Below are positions 1 to 64,000 of a DNA stretch of 64,000 nucleotides, in pieces. Location of the stretch: assembly GCA_031260295.1 (NCBI GenBank), contig JAIRKE010000001.1, positions 248,001 to 312,000 of the forward strand, written 5' to 3'. Below the pieces are notes generated by a model. The model saw only the letters and a list, made by a program, of their open reading frames with translations, was not told the origin of the DNA and ran no database searches. This DNA comes from Azonexus sp. (lineage in GTDB: Bacteria > Pseudomonadota > Gammaproteobacteria > Burkholderiales > Rhodocyclaceae). The position numbers and the translations under genes were made by a program. Numbering within the stretch: position 1 is the stretch's first letter; every line of letters starts with the position of its first letter.

Positions 1-1
1 T

Positions 2-298
2 CTGTCCTCCGTCTTCCTGTCGTCGACCAACCACGAGGAAGACCAGCCCTGCCACTTGCAGCTGAAGGACGCGGCTGTCCCAATCACAGTCAATCTGGCC
101 AAGTACGATGCACCGGAGCAGCGTTACTGTCCCGCCGGTGTCTACGAGATTTTGCATGACGAAGCTGGCACCCCGCGCCTGCAGATCAACGCCCAGAACT
201 GCCTGCACTGCAAGACCTGCGATATCAAGGACCCGACGCAAAATATCAATTGGGTCGTGCCCCAGGGCGGCGAAGGTCCGACCTATCCGAACATGTGA
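2..298 (+). CDS. Electron transfer flavoprotein-ubiquinone oxidoreductase, C-terminal end (partial)
   Basis: This is the 3' end of a gene that begins before the window. The reading frame is open from base 2 and codes about 98 residues. It contains the C-terminal ferredoxin-like segment of ETF-QO, with the cysteine pattern CPAGVYE then [13 protein letters not shown], which binds one 4Fe-4S cluster, and it ends in the typical [10 protein letters not shown]. The family is a membrane-bound flavoprotein that passes electrons from ETF (acyl-CoA and amino-acid oxidation) to ubiquinone. The stop TGA lies 44 bases before fabI on the same strand. The FAD domain is outside the window. The assignment is secure because the iron-sulfur segment is highly conserved. 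Confidence 0.93.
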
Positions 299-303
299 TG
301 CTT

Positions 304-309
304 TATAAT
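304..309 (+). promoter_or_regulatory. Possible -10 element upstream of fabI
   Basis: A perfect TATAAT hexamer lies 33 bases before the fabI start codon, in the short gap after the ETF-QO stop. No convincing -35 hexamer is visible at the usual spacing, so this is only a candidate sigma-70 promoter. Confidence 0.3.
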
Positions 310-342
310 TCGCCGGCTAAAACCCCTTAGGGAGAACAATAG

Positions 343-1140
343 ATGGGCTTTCTTGCCGACAAGAAGATTCTGATCACCGGGCTGCTTTCGAAACACTCCA
401 TCGCCTATGGCATTGCCAAGGCCTGCTATCGCGAAGGTGCGCAACTGGCCTTTACCTACCAGAATGAGCGCTTTCTCGACCGCATCACCAAGTTTGCCGC
501 CGAATTCGACAGCAAGCTCGTGTTTCCGCTCGATGTCAGCAGCGACGAGCAGATCGCCGCGGTGTTCAGCGAACTCGGCAAACACTGGGATGGCCTCGAC
601 GGCTTGGTGCACGCCATCGCCTACGCACCAACCGAGGCAATCGAGGGCGATTTCCTTAATGGCATCTCGCGCGAAGCCTTCCGCGTTGCCCATGATATTT
701 CCTCCTTCAGCTTCCCGGCACTGGTCAAGGCCGCCCGGCCGATGATGCAGGGCCGCAAAAGCTCGGCGCTCGCCCTCTCCTACCTGGGCGCTGAAAAGAC
801 GATGCCGAACTACAACACCATGGGCTTGGCCAAGGCCAGCCTGGAAGCGGCGACGCGCTACTTGGCCTTCTGCCTCGGCCCCGAAGGCATCCGCGCCAAT
901 GCCGTTTCCGCCGGTCCGATCAAAACCCTGGCGGCCTCCGGTATCGGCAATTTCGGCAAGCTGCTGGCCTACAACGCGCACCATGCGCCGCTACGCCGCA
1001 ACGTGTCCATTGAGGAAGTCGGCAATGCCGCCGCCTTCCTGCTGTCCGACTTGGCCAGCGGCATCACCGGCGAGATTCTCTACGTTGATGGCGGCATGAA
1101 CACCACCGCTTTGGGCAACGCCGAGCCGTTGCCGGGCTGA
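343..1140 (+). CDS. fabI: Enoyl-[acyl-carrier-protein] reductase (NADH)
   Basis: FabI reduces the enoyl-ACP double bond in the last step of each fatty-acid elongation cycle, in the cytoplasm. The 265-residue product has the usual FabI length and the short-chain dehydrogenase fold. The N-terminal nucleotide-binding segment is [17 protein letters not shown]. The catalytic residues follow the FabI pattern, with Tyr147 (SYLGAEK), Tyr157 and Lys164 (NYNTMGLAK). The C-terminus carries the [10 protein letters not shown] motif. The start is supported by a GGGAGAA ribosome-binding site just upstream. A perfect 10-bp hairpin follows the stop, at 1150-1172. The neighbours are not fatty-acid genes, so it is probably transcribed alone or with weak read-through from ETF-QO. 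Confidence 0.97.
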
Positions 1141-1149
1141 GGCAATGGC

Positions 1150-1172
1150 GGCGTCAGGTAATACCTGACGCC
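1150..1172 (+). terminator. Hairpin after fabI
   Basis: A perfect 10-bp inverted repeat (GGCGTCAGGT and its complement) with a 3-base loop begins 9 bases after the fabI stop. No T-run follows, so it is either a weak terminator or a 3' mRNA-stabilising hairpin. Confidence 0.5.
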
Positions 1173-1326
1173 GATCCCATCTGGAAACATCTCGCGCAGG
1201 CAGCTGAGCGCTCCCGCGACAGCGGGTTGAGCCGACATTCGCGTGCCCCTTAGGTTTCAGGCCTCCTGAACTACCCAAGTTTCGAGAACAGCCAAAACCG
1301 CCCGCCGCCTTGTATGTAATGCGGTA

Positions 1327-1464
1327 TTGCAGCACTTAGGCATCAAACCCGGCGAGAAGATTGAGCTGGATTTGCTGCCCGACGGCCGGGCCGAGTTGAA
1401 AACCGCTCAGCCGAAAGGCTCATTCCGGGAGTTGCGGGGCATCCTCAAAGGCAGGACGAATGGC
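1327..1464 (+). pseudogene. AbrB/MazE-type antitoxin remnant
   Basis: The frame encodes HLGIKPGEKIELDLLPDG, the C-terminal half of the DNA-binding swapped-hairpin domain of AbrB/VapB-type antitoxins. It continues to RELRGILKG, the start of the toxin-binding tail. The N-terminal beta strands with the usual methionine start are missing, and the only start is a TTG. The recognisable part stops at about 1464, where it runs into the PIN-domain remnant in another frame. It looks like a dead toxin-antitoxin module shortened by an internal deletion. The surrounding 1141-1803 stretch holds no intact gene. Confidence 0.6.
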
Positions 1465-1654
1465 GCTCGCTGCCACGATCCGCTCGCTGCTGAACACAAG
1501 CAATGTCGTGGTCAACCGCCCTGCCGTCGAAGCTGGCCTTGCCTTGCTGGCTGCTGGCGGAGATTTTGCCGATGGCGTCATTGCCTATGATGGCGCCTGG
1601 CTCGGCGCGGAAACCTTCGTTTCCTTCGATAAGAGCCTGTTCAAAGTCTCCTGA
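1460..1654 (+). pseudogene. PIN-domain (VapC-like) toxin remnant, C-terminal part
   Basis: The 64-residue frame encodes IRSLLNTSNVVVNRPAVEAG, then GGDFADGVIAYDGAWLGAETFVSFDK. This matches the C-terminal half of VapC-type PIN ribonucleases, including the conserved GGDFADGVIA acidic segment and the terminal TFVSFDK. The N-terminal half, with the first catalytic aspartate, is absent, so the protein cannot be an active nuclease. It follows the antitoxin remnant directly and overlaps it by a few bases in a different frame. This suggests one deletion joined the middle of the antitoxin gene to the middle of the toxin gene. Confidence 0.6.
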
Positions 1655-1799
1655 GCAGTAGAGCCAGGAAGGCCAAATGAAGAAACTGCAAGCTGGTTTC
1701 CAGCTTTCGCTCGCAGTTTTTCCATAACCGCCGACACTTTTCCAGCCAGCCAAAGCTGCGCTCCATCACCCTGCGCTTGGGCATCACTTTGAAGGTGTG
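1641..1799 (-). pseudogene. IS5-family transposase C-terminal fragment
   Basis: Read on the minus strand, this stretch encodes FKVMPKRRVMERSFGWLEKC, then RRLWKNCERKLETS and a hydrophobic end LLLRRL. It is the C-terminal end of an IS5-group DDE transposase, including the catalytic glutamate in the VMERSFGWL motif. Only about 52 residues remain. The fragment starts about four bases beyond the rbgA stop codon, so a former insertion sequence has decayed against the 3' end of that gene. I saw no inverted repeats that would define an intact element. Confidence 0.7.
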
Positions 1800-1803
1800 C
1801 AGG

Positions 1804-2718
1804 TCAGCCGGCCTCCGGCTCGCCCTCCTCGTCTGCCGTGGAAGCCGCGGCGTGTAGCTGCCGGGCGCGAATCTCGCGCAACGCTGGCGTTTCCAGGCTG
1901 ATGCGGCCGAGGGCGCCACTGCGATAGTCGGTCAGCAACACGGCCGAGGCCTTTTCCAGATCGAACTCGCCGCCGCGCCCCTTCTGCAGGCAGCCGCGCT
2001 TTTTCGCCACCGCCTCGATAACGCCAACGCCGTCCAGGCCATCGACAGCGAACCCGTAGCGGGCGGTCAGCAGCGTCGGGTAAGCCTGCACTAGGTAATC
2101 GGCGAGAAACACCGCGACATCCTCGCCAATATAGGCATTGACGCCGACCGCATGGCTGGCGGCCAGCATCAGACCATCGACCGGATCGGCGATCTTCGGC
2201 CAGAGCATGCCCGGCGTATCGTAAAGAGTCAGCCGCGAACTGATGTCGATGCGCTGCTGGCTCTTGGTCACCGCCGGCTGGTCACCGACGGCGGCCACCT
2301 TTTTCTTGACCAGGGCATTCAGCAGCGTCGATTTGCCGACGTTGGGAATGCCCATGATCATCAGGCGCAGCGGCTTCACCGCATCGTTGCGGTGCGGCGC
2401 CAGCTTTTGTGCCAACGCCGGAATCTTCGCTACGTCACCGGCTTTCTTGCAGGAAATGGCAACGGCCGAAACGCCCGGCTGCTCGGAGAAATGCCGCAAC
2501 CAAGCCTTGGTCGACTCGGGATCGGCCAAGTCGGCCTTGTTCAGCAGTTTCAAGCAGGGCCGCTGGCGGAAGGCGCGCAACTCGTGAATCATCGGGTTGC
2601 TCGAAGCCGCCGGCAGGCGTGCATCGAGCACCTCGACCACGACATCGGCCATGGCCAGCGTTTCGGCCGCCTTCTTGCGGGCCGAGGTCATGTGCCCCGG
2701 AAACCATTGGATAGCCAT
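1804..2718 (-). CDS. rbgA: Ribosome biogenesis GTPase YlqF/RbgA
   Basis: RbgA-type GTPases assist late maturation of the large ribosomal subunit. The 304-residue product is a circularly permuted GTPase with the G4 motif first (LLNKADL), then G1 (GIPNVGKSTLLN), then G3 (YDTPGMLWP). The N-terminus IQWFPGHMTSARK is typical of the family. The gene is the last of the minus-strand block, 12 bases after moaD. Its stop codon lies about four bases from an IS5-type transposase fragment. The final residues (DEEGEPEAG) may therefore differ from relatives, but the length is normal and the GTPase core is complete. Confidence 0.93.
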   Translation of the reverse strand: MAIQWFPGHMTSARKKAAETLAMADVVVEVLDARLPAASSNPMIHELRAFRQRPCLKLLNKADLADPESTKAWLRHFSEQPGVSAVAISCKKAGDVAKIPALAQKLAPHRNDAVKPLRLMIMGIPNVGKSTLLNALVKKKVAAVGDQPAVTKSQQRIDISSRLTLYDTPGMLWPKIADPVDGLMLAASHAVGVNAYIGEDVAVFLADYLVQAYPTLLTARYGFAVDGLDGVGVIEAVAKKRGCLQKGRGGEFDLEKASAVLLTDYRSGALGRISLETPALREIRARQLHAAASTADEEGEPEAG

Positions 2719-2730
2719 CGTGCGCCCCGT

Positions 2731-2979
2731 TCAGCCGCCGGTCACCGGCGGGAAAAAGGCGACCTCGTCGCCCTCCCCGAGCAGCGCATCGAATCCGGCC
2801 ATGTCCTGATTGACGGCGCAGCGCAGATTTTTCGCGCTGGCCAGTTTGTCTCGCCCTTGGCCGACCAACCAGTCGCGCAGCTGGCCGACGGTGGCGATGT
2901 CGGCGGGCAACTCGATATTTTCACCGGAACGGCCAAGCGCCTCGCGCAGGCCGGCGAAATACAACACTTTGACATTCAT
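2731..2979 (-). CDS. moaD: Molybdopterin synthase sulfur carrier subunit
   Basis: MoaD is the small ubiquitin-like subunit of molybdopterin synthase. Its C-terminal glycine is thiocarboxylated and donates sulfur to precursor Z. The 82-residue product starts MNVKVLYFAGLREALGRSGE and ends PPVTGG, with the required Gly-Gly tail. A longer frame runs upstream, but the start chosen at 2979 overlaps the moeA stop as ATGA, the typical sign of translational coupling. The large subunit moaE is not next to it in this window. Confidence 0.93.
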   Translation of the reverse strand: MNVKVLYFAGLREALGRSGENIELPADIATVGQLRDWLVGQGRDKLASAKNLRCAVNQDMAGFDALLGEGDEVAFFPPVTGG

Positions 2980-4196
2980 GACAGCAATTCCGCAAAAGGC
3001 ACGAAGGATACCGCGTCGCCACACCGGACCGTCTGTTCCGGCCGCAGCAGCACCAGGCCATCGCCCCAGCACAGCGAAGTGACGACGCCAGCACCCTGGT
3101 TGGGGAACAACTCGACACCGCCGTCATCCGTCATCCGGCCACGCAGGAACTCGGCTCGGGCATCCGGGCGCAGCCAGTCGAATTCGGCGCGTAACGGGAA
3201 GCGACGCGGAACCACGTCGGTCACACCCTGCAAGCGCAGCATGAAGGGCCGGACCAGGACCAGGAAAGTGACCATCGCCGATACCGGATTGCCCGGCAGG
3301 CCGACGAACCACGCCTTGCCGCCGCCATCGTGGTCGATGCTGCAATCGATTTCGCCGAAGGCCAGCGGCTTGCCCGGCTTGATGGCGATCTTCCACAAAT
3401 CGAGCCGGCCTTCGGCCTCGACCGCCGCCTTGACGTGATCCTCCTCGCCAACCGAAACGCCGCCGCTGGTGATGATCAGGTCGTTGTCGGCCGCCGCCTT
3501 GCGCAATGCCTCGCGGGTCGCCGCCAAGTTATCCGGTACCGTGCCGAGATCGCGCACCTCGCAGCCGAGGCCATCGAGCAGCGCCCGCAGCGCGTAGCGG
3601 TTGGAGTTGTAGATGCCGCCCGGCGGCAGCGGTTCGCCGGGCTGAATCAGTTCGTCGCCGGTGAAGAAAACGCCGACGCGCAACCGGCGATAGACCGGCA
3701 ACTCCGGCAGGCCGGCCGAGGCAGCCAGGGCGATGTCCTGCGGCCGCAGCCGGATACCGGCTTGGAGAATCTCGGCACCGGCGGCGATATCCTCGCCGGC
3801 GCGGCGGATGTTCTCGCCCGGACGCGGGACATGATTGACCACGACCTCTTCGCCGCGCGCCGCGCAGCGCTCCTGCATGACCACGGCATCGGCACCGGGC
3901 GGCACGGGGGCGCCGGTGAAAATGCGGGCCGCGGTGCCGGGCTGCAAAGCACTACCGACCTGGCCGGCCGGAATGCGCTGACTGACCGGCAGGCGGGTTC
4001 CGGCGGCGGCAACATCGGCCACACGCACCGCGTAACCGTCCATCGCCGAATTGTCGAGCGGCGGCGAAGCGACGGTGGAAACCTGTGGTGCGGCCAACAC
4101 TCGCCCGGCGGCGGCAGTCAGCGGCAGGCTGCGGGTTTCCGCGACCGGCTGCGCCGCGGCCAGCAAGCGCTCGAAAGCTTGTTCAAAAGTCAGCAT
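2976..4196 (-). CDS. moeA: Molybdopterin molybdenumtransferase
   Basis: MoeA inserts molybdate into adenylated molybdopterin, the last step of molybdenum cofactor synthesis. The 406-residue product matches the family in length and motifs: PPLDNSAMDGYAV near residue 50, FTGAPVPPGADAVV, FFTGDELIQPGEPL with IYNSN, TSGGVSVGEEDHVK, and GLPGNPVSAMVTF. It overlaps mobB by seven bases at its start and moaD by four at its end, so the three genes probably share one transcript and are translationally coupled. Confidence 0.95.
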   Translation of the reverse strand: MLTFEQAFERLLAAAQPVAETRSLPLTAAAGRVLAAPQVSTVASPPLDNSAMDGYAVRVADVAAAGTRLPVSQRIPAGQVGSALQPGTAARIFTGAPVPPGADAVVMQERCAARGEEVVVNHVPRPGENIRRAGEDIAAGAEILQAGIRLRPQDIALAASAGLPELPVYRRLRVGVFFTGDELIQPGEPLPPGGIYNSNRYALRALLDGLGCEVRDLGTVPDNLAATREALRKAAADNDLIITSGGVSVGEEDHVKAAVEAEGRLDLWKIAIKPGKPLAFGEIDCSIDHDGGGKAWFVGLPGNPVSAMVTFLVLVRPFMLRLQGVTDVVPRRFPLRAEFDWLRPDARAEFLRGRMTDDGGVELFPNQGAGVVTSLCWGDGLVLLRPEQTVRCGDAVSFVPFAELLS

Positions 4197-4696
4197 GGAC
4201 GCTCCTGTAAATCGAGAGTGGTCATCACGAAATCAGCGATGCGCTCGATGTCATCGAGCGGCAGGCAAGGCAGCGCGGTGTCGAGAGCAACATCGGTAGC
4301 CACGGCCACGATGTCGCGGCGCTCGGGAAAAAGCGGCGGCTTGCCGTTCTCGGGCCGATAGACTTCCAATTTCGGCACCGGTTCCTGCTTGAAGCCCTCG
4401 ATCAGCACCAGGTCACAGGGGGCCAGGCGACCGAGCAGTTCGTCGAGGCTGATATCGCCGCCAGCGCGGTTCTCGCGCATCAGCACCCAGCGATTGCTAC
4501 AGGAAAGCAAGACCTCGCTGGCCCCGGCTTCGCGGTGGCGGTAGGAATCCTTGCCCGGACGGTCCATGTCGAAACCGTGGTGGGCATGTTTGATGACGGA
4601 AACCTTGAGGCCACGCGCGGTGAAACAGGGGATCAGCTTTTCCAGCAAGGTGGTCTTGCCGGAACCGGAATAGCCGGCGATGCCGAATACTTTCAT
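4190..4696 (-). CDS. mobB: Molybdopterin-guanine dinucleotide biosynthesis adaptor MobB
   Basis: MobB is a small P-loop GTP-binding protein that supports MobA in attaching GMP to molybdopterin. The 168-residue product begins MKVFGIAGYSGSGKTTLLEK, with the Walker A motif at the N-terminus, and contains the typical VIKHAHHGFDMDRPGKDSYRH block and LVLIEGFK. It lies between an ATP-grasp-like gene, 17 bases upstream, and moeA, which it overlaps. MobA itself is not in the window. Confidence 0.93.
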   Translation of the reverse strand: MKVFGIAGYSGSGKTTLLEKLIPCFTARGLKVSVIKHAHHGFDMDRPGKDSYRHREAGASEVLLSCSNRWVLMRENRAGGDISLDELLGRLAPCDLVLIEGFKQEPVPKLEVYRPENGKPPLFPERRDIVAVATDVALDTALPCLPLDDIERIADFVMTTLDLQERPC

Positions 4697-4713
4697 GGCT
4701 GCATTCTACGTGT

Positions 4714-6036
4714 TCAGGCTGAGAAAACCGGGGCAAAGCCGCCGCCAGGGGTGCGGAAGTTAGTGGTCTGCCCCTGGTACAGGCGGGCGGCGAACAATTG
4801 GACATACCCCTGATAGACATAGGCACGGATATCGGCCTTCATCGTTTGTGACTCGTCCTCGACCGGCACCGGATGTTCCGAGGGCGGCGCGATTTCCTGG
4901 GCGATATAACCGCCTTGCAAGATGTCCTCGAACACGCGCCGGGTCAGCTTGTCGCCGCGATACGCGGCACGGCTGCCGAAGCCGGCGGCCGGCTTGAAGA
5001 ACCAGCGCTTGCGCTCGGCCCAGAAGCGCTCGCCCTCCTCCGCCCGCACCGCCACCGTACGCGGCACGCCGGCCAGCAGCGTAGCGCGGATCGCTGCCGG
5101 CACGCCAAATTCGTCGAGCACGGCCGGATCGGACAACAACATCAGGTTGCGCTTGTCAGCATAAAGCGCATGGGCGAAGGGATGCGGCGTGACGACCACG
5201 CCGCCTGCAGCAAACACAGCGCGCAGCGCGGCATTGGCCGGGGTATCGAGCGAGAAATCGGTGAGCCGGTTGTAGATCAGGTCGACGATTTCACCTTGGG
5301 AGACTGTCGCAAGCTGTTCTGGTGAGACGCTGCCTGCCCTCTCCCCCAGCCCCTCTCCCGCAAGCGGGCGAGGGGGGCAAAAGCCCCTCTCCCACTCGTG
5401 GGAGAGTGGTGGGGGAGAGGGCGGGGGTTTTTCGGCACACCCCTGATACTGGAGCCGGCCGCCAACCCGGGTGAAATCGGCCGGATCGGCAATGACCGCG
5501 GCGATGCCGTGGCGCTCAACGAGGCGGCGGAACAGCTCGAACTCCGGCGCCAGATACTGCTGCGCCGGCTTCTCGTCGACGATGGCGATGCGCGTCAGCG
5601 GCACATCCCCACGCGATAAGCGCCATTCCTCGCGGAACATGGCGACGAAATCCTCCTCGATGCGCACGGCGGCATCAATGGCACCGTGGGCCCGGAGCAG
5701 GCAGGCATTGAGCATGCCTCCGCCGGCATTGGTATTGATCTCGATCAGCCTCGGCTGGCCGTCGACCAAGTGAAAGTCATAGCCGAAGAAAACGCTGCGC
5801 GCCGGTAGTTCGCCGCCGGCGCCGGGCGGTGCCCAGGCCAGCACGCGGCGGCGGTATTCCGGCAGCGCAACGACCGTTTCGATGGCCGCCACCAGCTCGC
5901 GCATCGCCGCCAGCGTGGCCGCCGGCAAGGCGAGCGCCGCCTGCGAGAAAAGCGCTGGATGGCTGACGGCCAGCGTTTCGAGATCGAGGCCGGCACCGTC
6001 GGCCAGCGCCGCGGCCAGGGCATCCCGGCTAAACAT
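4714..6036 (-). CDS. ATP-grasp-like protein of unknown substrate, with an in-frame repeat insertion
   Basis: The product is about 440 residues. Its core resembles the ATP-grasp fold: FFGYDFHLVDGQPRLIEINT near residue 90, a candidate ATP lysine in RWFFKPAAGFGSRA, GGYIAQEIAPPSEH, and DIRAYVYQGYVQLFAARLY followed by TNFRTPGGGFAPVF. These enzymes usually ligate a carboxylate to an amine, but I do not recognise the substrate. The start at 6036 was preferred over two upstream ATGs because AGGA stands six bases before it; it overlaps the helicase gene by eight bases. A proline- and glycine-rich stretch in the middle is encoded by a palindromic repeat at 5336-5422 that stays in frame. A peptide ligase working near molybdenum cofactor genes is only a guess. 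Confidence 0.6.
   Translation of the reverse strand: MFSRDALAAALADGAGLDLETLAVSHPALFSQAALALPAATLAAMRELVAAIETVVALPEYRRRVLAWAPPGAGGELPARSVFFGYDFHLVDGQPRLIEINTNAGGGMLNACLLRAHGAIDAAVRIEEDFVAMFREEWRLSRGDVPLTRIAIVDEKPAQQYLAPEFELFRRLVERHGIAAVIADPADFTRVGGRLQYQGCAEKPPPSPPPLSHEWERGFCPPRPLAGEGLGERAGSVSPEQLATVSQGEIVDLIYNRLTDFSLDTPANAALRAVFAAGGVVVTPHPFAHALYADKRNLMLLSDPAVLDEFGVPAAIRATLLAGVPRTVAVRAEEGERFWAERKRWFFKPAAGFGSRAAYRGDKLTRRVFEDILQGGYIAQEIAPPSEHPVPVEDESQTMKADIRAYVYQGYVQLFAARLYQGQTTNFRTPGGGFAPVFSA
5336..5422. repeat. REP-like double-hairpin palindromic element inside a coding region
   Basis: An outer perfect 13-bp inverted repeat (5336-5348 with 5410-5422) encloses two inner hairpins. The first is 5350-5361 with 5364-5375, 12 bp with one mismatch and an AA loop. 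The second is 5387-5395 with 5398-5406, 9 bp and perfect. The pattern is that of a mobile palindromic unit of the REP/BIME kind. The 87 bases equal 29 codons, so the host ATP-grasp gene stays open. On the minus strand the inserted part reads as a Pro/Gly/Glu-rich segment (PPPSPPPLSHEWERG and PLAGEGLGERAG), a translation often seen where such repeats enter genes. Confidence 0.8.
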
Positions 6037-7966
6037 GGGCATTCCTGGCGGCAAAGAAATTCAGCACTTCGGATAGCTCCTTGGTTCGCTTCATCGGCGG
6101 CAGACTTTGCCACACGCGGCGGCCATACGGCTTTGATAGAAGTCGGGGATCGCAGATCATCAGCACACCGCGGTCGCGCTCGTCGCGGATCAACCGGCCG
6201 GCGCCCTGCTTGACATTGATGACCGCGCGCGGCAACTGGTATTCGATAAAAGGATTTCGCCCCTGGCGCCGCATCTGCTCGATGCGCGCCGCCAGCACCG
6301 GGTCATCGGGCGGCGCGAAGGGAATCTTGTCGATGATCACCAGCGACAGCGCCTCGCCGCGCACGTCGACGCCTTCCCAGAAGCTCTGGCTACCGACCAG
6401 GATGGCGTTGCCGAGATAACGGAAGCGCCGCAGCAAATCGTTCTTGCTGCCCTCGCCCTGCAACAGCAGCGGCATATCGACGCCGGCCTCGGTCAGCCGC
6501 GTCTGCAGCAGTTCGTGCGTGCGGCGCATCGCCCGCAGGCTGGTGCACAGGAAGAAGGCGCCGCCGCCGGCCGCGAGCACGGCGGGAAAGGCGGCCTCGA
6601 CGACGGCATCGGTATAGCCATATGAATTTGGCTCCGGCATACCCAGCGGCGCATACAGCACAGCCTGGCTGCCAAAGTCGAAAGGACTCTGCCAGCAGGC
6701 CGATTCCGGCTCACCAAGGCCGAGTTCGGCGCAGTAGTGGTGGAACTTGCCCTGCACCGCCAGCGTCGCCGAGGTAAAAATCCAGGCCCGCGGATGGCCA
6801 CCCATCTGCTTGCGGAAAATCTCGGCAACGTCGAGCGGCGTCGCATTCAATTGCAGCGAATGGGTAAACGCCTCGGCCCAGCGAACCGTGCCGTCTTCAC
6901 TCAAGTTCCGCCATTCGCCCAACGCCCGCACCAGATCGCCGGCCCGCTGCCAGCACTTTTCCAGGCCCTCGGCCCGCTCCGCCTGACTTTCGAGCAGGGC
7001 GGCGAAGGCCGTCACCTCGTCTTCCAGCGCCTGCAGCGCCGGGGCGAATTCTGGCTTCTCCTGCAACTGTCCCCAGGAAAAACGGCCGGCGTCGATGCCG
7101 ACGGCCAGGCGCAAGTCCTTGGCCACCTTCTCCAGTTGCCGGGCCGCCGTTTGCAGTTGAACACAGTCGCGGGCATGGGCCAGGCCCTCGGCGCGGGCGT
7201 CGCGGGCCAGATCGATCACCTGCGCCGTCGACACGCTATCGCCGAAGAACAAGGTCGCCACTTCCGGCAACTGGTGAGCCTCGTCGAAGATCACCGTATT
7301 GCAGGCCGGCAGCAGTTCGGCCATGCCCTCGTCGCGCAGCATCACATCGGCAAAGAACAGGTGGTGATTGACCACCACCAGGTCGGCGGCCATCGCCTCG
7401 CGCCGCGCCTGCATCACGAAGCAGCCCTTGTAGTCCGGGCAATCCTGGCCGAGACAATTCTCGCGGCTCGAAGTGGCATGGTTCCAGACCGGTGAACTTT
7501 CATTCACCTCCAGGCATTCGGCCTTGTCGCCGGTTTGGCTGACCTTGGCGAAGACGGCGATACGGCGAGCATCGGCAGCATCCTCGCGGCTGAGGAAACG
7601 GCCGTCGGCCAGCGCCCGTTCCAGGTGGTAGGGACAAACATAGTTGGCCCGCCCCTTCAACAGCGCGATCTTGACCGGCGCCTTCAGCGCATCGCGGACC
7701 ATCGGCAGGTCCTTGTTGAACAACTGGTCCTGCAGCGTCTTGGTGCCGGTCGACACGATCACCTTGCCGCCCGAGCGCAAGGCCGGAACCAGATAGGCAA
7801 AAGTCTTGCCCGTGCCGGTGCCGGCCTCGGCAATGAACACCGAACAGCGGTCGATGGCAGCGGCGATGGATTCAGCCATCTCGACCTGCTGCTGGCGTAC
7901 GCGGTAGCCGTCAATGGCCGTGGCCAGCGGCCCAGCGGGAGAAAAGATTTCCGAAAGGGAAGACAA
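6029..7966 (-). CDS. yoaA: ATP-dependent DNA helicase, DinG/YoaA family
   Basis: This is a superfamily-2 XPD-like 5'-3' helicase with an iron-sulfur cluster, linked in relatives to DNA damage tolerance and replication restart. The 645-residue product has Walker A AEAGTGTGKTFAYLVPA near residue 45, a cysteine set for the 4Fe-4S cluster (VCPYHLER, then AECLEVN, NCLGQDC and KGC), DEAH in VIFDEAHQLPE, and helicase motifs VGSQSFWEGVDVRG and QGAGRLIRDERDRG near the C-terminus. Length and the absence of an exonuclease domain fit YoaA better than long DinG forms. It heads the minus-strand block that continues into the ATP-grasp and molybdenum cofactor genes. Confidence 0.9.
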   Translation of the reverse strand: MSSLSEIFSPAGPLATAIDGYRVRQQQVEMAESIAAAIDRCSVFIAEAGTGTGKTFAYLVPALRSGGKVIVSTGTKTLQDQLFNKDLPMVRDALKAPVKIALLKGRANYVCPYHLERALADGRFLSREDAADARRIAVFAKVSQTGDKAECLEVNESSPVWNHATSSRENCLGQDCPDYKGCFVMQARREAMAADLVVVNHHLFFADVMLRDEGMAELLPACNTVIFDEAHQLPEVATLFFGDSVSTAQVIDLARDARAEGLAHARDCVQLQTAARQLEKVAKDLRLAVGIDAGRFSWGQLQEKPEFAPALQALEDEVTAFAALLESQAERAEGLEKCWQRAGDLVRALGEWRNLSEDGTVRWAEAFTHSLQLNATPLDVAEIFRKQMGGHPRAWIFTSATLAVQGKFHHYCAELGLGEPESACWQSPFDFGSQAVLYAPLGMPEPNSYGYTDAVVEAAFPAVLAAGGGAFFLCTSLRAMRRTHELLQTRLTEAGVDMPLLLQGEGSKNDLLRRFRYLGNAILVGSQSFWEGVDVRGEALSLVIIDKIPFAPPDDPVLAARIEQMRRQGRNPFIEYQLPRAVINVKQGAGRLIRDERDRGVLMICDPRLLSKPYGRRVWQSLPPMKRTKELSEVLNFFAARNAHV

Positions 7967-8133
7967 GGGAAAAGCCTGAAAAAACCGGGCGGATTCTAGC
8001 AGATGCCCGGCTCCCTCCGGCTTGACCGTGGCGCTTCAGCGCACCTCAAGTGGAGGCAGCGGATGCGTTTGAGTACGCTGGCGAGGTATTCAGGCAAATT
8101 CGATGTTGGCCCCGAGGTACGTTAGGTGTTGGG

Positions 8134-9948
8134 CTACGGGCCACCGTAACCAAACTGGTCGCCGCCAAGCATTTTCCAGCGACCATTGATATTGACCAGC
8201 ACGAGGCGAAACCAGGGTTCGTCGGTGGCCGGGCTAATGTGCGGATCATTGCCTCTGCCCGTGCCTTCCCAAACGATCAGGTCGGGCACGCCATCGTCAT
8301 CGAGGTCAAAGTTGAATTGAGCGCCGCTCGAAAAACCCGTAGCCTCGTGATTCATTTTCGTCACGCTCTGCGTTAGCTTGGCTTGATCGCGCGGCAACGG
8401 GATGGCGGTATAGAACACGAACAGGCTTCCGGCTGGATTACGTTCGAGAGACACCTTGCCAAAACTGTGGTCACTGCTGCTACCGTCATAGCCCATGGCG
8501 GCCTCATCGGGATAACCGAAGGTGAACCCGATGCCGCCCTCAGACCCTATCGACCAAGTGAGTTCCTGAAAAATCTCAGTTCGCTGTGCAAAGCTGTTCT
8601 GGCTGCGCAAGCGGCCATCACGGAACAGTTGTACGCGCTGGATGGGCTGTGTCAGCAAAGTGGTGTGCGAAAGCATGTCGTACAATGCCGCACCCCAGAG
8701 CGGATCGTCTTCGTCCATTTTGGCCGGGCGCGGCTTGATAACCTGCCGGTACACGATGCCAAAGTGTCCGCTCAATGCCTCGGTCGTGAACCCCGGTGGC
8801 GCAATCTCCTTTTCATTGCGGAACAGCGATGGTTTGATCGTCGGGAATTCCAGCGCGTGTATCAATGCAGCATCGCGGGGCGTTCGATGAGCAGTGGCGC
8901 CTGAGTCGTTGCGATCCCACCAGTAGAGGTACAGGCTGGGGAATAGCGTTTCGGCTCCACTCACCTGCGAGCCGAGGTCAGAATCGGAATTGTGAGCTTG
9001 CTTGGCGATGCGCTTCAGTTCTGCCCAATCGAGCAGTGGGCCGGGTGCGGAACCCAAGTGCCGCTCTTTGGCCAAGTGCGCTTTCATGCGCTCCAAAGCC
9101 TCGTTACGCGGCCACAGGCTTTCATCATTCGTACGCACAAAATCGCAATCCGAAGCACTGAAGGCTTGCCCGGCTTGCTCCACCGCCTTTTCCCAAGTGA
9201 TTCCGGCCCTTTGCACGACCAGAAAGAGCGCGTATTTTCCCAGTTTCTCCAAACTGGGTTGAATCCAGAATGCACGTTCGGGGTCGTACTCCGGGCTTTC
9301 CGGCTGACTCAAACGCACAAGATCGACTGGCGCGGAAGCCAAGTATCGGCAGGCGATGAAACCGCTAGCTACGCTGGCGGTTTGTACCTCGCAATAACCG
9401 CCGCCCGCATTTTCACGCAACAGCTTGACGGTGGAATTCAGCGCCATAAGGCCCGCAACTTCGGCGTTCGCATCCGGTGCTACGCGCAAATTTACTGCGC
9501 TGCCGACAACCCAGCGCGTCGCCGGGTCAGGCTGTTGTGCTTGCGCCGGCTCCACCTTCTCGGCGCTCAGATCGCGGCAGGCGACCCAGACATCGGAGTA
9601 GTCGCCACGGGCAGCGTCCAGCATCTGAACGTAGCAATAACCGTCGCTGTGCGAGTCGTCCAGCAGGCGAACCTGGGTTCCTTTCGCCAATGTACGCACG
9701 TCCGGTCTTCGTGGGTCAGAGGAATCGCGTGTGATGACACCATCCACCGCCACCCAACGCGATGACTCCGATTTCATGCCGATAAAGGCCGTGAAGGTCG
9801 GATCCCATGTCCACTGCGGCGGATTCGAAGCAATTGCCAGCGCAACCTCACTCCCAACCAGCAGCAGACTCGCCGCCAGCCACCACGCCCCGCGCATTGG
9901 GCGGAAGCAGGCGACGGCTCCCCGCTTGCCATTTCCCGTCAGCTTCAT
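8134..9948 (-). CDS. Exported SH3-domain protein of unknown function
   Basis: The 604-residue product begins with a basic stretch and a hydrophobic segment (WWLAASLLLVGSEVALAIA) that looks like a signal peptide. Two bacterial SH3-like modules follow, the second with the clear signature VGSAVNLRVAPDANAEVAGL; each has a cysteine pair pattern (GYCYVQM..VACRDL and GYCEVQT..IACRYL). The long remainder is not recognised, except for a calcium-loop-like DLDDDGVPDLIVWEG near residue 548, as in FG-GAP repeats. The start at 9948 was chosen over 9960 because GGAGG stands five bases before it. It is probably a periplasmic or surface protein. It stands alone, and no enzymatic domain is visible. Confidence 0.65.
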   Translation of the reverse strand: MKLTGNGKRGAVACFRPMRGAWWLAASLLLVGSEVALAIASNPPQWTWDPTFTAFIGMKSESSRWVAVDGVITRDSSDPRRPDVRTLAKGTQVRLLDDSHSDGYCYVQMLDAARGDYSDVWVACRDLSAEKVEPAQAQQPDPATRWVVGSAVNLRVAPDANAEVAGLMALNSTVKLLRENAGGGYCEVQTASVASGFIACRYLASAPVDLVRLSQPESPEYDPERAFWIQPSLEKLGKYALFLVVQRAGITWEKAVEQAGQAFSASDCDFVRTNDESLWPRNEALERMKAHLAKERHLGSAPGPLLDWAELKRIAKQAHNSDSDLGSQVSGAETLFPSLYLYWWDRNDSGATAHRTPRDAALIHALEFPTIKPSLFRNEKEIAPPGFTTEALSGHFGIVYRQVIKPRPAKMDEDDPLWGAALYDMLSHTTLLTQPIQRVQLFRDGRLRSQNSFAQRTEIFQELTWSIGSEGGIGFTFGYPDEAAMGYDGSSSDHSFGKVSLERNPAGSLFVFYTAIPLPRDQAKLTQSVTKMNHEATGFSSGAQFNFDLDDDGVPDLIVWEGTGRGNDPHISPATDEPWFRLVLVNINGRWKMLGGDQFGYGGP

Positions 9949-10064
9949 GACGACCTCCATTCAGGACGATTTCACTCTGGCTTCACCGCCTCAAGCCTTC
10001 CACTCGGCGAGTGCTATTGGGGTCAGCTTTGATTTTTTTCAACTATTCATAATACCCATTGACT

Positions 10065-10724
10065 TCACCGCACCTCGATCGTAACGATGCGCCCGGATTT
10101 TCCACCGACCTTGCGCAGGCGCTCGGCGATGTCGGTGTTGCCGCTCTTCAGCGCCACGTCGACCGCCGTTTCGCCCGATTCCAGCTTGCGATTGGGATCG
10201 GCCTTGCCGGCCAGCAGCAGATCGACAATGGCCAGATGACCGTTGCGCGCCGCTGCGATCAACGGCGTCGTGCCGTTCTCGCTCGGCGCATCGACCTCGG
10301 CACCAGCCTTGAGCAGCACCCGGACGATCTCGGTATGGCCAGCGAAGGCGGCATAGGTGAGCGGCGTCCAGCCGGGGTTGTTGATCTTGGCGCCGGCCGC
10401 CACCAGGTGTTCGACGACCTTTTGGCGCCCCATGAAGGCGGCCAGGCGCAATGCGGTATCGCCGGCCGCGTTGCGGGCATCGAGCTTGGCGCGCTGGCGG
10501 ATCAGGTAGTCGACGAGGCGGTCATGGCCGTCGCGGGCGGCCAGCATCAGCAGCGTGTTGCCGTCGATGTCGGTGGTATCGACCGAGGCGCCTTTGCCGA
10601 CCAGGGCCAAAACGGCGGCGGTATCGCCCTGGCGGGCGGCGTCGATCAGGTCATCGTAGGTGGCGCCGATGGCCGGCAGGGAGAGACAGGCGACCAGCGT
10701 CGCCAGCAGGAACGGTTTCTTCAT
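10065..10724 (-). CDS. Exported ankyrin-repeat protein
   Basis: The 219-residue product has a signal peptide (MKKPFLLATLVACLSLPAIGA) and then about five ankyrin repeats, seen as DIDGNTLLMLAARDGHDRLV, AAGDTALRLAAFMGRQKVVE, GWTPLTYAAFAGHTEIVRVL, NGTTPLIAAARNGHLAIVDL and SGETAVDVALKSGNTDIAER. These repeats bind other proteins; the partner is unknown, but the protein should act in the periplasm. A longer frame runs upstream. The start used here overlaps the tatD stop by four bases (ATGA), so the two genes are probably translationally coupled. Confidence 0.85.
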   Translation of the reverse strand: MKKPFLLATLVACLSLPAIGATYDDLIDAARQGDTAAVLALVGKGASVDTTDIDGNTLLMLAARDGHDRLVDYLIRQRAKLDARNAAGDTALRLAAFMGRQKVVEHLVAAGAKINNPGWTPLTYAAFAGHTEIVRVLLKAGAEVDAPSENGTTPLIAAARNGHLAIVDLLLAGKADPNRKLESGETAVDVALKSGNTDIAERLRKVGGKSGRIVTIEVR

Positions 10725-11503
10725 GATGTCGCGGGCCTCTGCGCGTGGCGGAAAAGGGAAAAGAAATTGTCGCTCGTCGCCCGCGCCACCTCGGCCGCCG
10801 TCAGCCCGCGCAGACGCGCGATCTCCTCGGCGACGTAGCGGACGTAGGCCGGCTGGTTGGCCTTGCCGCGAAACGGCGCCGGTGCGAGATAGGGCGAATC
10901 GGTCTCGACCAGGATGCGGTCGAGCGGGCAGCGGGTGGCGACGTCCTTGACGATGGTGGCGTTCTTGAAGGTGACGATGCCGGAGAACGATAGGTAGAAA
11001 CCAAGATCGAGCGCAACGCGGGCAATTTCCCAATCTTCGGTAAAGCAGTGCATGACGCCGCCGACCGCATCGGCCCCCTCTTCCCGCAGTAGGCGCAGGA
11101 CGTCGTCGGCCGAATCGCGGCTATGTACCACCAGTGGCTTACCGCAGCGGCGCGCCGCCGCGATGTGATTGCGAAAACGCTGCCGCTGCCACTCCGGCTT
11201 GTCTTTCTGCCAGTAGTAATCGAGCCCCGTCTCGCCAATGGCGACGACGCGCGGATGGGCGGCGAGTTCGACGAGGCGCTCGACCGTCGGCTCCTCGGCA
11301 TCGCTGTATTCGGGATGGACGCCGACCGTGGCGTAGAGGCGCGGATCGCGCTCGGCCAACGCCAGCACTTGGGGAAAATCCTCAAGATTGACGCCGATGC
11401 ACAGGGCCAGTCCGACACCGTTATCCTGCATGACACCGAGCACTTCGGGCAGGCGCTCGGCGAGGCCGGGGAAATCCAGATGGCAGTGCGAATCGATCAG
11501 CAA
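10721..11503 (-). CDS. tatD: TatD-family metal-dependent hydrolase (DNase)
   Basis: The 260-residue product begins MLIDSHCHLDF, the first metal-binding HxH of the TatD TIM barrel. Later motifs are AIGETGLDYYW, PLVVHSRDSADD, GVMHCFTEDW and LVETDSPYLAP, the last carrying the conserved Asp. Members are magnesium-dependent nucleases or hydrolases of the YcfH type. The position next to holB and pilZ is a common proteobacterial arrangement. It overlaps the ankyrin gene by four bases and follows pilZ with a single-base gap. Confidence 0.93.
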   Translation of the reverse strand: MLIDSHCHLDFPGLAERLPEVLGVMQDNGVGLALCIGVNLEDFPQVLALAERDPRLYATVGVHPEYSDAEEPTVERLVELAAHPRVVAIGETGLDYYWQKDKPEWQRQRFRNHIAAARRCGKPLVVHSRDSADDVLRLLREEGADAVGGVMHCFTEDWEIARVALDLGFYLSFSGIVTFKNATIVKDVATRCPLDRILVETDSPYLAPAPFRGKANQPAYVRYVAEEIARLRGLTAAEVARATSDNFFSLFRHAQRPATS

Positions 11504-11504
11504 A

Positions 11505-11867
11505 TCAGAGCGTATGCGTCGGACGCGACGACTGCATGACGCCGCCCAGCAGACCCTCGATCTTGCGGCGCGCTTCCTGGCCGCTCTCGTCGTTATTGAA
11601 ATGCACGCCGATCCCCTGGGCGCGGCCGCTCTGGGCGCCGGCCGGGGTAATCCAGACGACGCTACCAGCGATCGGCAGCTTGGCCGGATCGTCCATCAGC
11701 GATAACAGCATGAATACCTCGTCGCCGATGTGGTAGCTGCGGGTGGTCGGGATGAAGATGCCACCGGCCTTCAGGTGCGGCATGAAAGCCGCGTACAGCG
11801 CCGACTTGGAATTGATGTTCAGCGACAGGACGCTCGGACGCAGCGGCGGGGGTTTGGCTTCGCTCAT
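11505..11867 (-). CDS. pilZ: Type IV pilus assembly protein PilZ
   Basis: The 120-residue product is a short PilZ-domain protein with SVLSLNINSKSALYAAFMPH, GGIFIPTTRSYHIGDEVFM and AQGIGVHFNNDESGQEAR. It lacks the RxxxR cyclic-di-GMP-binding pair at the N-terminus, as the canonical PilZ pilus-assembly protein does. In relatives it is needed for pilus biogenesis through PilB and FimX. It overlaps the holB stop by four bases, and the holB-pilZ-tatD order is well conserved among gamma- and betaproteobacteria. Confidence 0.93.
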   Translation of the reverse strand: MSEAKPPPLRPSVLSLNINSKSALYAAFMPHLKAGGIFIPTTRSYHIGDEVFMLLSLMDDPAKLPIAGSVVWITPAGAQSGRAQGIGVHFNNDESGQEARRKIEGLLGGVMQSSRPTHTL

Positions 11868-12892
11868 CGGCTATCTTTGGCAAACAGGGCGCGGTAATCG
11901 AGAAAAAGCCCTTCGAGAAACAGACGGGCGTTCAGCGGTTGTTCGGCTTCTCGGCGGCGCGCTACGGTCGTCCGGTACGACTGCAACAGCCGCGCTGGCG
12001 GAATCATAGCAGCGAGGCCGCCGATTGTGGCCGCCTGCGGCAGAAAATAACGGACTGCCAAGCCGTTGCTAGCCAGCATCAAATCGACCAGCCATTTTTG
12101 CAGGCCGTCGACCACCGCCTTCAGCGGCAGGCGCCCTTTGCTGTCTTTGACCGCCTTTTCCAGTTCACCGGCCAGCGCCAGCGGCTCCACCGCCCGACCG
12201 GCGGCTAGCCGCCGGGTCAGCGCCTCCAGCCAGTCGCTCTGGCCCGCGGCCGACCATTCCAGCGCCAACCCCGGCGCGCCACCGGCCAGGGCCAGCCAGC
12301 GCCCGGCATCGGCGATACCGTGCTCGGCCAGCACCTGCTCGGCGCGGGCCGCCGAAGGCAGCGGCACCGGCACCACCTGGCAGCGGCTGCGGATCGTCGG
12401 CAACAGGCGCATCGGATCGCTTGAAACCATTAAAAATAATGTACTTGGCGCAGGTTCCTCAAGTGTTTTGAGAAGTGCATTGGCGGTTGCCCGATTCATC
12501 GCTTCGGTCGGATTGACGATCACGATGCGCAGGCCACCGCGATGGGTACCGACATTGAGAAATTCGTCGAGGCCGCGCACCTGATCGATGGTGATCTGCT
12601 GGCTGGCCTTTTTCTTACCCTCCTCGGCCTCCGCCTCGTCGGTGAAAGCCTCCGGCTGTAACAGGCGGAAATCCGGGTGGTTGCCCTGGCCGTACCAGTT
12701 GCAGGCCAGGCAATGACCGCACGCCTGGCCATCACCCTGCGGCTGCTCGCATAACAGGCTGGCGGCAAACTGGCGAGCCAAATCAAACTTCCCGAGACCG
12801 CGCTGGCCAAGCAACAGCAGCGCATGCGGCATCTGCGCCCGCCGAGCCTGGAGACCTTTCCAAACGGATTCGTGGAGACTTATAACGTTCAT
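11864..12892 (-). CDS. holB: DNA polymerase III subunit delta prime
   Basis: HolB is part of the clamp loader of the replicative polymerase. The 342-residue product has an AAA-like N-terminus ([19 protein letters not shown], a modified P-loop), a zinc-binding cysteine cluster ([19 protein letters not shown]) and the [22 protein letters not shown] block ending in the SRC motif region. The ATG at 12892 forms an ATGA overlap with tmk and was preferred over a TTG six bases upstream. The tmk-holB-pilZ-tatD run looks like one transcript. Confidence 0.93.
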
Positions 12893-13503
12893 AAACAAAT
12901 TGTTATAAGAATTTCTTCAAGTCGTTTGCGAATATTGTCGCGGGTATTGCTGGCATCGATCACGCAAATCCGTTCCGGATGCGCATGCGCCCGTTCCAGA
13001 TAGGCGTGGCGGACCCGCTCATGGAAATCGGCCCGCTCCTGCTCGAAGCGGTCGAGGCTACGGTTGGCAACAGCGATGCGTTCGCGTGCCACGTCCAGCG
13101 GCAGGTCGAATAGCAAGGTCAGATCGGGTTGTAAATGCCCATGCACCCAGCTTTCAAGCTGGTGCAGCTTGTTTCGTTCCAGGCCACGCCCGCCCCCTTG
13201 ATAGGCATAGCTGGCGTCGCTGAAACGGTCGCAGACGACCCACTCGCCGCGCTTGAGCGCCGGCTCGATGACCTGCGCCAGGTGTTCGCGGCGGGCGGCA
13301 AACATCAACAGGGTTTCGGTTTCCAGATGCATAGTCTGGTTGAGCAGCAATTCGCGCAGTTGCTCGCCGAGTGCCGTGCCACCCGGCTCGCGCGTCACGT
13401 GCACGGTCAGGCCACGGCCGCGCAGGCGCTCGGCCAGCCAGTCGACGTGGGTGCTCTTGCCAGCGCCGTCGATGCCTTCGAAAGTGATGAATTTGCCTTT
13501 CAC
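12889..13503 (-). CDS. tmk: Thymidylate kinase
   Basis: Tmk phosphorylates dTMP to dTDP for DNA synthesis. The 204-residue product has the P-loop [20 protein letters not shown] near residue 10, the [19 protein letters not shown] block, and [17 protein letters not shown] in the DR(Y/F) motif region, followed by the lid ([19 protein letters not shown]). It overlaps mltG by four bases upstream and holB by four downstream, both as ATGA. Confidence 0.96.
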
Positions 13504-14495
13504 TTTCCCCCTCTCAGATAGCGGTTGACCGCCCGGTTATGCTCATCGAGCGTATTGGAAAAATGGCTGCTGCCATCGCCGCGGGCGACGAAGTACAAGG
13601 CGCTCGTCGCCGCAGGATGCAGGGCGGCCTGAATGGAGGCCAGACCGGGCATGGCGATCGGCGTCGGCGGCAGGCCGCGCCGGGTGTAGGTATTGTGGGG
13701 CATATCGGTTTGCAGGTGGCGCTTGCGCAGGTTGCCGTCGAAGGTCTCGCCGAGACCGTAGATCACCGTCGGATCAGTTTGCAGCGGCATGCCCAGGCGC
13801 AGCCGGTTGACGAAGACGGCGGCGACCAGTTCACGGTCGGCCTCGCGCCCGGTTTCCTTCTCGATGATCGAAGCCATGATCAGGGCCTCGTAGGGCGAAC
13901 GATAGGGCAAACCGTCAGCACGCCCGGCCCAGGCCTCGGCCAGCCGCTGCTCCATGGCGCGCACGGCACGGGCCATCAGGTCGAGGTCGCTCGACTGTTT
14001 GTCGAACAGATAGGTATCGGGAAACTGCCAGCCCTCCAGGCTGGGATAATCGCGGCCCAAATGCCGGATGATCTCGGCCTCGCTCAGTTCCCGGCTGTCG
14101 CCGCGCAGGTCGGGGTGCGCCTCCATCCGTGCCCGCCACTGCCGGAAAGTCCAGCCTTCGATCAGCGTGATGTCGCCCTGGGTGACCTTGCCGTGGATCA
14201 GCTTGTCGAGCAGTTGCTGGGCGGTGATCCCCTGCTCGACCGAATAGCTGCCGGCCTTGATGCCGGTATCGGCCCTCTGCGTGCGGGCCAGCAGCAGCAA
14301 CAGCAACGGCTGCACAGCAACGCCGGCTTCGCGCATCTGGCTAATCGCCGCGCGCAGACTGCTACCACTGGCGATATGAAAATCGACTGGCGAACCGCGC
14401 AGTTCCAGCGGCTGCCCCGCCCACCACCAGAACCCGGCGACAGCAGTGGCCAGCGACAGGACGGCAAGAAGCAGGAGTTTGATCAGGAAGCGCAA
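13500..14495 (-). CDS. mltG: Endolytic murein transglycosylase MltG (YceG)
   Basis: MltG is an inner-membrane lytic transglycosylase that cuts nascent peptidoglycan strands and so limits their length. The 331-residue product has one N-terminal membrane segment ([20 protein letters not shown]), a LysM-like region, and the catalytic domain with [13 protein letters not shown], where Glu212 is the expected catalytic acid. Later come [16 protein letters not shown] and [20 protein letters not shown], both typical of the family. It begins the mltG-tmk-holB-pilZ-tatD block and is divergent from ygfZ; the 93-base gap must hold both promoters. Confidence 0.95.
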
Positions 14496-14588
14496 GGGAA
14501 CTCGACGGCGGCGGGCAGGTCTCGCCCGTGGTCAAACGAGCAGGTAAATTCGGGCGATATAATAGCGCAAACCCCCTCAGGAGCTTTC

Positions 14589-15605
14589 ATGAACCCCAAC
14601 TGGCGCAGCTTTCTCGAATCGGCCGAAGCCGCATTCAGCGGTGATTCCGCAGAAATCCACAGCTTCGGCGATGCTGCCGGGGAATTGCAGGCGGCCGCCC
14701 GGCAGACGGTCGTCGTGCCGCTCACTCACCTGGCCCTGATCGAGGCCGTCGGCGAGGAGGCCAAGTCCTTCCTGCACAACCAGTTCACCAGCGACGTCAA
14801 TCACCTCCAAAACGGCCAGGCGCAACACGCTGGCTGGTGCTCGGCCAAGGGCCGGATGCAGGCCAGCTTCGTGCTGTGGCACGAGGGCAGCAGCTACCGC
14901 CTGGCGCTGGCCGCTGATTTGCTGGAAGCAACGCTGAAACGCCTGCAGATGTTCATCTTGCGCGCCAAGGTCAAGCTGGCGGCGCAGAACGACCATGTGC
15001 TACTCGGCCTGTCCGGCGCCCAAGCCGGCGAAGCCCTGGCCAACGCTGGCCTGCCGGTACCGGTGGCGGCGATGGACATCATCGCCGGCAATGGCTGCAC
15101 CGTGCTGCGCCTCGATGCGGAACGCTGCATTGTCGCCGCACCGGTCGCCGCCGCGCCCGGTCTGTGGCAGAAACTGACCGTCAAGGCCCGCCCGGCCGGC
15201 ACGCCGGCCTGGCGCTGGCTCGATGTGCGAGCGGCCTTTCCACTGGTGACGCTGGCGACCAAGGAAGAGTTCGTGCCGCAGATGGCCGATTTCGAGAAGA
15301 TCGGCGGTGTCAGCTTCCATAAGGGCTGCTATCCCGGCCAGGAAGTCGTCTCCCGCACCCAGTACCTGGGTAAGGTCAAGCGCCACCTTTACCGCTTGAG
15401 CGGTAACGCACCGCTACAGGCCGGCGACGAATTGTTCTCGCCGGACAACCACGACCAAGCCAGCGGCAAGGTAATGAGCGCCGCCCCGGCGCCGGATGGC
15501 GGCTTCGCCGCGCTCGCCGTGATCCAGTCGAACTTCGCCGCCAATCTTCGGCTCGGTTCGCGCGAAGGGCCGCCGGTCGAAGCGGTTGCGGTCAATCCCG
15601 CCTAA
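14589..15605 (+). CDS. ygfZ: Folate-binding iron-sulfur cluster repair protein YgfZ
   Basis: YgfZ is a GcvT-like folate-binding protein that supports assembly or repair of certain iron-sulfur enzymes. The 338-residue product carries the family signature KGCYPGQE at residues 245-252, with the conserved Cys247, followed by VVSRTQYLGKVKR. The frame extends far upstream over mltG, but AGGAG stands five bases before the ATG at 14589, which gives the usual protein length. It is divergent from mltG. Confidence 0.94.
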   Translation: MNPNWRSFLESAEAAFSGDSAEIHSFGDAAGELQAAARQTVVVPLTHLALIEAVGEEAKSFLHNQFTSDVNHLQNGQAQHAGWCSAKGRMQASFVLWHEGSSYRLALAADLLEATLKRLQMFILRAKVKLAAQNDHVLLGLSGAQAGEALANAGLPVPVAAMDIIAGNGCTVLRLDAERCIVAAPVAAAPGLWQKLTVKARPAGTPAWRWLDVRAAFPLVTLATKEEFVPQMADFEKIGGVSFHKGCYPGQEVVSRTQYLGKVKRHLYRLSGNAPLQAGDELFSPDNHDQASGKVMSAAPAPDGGFAALAVIQSNFAANLRLGSREGPPVEAVAVNPA

Positions 15606-15621
15606 CCTTGGCTTGAACCTC

Positions 15622-16553
15622 ATGACGATGTGTCGCTTTTGCCTGGCTGTCATTGCCTGCGCGCTAGTCATTGGCGCGCTGGTAATCGTCGCGGTCGGCG
15701 AAGTTCTGAGCCGCCCGGCAAACAGCGCTGTAGGCGAGCCGCCATCCGATTTTCATGCTTCATCAGTCCGCTTCCCAATCTCCGCATCTCAGTCCATCGC
15801 CGGGTGGCTAGCACGCGGCAAACCCGGCCAAGGAGCCGTCCTCCTTCTGCACGGCATTCACGCCAATCGCACCCAAATGCTTGGCCGCGCCCGATTCCTG
15901 CAGGATGCCGGGTATTCCGTGCTTCTGATCGACCTCCCCGCGCACGGCGAGAGTTCTGGCGAGCGCATCACATTTTTGGCGCACGCGAGGCAACCGGCGT
16001 CAACAGCGCTCTTGCGTTCCTGCGTAGCGAGCTTCCCGGCGAGCGCATCGGCGTTATCGGCATGTCCCTGGGAGCGGCCTCGCTCGTCCTGGCGCGACCC
16101 AGCGTGGTGCCCGATGCGGTAGTGCTTGAATCCATGTTCCCCACACTCTCGGAAGCCGTCGCCAATCGGCTTGCCGGCCGCTTCGGTTCGCTCGCCGCCC
16201 ACCTGCCACCACTTCTGCTGTGGCAACTCCCCCTCTGGATCGGCGTAACCGAGAAGCAGCTCAGGCCGATCGAGGCGCTACCGGCGCTGCATGCTCCGTT
16301 GCTAATCGCCTCGGGGACTGACGACCAGGACACAAAGTGGGCGGAAACCGAGCACCTCTTCGCCATAGCGAACCAGCCCAGGGAATTGTGGGCTGTCCAA
16401 GGCGCCGCCCATGTCGATCTCCACGCTTACGATCCGAGCGCATACCAGGCCAGAATCCTGAAATTCCTGGCCAGCCACCTCGGAAACGAGGCCCGATCCT
16501 TCGCTGTACCCCATCACGGAAGCCGCTTTTCGGCTGCCACTGCGCCGGGTTAA
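15622..16553 (+). pseudogene. Alpha/beta hydrolase split by a -1 frameshift in a T-run
   Basis: The first part, in the frame of 15622, has an N-terminal membrane segment (FCLAVIACALVIGALVIVAV) and the hydrolase motifs VLLLHGIHANRTQMLG and LLIDLPAHGESSGERITF. The second part, in the frame used up to 16553, continues with GAREATGVNSALAFL, the nucleophile elbow GVIGMSLGAAS, and the catalytic-histidine region VQGAAHVDLHAY. The frames meet at the T5 run at 15973-15977, where one added T would restore a single gene of about 310 residues. The family is membrane-anchored serine hydrolases. It may be a real inactivation, a sequencing error in the homopolymer, or less likely a shift used in translation. 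Confidence 0.75.
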
Positions 16554-17282
16554 GTGCAAAGCGATGTGCCTGATCGTCGTCGGCTGGCAAATGCATCCCG
16601 ACTACCCGCTGGTGGTCGCCGCCAATCGCGACGAGTTTTACGCCCGGCCCACCGCCGATGCCGCTCCGTGGCCCGACGCGCCGGAGGTATTTGGTGGTAT
16701 TGACCGGGAAGCCGGGGGGACTTGGCTAGGCATCCGCCGCGACGGCCGTTTCGCTGCCGTCACCAACGTCCGCGAACCGGACATGGCCAAGGGCGAGCGC
16801 TCGCGCGGCATGCTGACGCGCGATTTCCTGCTCGGCGACATGACAGCACCCGGTTATGCACAACGCCTCGACGGCCAGCTTTATTCGGGTTTCAACCTGC
16901 TGCTCAGCGACGGCATGCAATTCGTCTATTGCTCCAACCGCGACGGCGTGCCACGCCTGCTGGCGCCGGGCATCTACGGGCTGTCCAACCACCTGCTCGA
17001 CAGCCCGTGGCCCAAGCTGCTGATGGCCCGCCGACGTTTCGCGGAGGATCTAGCCGCCCTGCCCGACGATGACGCTTTGTTTTCGCTGCTGGCCGACGAT
17101 GAGATCGTGCCCGACGCCGAACTACCGCAGACTGGCGTGCCGCTCGAATGGGAACGTCTGTTGTCGGCCGTCTTCGTCAAATCGGACAGCTATGGGACAC
17201 GTGCCTCGACCGTTGCCTGGCAGCGCCGCGACGGCGTGATACGTCTGCACGAGCGGCGTTTTGGGCCGCAGGGCCAAGCACT

Positions 17283-18388
<1,106 letters not shown>

Positions 18389-19210
18389 TTACAGCTTCTT
18401 CAAATATTCCTTGGTAAAAACACGATCCGGCAAATCACGCAATTTCATATCGCCGTATTCGAGTACCGATATTTCGCCGCTGCGTAGCGCATCTTCCATC
18501 ACCATCCGAGTCGGCCGAATGGTGCCGGCCATGGTCTTGAAATCCTCGTAGCTGGCCTTTTTCAGCAGTCGGTTGGAAAGCGAGTAGAACTCGGCCTTGA
18601 AGGGCCAGAAATTCTTGGTATTCACCCAGTACCTCACCTTCTGGTAAGTCACCGAGCGATCGACGGCGGTCAGTTCGAGAACGGCGTAATTTTCGCCGTT
18701 GATGGTTTCGTTGCGCACGATCCTGGGGTTGTAGTCGCCGGAAAAATTGGCCCGCGCCAGATCGCCGTTGGCCACCTGCCCGGTCAGGCGCTGCGAGAGG
18801 GAGATGCGCACCGGCTGCGAGACTTCGGGCATGAATATCCAGAGATCGCGGCCTTTCATCAGGATGATCTGGCCGCGTTCGGAGGCCGGCTCGGTGACCA
18901 TCACCACCGTGTTTTCATTGCCCTTGGACAGCACGCGGAATTTGCGCAATTCGGGTTCTTCATCGGGCCTGGTGGTGGCGATGCTGACATCCACCTGGAA
19001 ACCTTCGGCCGGAAATCGAACCTGATCGGCCTTTTCCACTATACTGCGGGCTTCGGCCTCATCGGCCGGATCGGAGGCGGCCTGCTGGGCCGATGCGCCG
19101 GTTGTCGCCAGGCCCAGGAACAAGCATGTCCAAGCCAGGCAACCCCATCGACTTAGCAGATTGGCATTATTGCGCAACACAGGCATCTCCCCGCACAGGT
19201 TCATCGTCAT
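18389..19210 (-). CDS. LolA-like outer membrane lipoprotein-sorting protein
   Basis: The 273-residue product has an N-terminal signal peptide (about residues 9-42, ending GASAQQ) and a domain of the outer-membrane lipoprotein-sorting family: RFRVLS-like strands, ILMKGRDLWIFMPEVSQPVR, LTGQVANGDLARANFSGDY, ELTAVDRSVTYQKVRYWV, and KKASYEDFKTMAGTIRPTRM. These are LolA/LppX-like half-barrels that carry lipid groups across the periplasm. It is divergent from the ABC ATPase gene, with only 21 bases between starts. An in-frame ATG at 19204 has better ribosome-binding-site spacing. The neighbouring ATPase, outer-membrane protein and permeases suggest one lipid or lipoprotein transport module. Confidence 0.85.
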   Translation of the reverse strand: MTMNLCGEMPVLRNNANLLSRWGCLAWTCLFLGLATTGASAQQAASDPADEAEARSIVEKADQVRFPAEGFQVDVSIATTRPDEEPELRKFRVLSKGNENTVVMVTEPASERGQIILMKGRDLWIFMPEVSQPVRISLSQRLTGQVANGDLARANFSGDYNPRIVRNETINGENYAVLELTAVDRSVTYQKVRYWVNTKNFWPFKAEFYSLSNRLLKKASYEDFKTMAGTIRPTRMVMEDALRSGEISVLEYGDMKLRDLPDRVFTKEYLKKL

Positions 19211-19231
19211 TTCTTCCGTATCCCGTCAAGT

Positions 19232-19993
19232 ATGAGCAGCGTCGTCCGCATCGAACGCGTGTCCAAGGAATATCTGCTCGGCGAACAGACCGTTCAGGCG
19301 CTCAATGATATTACATTGGCCATCGAGCCCGGCGTCTTCCTGGCCATTTCCGGCCCGTCGGGCAGCGGCAAGACGACCTTGCTCAACCTGATCGGCTGCA
19401 TCGACCAACCGAGCAGCGGCGATATTTACATCAACGAGCAAAACGTCTCGCAGAAATCGGCCAATGAACTGGCCGACCTGCGCGCCCGTTCGATCGGTTT
19501 CATCTTCCAGACTTTCAACCTGTTGCCGGTACTGTCGGCGGCGGAGAATGTCGAATACCCGCTGCTTCGCCGCAAGGATCTGTCGACGGCCGAGCGCAAA
19601 CAGTGCGTCAGCTATTTTCTCGACATCGTCGGACTCGACAAATATGCCAATAACCGACCCAACCAGTTGAGCGGCGGCCAGCGCCAGCGCGTCGCCATTG
19701 CCCGCGCCTTGGCCATCAAGCCAGCCATCGTATTGGCCGATGAACCGACGGCCAATCTCGATAAGGCCACCGGCATCGAGATTCTCGGCTTGATGAAGCA
19801 AATCAACGAGCATCTCGGCACCACCTTCATCTTTTCCACACACGACCAGAAAGTCATCGACCACGCCAACCGTCTGGTCGAGATTGAGGATGGCGGCATC
19901 ATGGCGTTCGGCATCCGCAACCAGAAAGGCAACTGGCATATCGCCCGCGTTGCTCCCCATGCCGCGTCCGCTACCGGGCAAAATGCTCAATAA
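19232..19993 (+). CDS. ABC transporter ATP-binding protein, LolD/MacB type
   Basis: The 253-residue product is a complete nucleotide-binding domain with Walker A GPSGSGKTT at residues 41-49, the Q-loop at FIFQTFNLLPVLSAAENVEYP, the signature LSGGQ at 146-150, Walker B VLADE at 167-171 and the switch histidine in STHDQ. The sequence pattern belongs to the LolD/MacB/FtsE branch, which pairs with FtsX/LolC-type permeases. The two permeases at 21391-23831, on the opposite strand, are the obvious partners. It overlaps the following outer-membrane protein gene by 11 bases. Confidence 0.92.
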   Translation: MSSVVRIERVSKEYLLGEQTVQALNDITLAIEPGVFLAISGPSGSGKTTLLNLIGCIDQPSSGDIYINEQNVSQKSANELADLRARSIGFIFQTFNLLPVLSAAENVEYPLLRRKDLSTAERKQCVSYFLDIVGLDKYANNRPNQLSGGQRQRVAIARALAIKPAIVLADEPTANLDKATGIEILGLMKQINEHLGTTFIFSTHDQKVIDHANRLVEIEDGGIMAFGIRNQKGNWHIARVAPHAASATGQNAQ

Positions 19994-21380
19994 CCTGTTC
20001 AGGATCCGTACCGTGCTTTCGCCATCACCCGCCCTCCGCCGCCTCGCTCTGATCGCCACCGCCTGCCTCGGCTTCGGCGCGCAAGCCGCCGATGACCGCG
20101 AATCGCTATTCGGCGACGACCTGCCGCCGATCAAAAACAAGGCTGACAGTCAGACTGAAAGCAAAGCGGAATCTTCCGGTCCGGGTATCAGGGGTTTTCT
20201 CCAGTTCGAACTGGCCCGCACGACGGCCAGCCCCGAGCACTGGTCAAAAATGCGCACGCGCGCCGATCTGAGCAGCCAGGGCCGGTTCAGCGACAGCGTC
20301 AAATGGAAGCTCGGCGTCCGCATCGATTACGACGCGGTATACGACATCAACAACTTCTACCCGCGGGCCGTTCAAAACGACCAGCGTTCTTCCTTCGACC
20401 TCCGGGAAAATTACCTCGACGTCAGCGCCGGCGGCTGGGATTTCCGCTTCGGTCGGCAGAATGTCGTCTGGGGCGAGATGGTCGGCCTGTTCTTCGCCGA
20501 CGTCGTTTCCGCCCGCGACCTGCGCGAATTCATCCTGCCCGATTTCGACCAGATGCGGACGCCGCAATGGGCCGCCCGCGCCGAGTATTTCGGCGACGAT
20601 TTCCACGGCGAACTGCTGTGGATACCTGTCGCCACCTACGACAACATCGGCAAACCGGGCGCCGCATTCTTTCCACACCAACCGGTGCCGCCCGGTTTCA
20701 CCGCCCGTTACCTCAGCGAGGACCGCCCGACCCGCAATCTCGACAACATGAACTACGGCCTGCGCCTGTCCACGCTCAAGAACGGCTGGGACATCTCGGG
20801 CTTCTATTACCGCAGCACCGACGTCAACGCCACCTTCTACCGCGCCCCGATCATCGGCCCGGAGATAACCTACCAGGCCCGCCACGACCGCATCCACCAA
20901 ACGGGCGCAACGCTGACCAAGGATTTCGGCGATGTCGTGCTGAAAGCTGAAGGCGTCTATACCAAGGGCCGCAGCTTCACGCTATTGAACCTGACTGACC
21001 CCAACGGCGTGGCCGAACAGAACACGCTGGACTGGGCGGCCGGCCTCGATTTCACGTTGACCGCCGACGCCCGCCTCAATCTGCAATTCTTCCAGCGCCA
21101 CTTCTTCAATCACCATGCCGATCTGATCTCGGATCGCTACGAAAATGGCTACAGCATCCTGCTCAACAGCAAGCTGTTCTCCAACTGGGAAGCCCAGGCC
21201 CTGTTCATCGCCAGCACCAACCGCACCGACTGGCTGTTCCGTCCGCGCCTGACCTGGAATTTCGAGCGCAACTGGCGCTGGCTGATCGGCGCCGACATTT
21301 TCAAGGGCCCCGAACTCGGCATGTTCGGACGCTACGACAATCAGGATCGGGTGTATTCGGAAATCCGCTACAGCTTCTGA
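19983..21380 (+). CDS. DUF1302-like outer membrane beta-barrel protein
   Basis: The 465-residue product has a signal peptide ending in GFGAQA. It continues with repeated amphipathic strand patterns, such as KWKLGVRIDYDAVYDINN, GWDFRFGRQNVVWGEMVG and NLQFFQRHFFNHHADLIS, and ends in an aromatic C-terminus (YSEIRYSF) suited to outer-membrane insertion. It resembles the DUF1302 family, whose members occur beside LolA-like proteins and MacB/LolC-type or RND-like transporters. The frame runs further upstream, but the ATG at 19983 gives a normal signal peptide. It could be the outer-membrane partner of the ABC system here. Confidence 0.78.
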   Translation: MLNNLFRIRTVLSPSPALRRLALIATACLGFGAQAADDRESLFGDDLPPIKNKADSQTESKAESSGPGIRGFLQFELARTTASPEHWSKMRTRADLSSQGRFSDSVKWKLGVRIDYDAVYDINNFYPRAVQNDQRSSFDLRENYLDVSAGGWDFRFGRQNVVWGEMVGLFFADVVSARDLREFILPDFDQMRTPQWAARAEYFGDDFHGELLWIPVATYDNIGKPGAAFFPHQPVPPGFTARYLSEDRPTRNLDNMNYGLRLSTLKNGWDISGFYYRSTDVNATFYRAPIIGPEITYQARHDRIHQTGATLTKDFGDVVLKAEGVYTKGRSFTLLNLTDPNGVAEQNTLDWAAGLDFTLTADARLNLQFFQRHFFNHHADLISDRYENGYSILLNSKLFSNWEAQALFIASTNRTDWLFRPRLTWNFERNWRWLIGADIFKGPELGMFGRYDNQDRVYSEIRYSF

Positions 21381-21390
21381 TCGCGCCGCG

Positions 21391-22602
21391 TCAGACCCAT
21401 TGGCGTAGCGCGTCGACCACCGGAATCTTGACGACGCGAGCCGCCGGCAGCACGGCGGCGCAGACCGTTGCGATCAAGCCGATCAGCATGGCGCTCAACA
21501 CTTCCAGCGGCAGAATCCTAATCGCCGCCAGGTAACCGAGATTGGCGTTGGGCGGCGGCGGCATGGGAATACCGATTTCAGAAATCACCGCCGCCAGGCC
21601 GACTCCCAACAACGCCCCGACCACGCTGCCAACCAGGCCAATGACGGCGCTTTCGGTAAGAATAAGCTGGAAGACATCCCGCCTTCTGTCGCCCAATGCC
21701 ATCATCGTGCCGAATTCGCCGACCCGCTCGAAAATGCTCATATTGACGCTGTTGGCCACGCTGAGCAGGACCATGATCAGGATAATCAATTGCAGGAAGC
21801 CGAATTGCTGCTTGTAGAGATCAATCGTCTTCTCGTAAAAATCGTTCAATTGCACCCAGGTCCGCAACTCATAGCCTTCCCGCTCTAAATGGGGTCGCAA
21901 GGCAGCCGCCACCCGGTCGGTATCGGGTGTCTTGCCGAGCGAAACGACCAGCGTGTTGATGCCGCTGGTGCCGAGCAATTCCTGGGCCGCAGCGATGGGA
22001 ATGCGCACGGCCCGCGCGTCAAAATCCTTGGAAAAGCTCTGGAAGACGCCGATCACCTCGAATTCCATGGTGTTGAGCGCGCCTTCCGGCGTATTCAGCA
22101 GCAAGGAAATGTGATCTCCCGGAGCGACCTGCAAGGCCGTGGCCACTCCGTGACCGAGGGTGATGCCGAAGTCGTCGCCATCGGCCAATTGCCGCCCCTC
22201 GACGATGTGCATGAAACTGCCAAGCTTCTGCTCCTTGTCCGGCTCGACGCCCTCGCCAATGATCGGCCAATCGGTCCGGCCGTTGTTGAGCAGCCCCGAG
22301 AAATTCACCCGCAGCAACACATCGTCCACGCCCGGCTGGGCGGCAATGCGCTTTTTCAGGCCGTCCGGATTCTCGATCAGATACTTTTCCGGCGAGCGCG
22401 AGCCGTAGGTGAAATACCCCGCCTTGACCACCTGCATGTGTCCAGACTGCGAGTGGATCAAGGCTTCGCCAAGCTGGACGAAAATGTCCTGGATGAAACC
22501 ACCGCTGAGGATCAGGCCGAGCACGCCAAAAATGATCGCCGACAGCGTCATGCCGGTACGGACTTTCTGGCGAAGAATATTGCGGACGGCGAGTTTAAGC
22601 AT
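21391..22602 (-). CDS. ABC transporter permease, FtsX/LolC type (second)
   Basis: The 403-residue product has an N-terminal membrane segment (TLSAIIFGVLGLILSGGFI), a large periplasmic domain, and three C-terminal membrane segments, the MacB/LolC layout. Conserved marks are LSVANSVNMSIFERVGEFGTMMALGDRRRDVFQ and GLAAVISEIGIPMPPPP. A longer frame extends upstream, but the start at 22602 lies five bases after the stop of the other permease. The two permeases share many motifs and are paralogues, so they probably form a heterodimer driven by the ATPase encoded at 19232. Confidence 0.9.
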   Translation of the reverse strand: MLKLAVRNILRQKVRTGMTLSAIIFGVLGLILSGGFIQDIFVQLGEALIHSQSGHMQVVKAGYFTYGSRSPEKYLIENPDGLKKRIAAQPGVDDVLLRVNFSGLLNNGRTDWPIIGEGVEPDKEQKLGSFMHIVEGRQLADGDDFGITLGHGVATALQVAPGDHISLLLNTPEGALNTMEFEVIGVFQSFSKDFDARAVRIPIAAAQELLGTSGINTLVVSLGKTPDTDRVAAALRPHLEREGYELRTWVQLNDFYEKTIDLYKQQFGFLQLIILIMVLLSVANSVNMSIFERVGEFGTMMALGDRRRDVFQLILTESAVIGLVGSVVGALLGVGLAAVISEIGIPMPPPPNANLGYLAAIRILPLEVLSAMLIGLIATVCAAVLPAARVVKIPVVDALRQWV

Positions 22603-22607
22603 GGCTG

Positions 22608-23831
22608 TCACCGGTTGTGGCGCAAGGCATCGACAATGATCTTGCGCGACGCCTTCCAGGCTGGATAGATACTCGCCAACAGCGTCGTCACGATGGCCAG
22701 GGCAAAACCCTGCAGCGCCATCTGCCAAGTCAGAAGAATTCCGGCGGTATACCCGAAGGCCATGCCAGGTGGCGCCGGCATGGGAATCCCGACGGCCGAA
22801 ATCCCCAGCGCCCCCAACCAACCGATCAGCAAGCCGAGAATGCCGCCGAAGAAGCCGAGCAACACGCCCTCGGACAAAAAAAGACTCAGAATGGCGGAAC
22901 GCTGCGTGCCCAAGGCCATCATCGTGCCGATCTCACCAGTGCGCTCAAGAACGCTCATCATCAGCGAATTGGCGATACTGAGTATGATGATCACCGCGAT
23001 GATCAGGCGCACCACTCCCACCTGCTTCGAGAACAATTCAGCCGTCTTGTTATAGAAATCGGCCATGCGGTACCACGGGACAAACTCGATCACCTGCCCC
23101 TGGAAACGCTCCTCCAAACGAGACAGCACCGGATCGGTATCCTCCGTCCTGTCCAGCAGCACCGCATAGGAATGCGCCCCGTCGACGCGCAGCAATTGCC
23201 GGGCAAGCTTGATCGGCACGCGCAGCGCCGAATCATCGTAAGCCTTGGTAATCGTCGCGAACAAACCGCGCACGGTACCCTCGACGGCATTGATGCGCCC
23301 GCCGGCGGTATTGACCACCAGCACGATCAGATCACCGGGCTTGACCCCCAGATTGGCCGCCAGCCCCTGGCCGAGCAGAATGCCCTTGGGATCATCGCTA
23401 CTCATCGCCTGACCGGCAACCACGGTGATCGAACGGCTCAGGTCGCCTTCCAGATCGGGATCAACCCCTTCGCCAATGAAGGAGATGGTCGCCTCCTCAT
23501 GACTGACCAGGCCGCTGAACGACAGGCGCGGCGCAATAGTGCGCACCGGCAAATCCGCGCGCACCCGTTCCCGTTGCTCGGGCGTCAGCGGAAAAAGAAA
23601 GGCAAACGGATCGGACTGCCCGCTTTCCAGATACCCCGGCTTGAACAGCCGGATATGGCCCAACTGGGAATGGATGGTCGACTCCCGGCCATAGCGCAGA
23701 TTCCATTCGATGAACCCCCCCGCCAGCAGCAAGGAGGTAATGCCGAAGCCGATCGCCAGAACGGCCATCACCGAACGCCGGCCGTTGCGAACGATATTTC
23801 TGAAGGCCAGCGCCAACGACAGTTTGATCAT
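22608..23831 (-). CDS. ABC transporter permease, FtsX/LolC type (first)
   Basis: The 407-residue product has the same layout as its neighbour: an N-terminal membrane segment (SVMAVLAIGFGITSLLLAGGF), a periplasmic MacB-like domain with GEGVDPDLEGDL and GQGLAANLGVKPGDLIVLV, and C-terminal membrane segments with LSIANSLMMSVLERTGEIGTMMALGTQR and GIPMPAPPG. It is the first gene of a two-gene minus-strand transcript. A promoter should lie in the 23832-24081 gap, which it shares with the divergent PEP-CTERM gene. Confidence 0.9.
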   Translation of the reverse strand: MIKLSLALAFRNIVRNGRRSVMAVLAIGFGITSLLLAGGFIEWNLRYGRESTIHSQLGHIRLFKPGYLESGQSDPFAFLFPLTPEQRERVRADLPVRTIAPRLSFSGLVSHEEATISFIGEGVDPDLEGDLSRSITVVAGQAMSSDDPKGILLGQGLAANLGVKPGDLIVLVVNTAGGRINAVEGTVRGLFATITKAYDDSALRVPIKLARQLLRVDGAHSYAVLLDRTEDTDPVLSRLEERFQGQVIEFVPWYRMADFYNKTAELFSKQVGVVRLIIAVIIILSIANSLMMSVLERTGEIGTMMALGTQRSAILSLFLSEGVLLGFFGGILGLLIGWLGALGISAVGIPMPAPPGMAFGYTAGILLTWQMALQGFALAIVTTLLASIYPAWKASRKIIVDALRHNR

Positions 23832-24018
23832 GGTGCGAGAGTAGTGCAGATCGCGCCATCGCGGAAGCCTGTTCCGCAGCGGAATGAGCGCCGTTCACGC
23901 CGATTCGGCAACTTGGGTTCCAACACGCTCTCCCGGGTGTCGGAAAACTTTACACTCCCTACTAAACAAACACGGCAACAAAAATATAACAAACTGAATT
24001 TAATGAAAAAACAAACGC

Positions 24019-24034
24019 TGGCACACATAGTGCT
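24019..24034 (+). promoter_or_regulatory. Candidate sigma-54 (-24/-12) promoter for the PEP-CTERM gene
   Basis: The stretch TGGCACACATAGTGCT matches the sigma-54 consensus (TGGCAC, purine, four bases, TTGC, A or T) at all fixed positions but one, and GG and GC are 10 bases apart, as required. It ends 47 bases before the GTG start. Genes for PEP-CTERM proteins are known to depend on RpoN with the PrsK/PrsR two-component system in floc-forming betaproteobacteria. The activator genes are not in this window. Confidence 0.72.
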
Positions 24035-24081
24035 TTATACTCGGCGCAAGCATCATCAACCCGTTTTCCAGGAGTTCGATC

Positions 24082-24993
24082 GTGAAAACCTCGATCAAAA
24101 ATATCCTTGCGGTCGCCGGACTCTTGACCGCAACGGCGGTAAGCGCCAGCCCCATGTACATACAGCTTCCGAACAACAGCTACGGCCAATACCTCCCTGC
24201 TTTGATTGACAGCGACTCGAAAACCGGCACCTTTACCGAGTTCGGCTACAGCCAGATGATCGCAACCACCGTTTATGATCTGTCGGACGGTGATGTCAAA
24301 GGCAGCTTCTTCGACACCAACGTTCCCAGCGAGTTGATTGCTGCCGGTGTCCCTCTGGGTGGCATCAGCGGAACATCGATGGCTGGCGGCAATACGGTCA
24401 ATCTGACCAACCCGAACTGTGGCCCTAACAGCAACGCCAATTGCGACATCGACGCGCTCAGCCCCCTGGCTCCCCCGCTTGTGGGAACCGACAGCGAAGG
24501 CTTCCTCCTGAGCTGGGATCTCCAGGTGCTCTATCACTTTGACGGCTATCTCAGCGATGCCGGCATAGTCTATACGGGCGGTTGGTTTGAACTCTGGTTC
24601 AATGATTTCTATGACAACAGTAATGACCGTGCGGTAATACGAGGGGAAGTGACCGGTTCCGATCTTCAAGCCGCCAATCTGAACATTTTCTTCGATATTA
24701 CGTACGCGGAAGCCGGTTTCCTGTGGGTCCAGGATGCGAGCGGCAACTTCGTTGATGCCAGCACGCAGAAAACCTCGCTGATTCTCGACACCAACGTGAA
24801 TCCTCCCATCCCCACCCCGAATCAACTGCTGGTGGTCATGGACGACCAGGGCAATCTCAGCGCCATCCGCCAAAGCACCCTTGACGGCTCCATCACCGCG
24901 CGGATTGAGGTTCCCGAGCCTTCGACCATCGCTCTGCTGGGTCTCGGTCTGTTCGGTCTGGCCGCTATCGCTCGCCGTCGCAACAGCGCATGA
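24082..24993 (+). CDS. PEP-CTERM sorting-domain protein
   Basis: The 303-residue product has an N-terminal signal peptide (MKTSIKNILAVAGLLTATAV, then SAS). Its C-terminus is a full PEP-CTERM signal: VPEPS starting at residue 277, the hydrophobic stretch TIALLGLGLFGLAAIA, and the basic tail RRRNSA. Such proteins are exported, cut or transferred by exosortase, and released into or linked with the exopolysaccharide. The body is rich in Asn, Asp, Gly and Ser and has one cysteine pair (NCGPNSNANCD); I do not recognise an enzyme. The start is GTG with AGGAG eight bases upstream. A sigma-54 promoter match precedes it and a terminator follows. It is the only PEP-CTERM protein in the window and may be a matrix or flocculation protein of the PepA kind. 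Confidence 0.93.
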   Translation: MKTSIKNILAVAGLLTATAVSASPMYIQLPNNSYGQYLPALIDSDSKTGTFTEFGYSQMIATTVYDLSDGDVKGSFFDTNVPSELIAAGVPLGGISGTSMAGGNTVNLTNPNCGPNSNANCDIDALSPLAPPLVGTDSEGFLLSWDLQVLYHFDGYLSDAGIVYTGGWFELWFNDFYDNSNDRAVIRGEVTGSDLQAANLNIFFDITYAEAGFLWVQDASGNFVDASTQKTSLILDTNVNPPIPTPNQLLVVMDDQGNLSAIRQSTLDGSITARIEVPEPSTIALLGLGLFGLAAIARRRNSA

Positions 24994-25054
24994 GCGGAAG
25001 TTTCGACTGAGGGGGCATCTTGCCGATGACTTTCTGACCGGAGGCAAGATATGT

Positions 25055-25085
25055 ACGGGGTCGCTAAGGCGGCCCCGTGTTTTTT
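25055..25085 (+). terminator. Rho-independent terminator after the PEP-CTERM gene
   Basis: A 10-bp stem (25055-25064 with 25069-25078, one G-T pair) with loop TAAG is followed by a run of T residues to 25085. It separates the PEP-CTERM gene from the ThiF-like gene, so the two are unlikely to share all transcription. Confidence 0.85.
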
Positions 25086-25102
25086 GCTCCAAGCCAAACT
25101 CC

Positions 25103-25954
25103 ATGTTCAAACACGAAACGGCCTTTTCACGGAATATTGGCTGGGTGACGCCGGACGAACAGGCGCAGTTGCGCCAGGCACGAGTTGCCATCGCCGGCCT
25201 CGGCGGCGTCGGCGGGGCGCATTTGGTGACCCTTTCCCGCCTCGGCATCGCGCGCTTCAATATCTCCGACTTCGACCGGTTCGAATTGCAGAATTTCAAC
25301 CGCCAGGCCGGTGCGATGATGTCCTCGATCGGACATCCCAAGGTCGACGTCCTGAAATGCATGGCGTTGGACATCAACCCTGAATCGGACATCCGGACTT
25401 TTCCGAACGGTATCAACCCCGGCAATGTCGCCGCCTTTCTCGAAGACGTGGACATCTACGTCGACAGTATCGATTTCTTTGCGCTCGACGCCAGGCGCCT
25501 GCTGTTCGCGGAATGCTACAAACGCGGGATTCCCGCCGTCACCGCCGCGCCGCTGGGCATGGGTGTCGGTTTTCTTTACTTCGCCCCCAAGGGGATGAGC
25601 TTCGAGGAATATTTCAGGTTCGAGGGCCACCCCAGACAGGAGCAACTGGCCCGCTTCATCGCCGGACTTGCCCCGAAGGTGCTGCAACGGACCTATCTTG
25701 TCGTTCCCGAAAGCGTCAATTTCGCCGAACAGCGCGGCCCCTCCACCGCAATGGCCTGCGATCTTTGTGCTGGCGTGACCGCTACCGAAGTGCTGAAAAT
25801 CCTCCTGGGCCGGGGCAAGGCACGCGCCGCGCCGTGGGGCATACAGTTTGATGCCTATCGGCAAAAACTATCGTTTACCTGGCGCCCATGGGGCAATGCC
25901 AATCCGATTCAGCAATTGATGCTGATGTTCATTCGCGCCCAGCTCAAGCGCTAG
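25103..25954 (+). CDS. ThiF/E1-like adenylyltransferase-family protein
   Basis: The 283-residue product has a Rossmann nucleotide-binding motif AGLGGVGGAH at residues 31-40, followed by FNISDFDRFELQNFNRQAGA, the classic HesA/MoeB/ThiF block with the ATP-binding Asp, Arg and Asn residues. Relatives adenylate the C-terminal glycine of ubiquitin-like carriers. Only one CxxC (Cys219, Cys222, in ACDLCAG) is present, where zinc-binding relatives have two. No sulfur-carrier gene is adjacent. The ATG at 25103, 18 bases after a terminator, gives the family start (MFKHETAFSRNIGWVT). Its link to exopolysaccharide is by position only. Confidence 0.8.
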   Translation: MFKHETAFSRNIGWVTPDEQAQLRQARVAIAGLGGVGGAHLVTLSRLGIARFNISDFDRFELQNFNRQAGAMMSSIGHPKVDVLKCMALDINPESDIRTFPNGINPGNVAAFLEDVDIYVDSIDFFALDARRLLFAECYKRGIPAVTAAPLGMGVGFLYFAPKGMSFEEYFRFEGHPRQEQLARFIAGLAPKVLQRTYLVVPESVNFAEQRGPSTAMACDLCAGVTATEVLKILLGRGKARAAPWGIQFDAYRQKLSFTWRPWGNANPIQQLMLMFIRAQLKR

Positions 25955-25969
25955 GCCGCTGATGCAAAA

Positions 25970-25996
25970 CCGGGCTGAAAACTTTATTTAGCCCGG
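25970..25996 (+). terminator. Hairpin after the ThiF-like gene
   Basis: A perfect 7-bp inverted repeat (CCGGGCT, 25970-25976 with 25990-25996) with a 13-base loop lies 16 bases after the stop. No T-run follows, so termination would be weak. The rest of the 153-base gap before the export lipoprotein gene must hold the operon promoter, but I see no convincing -24/-12 or -35/-10 pair. A small palindrome CGACATATCTGTCG lies at 26021-26034. Confidence 0.4.
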
Positions 25997-26107
25997 CATT
26001 CGTGAAAGAATCCATTTTTTCGACATATCTGTCGCTCGTTCCTTCGCGCTCTTCCGTTATCATGTGGGCCGTTCCGGTGACAGTTGTTCAGATCATGAGA
26101 GGCTCAA

Positions 26108-26734
26108 ATGAGTACGTTACGCTCCGCTCCCGCAAATCTCTTCATTCTGCTAGCCACCGCCATGGCCGTGGCCCTGCTCTCCGGCTGCGCCTCGAGCCTG
26201 CCCCCGGCGCCACAGTCGGCCGCCTCAGCGGAATACAACTACAAGATCGGCCCGGGCGATAACCTCAATATCGTCGTCTGGCGCAATCCGGAGTTGTCGA
26301 TGTCGGTTCCCGTCCGCCCGGACGGCAAAATCTCGGCTCCCCTGATCGATGACCTCGATGCCATGGGCAAGGATTCGACCAGCCTCGCCCGCGACATCGA
26401 GAAGGAATTGGCGAAGTTCATCCGCGACCCGGTGGTCACCGTCATCGTGACCAGCTTCGTCGGCCCTTACAGCGAGCAGATTCGCGTGATCGGCGAAGCG
26501 GCCAGACCGCAGATTCTCGCCTACAAGCAGAAAATGACCCTGCTTGACGTGATGATCGCCGTCGGCGGCATTACCGATTTCGCCGATGGCAACCGCGCCA
26601 CCATCCTGCGCGCCGGCGACACCAACGCCCAGTACAGCGTGCGCTTGAAGGACCTGGTCAAGGGCGGTGACGTTTCGGCCAATGTCGAGATGCAACCAGG
26701 CGACGTACTGATCATTCCGCAGAGCTGGTTCTGA
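26108..26734 (+). CDS. Exopolysaccharide export lipoprotein (Wza/EpsE-like), exosortase A system
   Basis: The 208-residue product is a lipoprotein with the lipobox LLSGC (Cys27). It has a polysaccharide export domain, starting YKIGPGDNLNIVVWRNPEL and including VPVRPDGKISAPLIDD, and a SLBB-like part (VIGEAARPQILAYKQKMTLL with AVGGITDFADGNRA). It should form the outer-membrane or periplasmic channel for polymer export. It is the first gene of the long plus-strand operon. A strong hairpin stands between it and the chain-length determinant gene. Confidence 0.92.
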   Translation: MSTLRSAPANLFILLATAMAVALLSGCASSLPPAPQSAASAEYNYKIGPGDNLNIVVWRNPELSMSVPVRPDGKISAPLIDDLDAMGKDSTSLARDIEKELAKFIRDPVVTVIVTSFVGPYSEQIRVIGEAARPQILAYKQKMTLLDVMIAVGGITDFADGNRATILRAGDTNAQYSVRLKDLVKGGDVSANVEMQPGDVLIIPQSWF

Positions 26735-26754
26735 TCGGCCTCGTTTCAATACAT

Positions 26755-26780
26755 GCCGCCCAAACCTTCGGCTGGGCGGC
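26755..26780 (+). promoter_or_regulatory. Intercistronic hairpin in the export operon
   Basis: A perfect 8-bp GC-rich stem (GCCGCCCA, 26755-26762 with 26773-26780) and a 10-base loop lie between the export lipoprotein gene and the chain-length gene. No T-run follows. It may protect the upstream mRNA from 3' decay or act as an attenuator, so that the lipoprotein is made in excess. Confidence 0.5.
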
Positions 26781-26798
26781 AACAAGCTTGGATTCTTA

Positions 26799-28358
26799 AT
26801 GGAAGAGATTCTTCGCCAGGCCCAGGCCATCCTGCGCGCGACCTGGAAGCATCGCCACCTCGGCATGCTGGTCGCATGGGTCGTGGGCGCCATCGCCGCT
26901 GGCGTGATTCTGCGCATACCGGATCGGTATGAAGCATCGGCACGCATCTTTGTCGATACGCAGTCGATCCTCAAGCCGCTGATGTCCGGCCTGGCCATCC
27001 AGCCCAACGTCGAGCAGCAGGTCATGATGCTCAGCCGGACACTGATCAGCCGGCCGAACATCGAAAAGCTGATCCGCATGGCCGATCTCGACCTCGGCAT
27101 CAAGGGCAAGGCGGCACAGGAGGCTCTCATCGACCAGCTGACCAAAACGCTGAAAATCCAGAGCGTCGGCCGCGACAATCTCTACATCCTGTCCTACCGG
27201 GATACCGACCCGGCCAAGGCGCAGCGCGTGGTCCAGGCGCTGGTGTCGATCTTTATCGAATCCAGCCTCGGTAGCAAGCGCCAGGATTCCGACTCGGCGC
27301 GCAAATTCATCGAAGATCAGATTCGCAATTACGAAAACAAATTGCAGGAGGCGGAAAATCGTCTCAAGGAATTCAAGTTGCGCAACATCGACTTGCAAAT
27401 CGGCGAAGGCAAGACCAGCGTCGACCACCTCTCCGAACTGACCACGGTGCTCAGCACCTCGCGCCTGGCCTTGCGCGAAGCGCAAAACGCCCGCGACTCC
27501 CTGCGCCGCCAGATTGTCGGCGAGGAACCAATGTTGCTGCCGGAATCCCCGGCGGCCGATTCGGGCATCTCCTTGCCCGAAATCGATGGCCGCATCGATA
27601 CCCAGAAGCGCAATCTCGATACCCTGCTACAGCGCTATACCGAGCAACATCCGGACGTTATCGGCATCCGCCGACTGATCAAGGATCTCGAAGAACAGAA
27701 ACAGGAGGAATTGCAGGCGCGCAAGAAATTCGCAGCCAGCAACCCGGGGGCCTCGATCAGCAACAACCCGGTCTATCAGCAACTGAAGGTTTCCTTGGCC
27801 GAGGCCGAGGCCAATGTGGCTTCGCTTCAGGCGCGCGTCGCGGAATACGAAGACCGCTACCAGCGGATGACCGAGTTGATGCGGACGCAACCGCAGTTGG
27901 AAGCGGAATTCGCCCAACTGAACCGCGATTACGCCATCCACAAGAAAAACTACGAGCAACTGGTCGCCCGCCGCGAAATGACAGAGCTTTCCGGCGATCT
28001 CGAAGCCGCCGGCTCGGTCGCCGATTTTCGCCTGATCGACCCACCGCGAGCCTCGCAACAACCAGTGGCCCCAAACCGCATGTTGCTGTTCCCGCTCGGT
28101 CTGTTGCTCGGCCTGGCCTCCGGCCTGTTTGCCGCCTTCGTCGCCAGCCAGGTCCGCCCGGTGTTCTTCGATGGCAATTCCCTGCGCGAAACCACCGGCC
28201 TTCCCCTGCTCGGCACCGTCACGCTGATCCGGAACGACGCCCGCCGGCTCAAGGAAAAATCAACCCTGCGCCGTTTCTTATTGGCCACCGCCGGATTGTT
28301 CATCGCCTATGGAGCCGGCATGGCCGCGCTCTTCTTCCTTTCCCAACGCGCTGCCTGA
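26799..28358 (+). CDS. Polysaccharide chain-length determinant (Wzz-like), exosortase A system
   Basis: The 519-residue product has a Wzz N-terminal domain with a membrane segment (LGMLVAWVVGAIAAGVILRI), then RYEASARIFVDTQSILKPLM, a long coiled-coil middle (about residues 165-400), and a second membrane segment after PPRASQQPVAPNRMLLFPLG. A third hydrophobic stretch lies near the end. Such proteins regulate polymer length and bridge to the export lipoprotein. The separate tyrosine kinase gene follows after nine bases, so the copolymerase and kinase are two polypeptides here. Confidence 0.92.
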   Translation: MEEILRQAQAILRATWKHRHLGMLVAWVVGAIAAGVILRIPDRYEASARIFVDTQSILKPLMSGLAIQPNVEQQVMMLSRTLISRPNIEKLIRMADLDLGIKGKAAQEALIDQLTKTLKIQSVGRDNLYILSYRDTDPAKAQRVVQALVSIFIESSLGSKRQDSDSARKFIEDQIRNYENKLQEAENRLKEFKLRNIDLQIGEGKTSVDHLSELTTVLSTSRLALREAQNARDSLRRQIVGEEPMLLPESPAADSGISLPEIDGRIDTQKRNLDTLLQRYTEQHPDVIGIRRLIKDLEEQKQEELQARKKFAASNPGASISNNPVYQQLKVSLAEAEANVASLQARVAEYEDRYQRMTELMRTQPQLEAEFAQLNRDYAIHKKNYEQLVARREMTELSGDLEAAGSVADFRLIDPPRASQQPVAPNRMLLFPLGLLLGLASGLFAAFVASQVRPVFFDGNSLRETTGLPLLGTVTLIRNDARRLKEKSTLRRFLLATAGLFIAYGAGMAALFFLSQRAA

Positions 28359-28367
28359 AGGTGATTG

Positions 28368-29327
28368 ATGAGTCTGATTGAACAAGCCGCCAAGCGCCTG
28401 GAGCAACTTCGTCAGGCCGGTGTCGAGTTGCCCGAGGAAACAGCGCAGCCCGCCACTCATCAGGGCAGCGGAAGGGTAGCCAGAAACGATGTCGCCCCCT
28501 ATACCGCCGCTGTCACAATGCCGAAACCGGCGAACGAGGAAAAGCGGGCGCCAGCGGCAGCCGCCAAGCGCGTCGAGCTCAATCTCGACGCCATTTCCGC
28601 CTCCGGTCTGCTGGTGCCGCAAGCCGCCCACAGCCAGCGCCAACTGGCGGGCGAGTTCCGCGTCATCAAGCGGCCACTGATCGCCAACGCCATGGGTAAA
28701 GGCAGCGAGCCGATCGTCAACGGCAACCTGATCATGGTCACCAGCGCGCTGCCGGGCGAAGGCAAGAGCTTCACCGCCATCAACCTGGCCATCAGCATCG
28801 CCATGGAACTCGACAATACGGTGATGCTGGTCGATGCTGACGTAGCCCGCCCATCGGTACTCAACATGCTCGGGCTGCCCCCGGCCCCCGGCCTGCTCGA
28901 CGTGGTCGACAAGAACTCGGTCGATATTTCCAGTGTCCTGTTGCGCACCAATATCGAAAAACTTTCGATTCTGCCCAGCGGCACCCAGCATCCGCGCGCC
29001 ACTGAATTGCTGGCCAGTGACGCCATGGTCCGTCTGCTCGATGACATGGGCAGTCGCTACAGCGACCGTATCATCATTTTCGACTCCCCCCCCCTGTTGC
29101 TGACCACGGAATCACGCGCCATCGCCACGCACATGGGGCAGATCGTCGTCGTCGTCCATGCCGAAAGCACCCCCCAGGCGGTCGTCAAGCAGGCGGTCGA
29201 CACCATTCAAGCCTGCCCGGTCAAGATGATGGTTCTCAACCAGGCACGGCAAGCGCCTTCCGATGGCTACGGTTACGGGTATGGCTACGGTTACGGTTAC
29301 GGATATGGGTATGAGAAGAGGAAATAG
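28368..29327 (+). CDS. Exosortase A-associated tyrosine autokinase with Gly-Tyr tail
   Basis: The 319-residue product is a bacterial tyrosine kinase of the CpsD/Wzc C-domain type. Walker A is SALPGEGKS at residues 126-134 and Walker A' lies in VMLVDADVARPS, with FDSPPLLL as Walker B. Phosphorylation of the C-terminal tyrosines controls assembly with the chain-length determinant. The tail is exceptionally regular: eight Gly-Tyr pairs followed by EKRK. The ATG at 28368 has AAGGTG upstream; an adjacent TTG is less likely. The last codons overlap the start of the outer-membrane protein gene. Confidence 0.92.
   Translation: MSLIEQAAKRLEQLRQAGVELPEETAQPATHQGSGRVARNDVAPYTAAVTMPKPANEEKRAPAAAAKRVELNLDAISASGLLVPQAAHSQRQLAGEFRVIKRPLIANAMGKGSEPIVNGNLIMVTSALPGEGKSFTAINLAISIAMELDNTVMLVDADVARPSVLNMLGLPPAPGLLDVVDKNSVDISSVLLRTNIEKLSILPSGTQHPRATELLASDAMVRLLDDMGSRYSDRIIIFDSPPLLLTTESRAIATHMGQIVVVVHAESTPQAVVKQAVDTIQACPVKMMVLNQARQAPSDGYGYGYGYGYGYGYGYEKRK
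29265..29312 (+). repeat. Hexanucleotide repeat (GGNTAY)8 coding the Gly-Tyr tail
   Basis: Eight consecutive GGNTAY hexamers encode the Gly-Tyr pairs. Third positions vary, so the repeat is not a pure microsatellite, but unequal exchange could still change the number of tyrosines by one per unit without altering the frame. The candidate ATG starts of the next gene (29305 and 29311) lie within the last two units. Confidence 0.85.
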
Positions 29328-30930
29328 ATACTCCATTTTTCGTCCGCTGACGGTCGCCTTCGCACTGGCCTTGTCACTACCGGCGACGGCCCAGCAAAAT
29401 ACCGGCGCCCAGGCAATGCCGGGCATAGGCACTCCGGCCGCGATGATCGATACCAACGGCGGCGACAATTCGACCGAACAGGGCAGCGGACGGGCCTGGA
29501 CGATCTCGCCGCGGATCGGCCTGTCGCTGACCGCCACCGATCATGCCAACATCAGTTACGGCCAAGGCGAAAGCGACCTGATCACCGAAATCTCGCCCGG
29601 CATCCGCATCGATGCGCGGACCGTCCGCCTGCGCGGTTATCTGGATTACGCGCTGCGCGGCCAGTTCTATTCCAAAAATAACGGAAGCCGGCACCAGAAT
29701 GCCCTCAACACCTTCGCCACGCTAGAAGCCATCGACGACTGGTTTTTCGTCGATGCCAGCGGCAATATTTCGCAGCAATCCATTTCCGCCTTCGGCCCGC
29801 AATCGCCCAGTGATGCGTCGATCAACAATAACAGCACGGAAACCTCGACCTATCGCATCTCCCCCTATATCCGCGGAACCATCGGCGGTCTCGCCGACTA
29901 CACGGTTCGCTACAACGCCACGACAACCCGGGCGGACGATTCGACGGGTACGAATCTCGATACCTCGCAATGGATCGGTCAGCTACGCGGCGGCACGCCC
30001 TTCCACAGCCTGCGCTGGAACCTCGATGCCAACCGCCAGACCGCCGATTATGCCAATGGCCGCAAAACCGATGCCGACCTGACCCGGCTGCTGCTCACCT
30101 ATCTGATCACGCCGCAATTCAGTATTTCCGCCAGCGCCGGCTGGGAACGCAACGATTACGCCTCGCTCGACCAAGAGAGCAAGAATACCCACGGCTACGG
30201 TTTCGACTGGAATCCGACCCCGCGCACCCAAATTTCCGCCTTCATGGAACGCCGTTTCTTCGGTGACGGCCATCGTCTCAGCATCAGCCACCGCTTTCCC
30301 AACAGCAGCATCCGCTATACCGATACCCGCGATGTTTCGGTATTGCCCAACCAGTTCGCCACGGCCGGCATGGGCAGCCTCTACGACCTGTATTACGACT
30401 ATTTCGCCTACCTGATTCCCGATCCGGCCGCTCGTTCCGCCTTTGTTCAAACCCTGCTGGCCTCTTCCGGCCTCAATCCCAACCAGCAAGTCGTCAGTGG
30501 TTTTCTGTCCACGCAGGCCAGCAAGCAACGGCAGCAGCAACTGGCTTTCGTGTTGTTCGGCGCCCGCAACTCGCTGACGCTGCAATTCAACCGCAGCGAG
30601 AATTCGGCCTTCTCCGCCGCCCTGGCCTCGACTGGCGACGATTTCTCGCAGAGTTCAAAAATCAGGCAGACAGGCGTCAGCCTGACCTTCTCGCACCGCC
30701 TGAGCGCCCTCTCCAATCTCAACGTGACCGCTGGCCGGCAGAAGAGCAGCGGCAGCAACACCGGCGGCGTCGATCTGGATACCACGACGACGCTCTATCA
30801 GATCAGTCTGGCCACCAAGCTCGGAGCGAAAACCAACGGCTCGCTCAGCGCGCGCCGCGCGAAATACGATAGCGACACCAATCCGTATACCGAGAACGCC
30901 CTGACTGCCACCCTTCTCTATACCTATTGA
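29311..30930 (+). CDS. Exosortase A system-associated outer-membrane beta-barrel protein
   Basis: The 539-residue product has a signal peptide (FRPLTVAFALALSLPATAQQ) and a long series of beta-strand patterns, with DHANISYGQGESDLITEISP early, RISPYIRGTIGGLADYTVRY in the middle and an aromatic end (TATLLYTY). It matches the family of PEP-CTERM-system outer-membrane proteins found between the tyrosine kinase and the AAA ATPase in these loci. The start is uncertain: ATGs at 29305 and 29311 both lie inside the kinase gene, without a clear ribosome-binding site, so translation is probably coupled. Its role is likely in polymer passage or anchoring at the outer membrane. Confidence 0.87.
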   Translation: MRRGNRYSIFRPLTVAFALALSLPATAQQNTGAQAMPGIGTPAAMIDTNGGDNSTEQGSGRAWTISPRIGLSLTATDHANISYGQGESDLITEISPGIRIDARTVRLRGYLDYALRGQFYSKNNGSRHQNALNTFATLEAIDDWFFVDASGNISQQSISAFGPQSPSDASINNNSTETSTYRISPYIRGTIGGLADYTVRYNATTTRADDSTGTNLDTSQWIGQLRGGTPFHSLRWNLDANRQTADYANGRKTDADLTRLLLTYLITPQFSISASAGWERNDYASLDQESKNTHGYGFDWNPTPRTQISAFMERRFFGDGHRLSISHRFPNSSIRYTDTRDVSVLPNQFATAGMGSLYDLYYDYFAYLIPDPAARSAFVQTLLASSGLNPNQQVVSGFLSTQASKQRQQQLAFVLFGARNSLTLQFNRSENSAFSAALASTGDDFSQSSKIRQTGVSLTFSHRLSALSNLNVTAGRQKSSGSNTGGVDLDTTTTLYQISLATKLGAKTNGSLSARRAKYDSDTNPYTENALTATLLYTY

Positions 30931-30933
30931 CGC

Positions 30934-32010
30934 ATGTACGAAGCCTTCTATGGTTTGAGCAGCAAACCCTTCCAGCTCAATCCGGATCCCTCGTTTTATT
31001 TCGGCAGCAAACAGCATCGCCGGGCGGCTGCCTATCTCAATTACGGCATGCACCAGAACGAAGGTTTCATTGTCATCACCGGCGAAGTCGGCGCCGGCAA
31101 GACCACCATCGTCCGTGCCTTGCTTGACAGTCTCGACCCGCAAAAGGTGGTTGCCGCCCACTTGGTCAGCACCCAGCTCGATGCCGACGATACGCTGCGG
31201 CTGGTCGGGGCGGCCTTCGGCCTGCGCACCAAGGATGTTTCCAAAGCCGACATGCTGATGACGCTGGAGGCCTTCCTGATCAGCGCCACCAGCAAGGGCA
31301 AGCGCTGTCTGCTGATCGTAGACGAGGCGCAGAATCTGACGGCGCGCGCCGTCGAGGAACTGCGCATGCTGTCCAATTTCCAGTTCGGCAACCGCGCCCT
31401 GTTGCAAAGCTATCTGATCGGCCAGCCCGAATTCCGGCAGATGCTGCAAAGCCCGCAGATGATGCAGTTCCGCCAGCGGATCACCGCCGCCTGCCACATC
31501 GGGCCGCTCGATGTCGAGGAAACCCGCGCCTACATCGAGCACCGGCTGAAACGTGCCGGCTCCTCCGGCTCGCCGACCATCAGCGACGCCGCCTACGAAG
31601 CCATTTTCAAGGCCAGCGGCGGTATTCCGCGCCGTATCAACTCGGTCTGCGACCGTCTGCTGCTATTCGGCTATTTGAGCCGCAAAAAGGACTTCGACGT
31701 AACCGACGTCGAGGAAGTCGCCCGCGAGATACACGGAGAGACCATGGGTGACAGCACCTACGCACTGGCGGCCCAGAACAGCCTTTCACCTTACCAGACG
31801 GGCAACCTGCCTCTTGCCAGCGGTGATTATGGTGACGACCCAGGCGCCCTGCTGGCCAACATGAACCTCGAGCAGTTCGGCAAGCGGCTCGCCCGCCTCG
31901 AACGCAGCATGCTGCAACTCGAAAAGATCAACAGCGCGACCCTGTCCTTATTGCAGCAACTGGTTGCCGATGGCCGGCAACTGACCAAGAACACCAGCGA
32001 AAGTGATTAA
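30934..32010 (+). CDS. Exosortase A system-associated AAA ATPase (ExeA-like)
   Basis: The 358-residue product begins MYEAFYGLSSKPFQLNPDPS, typical of ExeA/GspA-type ATPases. Walker A is GEVGAGKTT at residues 50-58, Walker B LLIVDEAQ begins near 126, and an arginine-finger region (GIPRRINSVCDRLLL) follows. The C-terminal 80 residues are low in conserved motifs and end in a helical, possibly coiled segment. The family is found in almost every exosortase A locus, although its exact task is not established. It begins three bases after the beta-barrel gene stop. Confidence 0.92.
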   Translation: MYEAFYGLSSKPFQLNPDPSFYFGSKQHRRAAAYLNYGMHQNEGFIVITGEVGAGKTTIVRALLDSLDPQKVVAAHLVSTQLDADDTLRLVGAAFGLRTKDVSKADMLMTLEAFLISATSKGKRCLLIVDEAQNLTARAVEELRMLSNFQFGNRALLQSYLIGQPEFRQMLQSPQMMQFRQRITAACHIGPLDVEETRAYIEHRLKRAGSSGSPTISDAAYEAIFKASGGIPRRINSVCDRLLLFGYLSRKKDFDVTDVEEVAREIHGETMGDSTYALAAQNSLSPYQTGNLPLASGDYGDDPGALLANMNLEQFGKRLARLERSMLQLEKINSATLSLLQQLVADGRQLTKNTSESD

Positions 32011-32014
32011 GCCG

Positions 32015-33178
32015 ATGCCTGAAACCTGGCCCTCCGATCTTGGCCCCGTCATTTGCGTTGTCGGCGCCCGGCCCAATTTCATGAAAATGGCGCCCATCCT
32101 GCGTGCCTTTACCGCCCATGCGCCGGCCATTCCGACCCTGCTGCTGCATACCGGCCAGCATTACGACCGCGACATGAATGACCGGCTGTTCGAAGACCTG
32201 CGCTTACCGCAGCCGGACATCAACCTGGAAGTCGGCTCCGGCTCGCACGCCGTGCAAACGGCCGAGGTCATGAAGCGCTTCGAGCCAGTGCTCGACGAGC
32301 GCAAGCCCTCCTGCGTGCTGGTCGTCGGCGACGTCAATTCGACACTGGCCTGCACGCTGGTCGCGGCCAAGAAAAACATTCCGGTGGTACACGTCGAGGC
32401 CGGCCTGCGCAGCTACGACCGCGCCATGCCGGAAGAGATCAACCGCGTCCTCACCGACCAGATCGCCGACCTGCTGTACACCACCGAGCGCAGCGCCACT
32501 GACAACCTGGGGCGCGAGGGCATCGCCGCCGAGCGCGTGCGCTTCGTCGGCAACGTGATGATCGATTCGCTGCTGAGCAACCGCCCGGTCGCCCGTTCTC
32601 CGGCGGCCACCATCGCCGCTGGCGGCGGCGACCCGGCCCTGATCGCCGGTGCCGAGGGTTACGGCGTCGTCACCCTGCACCGTCCATCGAATGTCGATAG
32701 TGCCGAGGTTCTCGCCTCGCTGCTCGGTGTCTTGCGCGAAATTGCCGAGCGTCTGCCGCTGGTGTTTGCGCTGCATCCGCGCACCCGTAGCAACATCGAG
32801 CGTTTCGGCCTGCAACACCTGATCGACACGCCGCGCATGTTGATGCTGCCGCCCCAAGGCTACCTGGAAATGCTCGGCCTGATGGCTGGTGCGCGTATCG
32901 TGCTGACCGACTCCGGCGGCCTGCAGGAGGAAACTACTGCCCTCGGCGTACCTTGCCTGACCCTGCGTGAGAATACCGAGCGTCCGATCACCGTCGAGCA
33001 GGGTACCAACACCATGGTCGGCCGCGATATCGAGGCGATCCGCCAGCAGACAGCGGAGATCCTGGCCGGGCGCGGCAAGAGCGGTCGCGTGCCGGAACTG
33101 TGGGACGGCCGTGCCGCCGAGCGCATCGCCACCGACCTGGCCGGCTGGCTGCTCGGCCGCCACGCTGCCGGCCGTTGA
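32015..33178 (+). CDS. wecB: UDP-N-acetylglucosamine 2-epimerase (non-hydrolysing)
   Basis: The enzyme converts UDP-GlcNAc to UDP-ManNAc, a sugar precursor. The 387-residue product has ICVVGARPNFMKMAPILRAF, LLHTGQHYDRDMNDRLFEDL, VVHVEAGLRSYDRAMPEEIN, VTLHRPSNVD, and LTDSGGLQEETTALGVPCLTLRENTERPIT, all family marks. The ATG at 32015 was chosen; a GTG at 32003, overlapping the ATPase stop, is possible. Its presence suggests a ManNAc-type or derived residue in the polymer. The 6-dehydrogenase (WecC) is not in the window. Confidence 0.93.
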   Translation: MPETWPSDLGPVICVVGARPNFMKMAPILRAFTAHAPAIPTLLLHTGQHYDRDMNDRLFEDLRLPQPDINLEVGSGSHAVQTAEVMKRFEPVLDERKPSCVLVVGDVNSTLACTLVAAKKNIPVVHVEAGLRSYDRAMPEEINRVLTDQIADLLYTTERSATDNLGREGIAAERVRFVGNVMIDSLLSNRPVARSPAATIAAGGGDPALIAGAEGYGVVTLHRPSNVDSAEVLASLLGVLREIAERLPLVFALHPRTRSNIERFGLQHLIDTPRMLMLPPQGYLEMLGLMAGARIVLTDSGGLQEETTALGVPCLTLRENTERPITVEQGTNTMVGRDIEAIRQQTAEILAGRGKSGRVPELWDGRAAERIATDLAGWLLGRHAAGR

Positions 33179-33189
33179 GTATCCCGCCA

Positions 33190-34029
33190 ATGCCCGCCCA
33201 GTCGACCCGTAATGCGCTGACCATCGACGTCGAGGATTACTTCCAGGTTTCCGCCTTCGCGCCCTACATCCCGCGCAGCGAATGGCCGACCCGCGAGTGC
33301 CGCGTCGAGAGGAATGTCGACCGCATCCTGGCCATGCTCGACGAGCACGGCACGCGGGCCACCTTCTTCACGCTCGGCTGGATCGCCGAACGCTATCCCG
33401 GGATGGTCCGCCGCATCGCCGCCGCCGGCCACGAGATCGCCAGCCACGGCTACGGTCACGAGCGGGTCAGCGACCAGACGCCGGACAGCTTTTATGCCGA
33501 CATCCAGGCCGCCAAACGGGTTCTCGAAGACCTGGCCGCTTGCGAAGTGCGCGGCTACCGGGCGCCGAGTTTTTCGATTGGCGAACAGAACCTGTGGGCT
33601 TTCGACTGCCTGGAACGCGCCGGCTATCGCTACAGTTCCAGCATCTACCCGATCCGCCACGATCATTACGGCATGCCCGACGCACCGCGCCACGCCCATC
33701 GGATCGGCCAATTGGTCGAGATTCCGCCGACCACGCTACGTTTCTTCAACCGCAACTGGCCGGCCAGCGGCGGCGGCTATTTCCGGCTGCTGCCCTACTC
33801 CCTCTCGCGCTGGATGATCCGGCACGTCAACGACGTCGACCGCCTGCCGGCGGTGTTCTACTTCCATCCCTGGGAAATCGACGTCGAGCAACCGCGCATC
33901 GCAGGCATCAATGCCAAAACGCGCTTCCGCCATTACCTCAACATCGAGCGCATGGAGCCACGACTCCACCGTCTGCTGGCCGATTTTTCCTGGGGCCGGA
34001 TGGACGACCTGTTCCTCGGTAAGGCCTGA
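33190..34029 (+). CDS. Polysaccharide deacetylase, exosortase A system type
   Basis: The 279-residue product is a NodB-homology deacetylase. The metal and catalytic residues are in LTIDVEDYFQ (Asp13, Asp16) and HEIASHGYGHE (His86, His90), followed by GYRAPSFSIG and FHPWEID. The DVEDYFQ form of the first motif is typical of the PEP-CTERM-locus subgroup. It probably removes N-acetyl groups from the polymer, in keeping with an amino-sugar polysaccharide. No signal peptide is seen. The ATG at 33190 gives the standard start. Confidence 0.93.
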   Translation: MPAQSTRNALTIDVEDYFQVSAFAPYIPRSEWPTRECRVERNVDRILAMLDEHGTRATFFTLGWIAERYPGMVRRIAAAGHEIASHGYGHERVSDQTPDSFYADIQAAKRVLEDLAACEVRGYRAPSFSIGEQNLWAFDCLERAGYRYSSSIYPIRHDHYGMPDAPRHAHRIGQLVEIPPTTLRFFNRNWPASGGGYFRLLPYSLSRWMIRHVNDVDRLPAVFYFHPWEIDVEQPRIAGINAKTRFRHYLNIERMEPRLHRLLADFSWGRMDDLFLGKA

Positions 34030-34034
34030 TTCGC

Positions 34035-35069
34035 ATGCTGATTGATCGCCTCGACCCGTCCGACCACGCGGGAGCGGCCCGCTGGGACGCCTTCGTCAAC
34101 GCCTGCCCGGAAGCCACCTTCTTCCACCGTGCGGCGTGGCAGGGCATCATCCGAGAGGTTTTCCGCCACCCGACCTATTTCCTCTACGCCCACGAGAATG
34201 GCGAGATGTGCGGCGTGCTGCCACTGGCCCAGGTCAACAGCCTACTCTTTGGCAACGCGCTGGTGGCCCTGCCCTTCGCCGTCTATGGCGGCGTTGCCGC
34301 CGCCAGCGCCGAGGCCGCCGCCCTGCTGGAGGAAGAAGCGCAACGGCTGGCCGTCCAACTTGGCGTCGACCATCTCGAATTCCGCAATATCGCCGCGCGC
34401 CATGCCGACTGGCCAACGCAGGATCTATACGTCACCTTCCGCAAGGAAATCCTGCCCGAGGTCGAAGCCAACATGCAGGCCATTCCACGCAAACAGCGGG
34501 CGATGGTGCGCAAGGGCATCAAGAATGGCCTTGCCAGCCACATCGACGACAATGCCGAGCGCTTCTTCGCGCTGTTCGCCGACAACGTCCACCGTCACGG
34601 TACGCCGGCTTTACCCAAACGCTATTTCGCGGCGCTGCTGCGCGTTTTCGGCCCGGATTGTGAAGTGCTCACCGTCACCGCGCCCGATGGCCGACCGCTG
34701 AGCAGCGTGCTGTCCTTCTATTTCCGCGACGAGGTATTGCCTTATTACGCCGGCGACGACGCGGCGGCCCGCGACTTCGCCGCCAACGATTTCAAATACT
34801 GGGAACTGATGCGCCGCGCCTGCGAGCGCGGCCTGCGCGTCTTTGACTACGGGCGCAGCAAGGTCGGCACCGGCCCCTATGCCTTCAAGAAAAACTGGGG
34901 CTTTGAAGCGCAGCCGCTGCATTACGAATACCGCCTCTACAAGCGCGACAACATCCCGCAGAACAACCCCAGCAATACAAAATACCGATTGTTCATCGCC
35001 GCCTGGCGGCGCCTGCCGCTCGGCCTCGCTAACCGGCTCGGACCGCTAATCGTCCGCAATCTGGGCTAG
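34035..35069 (+). CDS. FemAB-like GNAT-fold protein, exosortase A system type
   Basis: The 344-residue product has FVNACPEATFFHRAAWQGII at the N-terminus, a middle with IPRKQRAMVRKGIKNGL, and a C-terminal GNAT part with FDYGRSKVGTGPYAFKKNWGFEAQPLHYEY. FemAB enzymes use aminoacyl-tRNA to add amino acids to peptidoglycan; relatives in polysaccharide loci may transfer aminoacyl or acyl groups to sugars. Together with the asparagine-synthase-like gene and the deacetylase, it suggests that free amino groups on the polymer are modified. The substrate is unknown. Confidence 0.88.
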   Translation: MLIDRLDPSDHAGAARWDAFVNACPEATFFHRAAWQGIIREVFRHPTYFLYAHENGEMCGVLPLAQVNSLLFGNALVALPFAVYGGVAAASAEAAALLEEEAQRLAVQLGVDHLEFRNIAARHADWPTQDLYVTFRKEILPEVEANMQAIPRKQRAMVRKGIKNGLASHIDDNAERFFALFADNVHRHGTPALPKRYFAALLRVFGPDCEVLTVTAPDGRPLSSVLSFYFRDEVLPYYAGDDAAARDFAANDFKYWELMRRACERGLRVFDYGRSKVGTGPYAFKKNWGFEAQPLHYEYRLYKRDNIPQNNPSNTKYRLFIAAWRRLPLGLANRLGPLIVRNLG

Positions 35070-35085
35070 GCGCAACGACTCCATC

Positions 35086-36306
35086 ATGTCCAACATCCTC
35101 TACCTCACGCACCGCATTCCCTTTCCGCCCGACAAGGGCGACAAGGTGCGCTCCTGCAACCTACTTCGCCACCTGCTGCGATCGCATCGCGTTTTCCTCG
35201 GCACCTTCGTCGATGCTCCCGAGGATGTCGCGCACATTCGGACCCTAGAGAAAGTGTGCGCCGGGCTCCACGCAGTTCGCCTCCGTCCCAGCCTGGCCAA
35301 GCTGCGCAGCATCAACGGCCTGTTTGCCGGCGAGCCGCTGACCCTGCGCTATTACCGCGACGCCGGCCTGCAGAAATGGGTCGATGAAATCTGCCGCACA
35401 GAGCAGATCGACGCCGTCGTCGTCTTCAGTTCGGCAATGGCCCAGTATGTCGAGGACAAGCAGCGAATGCCGATCTTGATCGATTTCGTCGACGTCGATT
35501 CGGCGAAGTGGACCCAGTACGCGCCCCGGCACCACTGGCCGATGTCCTGGATCTACCGCCGCGAGGGCCGCCTGCTGCTGGCCTGGGAACGGCATACGGC
35601 GGCCCAGGCGGCGCGCTCCTTTTTCGTCACCGAGGCCGAGGTCGAACTGTTCCGCGAGTTGGCTCCGGAATGCAGCGTGCGCGTCGAAGCCATGGGTAAC
35701 GGCGTCGACGCCCGCTATTTCACGCCGGCCGCCGGCCGGCCGTCGCCCTTCCCGGCCGACGAGGAGGCCGTGGTGTTCACCGGCGCCATGGACTACTGGC
35801 CGAATATCGACGCCGTTACCTGGTTCGTCGCCGAGATGCTGCCGGCGCTGCGTAGCCAGCGCCCGCAGGCGCGCTTCTACATCGTCGGCCGCAACCCGAC
35901 GGCGGAAGTCCGCGCCCTGGCCGGCAAGCACGTCGTCGTTACCGGTACCGTGCGGGACGTTCGCCCCTATCTGCAATATGCCGGCGTGATCGTCGCGCCG
36001 CTGCGCATCGCCCGCGGCATCCAGAACAAGATTCTCGAAGCCATGGCCATGGAACGCCCGGTGATCGCCACCACCGCCTGCGCCGCTCCGGTCGAGGCGC
36101 TGCCGGACGAGGAACTCCTGACGGCTGATTCCGCCCAGGAATTCGTCGCCGCCATCGTCGCCCAACTGGCCGATCCGGCCGCCGCCGCCGCCATTGGCCG
36201 TGCCGCGCGCGCCCGCGTTCTCGGCCGCTATAGCTGGCGGGCGCACATGAGCCGCATCGACGCCTATCTGGGCAACGCCACCTCGACCCTCCTGCCATCG
36301 AGATGA
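35086..36306 (+). CDS. Glycosyltransferase, exosortase A system type 1 (GT4-like)
   Basis: The 406-residue product begins MSNILYLTHRIPFPPDKGDKVRS, the mark of the PEP-CTERM/EpsH1-associated sugar transferase group. It has the GT-B C-terminal half with VVFTGAMDYWPNIDAVTWF, FYIVGRNPTAEVRAL and GIQNKILEAMAMERPVIATT. It should add one sugar to the lipid-linked repeat in the cytoplasm. The stop overlaps the exosortase start by four bases (ATGA). Confidence 0.92.
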   Translation: MSNILYLTHRIPFPPDKGDKVRSCNLLRHLLRSHRVFLGTFVDAPEDVAHIRTLEKVCAGLHAVRLRPSLAKLRSINGLFAGEPLTLRYYRDAGLQKWVDEICRTEQIDAVVVFSSAMAQYVEDKQRMPILIDFVDVDSAKWTQYAPRHHWPMSWIYRREGRLLLAWERHTAAQAARSFFVTEAEVELFRELAPECSVRVEAMGNGVDARYFTPAAGRPSPFPADEEAVVFTGAMDYWPNIDAVTWFVAEMLPALRSQRPQARFYIVGRNPTAEVRALAGKHVVVTGTVRDVRPYLQYAGVIVAPLRIARGIQNKILEAMAMERPVIATTACAAPVEALPDEELLTADSAQEFVAAIVAQLADPAAAAAIGRAARARVLGRYSWRAHMSRIDAYLGNATSTLLPSR

Positions 36307-37835
36307 AGGTCGCCATCCAGCCGCCGCTTTCGCCCGCCTGGCGGCAAGCGCTGCTTCTGCTACCGCTGCTGATCGCCTGGCTAATCTACTGGTACTGGGA
36401 TACCGCCGCCGCCATGGTCGGCATCTGGTACCGCTCGGAAACCTATGCCCACGCTTTCCTGGTGCCGCCGATCACGCTGTGGCTTATCTGGCGCCAGCGG
36501 GCGGCACTCCTCGCCGAGCAGCCGCGGACCTCGCTGCTGCTCGCCGTGCCGGTCGCCGGCACCACGCTGGCCTGGCTGCTCGGCGAGTTGACGGCGGTTA
36601 ACGCGCTGACCCAGTTCGCCCTGGTCGCCACGCTGGTGCTCGCCATCATGGCCTTGCTCGGCCTCTCGGTCAGCAAGCGCCTGGCCTTTCCGCTGGCTTT
36701 CCTGTTCTTCTCGGTGCCCTTCGGCGATTTCATGATGCCGAAACTGATGGAGTGGACCGCCGCCTTCACCGTCCTGGCACTGCGCGCGAGCGGCATCCCG
36801 GTTTACCAGGAGGGCCTGCAATTCGTCATTCCCTCGGGCCATTGGTCGGTCGTCGAAGCCTGTAGCGGCATCCGCTACATCATCGCCTCGGTCACCGTCG
36901 GCACGCTGTTCGCCTATCTCAACTACACCTCGCTACGCCGCCGTCTGCTCTTCATCGGCGTCTCTTTCGTCGTGCCGGTGATCGCCAACTGGCTGCGCGC
37001 CTACATCATCGTCATGCTCGGCCACCTTTCCGGCAACCGGATCGCCACCGGCGTCGACCACCTGATCTACGGCTGGGTCTTCTTCGGCGTGGTGATCCTG
37101 ATCATGTTCCTGATCGGCGCGCGCTGGGCGGAACCCGAAGCCGCCCCGACGCCACCGGCCGAAGCCGCCGCGCCGCCAGTCGGCACTACCGGCAGGGCCT
37201 GGCTAGCCGCGGGCGTCGTCGCCCTGATCGCCGCCGCCGGCCCGCTCGCCTTCATCGCCATTGACCGGGCCGACCGCGCCGGTCCGGTCACCCTCGCCGC
37301 CCTACCGCCCCCGGCCGGCTGGCAGGAAGGCGCCGATCTGCCGTCCTGGAAACCCGATTTTTCCGGCGCCTCGGCAGAATTGCAAACATCCTTCCAACGC
37401 GATGGCCAGAGTGTCGGCCTCTACATCGGCTACTACCGCAAGCAGGATTACCGGAGCAAACTGGTAACGTCGACCAACACGCTGGCCGCCAGCACCAACA
37501 AGCAGTGGCGCGTCGCCGCCCGCGACACCGTGGCTCCGGCAGCGGCCGGCCTGCCGGCCCAGGTTGTCGCCGCCGACCTGCTCGAGACCGGCAGCAGCCC
37601 GGAAGTCCGCCTGCGGGCCTGGCAGTGGTACTGGATCGACGGCCGGCTAACCGCCTCGGACGCCCACGCCAAGCTGCTGACCGCGCTGTCCCGCCTGTCC
37701 GGCCGTGGCGACGATGCGGCGGTCGTCATCCTCTACGCTCCGGCCGCCACCGCCGCGTCGGCATTGCCCGCCTTCGCCGCCGCTAGCGCGCCGGAAATCA
37801 ACCGCCTGCTGGCCGCCACCCGCGAGCAACGATGA
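36303..37835 (+). CDS. xrtA: Exosortase A fused to an EpsI-like domain
   Basis: XrtA is the membrane transpeptidase-like enzyme that recognises PEP-CTERM tails. The first about 290 residues hold about eight membrane segments. The three catalytic positions are all present: Cys187 in VEACSGIR, Arg232 in NWLRAY and His253 in GVDHLIYGW. After a Pro/Ala-rich linker and one more membrane segment, the last about 200 residues form an EpsI-type periplasmic domain (LPPPAGWQEGADLPSWKPDF, and GLYIGYYRKQDYRSKLVTSTN). The gene overlaps its neighbours by four bases on both sides, so expression is tightly coupled. Fused XrtA-EpsI is the usual form in this subtype. Its visible substrate is the PEP-CTERM protein at 24082. 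Confidence 0.96.
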   Translation: MKVAIQPPLSPAWRQALLLLPLLIAWLIYWYWDTAAAMVGIWYRSETYAHAFLVPPITLWLIWRQRAALLAEQPRTSLLLAVPVAGTTLAWLLGELTAVNALTQFALVATLVLAIMALLGLSVSKRLAFPLAFLFFSVPFGDFMMPKLMEWTAAFTVLALRASGIPVYQEGLQFVIPSGHWSVVEACSGIRYIIASVTVGTLFAYLNYTSLRRRLLFIGVSFVVPVIANWLRAYIIVMLGHLSGNRIATGVDHLIYGWVFFGVVILIMFLIGARWAEPEAAPTPPAEAAAPPVGTTGRAWLAAGVVALIAAAGPLAFIAIDRADRAGPVTLAALPPPAGWQEGADLPSWKPDFSGASAELQTSFQRDGQSVGLYIGYYRKQDYRSKLVTSTNTLAASTNKQWRVAARDTVAPAAAGLPAQVVAADLLETGSSPEVRLRAWQWYWIDGRLTASDAHAKLLTALSRLSGRGDDAAVVILYAPAATAASALPAFAAASAPEINRLLAATREQR

Positions 37836-39007
37836 GCGCCGACCGCCGACCGCTCATCGCCCATGTCATGTACCGCTTCGCTACCGGCGGATTGGAGAAT
37901 GGCATCGTCAACCTGATCAACCACATGCCGCCCGAACGCTACCGGCACGCGGTGATCGCCCTGACCGAAGTCACCGATTTTCGCCACCGTATCCAGCGCG
38001 ACGATGTCGAGTTCATCGCCCTGAACAAGCCGCCCGGCCAGACCCTGTGGCTGTTCCCGAAGCTCTATCGGTTGTTCCGCCGGCTGCGCCCAGCCATCGT
38101 GCATAGCCGCAACCTGGCAGCGCTGGAAGTGCAGTTGCCGGCCTGGGCCGCCGGCGTGCCGGTGCGCATTCACGGCGAGCACGGCCGCGACGTCGGCGAT
38201 CTCGACGGCAGCAACGTCGCCTATCAGCGCGTCCGCCGCTTTTACAAACCTTTCGTGAGTTATTACCTCGCCCTGTCGCGCGACCTCGCCCAATATCTGC
38301 ATGGTATTATCCGCGTCCCTCCCGACAAGATGCTGCAGGTCTACAACGGTGTCGACACCATCCGCTTCCATCCCGCTCCCGACAACGACTGTGCCACGCC
38401 CGGCTGCCCGTTTCCGCGCGCCGGCCACTGGCTGGTCGGCACGGTAGGCCGCATGCAAACCGTCAAGGATCAGCCAACCCTGGCCCGCGCCTTCGTCCGG
38501 GCACTGGAAATTGCCCCGGAACTACGGCAGCGCCTACGCCTGGTGCTGATCGGCGACGGGCCGCTACGCAGTGAATGTCAGGCCATCCTCGCCGCAGCCG
38601 GTATCGCCGACCTGGCCTGGCTGCCCGGCGAGCGCGGTGATGTACCCGAGGTGATGCGCGGCCTCGACTGCTTTGTCCTGCCATCGCTGGCCGAGGGCAT
38701 CTCCAACACCATTCTCGAAGCGATGGCCTGCGGCCTGCCAGTGATCGCCACCAACGTTGGCGGCAATGCCGATCTGGTGGCCGCCGGGACAAGTGGCAAA
38801 ATCAGCGGCGACATCATTCCCGCCGCCGATCCCGAGACAATGGCCCAAGCCATCGTCCGCTTCGCCGCCGCCCCTGAATCCTCCCGCGCCATGGGTCGGG
38901 AAGGCCGCCGGCTGGCCGAGGAAAAATTCAGCATGCAGGCCATGGTAGCGGCCTACCAGGGCACTTACGACAAACTCCTGCACCCTAGTGTGCTGCCCCG
39001 CGAATAA
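37832..39007 (+). CDS. Glycosyltransferase, exosortase A system type 2 (GT4)
   Basis: The 391-residue product begins PLIAHVMYRFATGGLENGIVN, typical of the second sugar transferase of exosortase A loci. It has the GT4 C-terminal half VGTVGRMQTVKDQPTLARAF, LVLIGDGPLRSECQ, LPGERGDVPEVMRGLDCFVL and EGISNTILEAMACGLPVIAT. The last eight codons (HPSVLPRE) and the stop lie within a 177-bp palindromic element, so the native C-terminus has been replaced or extended by the repeat. The fold should not be affected. Confidence 0.92.
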   Translation: MSADRRPLIAHVMYRFATGGLENGIVNLINHMPPERYRHAVIALTEVTDFRHRIQRDDVEFIALNKPPGQTLWLFPKLYRLFRRLRPAIVHSRNLAALEVQLPAWAAGVPVRIHGEHGRDVGDLDGSNVAYQRVRRFYKPFVSYYLALSRDLAQYLHGIIRVPPDKMLQVYNGVDTIRFHPAPDNDCATPGCPFPRAGHWLVGTVGRMQTVKDQPTLARAFVRALEIAPELRQRLRLVLIGDGPLRSECQAILAAAGIADLAWLPGERGDVPEVMRGLDCFVLPSLAEGISNTILEAMACGLPVIATNVGGNADLVAAGTSGKISGDIIPAADPETMAQAIVRFAAAPESSRAMGREGRRLAEEKFSMQAMVAAYQGTYDKLLHPSVLPRE

Positions 39008-39156
39008 CCGCACATGAAATTGCGTCTTCGCGCCCCCGGCGGCGTTGCAAATGCTCGCGATACCACCCGGTATCGCTGTGCTTTGCGCCTTGCCGTGAAC
39101 GCGAATCCATCAATTTCATTTGTGCGGCCATTTACGGGGCAGCACACTAGCGGTGC
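38980..39156. repeat. Large imperfect palindrome, MITE-like, inside the operon
   Basis: The outer arms (38980-39022 and 39111-39156) are inverted copies. A 16-bp block CTAGTGTGCTGCCCCG is perfect, then seven mixed positions, then CCGCACA and TGAAATTG with a two-base gap. The similarity continues, less well, to a perfect centre GCGATACC-ACCC-GGTATCGC at 39057-39076. There is no coding capacity inside. It looks like a non-autonomous palindromic element. The 177-base gap between genes (39008-39184) consists mainly of it. Confidence 0.85.
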
Positions 39157-39184
39157 GACCATGCAGTCCTGACAGGAAACAACC

Positions 39185-41092
39185 ATGTGCGGCATCACCG
39201 GTATTTTCGACACCCGCGGCAAGCGCGATATTGATCGCGCCGTGCTGCACCGGATGAACGAATCACAGTTCCACCGCGGCCCCGATGAAGGCGGCCTGCA
39301 TCTCGAACCGGGCATCGGTCTCGGCCATCGCCGGCTCTCGATCATCGACCTGGCCACCGGCCAGCAGCCGCTGTACAACGAGGACAACAGTGTCTGCATC
39401 GTATTCAACGGCGAAATCTATAACTACCAGGAACTGATCCCGGAGTTGCAGGCGCTCGGCCATATCTTCCACACGCGTAGCGATACCGAAGTCGTCGTGC
39501 ATGCCTGGGAAGCCTGGGGCGAGCGTTGCGTCGACCGCTTCCGTGGCATGTTCGCCTTCGCGCTGTGGGACCGCAACCGCGAAACACTGTTTCTCGCCCG
39601 CGATCGCCTCGGGGTCAAGCCGCTGTTCTACGCCCTGCTCGACGACGGCACCTTCCTATTCGGCTCCGAACTGAAATCGTTGCTCGCCCACGGCGGCCTG
39701 AAGCGCGACATCGATCCCTGTGCCGTCGAGGAATATTTCGCCCTCGGCTACGTTGCCGAGCCACGCGCCATCTTCCGCCAAGCAAAGAAGCTGCCGCCGG
39801 CCAGCGCCTTGCTGCTGCGCCGCGGTCAGCCGGTCGGTAAGCCGCGCCCTTATTGGGACGTCCGCTTCTCGTTGGACAACCCGCTCAGCGACGACGAGGC
39901 CCGCGCCGAACTACGGCACCGCCTTGAGGAATCGATCAAGCTGCGCATGATCTCGGAAGTGCCGCTCGGCGCCTTCCTCTCCGGCGGCGTCGATTCGAGC
40001 GCCGTAGTCGCGGTCATGGCCGGCCTGTCGACCAGCCCGGTGAATACCTGTTCGATCGGCTTCTCCGACCCAGCCTTCAACGAATCGGAATTCGCCAGGA
40101 TGGTGGCCGACCGCTACCGTACCAACCATCATCTTGACATGGTCGAGAGCGACGATTTCGATCTGATCGACACCCTGGCCCGGCTCTACGACGAGCCTTA
40201 CGCCGACAGCTCGGCGATCCCCACCTACCGTGTCTGTCAACTGGCCCGCCAGCACGTCACCGTCGCCCTCTCCGGCGACGGTGGCGACGAGAGTTTCGGT
40301 GGCTACCGCCGCTACCGCCTGCACCTGATGGAAGAAAGAATGCGCTCGGCGCTGCCGCTCGGCTTCCGCCGGCCGGTCTTCGGGACGCTCGGCCGGCTTT
40401 ATCCGAAGGCCGACTGGGCGCCGCGCGTGTTCCGCGCTAAGACGACCTTCGAAGGCATGGCCCGCGACTCCGTCGAGGCCTATTTCCATTCGGTGTCGAT
40501 CCTGCGCGCGCCGATGCGCCGACGCTTGTTCAGCCCGCAGTTCAAGGCCGCGCTCGGCGGCTACGACGCCTTCCAGGTCTTCGCCGGCCACGCCGCCCGG
40601 GCCGAAACCGACGATCCGTTAGCGCTGATCCAGTATCTCGATCTCAAGACCTACCTGATCGGCGACATCAACACCAAGGTGGATCGCGCCAGCATGGCCC
40701 ATTCGCTGGAGGTACGCGAGCCACTGATGGATCACAAGCTGATCGAATGGCTGGCTACCCTACCCTCGTCGCTGAAAATCCGGGGCGGCGAAGGCAAGTA
40801 TCTGCTCAAAAAAACGATGGAACCCCTGCTGCCCAATGACGTGCTGTACCGTCCAAAGATGGGTTTTTCCGTTCCTCTGGCACGCTGGTTTCGCGGCCCG
40901 CTCAAAGCCCGCGTGCAGGAAGCCATCCTCGGTTCGCGTCTGGCCGACACCGGCTGGTTCAACCGCCGTTATCTGGAAGAACTGGTGCGCGATCACAACA
41001 ACGGTAGCCGCGACTACAGCGCCTCGATCTGGACCATCCTGATGTTCGAAGCCTTCCTGCGCAATGTGATGGAACAAGGAACACCGGCATGA
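39185..41092 (+). CDS. Asparagine-synthase-like amidotransferase, exosortase A system type
   Basis: The 635-residue product has a class II glutaminase domain with the nucleophile Cys2 (MCGITGIFDTRG) and RGPDEGG, FNGEIYNY. A synthetase domain follows, with the PP-loop LSGGVDSSAV near residue 265, SGDGGDESFGGYRRYR, and VDRASMAHSLEVREPLMDH. Members make amide bonds after ATP-dependent adenylation of a carboxylate. In exosortase loci the target is probably a sugar uronic acid or other polymer carboxylate rather than free aspartate. AGGAAAC precedes the start. The stop overlaps the next gene by four bases. Confidence 0.92.
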   Translation: MCGITGIFDTRGKRDIDRAVLHRMNESQFHRGPDEGGLHLEPGIGLGHRRLSIIDLATGQQPLYNEDNSVCIVFNGEIYNYQELIPELQALGHIFHTRSDTEVVVHAWEAWGERCVDRFRGMFAFALWDRNRETLFLARDRLGVKPLFYALLDDGTFLFGSELKSLLAHGGLKRDIDPCAVEEYFALGYVAEPRAIFRQAKKLPPASALLLRRGQPVGKPRPYWDVRFSLDNPLSDDEARAELRHRLEESIKLRMISEVPLGAFLSGGVDSSAVVAVMAGLSTSPVNTCSIGFSDPAFNESEFARMVADRYRTNHHLDMVESDDFDLIDTLARLYDEPYADSSAIPTYRVCQLARQHVTVALSGDGGDESFGGYRRYRLHLMEERMRSALPLGFRRPVFGTLGRLYPKADWAPRVFRAKTTFEGMARDSVEAYFHSVSILRAPMRRRLFSPQFKAALGGYDAFQVFAGHAARAETDDPLALIQYLDLKTYLIGDINTKVDRASMAHSLEVREPLMDHKLIEWLATLPSSLKIRGGEGKYLLKKTMEPLLPNDVLYRPKMGFSVPLARWFRGPLKARVQEAILGSRLADTGWFNRRYLEELVRDHNNGSRDYSASIWTILMFEAFLRNVMEQGTPA

Positions 41093-42306
41093 TCCGTGTC
41101 CTGCACATCCTCGATCATTCGATCCCGTTGCACAGCGGCTACACCTTTCGCACCGCCGCTCTATTGCGCGAACAACGCGCCCTCGGTTGGGAAACCTTCC
41201 ACCTGACCTCGCCCAAGCAAGGCGTAACCGGTGCCGCCGTCGAGGATGTGGACGGCCTGCGCTTCTACCGCACACCGCCGGCTGAGGGTTTTCTCACCAA
41301 ACTGCCGCTCGGCAAGGAGCTGGTGCTGATGCGGCAACTGGAAACCCGGCTCGAAGAAGCCGCCCGCGAAGTCCGCCCGGATATCATCCACGCCCATTCG
41401 CCGGTGCTCAACGCCCTGCCGGCGATCAAGGTCGCCCGCCGGCTCGGCATCCCCGTGGTTTACGAAATCCGCGCCTTCTGGGAAGACGCCGCCGTCGACC
41501 ACGGCAGTACCCGCGAAGGCAGCCTGCGCTATCGCGCCACCCGCGCCCTGGAAACCCGGGCCATCCGGCTGGCCGACCATGTGTTCACCATCTGCGAAGG
41601 CCTGCGCGCCGACATCGTGGCACGCGGTATCCCGGCCGCCAAGGTGACCGTGATCCCCAACGCCGTCGATGTCGCCTCCTTCCATTTGGCCAGCCCGCCC
41701 GACCCACAGTTGCAGGAGAAATGGGGCCTGACCTGCAGAACCGTGATCGGTTTCATCGGCTCCTTCTACGCCTACGAAGGGCTGGACCTGCTGCTCGACG
41801 CCCTGCCGGAACTGATCCGCCAGCGCCCCGACGTGCGCCTGCTGTTGGTCGGCGGCGGCCCGCAGGAAGCCAATTTGCGCCAGCGGGTCGAACGCCTGGG
41901 CCTAGGCGAGCATGTGATCTTTACCGGCCGCGTGCCACACCGGGAAGTCGGCCGCTATTACGACCTGATCAACGTTCTGGCCTATCCGCGCCATCCGATG
42001 CGCCTGACCGAGTTAGTCACGCCGCTCAAGCCGTTGGAAGCCATGGCCCAGGGCCAGTTGTTCGTCGCCTCCGATGTCGGCGGCCACAAGGAACTGATCG
42101 AGCACGGCCGGACCGGCATCCTGTTCAAGGCCGGCGACTGCAACGCCCTGAGCGGCGCCCTACTGGGGCTGCTCAACGACCGCCAACGCTGGCCTGAACT
42201 CAAGGCCAACGGCCGTCATTTCGTCGAGGCGGTGCGCAACTGGCGCAACAGCGTGGCCAATTACCGCGCGCCATACGCCTTGCTCACAGGAAAAACCCTG
42301 GCTTGA
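41089..42306 (+). CDS. Glycosyltransferase, exosortase A-associated (Daro_2409-like, GT4)
   Basis: The 405-residue product begins MIRVLHILDHSIPLHSGYTF, the mark of the exosortase A glycosyltransferase family named from Dechloromonas aromatica. It has IIHAHSPVLNALPAIKVARR, PVVYEIRAFWEDAAVDHGST, and the GT4 C-terminal block IGFIGSFYAYEGLDLLLDAL with LLLVGGGPQEANLRQ and TPLKPLEAMAQGQLFVASDV. It should act on the lipid-linked repeat in the cytoplasm. The ATGA overlap ties it to the amidotransferase gene. Confidence 0.92.
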   Translation: MIRVLHILDHSIPLHSGYTFRTAALLREQRALGWETFHLTSPKQGVTGAAVEDVDGLRFYRTPPAEGFLTKLPLGKELVLMRQLETRLEEAAREVRPDIIHAHSPVLNALPAIKVARRLGIPVVYEIRAFWEDAAVDHGSTREGSLRYRATRALETRAIRLADHVFTICEGLRADIVARGIPAAKVTVIPNAVDVASFHLASPPDPQLQEKWGLTCRTVIGFIGSFYAYEGLDLLLDALPELIRQRPDVRLLLVGGGPQEANLRQRVERLGLGEHVIFTGRVPHREVGRYYDLINVLAYPRHPMRLTELVTPLKPLEAMAQGQLFVASDVGGHKELIEHGRTGILFKAGDCNALSGALLGLLNDRQRWPELKANGRHFVEAVRNWRNSVANYRAPYALLTGKTLA

Positions 42307-42318
42307 ACCATCGATACC

Positions 42319-43530
42319 ATGCCTCGTCGTATTAGAACGCTTCTGTTCTCGACGCTATTTCCCAGCGTGGCGCGTCCAGTGCACGGCATTTTTGTCGAAA
42401 CGCGCTTGCGTGAGCTACTGAAAAGCGGAGAAATTGAAACCAAAGTGGTCGCCCCTGTCCCTTGGTTTCCTTTCAACCACAAGATTTTCGGCGAATACGG
42501 CCAATTCGCGGCAACGCCCCGCTTCGAACACCGAAACGGCATCGATGTTTATCACCCCCGCTATTTTTTGCCGCCGAAAATCGGCATGAACATTGCCCCG
42601 CATGCCCTTGCCCACGCTGCGCTTCCGGTGATCAGAAAAATCATTGAGGACGGTTTCGACTTCGACCTGATCGACGCCCATTATTACTACCCTGACGGCA
42701 TTGCCGCCAACTTCATCGCCCAGCGGCTAGGTAAGCCGTTCGTTATTACTGCGCGTGGCACCGATCTCAATTTGATCCCTCGGTATTCCTATCCGCGCAA
42801 GCTGATTCTGCAAACTACCAAAGCCGCCAATGCCTCCATCGGCGTTTGCCGGGCCCTGATTGATACGCTGGAGGATTTGGGTGCCGAACCAAACAAGCTG
42901 AAGGTTTTTCGCAACGGCGTGGATCTCGTCAAATTTCAACCGGACGACCGCGACCAGGCGCGATCAAAACTCCAGCTCACGGCACCGACCATCCTGCTGT
43001 CCGTAGGCCACTTGATCGAACGCAAAGGCCACCATATCGCCATCCAGGCCATGCCAATGCTGCCGGCAGACGTTCAATTGGTTATCGCTGGCGCAGGACC
43101 GGAGCGCCTGGCGCTCGAAACTCTGTCCAAGCAGCTCAACCTACAGGATCGCGTGTTTTTCACCGGACAGTTGCCGAATGCCGAATTGAAGGGGTGGTAC
43201 AGCGCTGCCGATGCGTTGGTTCTGTGCTCCGACCGCGAAGGTTGGGCCAACGTTCTACTCGAATCGATGGCCTGCGGGACACCGGTGATCGCAACGAATA
43301 TCTGGGGAACACCGGAAGTCGTCTCCTCGCCGGACGCCGGGGTTCTCATGCGTGAGCGCTCGGCCGAAGCCCTGGCCGAGGGTTTTGCGGAATTGTTCAG
43401 GAACTACCCTTCCCGCAGTGCCGTCCGTGCCCATGCCGAGCGCTTCAGTTGGCAGGAAACCACTGAGGCACAACTCGAACTGTTCCGTAGCATTTGCAGC
43501 AACCACCAAAGAGTTTCATGCGCGACCTAG
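42319..43530 (+). CDS. Glycosyltransferase family 4 protein
   Basis: The 403-residue product has the GT4 layout: an N-terminal LLFSTLFPSVARPVHGIFVE, acceptor-side FDLIDAHYYYPDGIAANFIA and FVITARGTDLNLIP, and a donor-side LLSVGHLIERKGHHIAIQAM, LVIAGAGPERLALETL and EGWANVLLESMACGTPVIAT. It is a general capsular or exopolysaccharide sugar transferase; the donor is unknown. From here to about 46.4 kb the DNA is more AT-rich than the operon before it. Its 3' end overlaps the ligase gene by 13 bases. Confidence 0.9.
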   Translation: MPRRIRTLLFSTLFPSVARPVHGIFVETRLRELLKSGEIETKVVAPVPWFPFNHKIFGEYGQFAATPRFEHRNGIDVYHPRYFLPPKIGMNIAPHALAHAALPVIRKIIEDGFDFDLIDAHYYYPDGIAANFIAQRLGKPFVITARGTDLNLIPRYSYPRKLILQTTKAANASIGVCRALIDTLEDLGAEPNKLKVFRNGVDLVKFQPDDRDQARSKLQLTAPTILLSVGHLIERKGHHIAIQAMPMLPADVQLVIAGAGPERLALETLSKQLNLQDRVFFTGQLPNAELKGWYSAADALVLCSDREGWANVLLESMACGTPVIATNIWGTPEVVSSPDAGVLMRERSAEALAEGFAELFRNYPSRSAVRAHAERFSWQETTEAQLELFRSICSNHQRVSCAT

Positions 43531-44801
43531 TCATCTTGGCCATTATCCTGGGGGGCTCAGCGGTAGCGCTACGCAAGCCGTGGATCGGCATTATCCTATG
43601 GACTTGGGTCAGTCTAATGAACCCACATCAACAGTGGGGCTATACATCCGCCTCGATGCCAGTTGCCATGATCGTCGGGGTTTCGACACTGACTGGACTC
43701 CTGATCTCACGGGAAAAGCGAAACCCCTTCATTTCTTCAGCCGTATGGCTGCTCGCCGCCTTCGTCGTGTGGATTACGTTTACGCTGCCGTTTTCCATGT
43801 ATTTCGAGGCAAGCCTGCCGCTATGGGACCGCTCGATCAAGATCTATCTGATGCTATTTGTCACACTGGCTCTGATCGAATCGCCCAAAAAAATGAATAT
43901 CTACATCTGGACGCTAGTTGTTTCAATTGGCTTTTATGGCGTCAAGGGGGGTGCCTTCACGCTGCTAACCGGGGGTAGCTACCGGGTATGGGGGCCTGGT
44001 GGATTCATCGGCGGCAATAATGAAATTGCCCTGGCGGTCATCATGATCATCCCCCTGATGCGCTATCTGCAGCTGCAGATGACGAACAAATGGCACCGCC
44101 ATCTGATGACCCTCTCGATGATCCTCTCCGCAGTCATGGCACTTGGTACCCATTCGCGCGGCGCATTGCTGGCGCTGATTGCGATGACCTTCCTGATATG
44201 GATACGCGGCCGACAAAAACTGATTCTCGGAGTCATGCTCGTCGTCGTCGGCTTTCTGGCCCTCCCGTTCATGCCGGAACACTGGTGGGCACGTATGGAA
44301 ACCATTCAGACCTACGACCAGGACGCCTCCGCCTTGGGCCGTATCAATGCCTGGTGGATGGCATGGAATTTGGCGAAAGATCGCCTCCTGGGAGGTGGCT
44401 TCGAGATTTACAACCCGACGGTCTTTGGTATGTATGCACCAGACCCCAATGACGTCCATGCCGCCCACAGCATCTATTTTCAGATACTGGGAGAACATGG
44501 ATTCATCGGTCTTACGCTCTTCCTATTGCTTGGGGTCGTCACCTGGACAACAGCCGGCAAGCTCATGAAGATCGGTACGCAACAACCATCGCTCGGTTGG
44601 ACCCGTGATCTGGGTGCCATGATTCAAGCCAGCATGGTGGGCTATGCTGTGGGCGGCGCCTTCCTTAGTCTCGCGTATTTTGATCTACCATACAACATCA
44701 TGATCATCGTAATCCTCGCGAAATATTTTGCGGATCAGGAATTGGAGCATGCCAAAACACACAGCTCCAATCAATATGAATCGACAGCCAAGCAAACATG
44801 A
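43518..44801 (+). CDS. O-glycosylation ligase / polymerase (Wzy-like), exosortase A-associated
   Basis: The 427-residue product has ten or more membrane segments and the short signature PHQQWGYTSAS near the N-terminus. Its large periplasmic loop (about residues 250-330) has ASALGRINAWWMAWNLAKDR and DVHAAHSIYFQILGEHGFIG, matching the O-antigen ligase/polymerase superfamily and the exosortase A-associated subgroup. It may polymerise the repeat or link glycan to exported protein. The ATG at 43518 was chosen over one 24 bases upstream because AAAGAG precedes it. Confidence 0.9.
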   Translation: MRDLVILAIILGGSAVALRKPWIGIILWTWVSLMNPHQQWGYTSASMPVAMIVGVSTLTGLLISREKRNPFISSAVWLLAAFVVWITFTLPFSMYFEASLPLWDRSIKIYLMLFVTLALIESPKKMNIYIWTLVVSIGFYGVKGGAFTLLTGGSYRVWGPGGFIGGNNEIALAVIMIIPLMRYLQLQMTNKWHRHLMTLSMILSAVMALGTHSRGALLALIAMTFLIWIRGRQKLILGVMLVVVGFLALPFMPEHWWARMETIQTYDQDASALGRINAWWMAWNLAKDRLLGGGFEIYNPTVFGMYAPDPNDVHAAHSIYFQILGEHGFIGLTLFLLLGVVTWTTAGKLMKIGTQQPSLGWTRDLGAMIQASMVGYAVGGAFLSLAYFDLPYNIMIIVILAKYFADQELEHAKTHSSNQYESTAKQT

Positions 44802-44828
44802 ACAACATCCATTCATGAAGAGACTCCG

Positions 44829-45500
44829 ATGCCTATATTGCGAATATCCCTCTGTATCCTATATTTAGCAGCATTTCCTGGATATGCTCAAGAATCCATC
44901 GAGCGCTATGACGCCGAATGCCTACCGCTGCACAGGGCTGCCAAGCATGGGCCATTCGATTACAACAAGGCAACCCTTGCCGAACGTCATTTAGTTGAGA
45001 GGCCTCACTTCGACGAGCATTATCAAGCTTATCGCCTTGGCAAAGGCATACTACAGAAAAAAACCGATCACATCATTGAAACACCTGCCGCCGGCTTCAG
45101 TTATACCCTATGGGCATTTCCAAACCATCCCCTTGCCTTGGCCGCCATGGAAGATATCGCGTTCAAGCAAAAAAAAGACACCCCACCTGGTGCACAACTG
45201 AAGGTACACTGCTATTTTCAGAGAGCTGTTCGCTTTACCCCGGAAGACCCACTGGTCAGATCCCTATACGGTTATTACTACGCCCGCCGAGGAAAAAAGC
45301 AAGAAGCCATGATGCAACTTGCGAAAGCAGAATCACTAGATAGCGGGATTGCCGACGTAGCAGTATATTCCGCATTTGCCTATTTCGAAATAAGTGAGTT
45401 CAACAAGTCCCTGGAAGCAGCAAAACAAGCATATCAACTCGGCTATCAATTGCCTGGCCTGAGAAACAAGCTGGAGCGTGCCGGGAAATGGAAAGATTAA
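44829..45500 (+). CDS. Exported TPR-like protein of unknown function
   Basis: The 223-residue product has a signal peptide (LRISLCILYLAAFPGYAQ), two cysteines (ECLPLH and VHCYF), and helical repeats of TPR character (LVRSLYGYYYARRGKKQEAM, then SAFAYFEISEFNKSLEAAKQ). It should be periplasmic. Its base composition is clearly more AT-rich than that of the core cluster. It lies 27 bases after the ligase gene and may assist polymer assembly, but nothing in the sequence fixes its role. Confidence 0.72.
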   Translation: MPILRISLCILYLAAFPGYAQESIERYDAECLPLHRAAKHGPFDYNKATLAERHLVERPHFDEHYQAYRLGKGILQKKTDHIIETPAAGFSYTLWAFPNHPLALAAMEDIAFKQKKDTPPGAQLKVHCYFQRAVRFTPEDPLVRSLYGYYYARRGKKQEAMMQLAKAESLDSGIADVAVYSAFAYFEISEFNKSLEAAKQAYQLGYQLPGLRNKLERAGKWKD

Positions 45501-45533
45501 AAGAAAAATACATCACCACGGAATTAAACGACC

Positions 45534-46451
45534 ATGTTAAATATAAGGCCATTGATAGAAAAATTAAAAATTTCAGCAAACCGCCGTCGCTTTGAAAAAG
45601 CATTACACCAGATAGCATCTTCGGCCCCAATCCGTACAGGTTCCGATAAATTTACAGCACTCTCCATGGTGCATCATCGTGACGTTGAATCCTATCTGCT
45701 GGCGATCAAGTCATTCTGTCGATTTTTCTCGCCACGACGCATTATTGTCGTTACCGATCCAACCATAACGGATGAAGACCGCCAGCAGATGGCAACGCAT
45801 GTTGGAGGTATCCAATTCGTACATGCGGAAAACTATCGAATTGCGGGAATGCCCCAAGGTGGATGCTGGGAACGCCTGATAGCCATTGCTGAATTTGTCC
45901 AGAATGACTATGTGATCCAACTTGATGCTGATACTGTTGCCTTATCGGAGATGCCGGAAGTCAGAAAGGCTGTTGAAGAATCCATGTCGTTCGTGCTGGC
46001 TACCGAGGATGGACAGGACTTCAGTTCCTGTACCGAGGCAGTTGCCTGGGCAAAAAAGCGTGCTGAATCTGGGGAGCACATCCAGATTCTCGCAGAATCC
46101 AGCATGGATGGCCTGACCGATTACCAGGCGTTGCGTTATGTCAGAGGATGTGCCGGATTCTCAGGATTTGCGGTGGGTTGCTTCAACCGCGATAAGTTGA
46201 AAACTTTCAGCGACACCATGTCGCAAATACTGGGTGACAAATGGACCGCATGGGGAACTGAACAATTCACTTCCAATTTCATGGTATCCAATTCCCCTAA
46301 AGCCGTAGTTTTGCCACATCCTAAATATTGCCATCCAGGAAGAGAACAGCCCGGAACAGTATTTCTGCATTTCATTGGCTACGTCCGGTTCAACACGGAT
46401 CGCTATGCCCGTGCCGCCCGTGAAACCTGCGCGGCTCTTGGCAAAAAATAA
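45534..46451 (+). CDS. GT-A-like nucleotide-sugar transferase-type protein, uncharacterised
   Basis: The 305-residue product looks like a GT-A fold. LSMVHHRDVESYLLAIKSFC is followed by RRIIVVTDPTITDED, the acidic triad VIQLDADTVAL (DxD, metal and nucleotide sugar binding), and WTAWGTEQFTSNF. The C-terminal HFIGYVRFNTDRYA is reminiscent of HxxG in GT8-type enzymes. No closer family is recognised. It lies in the AT-rich tail of the cluster, with starts and stops closely spaced, so it is likely co-transcribed. Confidence 0.68.
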   Translation: MLNIRPLIEKLKISANRRRFEKALHQIASSAPIRTGSDKFTALSMVHHRDVESYLLAIKSFCRFFSPRRIIVVTDPTITDEDRQQMATHVGGIQFVHAENYRIAGMPQGGCWERLIAIAEFVQNDYVIQLDADTVALSEMPEVRKAVEESMSFVLATEDGQDFSSCTEAVAWAKKRAESGEHIQILAESSMDGLTDYQALRYVRGCAGFSGFAVGCFNRDKLKTFSDTMSQILGDKWTAWGTEQFTSNFMVSNSPKAVVLPHPKYCHPGREQPGTVFLHFIGYVRFNTDRYARAARETCAALGKK

Positions 46452-46466
46452 GCGCCAGAATCAGGC

Positions 46467-47420
46467 ATGCGGATAATGAAACCGCTTTTCAGACTGCTAT
46501 CTCCCGCCGGACCATCGGCAAAACTCAGCATTTTCATTTTCCACCGTGTTCTCCCGGTGGCTGATCCCTTGCTCCCATACGAGCCTTCGGCCGAGCAATT
46601 CGATTGGATCGTCCGCTTCATAGCCCGGACCTTCAATGTCATGCCACTCAGCGAAGCTGCCCATCGGCTGAAGGCCGGCAAGTTGCCGCCTGCCGCCGCT
46701 GTAATCACTTTTGATGATGGCTATGCCGACAATCTCCTGGTCGCTTGGCCCATTCTCAAACGCTACGGCGTCTCCGCCACTTTCTTTATCGCCACAGCTT
46801 TCCTTGAAGGCGGTCGAATGTGGAACGACGATATCATCGAGGCATTCCGGCTCGCCCCGACCGGCAAACTGGACCTGAGCGAATTCGACCTGGGAGTCCG
46901 CAACCTGACCGACATGGCATCGCGTGTGCGGGGCTATGAGGTGGTGCTCGGCAAACTCAAGTACGCAGCGCACCCGATTCGCGCCGAAATCGCCCGGCGA
47001 ATCGCCACGCACTGTGGAGTACCGAACGCCTGCGACCTGATGATGACCCATCGACAACTCCGCCTTCTACACGGCGAAGGGGCGGAAATTGGCGGCCACA
47101 CCCGTACACACCCCATTCTCGAGTGCATGGACGATGCAACCGCCCAGCAGGAAATTGTTTCGGGAAAGCAGGAACTCGAAGCGCTGCTGGAAGAGCAAGT
47201 GCACGTTTTCGCCTATCCGAACGGTGTTCCCGGCCGCGATTACTCAGAGCGGCATGTGGACATGGTCCGCCAGGCAGGATTCGACGCTGCGGTATCAACC
47301 CACCCAGCCTGCGCAACTGCGACTTCTGACATTTTCCAGTTACCCCGCTTCACGCCATGGGACCGTACACCGCTGCGCTTCGCCTTGCGCAGCATGATGA
47401 CCATCGCCAGGTCAGTCTGA
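46467..47420 (+). CDS. Polysaccharide deacetylase family protein (second)
   Basis: The 317-residue product is a NodB-homology deacetylase with the motifs FIFHRVLPV, ITFDDGYADN (metal and catalytic Asp residues), SATFFIATAF and GGHTRTHPILE, and a C-terminal FAYPNGVPGRDYSERHVDMV. The layout resembles the xylanase/chitin deacetylase group, which is different from the exosortase-type enzyme at 33190. A second start is possible at 46476. It is the last plus-strand gene before the convergent flippase gene. Confidence 0.88.
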   Translation: MRIMKPLFRLLSPAGPSAKLSIFIFHRVLPVADPLLPYEPSAEQFDWIVRFIARTFNVMPLSEAAHRLKAGKLPPAAAVITFDDGYADNLLVAWPILKRYGVSATFFIATAFLEGGRMWNDDIIEAFRLAPTGKLDLSEFDLGVRNLTDMASRVRGYEVVLGKLKYAAHPIRAEIARRIATHCGVPNACDLMMTHRQLRLLHGEGAEIGGHTRTHPILECMDDATAQQEIVSGKQELEALLEEQVHVFAYPNGVPGRDYSERHVDMVRQAGFDAAVSTHPACATATSDIFQLPRFTPWDRTPLRFALRSMMTIARSV

Positions 47421-47453
47421 ACGGTCCGGCACTTTACAGGCTGCGCAAAACAC

Positions 47454-48893
47454 TTAGCGCTTGCCTGAACGTGCCAAGTAGGCTCGCTGAATTTCGTGCC
47501 ATAGCTGGTGCTTGCTCGCCCATGCCATGAAAAATGCCCCGAGTATCCCGCCAATTCCCGAAACCAGCACAGGAAAGAGCAATTCGTTTGGTCGCCAGCC
47601 CCAGTGGAAAATCACCGCGACAGAGGCTGCCGAAGCGCCCAGCGCGACCAGCAGGCTTTTCCCCCAAACGCGCAGTATCGCTCCGCCGGTAAAACCGATG
47701 TGCTTACGCACGGTAACGATCCAGAACGCCGATGACAGCAGCCCGGAAACGATCAAGCACTGGCTGAGCTGTAGCAGGCCGAGCAGCGTGCCGAACACGG
47801 TCGCGATCACGGTCGCCAGCATTGACAGCAGGGTCGCTTTGAGAACGTCGTTGATGGCGCCGATACCGATCAGGGGCGGCGAGCAGATCGCGGCCGGAAT
47901 CGAAAAGACGCAGGCGACGGCCAACCAGCGCGCCGGATCGACGGCGGCATCCCACTGCGCGCCGTAGAGGATGCGGATGGCCGGATAGGCCATCAGGGCG
48001 ACACCGCTGAAAAAGGCCCAGCCCAGCCCAGTGATCAGTTCCATCGCGACCAGGAAGGAGGCGCCGAGATCGCGCGCCTCGCGCGACTGGCGGGCGAAAT
48101 AAGGCAGCGCCACGGAATTGACCGCATCCATGACCAAACGTTGGAACATCGTCACCAATCCCTGGCCACGGCTGAACAAGCCGGCGTCTACCATGCTCTG
48201 CAGCTTCCCAAGCAGCAGTTCCGGGGCGCCGCCGGACAAGGTGTTCATCAGCGAGGTGGCGGTCAGCTTGCCACCAAACGAGACGACGTCGCCGATGCCA
48301 CGCGTGATCGGCCGCCACGGCAGGCGCGGGCAGGCAAAAACCCAGATCGCGACGATACTGGCCACGGTGGTTAGGGCGTTGGCCCAAGCCAAACTGACCG
48401 GACCGAAGCCGAACCAAGCCATGCCAATGGCCGAGGCCGCATGCACCAGTGCGCCAACAAAGCGCACGCCGGCGATCGAGCCGAAGCGCATTTCCCGCAC
48501 CAGCCAGGCGTTGGGATAGGCGAGAAAGGGCGTGATGGCGAAGTTCAAGGCCAGCACCAGCATGATCTCGACCATCTGCGGTTCGCCGTAAAAACGGGCC
48601 ACCGGTACCGCCGCCGCCAGCACCAGCGCGGCGAGGAAAATGCCGAGCCCGAGTTGCACGCTCCAGGTGGCGCGCATCTTTTCTTCCGTCAGCGATTTGT
48701 TCTGAACCAGGTATTGCCCTGCGCCCAAGTCGCGGAAAGTGGCGACGAAGCCAAGCAAGACCATGGTTACCGAATAGATGCCAATTTCCGACGGCGTCAG
48801 CAGCCGGGCAATTGCCATCGACGAGGCGGTATGAATCACCAGACCGGAATATCGGTCGAGAAAGGATAGCGCGAGGGCTTTGCGGGTAGACAA
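47454..48893 (-). CDS. Oligosaccharide flippase (Wzx-like)
   Basis: The 479-residue product has about twelve membrane segments and the N-terminal pattern LDRYSGLVIHTASSMAIARLLTPSEIGIYS of the polysaccharide flippase/MATE superfamily, as well as GQYLVQNKSLTEEKMRATWS. It should move the lipid-linked repeat across the inner membrane. It is the distal gene of the minus-strand block. It lies 34 bases from the convergent deacetylase, with no clear terminator between. Confidence 0.92.
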   Translation of the reverse strand: MSTRKALALSFLDRYSGLVIHTASSMAIARLLTPSEIGIYSVTMVLLGFVATFRDLGAGQYLVQNKSLTEEKMRATWSVQLGLGIFLAALVLAAAVPVARFYGEPQMVEIMLVLALNFAITPFLAYPNAWLVREMRFGSIAGVRFVGALVHAASAIGMAWFGFGPVSLAWANALTTVASIVAIWVFACPRLPWRPITRGIGDVVSFGGKLTATSLMNTLSGGAPELLLGKLQSMVDAGLFSRGQGLVTMFQRLVMDAVNSVALPYFARQSREARDLGASFLVAMELITGLGWAFFSGVALMAYPAIRILYGAQWDAAVDPARWLAVACVFSIPAAICSPPLIGIGAINDVLKATLLSMLATVIATVFGTLLGLLQLSQCLIVSGLLSSAFWIVTVRKHIGFTGGAILRVWGKSLLVALGASAASVAVIFHWGWRPNELLFPVLVSGIGGILGAFFMAWASKHQLWHEIQRAYLARSGKR

Positions 48894-48951
48894 GGATGGA
48901 CGACTTTAGAAGGAAAGGCGGCAACGGCATGCCGCCGCCGATGGCTGCGGG

Positions 48952-50283
48952 TCAGGCGGTAAACGGACGCGGCCTGGCTTGTAGCCACTGGGACAGGATC
49001 ATCAGGATCCATACCAACTCGCCATAGTAACCCGGGTATTGCGGCAGATAATCCTTGAGCAGCCGGTCAAGGAAATCGGCGCGGACGATTCGGCAGCCGC
49101 GCAGATAATCCAGGGAATCGACAGCCAGCTTGCGTAGCGCCGGGTGTTCGACCGCCCAGACGCCGAACGGCAGGCCAAAGCCGTGTTTCTTCTTGGTGAT
49201 GATTTCCGGCGGCAGAAAATCCTTCAACGCCTCCTTGAAGAACCAGCGCAGCGTCAAGCCTTTGATCTTAAGTTCGGGGTCGAGGCGCAGCGAAAAATCG
49301 ACCAGGCGATCATCGAGCAAGGGGAAGCCGACCTCCAGCCCGGCCAGGCGGGTGGAACCCAGCACTTTCGGCAGATCGTTGTCGGCCAGGGTGTACTTCC
49401 AGTCGTACCACAGCATCCGGTTGACCAGCGCATGAGCGTCGGCGGCGCGCCAGTTTTCCCGCTGCTGGCGCAAGGTGTCCTGTGGTTCGACCTGGGCAAG
49501 AAACTCCGGCGTCAGCACCGTGTCGAGACCGAGGCGCGAGAGCAGATTGTACATCTGCATCCGGTCCGGCATCGGCACGCTGGCCTGCTCGACATAACTG
49601 ACGGCCTTCTTGACGCCGGGAATCTTGCCCGGCCAAGCGCAGCCGGTCAGCAACGGCTGCAACAGGCCGCGTCGCAGAAAACCGGGGATCCGCTCATAAG
49701 CGCCGAACACCCGCTGCTTGGCATAGCGGACATTGCCGCCGAACAATTCATCGCCGCCGTCACCGGCCAGAATCCGGGTCAAACCCACCTCGCGCGCCGC
49801 CTTGGCGCAGTAGTAGGCGGGCAGCACCGAAGAATTGCCGAAGGGCTGATCGTAAGAGGTGGCAACCTGGTGAATGCCCGCCACCAGATCGTCCGGCGTC
49901 ACATAGTAAGCATGATGCTCGGCGCCGAAATGCCGGGCAGCGATGCGGGCATACTCCATTTCGTCATAGCCCGCCGCCGCAAAACCGATGGAAAAGGCGC
50001 GCGCCGGCTGCCCGGTCACTTCGCGCAACAGCCCGGCCACCGTCGAACTGTCGGTGCCGCCGCTGAGAAAACAGCCGGTCTCGCCGGCAATCTGGTCGCG
50101 CACGCCATCCCGCAGAATCTCGCGGAATTCCGCCTTCAAGTCGGCAAACGACGCCCGTTTCCCCTCGTCGAAATGCGGCTTCCACCACGGCGCAACCGTC
50201 AGCCGACCATTCTCGAATAAAGCGTAATGACCGGCCGGCAGCCGGAAAACATCCTTGAACACCGTCCGCGGCGCCGGGATCAT
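48952..50283 (-). CDS. Asparagine-synthase-like protein, main part downstream of an in-frame stop
   Basis: This frame of 443 residues holds the synthetase domain, with the PP-loop FLSGGTDSSTVAG (SGGTDS at 74-79), ILAGDGGDELFGGNVRY and GFPLLDDRLVDFSLRLDP. It starts at MIPAPRTVFKDVFRLPAGHY, which in relatives is the middle of the protein and not a start. The preceding codons on the same frame are TAC-CTT-TAG-TTC-CAC; the usual text is YLYFHMIPAP. So a Tyr codon has become TAG and this frame is continuous with 50290-50628. It may be re-initiated at this ATG or be dead. Confidence 0.85.
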   Translation of the reverse strand: MIPAPRTVFKDVFRLPAGHYALFENGRLTVAPWWKPHFDEGKRASFADLKAEFREILRDGVRDQIAGETGCFLSGGTDSSTVAGLLREVTGQPARAFSIGFAAAGYDEMEYARIAARHFGAEHHAYYVTPDDLVAGIHQVATSYDQPFGNSSVLPAYYCAKAAREVGLTRILAGDGGDELFGGNVRYAKQRVFGAYERIPGFLRRGLLQPLLTGCAWPGKIPGVKKAVSYVEQASVPMPDRMQMYNLLSRLGLDTVLTPEFLAQVEPQDTLRQQRENWRAADAHALVNRMLWYDWKYTLADNDLPKVLGSTRLAGLEVGFPLLDDRLVDFSLRLDPELKIKGLTLRWFFKEALKDFLPPEIITKKKHGFGLPFGVWAVEHPALRKLAVDSLDYLRGCRIVRADFLDRLLKDYLPQYPGYYGELVWILMILSQWLQARPRPFTA

Positions 50284-50289
50284 GTGGAA

Positions 50290-50628
50290 CTAAAGGTAGT
50301 CGTAAAGCGCCTGCGGATCGATGTCGCCATCGGTGCCAGCCAGTTCGTCGGCCCGCTCGGCCACCCGCAACGCGCCATCGGCCACCCGGTAGCACAGCGA
50401 ATGGAGGGAAAACCGGTCGACGGCGCAAAACACCCTGCCATCCGGCCAGTTGATAACGACCGAAAACGCGCCTTTGACCGCCTGCGGCGCATCGGCGCCA
50501 TGCCGCTCATAGGCGGCCAGCCAATGCGCGACGGCTCCTCCAGCCTGAGCGCCCGTCCCCCAATCAACTGGCAGTGGCGGAATATTACCGGAGACCGTGA
50601 TTTTTATAGTATCCATAGTGCTATTCAA
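50290..50628 (-). pseudogene. Asparagine-synthase-like protein, N-terminal part ending at an amber codon
   Basis: This is the first 112 residues of the same gene, ending at TAG (50290-50292). It carries part of a glutaminase-like domain (AVKGAFSVVINWPDGRVFCAVDRF, with VADGALRVAERADEL), but it lacks the MCG start. There is no Cys2 nucleophile, so glutamine use seems lost even before the stop. Relatives in polysaccharide clusters also have such shortened N-domains. The amber codon separates it from the synthetase domain by two sense codons. Confidence 0.8.
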
Positions 50629-50688
50629 TTTCGTATTGACTGATTACCTGTCGAATATCATTCGATTATTTTTCTGCAAACTAACCAA

Positions 50689-51609
50689 TTATTTTCCTGG
50701 CCGACAAAGAGTCAGATGGCGGGAGAAAAACAGGTATCTCCAGCCACCTGGGTAGAGCAAGCTTTGGAAATGCGCTTTCCAGGCTGCTCGCCGCTTTCCC
50801 TGTTTACGAAACGAATCCGCCAGATAATGAAAATTTCTGCCAATGCGCATGCGGATTGTCGCAACAATCGATTTCGGCGGATTCATTGCCAGCATTTTTT
50901 GATAAAGTGAATCATAAGCCTCGATATAGGCTGAAGTTTTAGATAACGAATTCGGCGTATCATTAATTCGGAAAGTAGGCTGATCAAGGACGGCGACTTT
51001 TTTTTCGGCCATGCACAATCTGAACGCCAACCAAGTCCACTCGGCATAGGAGTGCGACTCCTCAAAATACTCGACACCGATCCGTTCTGAACGAAACAGA
51101 CCGGCACAGGAAGAAGGCAGCCAGTTCTGGCGAAACAAGGCAGCCAGTGGCGCTATTGATATTTTGTTCGGATCTTTCAGATAAAGCTCGTTGTCGGCGC
51201 CCAAATAACGATAGCCATTGGTCACGACATAGTCACAACTATCGTCGCCAGCCAATACGGCGACCCGCGCGTCGATGGCGCCTGGCAGATATTCATCATC
51301 ATCGTCGAGAAAAGCGAAATAAGGGGTTTTGACTGCCTGTCTGCCGGTCAGCAGCGCCAACGGCAGCGAACCGATGTCGAGCGACAGCAATTCGATGTCA
51401 TCCCTGTTATGCAAGGCATTCTCGACATCGGCTGAACGGCGGTTGCCATTGGCGACGACAGTGATATGCACTGGCCGGGAGGAGGAGGCAATGACACTGT
51501 CGATCGCGCGGAACAAGGAATCACGGTGCAACATGTCGGCCATGGTCGGAATAATGACAGTCACTTCAGCCGTACTGCCAATTGCCGCGCCAGACGAAAC
51601 TTTGTTCAT
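50689..51609 (-). CDS. Glycosyltransferase family 2 protein
   Basis: The 306-residue product is a GT-A enzyme: EVTVIIPTMADMLHRDSLFR, HITVVANGNRRSADV, and the acidic metal site FAFLDDDDEYLPGA near residue 115, followed by SSCAGLFRSERIGVEYF and SYAEWTWLAFRL. The donor is unknown. It lies between the broken asparagine-synthase-like gene, 60 bases away, and the large ligase gene, and its base composition is somewhat AT-rich. Confidence 0.88.
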   Translation of the reverse strand: MNKVSSGAAIGSTAEVTVIIPTMADMLHRDSLFRAIDSVIASSSRPVHITVVANGNRRSADVENALHNRDDIELLSLDIGSLPLALLTGRQAVKTPYFAFLDDDDEYLPGAIDARVAVLAGDDSCDYVVTNGYRYLGADNELYLKDPNKISIAPLAALFRQNWLPSSCAGLFRSERIGVEYFEESHSYAEWTWLAFRLCMAEKKVAVLDQPTFRINDTPNSLSKTSAYIEAYDSLYQKMLAMNPPKSIVATIRMRIGRNFHYLADSFRKQGKRRAAWKAHFQSLLYPGGWRYLFFSRHLTLCRPGK

Positions 51610-51699
51610 GGATCAATTCCTCTCTATCGACGGACTGCCAAAGCAGGGCAGCGCCGGTAGAAACAATTTCATGACAGAAACACAGTGATGACATAGACA

Positions 51700-54093
51700 T
51701 TAAATTGGCCCGGCACAGGCCATCTGACCGCTCCTGTTTTTCAACATAAAACAGAGGAACAGTAACACATAGAATAGTAAGGCCAGCCGTGGCACGTCGA
51801 TCAGGCTGTCGAACATCCCGACCACCAAGAAGCCGGTGATCGCCGCCGAGAGATAGGGGGCCAGTTCATGCTCCCTGGCCCGGCCCAGATTCAGCTGCCA
51901 CAGGGCCGCTACGGTTAGCAGCAGGAACGATGCCAAGCCGAACAAACCTTGGTCGAACAGAACATTGACCAGGATGTTTTTGGCATGCCAGGGCAAATGA
52001 TCGCGGTCGCTGCTGAAGAACCAGCGCTGCATGTCCTGGTTGAAATCGCCGTTGGTCAGCAGCGATTCACCGCCCGGCCCGAGCAGGATGATGTCATCGA
52101 CGTCGGCAGCGCCGCTCATATTGCCGATGCCCAGTGAGAACATGCGTAGGCGCGGCGCATACCAGGGGCCGCCATCGAGCAACGGCCCGGACAGCCTGAT
52201 CGTGACCGCCTGCCAGTCCTCGCCGGACTTAACGTTGGCATGCCCACTGGCGCAACGGGCGACATAGAGCAGGTGCTTTTCGCAGACCTCGGCTAGCAGG
52301 GTGACCTTGTTCTTGGCCCGGACTTTCAGCGATACGGCGAACGGCCCGGCCGTGCCAAACGGCAAACGCTGGGAGACGCGGAAAATATCGCCGAAGCTCA
52401 GCGGATGCCGGGGCGCGACCAGCGACAGCCAGGCGCCCTCGTCGTCGCCGACCCATTGATAGGTGCCGGGAAACTTGCTGTCCGGCGAGGCGAAGAAATA
52501 ATTCGCCGGATAGCGCCCCAATCCCTTGCCAAAGCCAAGGTCGAACGGCGTCTCCAGCATGGTCATACTGAGCGACCAATGATCGAGACGCCCCTCCATG
52601 TCTTGCGAGGATGTCGAGAAGCGCCCGCCCATATACGCGCCGCCGGCGAATACCGCCATCACGGTGCTGACGGCGACCGCCGCGCTGATGAAAGCGGCTT
52701 GCCAGCGCCGCTCTTCCGGCCACAGCGGTCGTTTGGCGAACACGGCGCAAAGCGTCGCCGCGAACACCACGGCCAGTGCACCCAGCATGCCCCACAAGGC
52801 AGCGCCGCCGCCCCAGTGATGGGCGGCGCTGGCCGCCATCAGGCCCAGGGCGAACCAGCCGGCAGCGAGAAAAATCCGCTGACTGCCCTGAATCGCACCA
52901 GGCAGTTGCCACAGGACAACAAACAACGCGGCAAGCAACAGGAGATACAGGACATACGGCCCCTTGGGCAGCAAAGCGGCCAACAGCGCCAGCGCCCCGC
53001 CGACCATCAAGCCCAGCGCGACCCCGGCAACCCATTGGGCCACGGCGATGCCGCGCAGGTGCTGCGGCAGCACCAGGGTCACGGCGAGCACGCCGAGCAG
53101 CGCCAGCAAGCCGCGATAGCCGCCGTTGGCGAATACCAGACCGGCCATGGCCGCCAGCACGAGCAGCGCAATCGCCCAGCGCAACGGCGTCCATGCCGGC
53201 TGCTGCCCTGGCTGGCGGGCGCCGGCCGGCCGATGCGTCCGCCAGGCCAGCATTGGCAGGCTGACCAGCAGCGCCAGATAGACGCCCCGTGAGAAAGTGG
53301 TCAGCGCGACATAGGCGGCGAGCACGATCAGGCCGAGAGCCAGCGCATGACGCGCCGGCGTTCGCGCATGGCGCAAGGCATAAACGGCGAATGGCGCGGT
53401 CAGCAGCAGCCAGCCGTCGAGCGCCGCGCCGCCGACGTGCATTTCCCAGAACAGGGCCGTCGAGCGGTAATCGCTGGAAAAATTGAGCAGGCCGGTAAAG
53501 GCCAGGCGCTCCCACAACGCCGCCAGCCCCGCGCTGCCAAGGCCGAGCGCCAGCCCCCAGGCCAGTTGCCGCCCGGCTTGCTGGTTGGGATCGGAGAACA
53601 GGCGGCGCAGCAGCGGCAGCAGCAGCAAAGCCAGGAAAAAGCTCTTGCCGATGCGGATGCTGTTCATCGGGCCGTCGTAGCCCTGATACCAGCCGAACTG
53701 GAAGCCACCGGCATCGGCAAAACCGCGCGCCAGCGAAATCAACAGCGACAACGCCAGCAAGGACGAAAGCGCGAGCAACAGCCGGGAAAGACGATGGCGA
53801 TACAGCGGCGGCCCGTCGACCAAGGCGCGGAGATAGCCGCCGCCGGCCACGGCCAGAACCAGCAGATCGCTTTCCTCGAAGCTGAACCAGCCCGTCCACG
53901 GCGCCAGACCAATCACCGGCAGCAGCGCCGGCAGCGCAACCAGACACCAGGCCGGACAGAGAAAGGCAACCGCGCCGACGAGCGCAAACAGCGACAGCGC
54001 CGCGCCCGGCCCGAGCGGGTAATGCCAGGCGAGAAAACCGCCCAGCCCGAAGGCCGCAAGCGCCGCCAGCAGCTTGCCTGCTCGGCTCAGCAT
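51700..54093 (-). CDS. Very large O-antigen ligase/polymerase-like membrane protein with a beta-rich insert
   Basis: The 797-residue product has about fifteen membrane segments in its first 500 residues and one or two near the end. The ligase-type loop is visible as SQDMEGRLDHWSLSMTMLE, FDLGFGKGLGRYPANYFF. Unlike ordinary Wzy/WaaL proteins of 400-450 residues, it carries a soluble segment at about 555-690, with SFGDIFRVSQRLPFG, AVSLKVRAKNKVTLLAEVCE, WQAVTIRLSGPLLDGG and ADVDDIILLGPGGESLLTNG, which reads like a carbohydrate-binding jelly-roll. The DHLPWHAKNILVNVLFDQGL end returns to the ligase pattern. It may hold the growing polymer at the active site. Confidence 0.82.
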   Translation of the reverse strand: MLSRAGKLLAALAAFGLGGFLAWHYPLGPGAALSLFALVGAVAFLCPAWCLVALPALLPVIGLAPWTGWFSFEESDLLVLAVAGGGYLRALVDGPPLYRHRLSRLLLALSSLLALSLLISLARGFADAGGFQFGWYQGYDGPMNSIRIGKSFFLALLLLPLLRRLFSDPNQQAGRQLAWGLALGLGSAGLAALWERLAFTGLLNFSSDYRSTALFWEMHVGGAALDGWLLLTAPFAVYALRHARTPARHALALGLIVLAAYVALTTFSRGVYLALLVSLPMLAWRTHRPAGARQPGQQPAWTPLRWAIALLVLAAMAGLVFANGGYRGLLALLGVLAVTLVLPQHLRGIAVAQWVAGVALGLMVGGALALLAALLPKGPYVLYLLLLAALFVVLWQLPGAIQGSQRIFLAAGWFALGLMAASAAHHWGGGAALWGMLGALAVVFAATLCAVFAKRPLWPEERRWQAAFISAAVAVSTVMAVFAGGAYMGGRFSTSSQDMEGRLDHWSLSMTMLETPFDLGFGKGLGRYPANYFFASPDSKFPGTYQWVGDDEGAWLSLVAPRHPLSFGDIFRVSQRLPFGTAGPFAVSLKVRAKNKVTLLAEVCEKHLLYVARCASGHANVKSGEDWQAVTIRLSGPLLDGGPWYAPRLRMFSLGIGNMSGAADVDDIILLGPGGESLLTNGDFNQDMQRWFFSSDRDHLPWHAKNILVNVLFDQGLFGLASFLLLTVAALWQLNLGRAREHELAPYLSAAITGFLVVGMFDSLIDVPRLALLFYVLLFLCFMLKNRSGQMACAGPI

Positions 54094-54123
54094 GAGCGCC
54101 CTCGCTCTGCGGCGTCCATCATC

Positions 54124-55371
54124 TCAGCAGCCTCCGGTCGCCGTATCGAGCAGCCGGGCCAATTGCGCCGTCCGCCCCTCGCGCGAGGCGGCGGCGACCG
54201 CCTGCGGCGTGGGCAATACCGCCTGGCCGGCGCGGATCGCCTCAAGAAAGGCCGGCAGCGCCCGGCGGATGTCGTCCGCCGAATCGAGGCGAACGATGTC
54301 GGTCGCGCCGGCCTGGCGCAGCGTTGCCGCCGTGTCGCCCTGCGGATCGGTCGAGGCCAGGATCGGCCGGTTGGCGCGCAGATATTCGTAAATCTTGGCC
54401 GGAATCTGCTCGTTGCAATTGGCCGCCTGCATGACCAAGAGGCCGTCGGCGGCGAGCATCTCGGCCAGCGCCTGGCGATACGGCACGGGCGGTTGGCAGT
54501 CGATCAGATCGCCGATGTCATAGCGAGCCGCCAGCGCTTGCAGCAGATCATCATGCACCGAGGCGCGAAAGCGCACGACCAGGCTGCCCGGCGCAATCGC
54601 GCCAGCCGCCTTGAGCTGGCCGAGGGCGGCGAAAAATTGCGTCGGATCGCGCTCGGCCGGGTAGACGATGCCGCTGTGCAGCAACGTGATCGCTCCCGGA
54701 TTCAAAGGTTGCCGCATCGCGTCGACCGGCGCAGCGGCGGCGAAGGTTTCTTCGTCATAGCCGTTTTCCAGCACTGTTACCCGTTCAGCATGATCCGGGT
54801 AGCGCTGGCGATAGGTGTGCGCCGCGCCCGGCGTCGTGAAGGTGCTGAAGCGCGCGCTACGCAGCGCTTCCTGTTCGATCGCCAGAAAGCTCCGCCGCGT
54901 CAAGGGATCGGCCGGATAGCCCTCCTGCGCCATCGGGTCGCGGAAATCGGCGAGCCACGGCAGGCCGCTCCGCCGCTGCAATTCCGCGCCAATCAAATGG
55001 GCGGTGGCAATGGGATAAGTCGACCAGATCGCCCGTGGCTTGAATTGGCGGATCATCCGCAGCCCCTCGCGGACGGCGGCATATTTCCAGCTAACCCAGC
55101 GGTCGGGCCGGGCCATGGCGCCGATATAGCGGCCGCCGATCGCCAGATGGCGCGCGGTATCGAGCGCGAAAGCGCGGCGCACCACGACGCCCGGAGGAAT
55201 ATCGCCCATCAGATCGTCGCTGGTACGCTCGTAGGCACGCGGATCGGCCGACAATACCAGCGGCTCCCAGCCGAACTTGGGCAGGTGCTGGACGAAGCGC
55301 AGGGTGCGCTGAATGCCACTGCTGCCCGCCAGAGGCGGGAAATGGTAGGCGATCATCAGGACGCGGTTCAT
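54124..55371 (-). CDS. Glycosyltransferase (GT4-like)
   Basis: The 415-residue product begins MNRVLMIAYHFPPLAGSSGI, followed by RTLRFVQHLPKFGWEPLVLS, the typical N-terminus of polysaccharide GT4-type enzymes. Other marks are PWLADFRDPMAQEGYP, TVLENGYDEETF, LLHSGIVYPAERDPTQFF, and the donor-site KIYEYLRANRPILASTDPQG. It lies 30 bases upstream of the large ligase gene on the same strand, probably in one transcript. Confidence 0.88.
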   Translation of the reverse strand: MNRVLMIAYHFPPLAGSSGIQRTLRFVQHLPKFGWEPLVLSADPRAYERTSDDLMGDIPPGVVVRRAFALDTARHLAIGGRYIGAMARPDRWVSWKYAAVREGLRMIRQFKPRAIWSTYPIATAHLIGAELQRRSGLPWLADFRDPMAQEGYPADPLTRRSFLAIEQEALRSARFSTFTTPGAAHTYRQRYPDHAERVTVLENGYDEETFAAAAPVDAMRQPLNPGAITLLHSGIVYPAERDPTQFFAALGQLKAAGAIAPGSLVVRFRASVHDDLLQALAARYDIGDLIDCQPPVPYRQALAEMLAADGLLVMQAANCNEQIPAKIYEYLRANRPILASTDPQGDTAATLRQAGATDIVRLDSADDIRRALPAFLEAIRAGQAVLPTPQAVAAASREGRTAQLARLLDTATGGC

Positions 55372-55501
55372 GGTTTTTTCACGAGAAAATCCAGCGAAAA
55401 GCAGCAGTGAAAAGGGGGCGTTTTTGGTTTAATTTTCTTCTGCATAACACCTCTCAAAAACAATGTGAAGCTGGCCCGTTTACCGCGCGTTTGCCGTGAT
55501 T

Positions 55502-56041
55502 TCATTTTGGATAGCGCAAGTCATCATCAGAAATTTTTTCGCTCCGCATCTGCTCAACTTCAGACAAAAACTTCTTAGCAATATCCGATTTGGAAGATTT
55601 AAGATAATTTTCGTAATTAACACAGCCTATTCTGAAGTTTGACATTCCCATGTTGAGAATCTGCTCTTGCGTCATTTCTACCTTATCGTCAAAGGCCACA
55701 CCCATTTGATCAAGATTTGCCCAATAGACACCAATATTGTACCCCGACATTCTCCATGCAACTATATTCAAATTCTTTTCCACTTCTTGCGTAAAATTTG
55801 AATAGCGTCGGCTCCAATCTTGATACGCAGCGTCATTTCGTTCGACCAGATCGGGGAAATATTGATTGCATGTCTTTCTTATAGCGCCAATTTCACGAAT
55901 TGCCCCGAATATCGTAACTGTAGCAGATGTATAGTTTGCACTTTCCTTGTCAGAGGTTATTTCCTCAGCCCGTGCAGAGAGGACAGTACTCATAGTGGAC
56001 ATTAAAAACAGTGAATAGACAAATTTCATCGGAACAGTCAT
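55502..56041 (-). CDS. Small exported protein of unknown function, AT-rich
   Basis: The 179-residue product has a signal peptide (MKFVYSLFLMSTMSTVLSAR, cut near AEE) and a mainly helical, charged remainder with two cysteines (KTCNQYF and RIGCVNY). No family is recognised. The DNA is much more AT-rich than both flanking genes and is bordered by 130 and 112 bases of AT-rich non-coding sequence, which suggests a recent arrival. AGGGG stands upstream of the first ATG. Confidence 0.6.
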   Translation of the reverse strand: MTVPMKFVYSLFLMSTMSTVLSARAEEITSDKESANYTSATVTIFGAIREIGAIRKTCNQYFPDLVERNDAAYQDWSRRYSNFTQEVEKNLNIVAWRMSGYNIGVYWANLDQMGVAFDDKVEMTQEQILNMGMSNFRIGCVNYENYLKSSKSDIAKKFLSEVEQMRSEKISDDDLRYPK

Positions 56042-56153
56042 AACATACCCCTGATAAAAATAACGAAGATAAAGAAAATCGAAAGCAGAAAGTGAGTATT
56101 TTTGTTTTAATTTCCCACCTCATGACCTCCTCCTCAAAATCCGAACCCCATCC

Positions 56154-58304
56154 CTACTGCCCCTCCGGCAGGCGGCGCAGGCACCTCCTGACTGCCGCCA
56201 GCGCGACGCCGATCCGGCGGCCGGCTATTTCCTTGAGCGCCAGCGCGCAGCCGATCAGCGTGCGCGGGTTGTAGGCGACGATGCCCCGGCGCTCCCGGCG
56301 GTCGCTCATCCAGGCCTGCTTGTAGGGATCGTCGCCGATCAGGAAATCGACTTCCTCGACCCGGTCGCCCTCGATGACCTGCTGCATCATAAAGCTGGTC
56401 AACACCTTGCCCGGCGACCAGGCGGCAAAGTTCTGGTGGTAGGCCAGCTTGTAGATACTGGCCTTGCCCTGGCCGACCATCCACAACTGGGCGGCGACCG
56501 GCCGCCCGCGCAGGCGGGCGATGCCGAGCCGCAGCATGCCGTTGGCGGCCAGCAGGCGGATCAGCGCCGGCACGAAATCGGGGTACGGCTCGGGTTTCTT
56601 CCAACTGGCGGAGTAGACTTCCGCGAAGGCGGCGATGCCCGCTTCGACGCCGGCAGAGTCGCGGATCAATTCAAGCGCGCCGCCGTCGGCGATGAATTTT
56701 TTGGTACTCCGCTTGATGCCGCTGCGCAGGTTGACGCTGCGCTGGCGCAGATAGCCCTCCCAGCCATCCCGCACCTTGAGGAACCAGTTGCCGAAGCAGA
56801 AAAAGGTCAGCGGAATCCAGCCGCTGGCGCGCAATTCGTTCAGCAAGACGCCATAACCCGGCGACTCGGGGTCCATCGGCGCGAAATAGATCATGTGAGC
56901 GCCGTGATTTTCCCGCGTCGCTGCATTCAGCAGATGGCGCACCGTCAGCGGATCGCAGCCCTGCCCGAGCAGCGGCGAATACAGCGAGGTGTAGTAATTG
57001 CTCAAGGCCTCCAGCTTGCGCAGGTAGCCCTGGCGAACCCGGCGCAGCGGCAGAACCGCCCGTGCCCGCCCGTGGTCGGCGAGATAGTAATAACGGACGT
57101 CGGCATCGTCGGGATAAACCTGCCGTTGCAGCAAGTCGAACCAGTCGATCGACACATCGAGATTGCCGTTCAGCGCGAATTCGCCAAATGGCGATTCGCC
57201 CGACGGAAACTCATCGAGCCGGGCGCAACTGCGCACCTCGACCGGCGGCGTCGCGTTTTCCGGCTGACGCATGCGTTGCGAGCCGCGCAACTGGCGTTTC
57301 ACCGTGCGGAACAAGGTATAGGCGACGATGGCGTAATCGCTGCGGAACAACTGGATGCTGTGGATGGCAGCGCCGAAAGTCGCCCACTCGGCCTGGTCGC
57401 GCGTGGCGTTGGTATAGAACTCGACGACCCGTTCCGGGTTCTCGGCCAGTTCGCGTTCGAGCAAGCGATACAGCAACAGCCGGCCGGGCGCGAAACGGGA
57501 CAGCGTTTCGTCGTAGGCGGTCTTGAGAATCACCAGCATGCGTGGATTGCCGATCAGTAGGCGGGAGGCGGCCAACTGGTCGTCCATCGACAATTCGCAG
57601 ATCTCGGCCTGCCCGGTGGCGGCGAAATTGGCCAGCACCTCGGTGTAGAAACGCCCCTGAACGTTGTCGGCCGCTACCGCCGTGCCGGCTTCGCCCTTCC
57701 AGCCGGCGCTCTCCAGTCCGCCGAAACGGCCGACGCCGTCGGCCATGGCCGCCGCTTGACGCTGGCAGGACAATTCGACGCCCACGGCCTCGCGCTCTAG
57801 GCGATTGAAATAGCGGCGGATATTGCTGCGCAGATTCTTCGGACGCTCCCGCCAATAGGCATCGAAACCGCTTTCTGGCACAACGCCGATGGTGTTGGCA
57901 TGCGGGAAAACGATGCTTTGCCCCCGGACTGGCTCAAAGGACGGGGCATAGCGCGGATCGACGGCATGGAATTCGATGCTCCAGGCAAAACCGGGCAGCG
58001 CCTGCAACAGGCTTTGCAGCAGCGCGGCGTCGGCAACCAGGATCGCCGTGACCTGCGCCTGTGATGGCCGAAAAATCGCCCAGCGCCCCAGGCCGTGCGC
58101 TTGCAGGATCACCGCGCCGCGCACAACGCCCTGTTCGCGGTACAGACACAGGCGCTCGTTGCCATCGGCGAAATATTTGAGCAGCGGGCCGACGAAACGG
58201 CTGTCGAAATACGGATGCGCGTCGTACAGCTCGCCGTTGAGGCGATCCCAGTCGGCCGCGTATTCGGCGAAGGCGGCGGCGGCCGGCAGCAACGTCCAAC
58301 TCAT
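56154..58304 (-). CDS. Tandem FemAB/GNAT (BioF2-like) fusion protein
   Basis: The 716-residue product consists of two similar halves. The first has YWRERPKNLRSNIRRYFNRL and ends with RLLLYRLLERELAENPERVVEFYTNATRDQAEW. The second has GYLRQRSVNLRSGIKRSTKKF, then YSASWKKPEPYPDFVPALIR, GRPVAAQLWMVGQGKASIYK and SPGKVLTSFMMQQVIEGDRVEEVDFLIGDDPYKQAW. Both halves match the CelD/BcsL/FemAB-type acyltransferase pattern of polysaccharide clusters. A single protein with two such units is unusual. It overlaps the DegT-type gene by four bases. Confidence 0.8.
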   Translation of the reverse strand: MSWTLLPAAAAFAEYAADWDRLNGELYDAHPYFDSRFVGPLLKYFADGNERLCLYREQGVVRGAVILQAHGLGRWAIFRPSQAQVTAILVADAALLQSLLQALPGFAWSIEFHAVDPRYAPSFEPVRGQSIVFPHANTIGVVPESGFDAYWRERPKNLRSNIRRYFNRLEREAVGVELSCQRQAAAMADGVGRFGGLESAGWKGEAGTAVAADNVQGRFYTEVLANFAATGQAEICELSMDDQLAASRLLIGNPRMLVILKTAYDETLSRFAPGRLLLYRLLERELAENPERVVEFYTNATRDQAEWATFGAAIHSIQLFRSDYAIVAYTLFRTVKRQLRGSQRMRQPENATPPVEVRSCARLDEFPSGESPFGEFALNGNLDVSIDWFDLLQRQVYPDDADVRYYYLADHGRARAVLPLRRVRQGYLRKLEALSNYYTSLYSPLLGQGCDPLTVRHLLNAATRENHGAHMIYFAPMDPESPGYGVLLNELRASGWIPLTFFCFGNWFLKVRDGWEGYLRQRSVNLRSGIKRSTKKFIADGGALELIRDSAGVEAGIAAFAEVYSASWKKPEPYPDFVPALIRLLAANGMLRLGIARLRGRPVAAQLWMVGQGKASIYKLAYHQNFAAWSPGKVLTSFMMQQVIEGDRVEEVDFLIGDDPYKQAWMSDRRERRGIVAYNPRTLIGCALALKEIAGRRIGVALAAVRRCLRRLPEGQ

Positions 58305-59506
58305 TGACAGCCTCCGGCAACCGGCGCGCGCAGCACTTTGCTCAGCGCCGCCAGCAGCCAGTCCATTTCATCGTCATGCAAGGATTGATGGCAAGGCAGA
58401 TGCAGCAGGCGCAAACGATAATCGCGCGCCACCGGACAAGCGGAAATCGCCATTTCATCCCAGCGCCAAACCGGCATGCCAAGTTGTTTGAGCCAGTAAA
58501 AATGCGGCAGCGGCTGCTCGATCAGCAGCGGAAACATGTAGGGCACGACGGTTTCCGGCAACTCCGGGTAGAGCGGGCGGCAATGCGGCAAATCGGCCAC
58601 GGCTTGCAGCCAGCGCCGGTAATGGGCCTGGCGGCGGCTAATGACGGCGCTCAGCGAGGCATGTCCAGCCAGCCAGCGCGAACCGCGCAGGGCGGCGATG
58701 CGGGCGGATTTTTCTTGGTACTGGCGCGAATGACCCAGCCGCGACAACGGTGCGTCGTTGCCGACTGGCGGCATTTGCCCGGTCAGCGCCGCCAGTTGGC
58801 CGTCGAGCGCGGCGATATCAGCGGCGTTGACCGAGGGTTGCCGGGCCGCGTCGAAGCACTGCTTGAGGCCGCGCAGTTCGTCCCGCCAGTTAGCTGGACG
58901 CACCGTCGCGCCGGCCAGCGCCGCCGGCTCGGCAGCATGCAGCCAGCCGCCGTCGGCACAAGGAAAAAATTTGTACGGGCTGGACGCCATGAACTGCCCG
59001 TAACGCCCTGCCCCCGCCGCCCGATAGCGTTCGGTGAACAAGGTATGCGAACAATCCTCGACCAGCACGATGCCGCGCGCCGCGCACCACGCTTGCAGCC
59101 AGGAGAAATCGCGGACGAAGCCGAAAAAATGCGTCGCCAGCAAGGCTTTGACCGGCTTGGCCGAAGCCGCGACCAGCGCATCGAGCGCCGCTGGATCGGG
59201 CGTCAGGTCAGCCAGCAGCGGATAGAGCAACACCTCGGCGCCGAGCGCCAGCGCCGGATCGAGCATGGTCACGCAGTGGTAGGCCGGGGCCAGCAGCGCG
59301 CCGCCGCCAACCAGCCCGGCCCGCCGGTAGGCTTCGCCGAGGGCATAGCGGCCACGGCTGTAATGCACGCCAGCCAGCAGGGGGACGCCGGCCAGCAACG
59401 CGGCATCGTCCGCGCCGGAAGCTTTGAAGCCGCGCGGCAGCACCGGCGCGCGCGGGCGCGGAAAGCGGCAGGGGGCGGGATCGAAAACCTGATAGTCGAG
59501 AGACAC
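58301..59506 (-). CDS. DegT/DnrJ/EryC1-type PLP-dependent protein
   Basis: The 401-residue product is an aspartate-aminotransferase-fold protein of the DegT group. The PLP contacts are seen in LVEDCSHTLF (Asp151, His154) and SSPYKFFPCADGG (Lys179, Schiff base). VPLLAGVHYSRGRYALGEAY is near the N-terminus. Typical members aminate keto-sugars, but the sequence is divergent (TVVPYMFPLLIE, CPVARDYRLRLLHLPCHQSL). It lies between the tandem acyltransferase and the hydrolase genes, so it may make an amino compound or sugar for the modification module. Confidence 0.82.
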   Translation of the reverse strand: MSLDYQVFDPAPCRFPRPRAPVLPRGFKASGADDAALLAGVPLLAGVHYSRGRYALGEAYRRAGLVGGGALLAPAYHCVTMLDPALALGAEVLLYPLLADLTPDPAALDALVAASAKPVKALLATHFFGFVRDFSWLQAWCAARGIVLVEDCSHTLFTERYRAAGAGRYGQFMASSPYKFFPCADGGWLHAAEPAALAGATVRPANWRDELRGLKQCFDAARQPSVNAADIAALDGQLAALTGQMPPVGNDAPLSRLGHSRQYQEKSARIAALRGSRWLAGHASLSAVISRRQAHYRRWLQAVADLPHCRPLYPELPETVVPYMFPLLIEQPLPHFYWLKQLGMPVWRWDEMAISACPVARDYRLRLLHLPCHQSLHDDEMDWLLAALSKVLRAPVAGGCQ

Positions 59507-59523
59507 GATCAGCGCTCCGCGAT

Positions 59524-60384
59524 TCAGGACGGCAGCTCTCGCCGCAGCCAGTCCAGCGTCGCCGCCTCGACCGTCCGCCGCAGGGCACGCGATGAAAAAG
59601 TGTGATCGGCAGCAGGCACGTCGAGGCGCGTCAAATCGGGCTTGGCCAGCGCACGGGTAGCAACGGCATCGGCCCGGCAGGCTTCGAGGAATTCCTTGGC
59701 GGTGTAATCGTCGCCGCTGAGCAGCAGCAGCGACGGGCCGGGGAAATCCGCCAGCGCGCGCATCATCCGCGTCTGGAAAGGTTCCGCCGCCGCCGAGGTC
59801 TCGGCCGCCCCCGCATGCCGGGCGCGCAGCCAGTTAGCGGCCAGATCCCGCACCGCCCGCGCAATGCCCAGCCGGCCGCCAAGCAGCTTGCGCCAGAACT
59901 CGCCTTGCAGCAGCCGCTGCACGTAATAATGTTTGATATGCGTCCGCGCCAGGGTCGCTTCCGAACGCGCCCAAGGATTGAGCAGCGCCAGACCGCCGAG
60001 CGCTGCATCCCGCGAGCCGTCCCAGTACAGCAAGGCGGCCGTGGCGGCGTCGCACAAGCCCCATAACACGATGCGTTCAAGTTGCGGGCAGTGCTGGCGA
60101 AAGGCCGCCAGCGCGGCGGCAATGTCCGCGTCGACGGCCGTGAAATCGCGCAGCTCGCCGCTGCTGTCGCCCATGCCGCGATAATCGAAGCGTAGCGCCG
60201 GATAGCCGGCCGCCGCCAACGCCCGCGCCAGCAACAGAAACTGGCGATGACTGCCAGCGCGGTACTGCGGCCCGCCGACGACGATCAGCACGCCGACCGT
60301 CGCCGGCGCATCCGGCACAGCGACGATGCCGAGGAGCGTCTCGCCGGCACAGGGGAAAACGATGGCCTGTTCGCTATAACTCAT
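59524..60384 (-). CDS. Exosortase A system-associated hydrolase 1 (alpha/beta fold)
   Basis: The 286-residue product begins MSYSEQAIVFPCAGETLLGI and has VGGPQYRAGSHRQFLLLARA and LRFDYRGMGDSSGE, the mark of exosortase-associated hydrolase type 1. The nucleophile elbow reads LWGLCDAAT, with Cys111 where serine is usual. The likely catalytic His261 lies in VPAADHTFSS. A cysteine nucleophile could give acyl transfer or thioester chemistry. The start overlaps the hydrolase 2 stop as ATGA; the longer frame upstream lies in that gene. Confidence 0.9.
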   Translation of the reverse strand: MSYSEQAIVFPCAGETLLGIVAVPDAPATVGVLIVVGGPQYRAGSHRQFLLLARALAAAGYPALRFDYRGMGDSSGELRDFTAVDADIAAALAAFRQHCPQLERIVLWGLCDAATAALLYWDGSRDAALGGLALLNPWARSEATLARTHIKHYYVQRLLQGEFWRKLLGGRLGIARAVRDLAANWLRARHAGAAETSAAAEPFQTRMMRALADFPGPSLLLLSGDDYTAKEFLEACRADAVATRALAKPDLTRLDVPAADHTFSSRALRRTVEAATLDWLRRELPS

Positions 60385-61190
60385 GCCAGCCCCGCCAGAG
60401 CCGCCCGCGTCGCAGCGAGCAATGCCGGCGCTTCCTCGATTTCCGTCGTCTGCCAGAAGGCCGGGCCGCGAACGACGCTGGCCTCGACCGTGAAACCGGC
60501 GGCCCGCCACTGCTCGATGCGCTTGATGGCGGCCGGCGTTAGCGTCGCCTCATCGCGCAACGAGGTTTCCAGCCAAACGACCCGGCCGGCACACCCCGGC
60601 GGCGGCGACAATTCGGCCTGTTCCAGACCGGCGGCCAGGGCCGGCGCGACTTCGTAGCCGGCGATTTCAACCGTTTGCCCGGCGGCCAGCTGCGCGCGCA
60701 GTTGCTCGCCAATCGCCTTGGCCTGGCCGGAAGCCATTTCACCGGCCATCTTCAAACGCATGAATTGCTGCCAATGCGGCTTGCCGGAAACAACCGGCTG
60801 CCAGAACAGAAAATCGGCGGCTTCCGGCAATTCGGCGGCGGCCTCGGCCGCCAGCAGGCAACCGGCGCGCAAGCCCCAGAGCATCAGCGGCGCGGCCGAA
60901 CGCTGGCGCAAATAATGATAAGCGGCCAGCACATCGGCGCGCCAGGCCGCCCAGGTAGCATCGGCGAAATCGCCGCTGCTGTCGCCGCAGCCGAGCAGGT
61001 CGATTTGCAGCACGTCGCAGCCGGCAGCGGCCAAGGCGCGCGACTGCAACGCCGCCATGCGCCGGGATTTGTTCATTTCCTCGGCGAAGGGATGCAGATA
61101 CAGCGCCGCGACCTTGGCTTTCCTCCCCTGCGCCGGGTGGAACAGGCAGAAGTGCCGCCCGTCGCCAACGGCGAGAAAATCAGGCTGCAT
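60381..61190 (-). CDS. Exosortase A system-associated hydrolase 2 (alpha/beta fold, no serine at the elbow)
   Basis: The 269-residue product starts MQPDFLAVGDGRHFCLFHPA, with ALYLHPFAEEMNKSRRM and IDLLGCGDSSGDF, the signs of exosortase-associated hydrolase type 2. The elbow reads WGLRAG (106-110), with Arg108 at the nucleophile position, so a normal serine-hydrolase mechanism cannot work at this site. It could bind substrate or carrier protein, or form a complex with hydrolase 1. It lies 16 bases after the acyl carrier gene. An upstream Met at 61232 would overlap that gene and is less likely. Confidence 0.9.
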   Translation of the reverse strand: MQPDFLAVGDGRHFCLFHPAQGRKAKVAALYLHPFAEEMNKSRRMAALQSRALAAAGCDVLQIDLLGCGDSSGDFADATWAAWRADVLAAYHYLRQRSAAPLMLWGLRAGCLLAAEAAAELPEAADFLFWQPVVSGKPHWQQFMRLKMAGEMASGQAKAIGEQLRAQLAAGQTVEIAGYEVAPALAAGLEQAELSPPPGCAGRVVWLETSLRDEATLTPAAIKRIEQWRAAGFTVEASVVRGPAFWQTTEIEEAPALLAATRAALAGLA

Positions 61191-61206
61191 AGTGGATATT
61201 GCTGGA

Positions 61207-61458
61207 TCAACCAGCCAGCTTGGCGTCGACAAAGGCTACCAGCGAGCCGACCGTGGCGAAGGTGCTGCCCTCGATTTCGTCATCGTCGACGGCAAAGCCG
61301 AAACGCTCCTCGAAACCGGTAATCAACGCCACCACGGCCATCGAATCGAGTTCCGGAATGGCCCCCAGCAGCGGCGTATCCAAGGTATAGGCAGCCGCCC
61401 GGCCATGCAAACTGAGAATTTCGTCGAGCAGCGACAGGACTTCCTTCTGGGTGTTCAA
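61207..61458 (-). CDS. Acyl carrier protein of the exosortase A locus
   Basis: The 83-residue product is an acyl/peptidyl carrier protein with the phosphopantetheine site ELDSMAVV (Ser39) and typical helices (VLSLLDEILSL, LITGFEERFGFAVDDDEI). It is the first gene of the minus-strand module that goes on with two hydrolases, a PLP protein and a tandem acyltransferase. A dedicated carrier suggests that an acyl or aminoacyl group is tethered and transferred. The matching ligase is not in this window. GGAG lies upstream of the start. Confidence 0.92.
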   Translation of the reverse strand: MNTQKEVLSLLDEILSLHGRAAAYTLDTPLLGAIPELDSMAVVALITGFEERFGFAVDDDEIEGSTFATVGSLVAFVDAKLAG

Positions 61459-61590
61459 ACCGTACTCCTAGGGCATCTGAATCAGGAGGCCGCATTATAG
61501 GGGGAGAACGTCGCCGCGGCCGTGAGATAGAACACGAGCGTAACCATGATAGTCTGTTAGATTTCGTGCCGAAGGCAATGCTGGGAAATC
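61459..61590. promoter_or_regulatory. Divergent intergenic region between the carrier protein and ATP-grasp genes
   Basis: These 132 bases separate two divergent transcripts and should hold both promoters. I see no -24/-12 pair and no clear -35/-10 match on either strand. The side facing the ATP-grasp gene is more AT-rich. Confidence 0.35.
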
Positions 61591-62754
61591 ATGAATAACG
61601 CCAATAGCATAACAGAACGTTTAGCTGGCTTCCGAAATTGGCAACGCTTGGCTGAGCAACAAACCGGCAAGAGCGCCCTGCAGCAGGTCCGCGAAATCCT
61701 GGCCTTACGCAACATGGGAGGATGCTGCGGCCTTAGCGACTATTATTGGTACAAGCTCTACGACGATGCCTACCTAAACGGTAATGGCCGCTCCGACTTT
61801 CTCGGCTGGCGCCTGCAAGCGCAGTTGAGCCAGGCGTTGAATCCGCGCCATGTGGTGCTGCCGGCCTGGGACAAGGTGGTGTTCATGATGTTGGCCGATG
61901 CGGTGGGCCTGCCTGTCGTTCCGACCGTGGCGACTTTTAAGGCTTGCCCGCGCCTGCCATCAGTCTTCGGCCAGCATCTGCGCAGCTATGCCGAGGCTGC
62001 CGAATTTCTGCGCAATCCAGATGTCTATCCGCTGTTCGGCAAGCCGGCCTGGTCGCAACAAGGGTATGGAAGCGCCTACCTGGAGCGCTATGATGCGACA
62101 CAGGATCAGTTATGGCTGCTCAATGGTGGCAGTATCGCCGTCGAGGATTTCCTGGCCCGACTCGACACGCCGGTCGATCACCGCTACCACCGCCCGGAAT
62201 GCGGCTTCCTGTTCCAGCAACCGCTGCGGCTGGCTCCATCGATCGAGCAATTGACCGGCTGGAAAGCCATTTGCGGCGCCCGCGTGATATGCCTCAATGG
62301 CCCCGGCGAATCGATGCCGTTGCGGGCGCTCTGGAAAATCGCCGTGCCGCCCAATCACGTCGACAATTTCAGCCTCGGCAAATACGGCAATCTGCTGGCC
62401 GACATCGATCTCGCCAGCGGTCGCATCTCCCGCGTACTCGGTGGTTTTTGGCCGGAAACCCGGATATTTGAAGAGCATCCGATTTCCGGCAAATCGTTTA
62501 CTGAATTTTTCCTGCCGGACTGGCCCAAGGTGCTCGAATACTGCCAGGCGCTCGGCCAACTGATCCCGCTGATGCGCATCCAGCACATCGATTTCGCCTT
62601 TACCGACAGCGGTCCGCGCATCCTCGAACTGAACGATATCGGCGCCACCGAGTTCGCCCAGTTGCACGGGCATGGCCTGCTGACCCACCGGACGCGCCGC
62701 TTCATCAAGCAATTTGGCAACGCCAAGACCCATTCGTGGATCAACGACCTGTAG
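61591..62754 (+). CDS. Sugar-transfer-associated ATP-grasp protein
   Basis: The 387-residue product resembles the ATP-grasp family found beside sugar transferases in capsule clusters. Marks are HVVLPAWDKVVFMMLADAVG, YPLFGKPAWSQQGYGS (ATP lysine region), VEDFLARLDTP, CGARVICLNGPGESMPLRAL, KYGNLLADIDLASGRI, and the metal site MRIQHIDFAFTDSGPRILELNDIG near residue 335. Members are thought to ligate an amino acid or carboxylate to a sugar or peptide. The start has GGGAAATC nearby. The stop lies nine bases before the Mur-ligase-like gene, so the pair is a likely operon. Confidence 0.85.
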   Translation: MNNANSITERLAGFRNWQRLAEQQTGKSALQQVREILALRNMGGCCGLSDYYWYKLYDDAYLNGNGRSDFLGWRLQAQLSQALNPRHVVLPAWDKVVFMMLADAVGLPVVPTVATFKACPRLPSVFGQHLRSYAEAAEFLRNPDVYPLFGKPAWSQQGYGSAYLERYDATQDQLWLLNGGSIAVEDFLARLDTPVDHRYHRPECGFLFQQPLRLAPSIEQLTGWKAICGARVICLNGPGESMPLRALWKIAVPPNHVDNFSLGKYGNLLADIDLASGRISRVLGGFWPETRIFEEHPISGKSFTEFFLPDWPKVLEYCQALGQLIPLMRIQHIDFAFTDSGPRILELNDIGATEFAQLHGHGLLTHRTRRFIKQFGNAKTHSWINDL

Positions 62755-62763
62755 GATAAATCA

Positions 62764-64000
62764 GTGAAACTGCGTCAAACCCCCCTGTTGCTAAAACAAC
62801 AATGGCATAGAATATCCGCTGCAATCGAATGGCGATTGCGCTCCCGTCTGGGCGACAATACCGTTGACGGGGCGATCTACCGGGCTGGCCTGCATGTTCG
62901 CCCCTATTTGAAGCGTGCCGTTTTTTTCGGCATCGCCGGCAGTGTCGGTAAAACAACGGCCAAGGATCTTCTGGTCGGCATTCTCGCCAGCCGTGGCAAA
63001 ACCATCGGCAATCCGGTATCACTCAATGCCGCGCCGGAAGTGGCGCGTACCGTATTGCGGGTACGTCCCTGGCATCGCTACTGCGTGGTGGAGCTAGGAG
63101 AAACAGCGCCAGGATCCCTGGATAAACATCTGGCGGTACTTCACCCGACCATTGGAGCAATCACCAATGTCGGTGACGATCACTTCAGCGCCTTCGGATC
63201 ACACGAAGCCATCGCGAGCGAATTCGCCAAACTGGCGCAGGCACTCCCTGCCGATGGCTGCCTGATCCTGAATCGCGACGACGAACGCGTCTTCGCGCTA
63301 CGTCACCAGGCAGCTTGCCGGGTAATCACCTTCGGTCAAACGCCGGGCGCGGATTTGCTGGCCAGCGATATCTCCTCGGTCTGGCCAGGAGCCCTGCGAT
63401 TCACCGTCACATTCAACGGTGAGCGGCAAGATGTGCAGACCCAGCTATATGGCCGACATCTTCTGACATCGGTGCTGGCGGCCATTGGCAGCGCGCTGGC
63501 CGCCGGTTTGACACTCGGCGAATGTGCCCACGGCATCGCTGCTGTCACACCGCCCCAAGGACGAATGCAGCGGGTATGCCTTCCTGGGGACATCACCTAC
63601 ATTTGCGATGATTACAAAGCCCCTGCATGGACAGTGGGAGCATTGCTCGATCAATTGGGCGAAGCAAAAGCCCGGCGCAAGATATTCGTGCTGGGAACGA
63701 TTTCAGACTGCCACCATACGCCGATTCAAACATTCAAATTCGCCAAAAGGTCGCTCGAAGTTGCCGACATTGCCATATTCACCGGTCGCTATGCCTCGGC
63801 TGCGCTCAAAGCAAAACAACCGGACAACGAAGGCCGGTTGTACGCGTTTTCACATATCCGCGACATTGCCTTATTTCTCGAATCAACACGTCAACCGGGT
63901 GACTTGATCGTACTCAAAGGAAGCAATAACAAAGATCATCTGAGCCGCCTCGCCCTATCACTCAGCCAACCAGTCAATTGTTGGCTGAATGACTGCGAAC
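62764..64000 (+). CDS. Mur-ligase-like protein (MurF/CapB type), truncated by the window end
   Basis: The frame from GTG at 62764 stays open for 412 codons to the end of the window. AGGA stands seven bases upstream. Motifs are those of the Mur ligase fold: the P-loop FFGIAGSVGKTTAKDLLVGI near residue 57, AAPEVARTVL, VVELGETAPG, ITNVGDDHFSAFGSHEAIAS, the LLTSVLAAIGSALAAG block, and DDYKAPAWT in place of MurF's DDSYNANP. Such enzymes add an amino acid to a carboxyl group with ATP. The true MurF usually lies with division genes, so this copy, next to an ATP-grasp gene in a polysaccharide locus, probably has another substrate. The last 40 or so residues are missing. Confidence 0.85.
   Translation, partial: MKLRQTPLLLKQQWHRISAAIEWRLRSRLGDNTVDGAIYRAGLHVRPYLKRAVFFGIAGSVGKTTAKDLLVGILASRGKTIGNPVSLNAAPEVARTVLRVRPWHRYCVVELGETAPGSLDKHLAVLHPTIGAITNVGDDHFSAFGSHEAIASEFAKLAQALPADGCLILNRDDERVFALRHQAACRVITFGQTPGADLLASDISSVWPGALRFTVTFNGERQDVQTQLYGRHLLTSVLAAIGSALAAGLTLGECAHGIAAVTPPQGRMQRVCLPGDITYICDDYKAPAWTVGALLDQLGEAKARRKIFVLGTISDCHHTPIQTFKFAKRSLEVADIAIFTGRYASAALKAKQPDNEGRLYAFSHIRDIALFLESTRQPGDLIVLKGSNNKDHLSRLALSLSQPVNCWLNDCE

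Follow-up and report, generated by a model that had tools for sequence, protein, structure and literature searches.

The closest described systems to the locus analysed here are the exosortase A (XrtA) loci. They are accompanied by members of four protein families, TIGR03098 (a ligase, described in NCBIfam as acyl-CoA ligase (AMP-forming)), TIGR03099 (a decarboxylase), TIGR03100 (hydrolase 1) and TIGR03101 (hydrolase 2), all of which NCBIfam classes as hypothetical equivalogs, i.e. without an assigned reaction. The 2006 PEP-CTERM paper (PMC1569441) contains no mention of a ligase, decarboxylase, hydrolase, acyl carrier or carrier protein, or aminotransferase, and among the terms for the module enzymes only T4 DNA ligase is mentioned in PMC9850573. 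In a limited literature collection, no title or opening of an abstract was found that assigns the module a function.

Similar sets of enzymes are known from other pathways. In butirosin synthesis (BtrI/BtrJ/BtrK) a stand-alone carrier is used, and BtrJ is an ATP-grasp ligase. The locus described here likewise has a stand-alone carrier, and its decarboxylase is nearest to BtrK among solved structures, whereas its activating enzyme is AMP-forming and its genes lie in an exopolysaccharide locus instead of an antibiotic cluster. The trio of adenylating enzyme, stand-alone ACP and PLP decarboxylase, which was described for vicenistatin (VinN/VinL/VinO) and proposed for bolagladin (BolO/BolC/BolN), is also found here. 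However, the analysis showed no polyketide or peptide synthase that would take over the product, and hydrolase 1 has a Cys, while VinJ of the vicenistatin pathway is a serine enzyme.

The window, by which we mean the whole stretch of 64,000 nucleotides that was analysed (C50:248001-312000), harbours a core exopolysaccharide locus at 26108-47420. A FemAB protein (TIGR03019), an O-ligase (TIGR03097) and three stp glycosyltransferases were also found. The features relevant to this analysis are the following:

36303..37835, plus strand: exosortase A (TIGR03109, 343.1 bits, cut-off 208)
48952..50283, minus strand: AsnB-type amide synthetase without the N-terminal glutaminase part (TIGR03108 match from profile position 190 of 628; in 37/80 related loci)
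51700..54093, minus strand: Wzy/O-antigen-ligase-like membrane protein (PF04932, 22.3 bits, below the gathering score of 31.7; in 19/80 related loci)
54124..55371, minus strand: glycosyltransferase continuing the gene row (PF13579; in 23/80 related loci)
56154..58304, minus strand: transferase made up of two FemX-like (double GNAT) units fused in one chain (PF13480, two stretches)
58301..59506, minus strand: DegT-type PLP aminotransferase of a divergent subfamily (PF01041, 51.6 bits)
59524..60384, minus strand: exosortase A system-associated hydrolase 1 (TIGR03100, 347 bits, cut-off 168.45)
60381..61190, minus strand: exosortase A system-associated hydrolase 2 (TIGR03101, 329.6 bits, cut-off 202.75)
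61207..61458, minus strand: ACP, a stand-alone acyl or aminoacyl carrier of 83 aa (PF00550, 23.5 bits, gathering score 20.8)
61591..62754, plus strand: sugar-transfer-associated ATP-grasp protein, divergent to the ACP gene (PF14397, 80.1 bits)
62764..64000, plus strand: MurF-like ligase, truncated where the window ends (PF08245, PF02875 and PF01195 on L010:7265-9148)

Profile matches recovered all five module genes on the minus strand in the order given by the original prediction, from 61458 down to 56154: ACP, hydrolase 2, hydrolase 1, DegT-type protein and double FemAB. The module had been called packed with ATGA overlaps, which holds for two of its four junctions (hydrolase 2/hydrolase 1 and DegT/FemAB); at the remaining two, the genes are separated by short gaps. 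Beyond 56154 the gene row continues with the glycosyltransferase, the Wzy-like protein and the AsnB-type synthetase. On the divergent side, the whole MurF-like protein has 627 aa and carries a C-terminal peptidyl-tRNA-hydrolase domain. As in other exosortase A loci, XrtA is present and the four families TIGR03098 to TIGR03101 are all over their curated cut-offs, the TIGR03100 and TIGR03101 genes being adjacent. The locus differs in its extra DegT/double-FemAB pair, which is absent in 42 of 68 genomes with hydrolase 2, and in its ATP-grasp/Mur-Pth set, the Mur-Pth fusion being present in 4 of 199 family genomes.

The ligase and the decarboxylase had been reported as absent, and it was proposed that a variant pathway uses the DegT protein and the FemAB fusion in their stead. 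This is what the window alone suggests, since it ends 2 kb short of the ligase gene (C50:313963-315519, TIGR03098, 793 bits, cut-off 592.35). The decarboxylase lies at the start of a second contig (C47:43-1245, TIGR03099, 612.5 bits, cut-off 478.45), which also carries EpsB_2, PrsK, PrsT and a PEP-CTERM response regulator. The final 22 bases of C50 are identical to the opening 22 bases of C47, and the closeness of the decarboxylase to the module depends on this overlap. Thus, both enzymes seemed missing because the window edge had cut them off from view. Moreover, the ligase was found in all 26 DegT genomes of the family sample and the decarboxylase, over its cut-off, in 14 of 15 hand-picked DegT genomes; relatives often have the DegT/FemAB pair beside the two enzymes. 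The replacement reading is refuted by the nearby ligase and decarboxylase and by the contig overlap, and we give it practically no weight. Since both enzymes are near the module, the DegT protein and the FemAB fusion are an accessory pair of the carrier module.

The distribution of the genes was analysed in 199 family genomes. DegT (counted at a score of at least 80 bits; the best match of the next new genome has 36.9 bits) is present in 26 of them, and each of these also has hydrolase 2 and the ligase. Hydrolase 2 (E <=1e-30) was counted in 68 genomes, 66 of them over the cut-off, the DegT genome G051 being below it (197.6 versus 202.75 bits); the ligase (E <=1e-150) was counted in 105, of which 103 are over the cut-off. 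The presence of hydrolase 2 in 26/26 DegT genomes versus 42/173 non-DegT genomes is highly unequal (Fisher p 1.7e-14), and at the genus level all 14 DegT genera fall within the 31 of 68 genera with hydrolase 2 (p 2e-6). Neither in the family genomes nor in the 15 hand-picked ones was DegT found without hydrolase 2. The original prediction had named two findings that would speak against it: the first, ligase and decarboxylase nearby, was observed, while independence of the DegT and fusion genes from the carrier genes was not. In 14 control genomes there was no match to hydrolase 2 or the ligase at the counting thresholds; at looser thresholds most controls had ligase and decarboxylase matches, none of them over cut-off.

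The hand-picked genomes comprise 14 of the 37 named DegT loci without hydrolase 2 in the locus stretch, and L110, which has it. Hydrolase 2 was present in 15/15, over the cut-off in 13. The decarboxylase match of the fifteenth genome, G206 (219 bits), was left out, as ordinary diaminopimelate decarboxylases score about as high. Relatives of the DegT locus occur in Zoogloea, Accumulibacter, Aquincola, Massilia, Dechloromonas and others. The 80 named loci are not independent of the family sample; L088, for instance, belongs to genome G177. A FemAB gene is near DegT in 77 of them and in 40/40 with full flanks (at least 20,900 bases; 40 of the 80 loci); by a strict same-strand neighbour rule it is beside DegT in 66/80. 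Of the three loci without FemAB, L101 and L134 are near contig ends and L162 is without such an explanation. A fixed gene substituting for DegT was sought in 20 hydrolase-2 loci, of which 18 belong to the 42 genomes that lack DegT and two to the DegT genomes G143 and G144; no common one was found in the 10 and 5 unassigned frames scanned, several of which may not be genes.

For the ligase, the evidence is mixed. Its matches in the PDB start with amino-acid adenylating enzymes, and the best stand-alone enzyme is VinN (3wvn; 212 bits, and 217.3 bits in one stretch in a second search); the multidomain synthetase LgrA ranks above it in total bits, yet none of its single stretches exceeds 121 bits. 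An enzyme specific for an acidic amino acid would be expected to have an Asp for the amine and a basic residue for the alpha-carboxylate. The ligase has Asp224, in the amine-binding motif, and Arg324, both conserved in 72/72 sequences, the comparison with VinN having been made by motif only. In NCBIfam, by contrast, two models for fatty-acid ligases (290.4 and 280 bits) follow the ligase's own family ahead of the amino acid adenylation domain (264.2 bits). Together with the name of TIGR03098, this ranking would fit a true acyl-CoA or acyl-ACP ligase and a carrier bearing a fatty or hydroxy acid, with which the FemAB-like enzyme would N-acylate an amino sugar, while the decarboxylase would make an amine for another step. 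We consider this rather unlikely, since not only the PDB ranking and the invariant Asp but also the decarboxylase argue against it. The nearest PDB sequence of the latter is BtrK (330.8 bits, E 1e-97), followed by diaminopimelate decarboxylase (214.7 bits, E 1.9e-62), and it is far closer to BtrK than to ornithine decarboxylases; its lysA match in NCBIfam (245.9 bits) is below the cut-off of 297.9. BtrK is described as acting on glutamyl-BtrI, a carrier-bound glutamate, and in a published tree its clade is placed apart from the polyamine decarboxylases.

The carrier gene starts with TTG. The phosphopantetheine serine of the ACP is located in the motif DSM, of which Asp38 and Ser39 are conserved in 72/72 distinct relatives. 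Hydrolase 1 is an alpha/beta hydrolase with Cys111, Asp226 and His261, each kept in 75/75 sequences, and in alignments with solved hydrolases its Cys stands opposite their Ser. In hydrolase 2, of the same fold family, Arg108 occupies the nucleophile place, aligning with the Ser of solved hydrolases, and is invariant in 78/78 sequences. The invariant Cys nucleophile in hydrolase 1 and the invariant Arg at that place in hydrolase 2 are new observations. Judging from these residues, hydrolase 2 is probably a non-catalytic partner; it should not be labelled a hydrolase, and hydrolase 1 should act via its cysteine. The sequences used for residue counts are mostly from loci located via DegT, and low-scoring or short ones were removed (three for hydrolase 1, one for hydrolase 2, six for DegT, thirteen for the ligase, none for the ACP). 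A Cys-Asp-His triad is also described for PhaC, an acyl polymerase (PMC5509742). Searches of NCBIfam and Pfam with hydrolase 1 (E <=0.001) matched no PHA synthase family.

The DegT-type protein has the fold of sugar aminotransferases and the PLP lysine (Lys179, in 90/90 sequences); further residues of interest are Asp151, His154, His77 and Arg53. DegT enzymes usually carry Thr in the phosphate-binding motif, at the place of Arg53. This subfamily has Arg there in 76/90 sequences, Ser in 9 and another or an unaligned residue in 5, and its YHC and CHQ motifs are nearly invariant. The sugar-nucleotide aminotransferases PglE, PseC and GDP-perosamine synthase differ in this position, and identity is 13-21% among the 50 structural alignments listed; the sequence alignment with solved enzymes covers the N-terminal half only. 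This short alignment and the Arg at the Thr position weigh against the reading preferred below. A search of viral contigs with patterns of the DegT protein gave no match.

For the FemAB fusion, alignment against PDB sequences gave no match up to E 1. Its structure model (pLDDT 85) has FemX as top match in Foldseek (E 6e-11, TM by target 0.53), with a tandem GNAT of another kind (2wpw) as the second (7.5e-11). Besides FemX, the best matches include a tandem GNAT from clavulanic acid synthesis, streptothricin peptide synthases and MprF. The double-GNAT fold is thus the same as in FemX, MprF and the streptothricin aminoacyl transferases, while the chains here have one to three FemX-like units across loci (58 loci counted, out of 62/80 with a FemAB frame directly downstream of DegT; four cut by contig ends were left out).

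Since FemX and aminoacyl-tRNA-dependent peptide synthases are among these matches, and a Mur ligase/peptidyl-tRNA-hydrolase fusion adjoins the ACP gene, the FemX-like units could draw on aminoacyl-tRNA in the manner of FemX; the ACP branch would then serve a different acceptor. The tRNA-dependent FemX relatives are not known to use an ACP, which counts against the reading preferred below. On the other hand, the finding that DegT never occurs without hydrolase 2 in the 199 family and 15 hand-picked genomes fits a shared acyl group better, and the Mur-Pth fusion is restricted to four of the family genomes. This reading, with a tRNA donor and a separate ACP branch, appears rather unlikely to us.

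The reading we prefer, tentatively and with slightly less than even confidence, is an aminoacyl carrier-protein module of the exosortase-A exopolysaccharide system with an accessory pair for amino-sugar synthesis and acyl transfer. The substrate of the ligase would be an acidic amino acid, most likely Asp or Glu, which the enzyme would adenylate at the distal carboxyl and load onto the ACP, if its mixed matches are read in favour of amino acids. By homology to BtrK, the PLP decarboxylase would then remove the alpha-carboxyl from the carrier-bound amino acid, so that the ACP carries a beta-alanyl or 4-aminobutyryl group. Fold and lysine suggest that the DegT protein may aminate a keto-sugar nucleotide and so provide an amine acceptor, on which the FemX-like units could place aminoacyl groups from ACP or tRNA, as their fold and linkage suggest. 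Hydrolase 1, with Cys, Asp and His for the serine triad, and its putative non-catalytic partner may edit or transfer the acyl group of the ACP thioester. Because DegT and FemAB are absent from 42/68 hydrolase-2 genomes, the amination and transfer steps are outside the core.

In outline, the preferred reading retains the original proposal that an aminoacyl group is assembled on the carrier and then passed on, in line with the BtrK-like decarboxylase and the FemX/MprF fold of the transferase model; the ligase matches point both ways. A more specific version, quite unlikely in all its parts together, is that omega-aminoacyl groups (beta-alanyl or 4-aminobutyryl) are made on the dedicated carrier and attached, without tRNA, to amino sugars made by DegT, with the Cys hydrolase 1 and its Arg partner as acyl shuttle and the one to three FemX-like units setting the number of groups.

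Under the aminoacyl-carrier reading, every core enzyme is assigned a reaction that can be tested, and the exopolysaccharide should carry an amine-bearing group. Some of the genera with relatives of the DegT locus have been studied as floc formers, and such a group would bear on matrix charge and flocculation.

Five genes make up the row at the distal end of the window, and genes of an exosortase-A locus are also present inside it:

61458-56154, minus strand: acyl carrier protein (ACP), hydrolase 2, hydrolase 1, DegT-type PLP protein and double FemAB/GNAT transferase, in this order
26108-47420: exosortase-A export, polymer and sorting genes

Both hydrolases scored above the NCBIfam cut-offs of two exosortase-A-associated families. 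The genes and their order are as originally predicted, while ATGA overlaps were found at only two of the four junctions, and the proposed absence of the standard ligase and decarboxylase was not borne out. The TIGR03098 ligase is located beyond the window edge on the same contig (C50, 321,104 bases, of which the window covers 248001-312000) at 313963-315519, with 793 bits (cut-off 592.35). Another contig, C47, begins with the TIGR03099 decarboxylase (612.5 bits, cut-off 478.45); next in line are genes for EpsB_2 (the sugar transferase of the XrtA system), PrsK, the PEP-CTERM response regulator and PrsT, each above cut-off. C50 ends with the same 22 bases with which C47 starts, and the decarboxylase is therefore probably located approximately 5.6 kb after the ligase. 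In G177, which belongs to the same genus, the two genes lie together and adjoin the module.

The DegT protein and the transferase fusion had been proposed to take the place of these two enzymes. Among 199 family genomes, we found the ligase in 105 (103 above cut-off), hydrolase 2 in 68 (66 above cut-off) and DegT, counted from 80 bits up, in 26. All 26 carry hydrolase 2 and the ligase, which speaks against a replacement, and 42 of the 68 hydrolase-2 genomes lack DegT. The association of DegT with hydrolase 2 gave a Fisher p of 1.7e-14 at the genome level, a value inflated by relatedness; at the genus level, hydrolase 2 occurs in 31 of 68 genera, among them all 14 that have DegT (p 2e-6). In 23 of the 26 genomes the two genes are at most 12 kb apart on one contig. 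A scan of named genomes yielded 266 DegT relatives, and in the best 80 of these loci FemAB was present in the sequence stretch of 77, including all 40 with full flanks. These 40 contain the ligase (31), ACP (28), hydrolase 1 (28), the decarboxylase (26) and hydrolase 2 (24). Further, we picked 15 DegT genomes by hand, including 14 whose locus stretch showed no hydrolase 2; all 15 genomes harbor hydrolase 2 (13 above cut-off), and 14 of the 15 a decarboxylase above cut-off. Since the DegT/FemAB pair was never seen without the core in the 199 family and 15 hand-picked genomes, it is in these samples accessory and no replacement for ligase and decarboxylase. One relative (G008, L055:9328-12885) has intact hydrolase-2 and ligase matches, but its DegT and FemAB are broken up and rearranged; either the accessory pair has been lost there or the assembly is faulty.

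Compared with solved structures, the decarboxylase profile matched BtrK, the decarboxylase of the glutamyl-BtrI carrier protein, with 330.8 bits, followed by a diaminopimelate decarboxylase (214.7); a single-sequence search agreed. For the ligase, the PDB search returned the multidomain synthetase LgrA first and then VinN as the best stand-alone enzyme. According to PMC11284099, VinN charges a stand-alone ACP with 3-methylaspartate, which VinO then decarboxylates. Asp224 and Arg324 of the ligase, matched by motif, are present in 72 of 72 relatives. However, the NCBIfam description of its family is acyl-CoA ligase, and models of fatty-acid ligases scored higher (290.4 and 280 bits) than the amino acid adenylation domain (264.2). 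The assignment of the ligase as an amino-acid adenylating enzyme is therefore less clear. The decarboxylase is the stronger argument for aminoacyl-carrier chemistry, because a BtrK-like enzyme works on a carrier-bound amino acid (PMC7857480), and a similar route to beta-alanyl-ACP has been proposed for BolO/BolC/BolN, the trio of the bolagladin pathway. The product on the carrier would most likely be beta-alanyl-ACP or 4-aminobutyryl-ACP.

Alignment with solved serine hydrolases placed Cys in the Ser position of hydrolase 1 and Arg in that of hydrolase 2. Among the distinct sequences of the collected loci, Cys111, Asp226 and His261 of hydrolase 1 are each conserved in 75 of 75, and Arg108 of hydrolase 2 in 78 of 78 (three and one low-scoring or short rows, respectively, were left out). 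Lacking a nucleophile at this position, hydrolase 2 is probably a partner protein. For the residues of hydrolase 1 there is a precedent in the PHA synthase PhaC, an alpha/beta hydrolase that uses Cys, Asp and His as well and is described in PMC5509742 as taking acyl groups from thioesters. Since hydrolase 1 matched no PHA synthase family in NCBIfam or Pfam, the likeness is confined to these residues.

Beyond the ACP, the following genes were found at the window end:

61591-62754 and L010:9172-10338: two sugar-transfer-associated ATP-grasp proteins, flanking the next gene
62764-64000, on to window-equivalent 64647 (L010:7265-9148): Mur-Pth fusion of 627 aa, a MurF-like ligase with a peptidyl-tRNA-hydrolase domain

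The trio also occurs in relatives, for example at loci L104 and L176. Full-length Mur-Pth relatives are present in four of the 199 family genomes, this one counted, and in one of 368 further class genomes, another of which has the Mur part only. Four copies in tandem lie beside hydrolase 1 in G195 and a single one adjoins it in G139; in G198 and G535, the 19.5 kb stretch around Mur-Pth contains no module gene. The term peptidyl-tRNA hydrolase was not found in the literature retrieved for the fusion.

Three other genes were noted. Between FemAB and a glycosyltransferase, a 179-aa signal-peptide-like protein (55502-56041) without match in NCBIfam, Pfam or the related loci has a GC content of 39.8% versus 61.6% for the window and looks like a recent insertion. 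An AsnB-type synthetase (48952-50283) without the glutaminase half may couple a carboxylate to some amine in place of ammonia; of the 80 related loci, 37 carry such a gene close to the module. A 223-aa protein (44829-45500) with a weak TPR match gave no match in the Pfam search; its relatives directly adjoin hydrolase 1 at five loci (L056, L057, L060, L061 and L062).

Our literature search found no publication giving the module a function, which does not prove that none exists. Of the original interpretation, aminoacyl-carrier chemistry gains support from the BtrK-like decarboxylase, while replacement by DegT/FemAB does not hold. The system appears to be a variant form of aminoacyl-carrier chemistry already known elsewhere, here set in an exosortase-A locus and joined by an accessory DegT/FemX pair.
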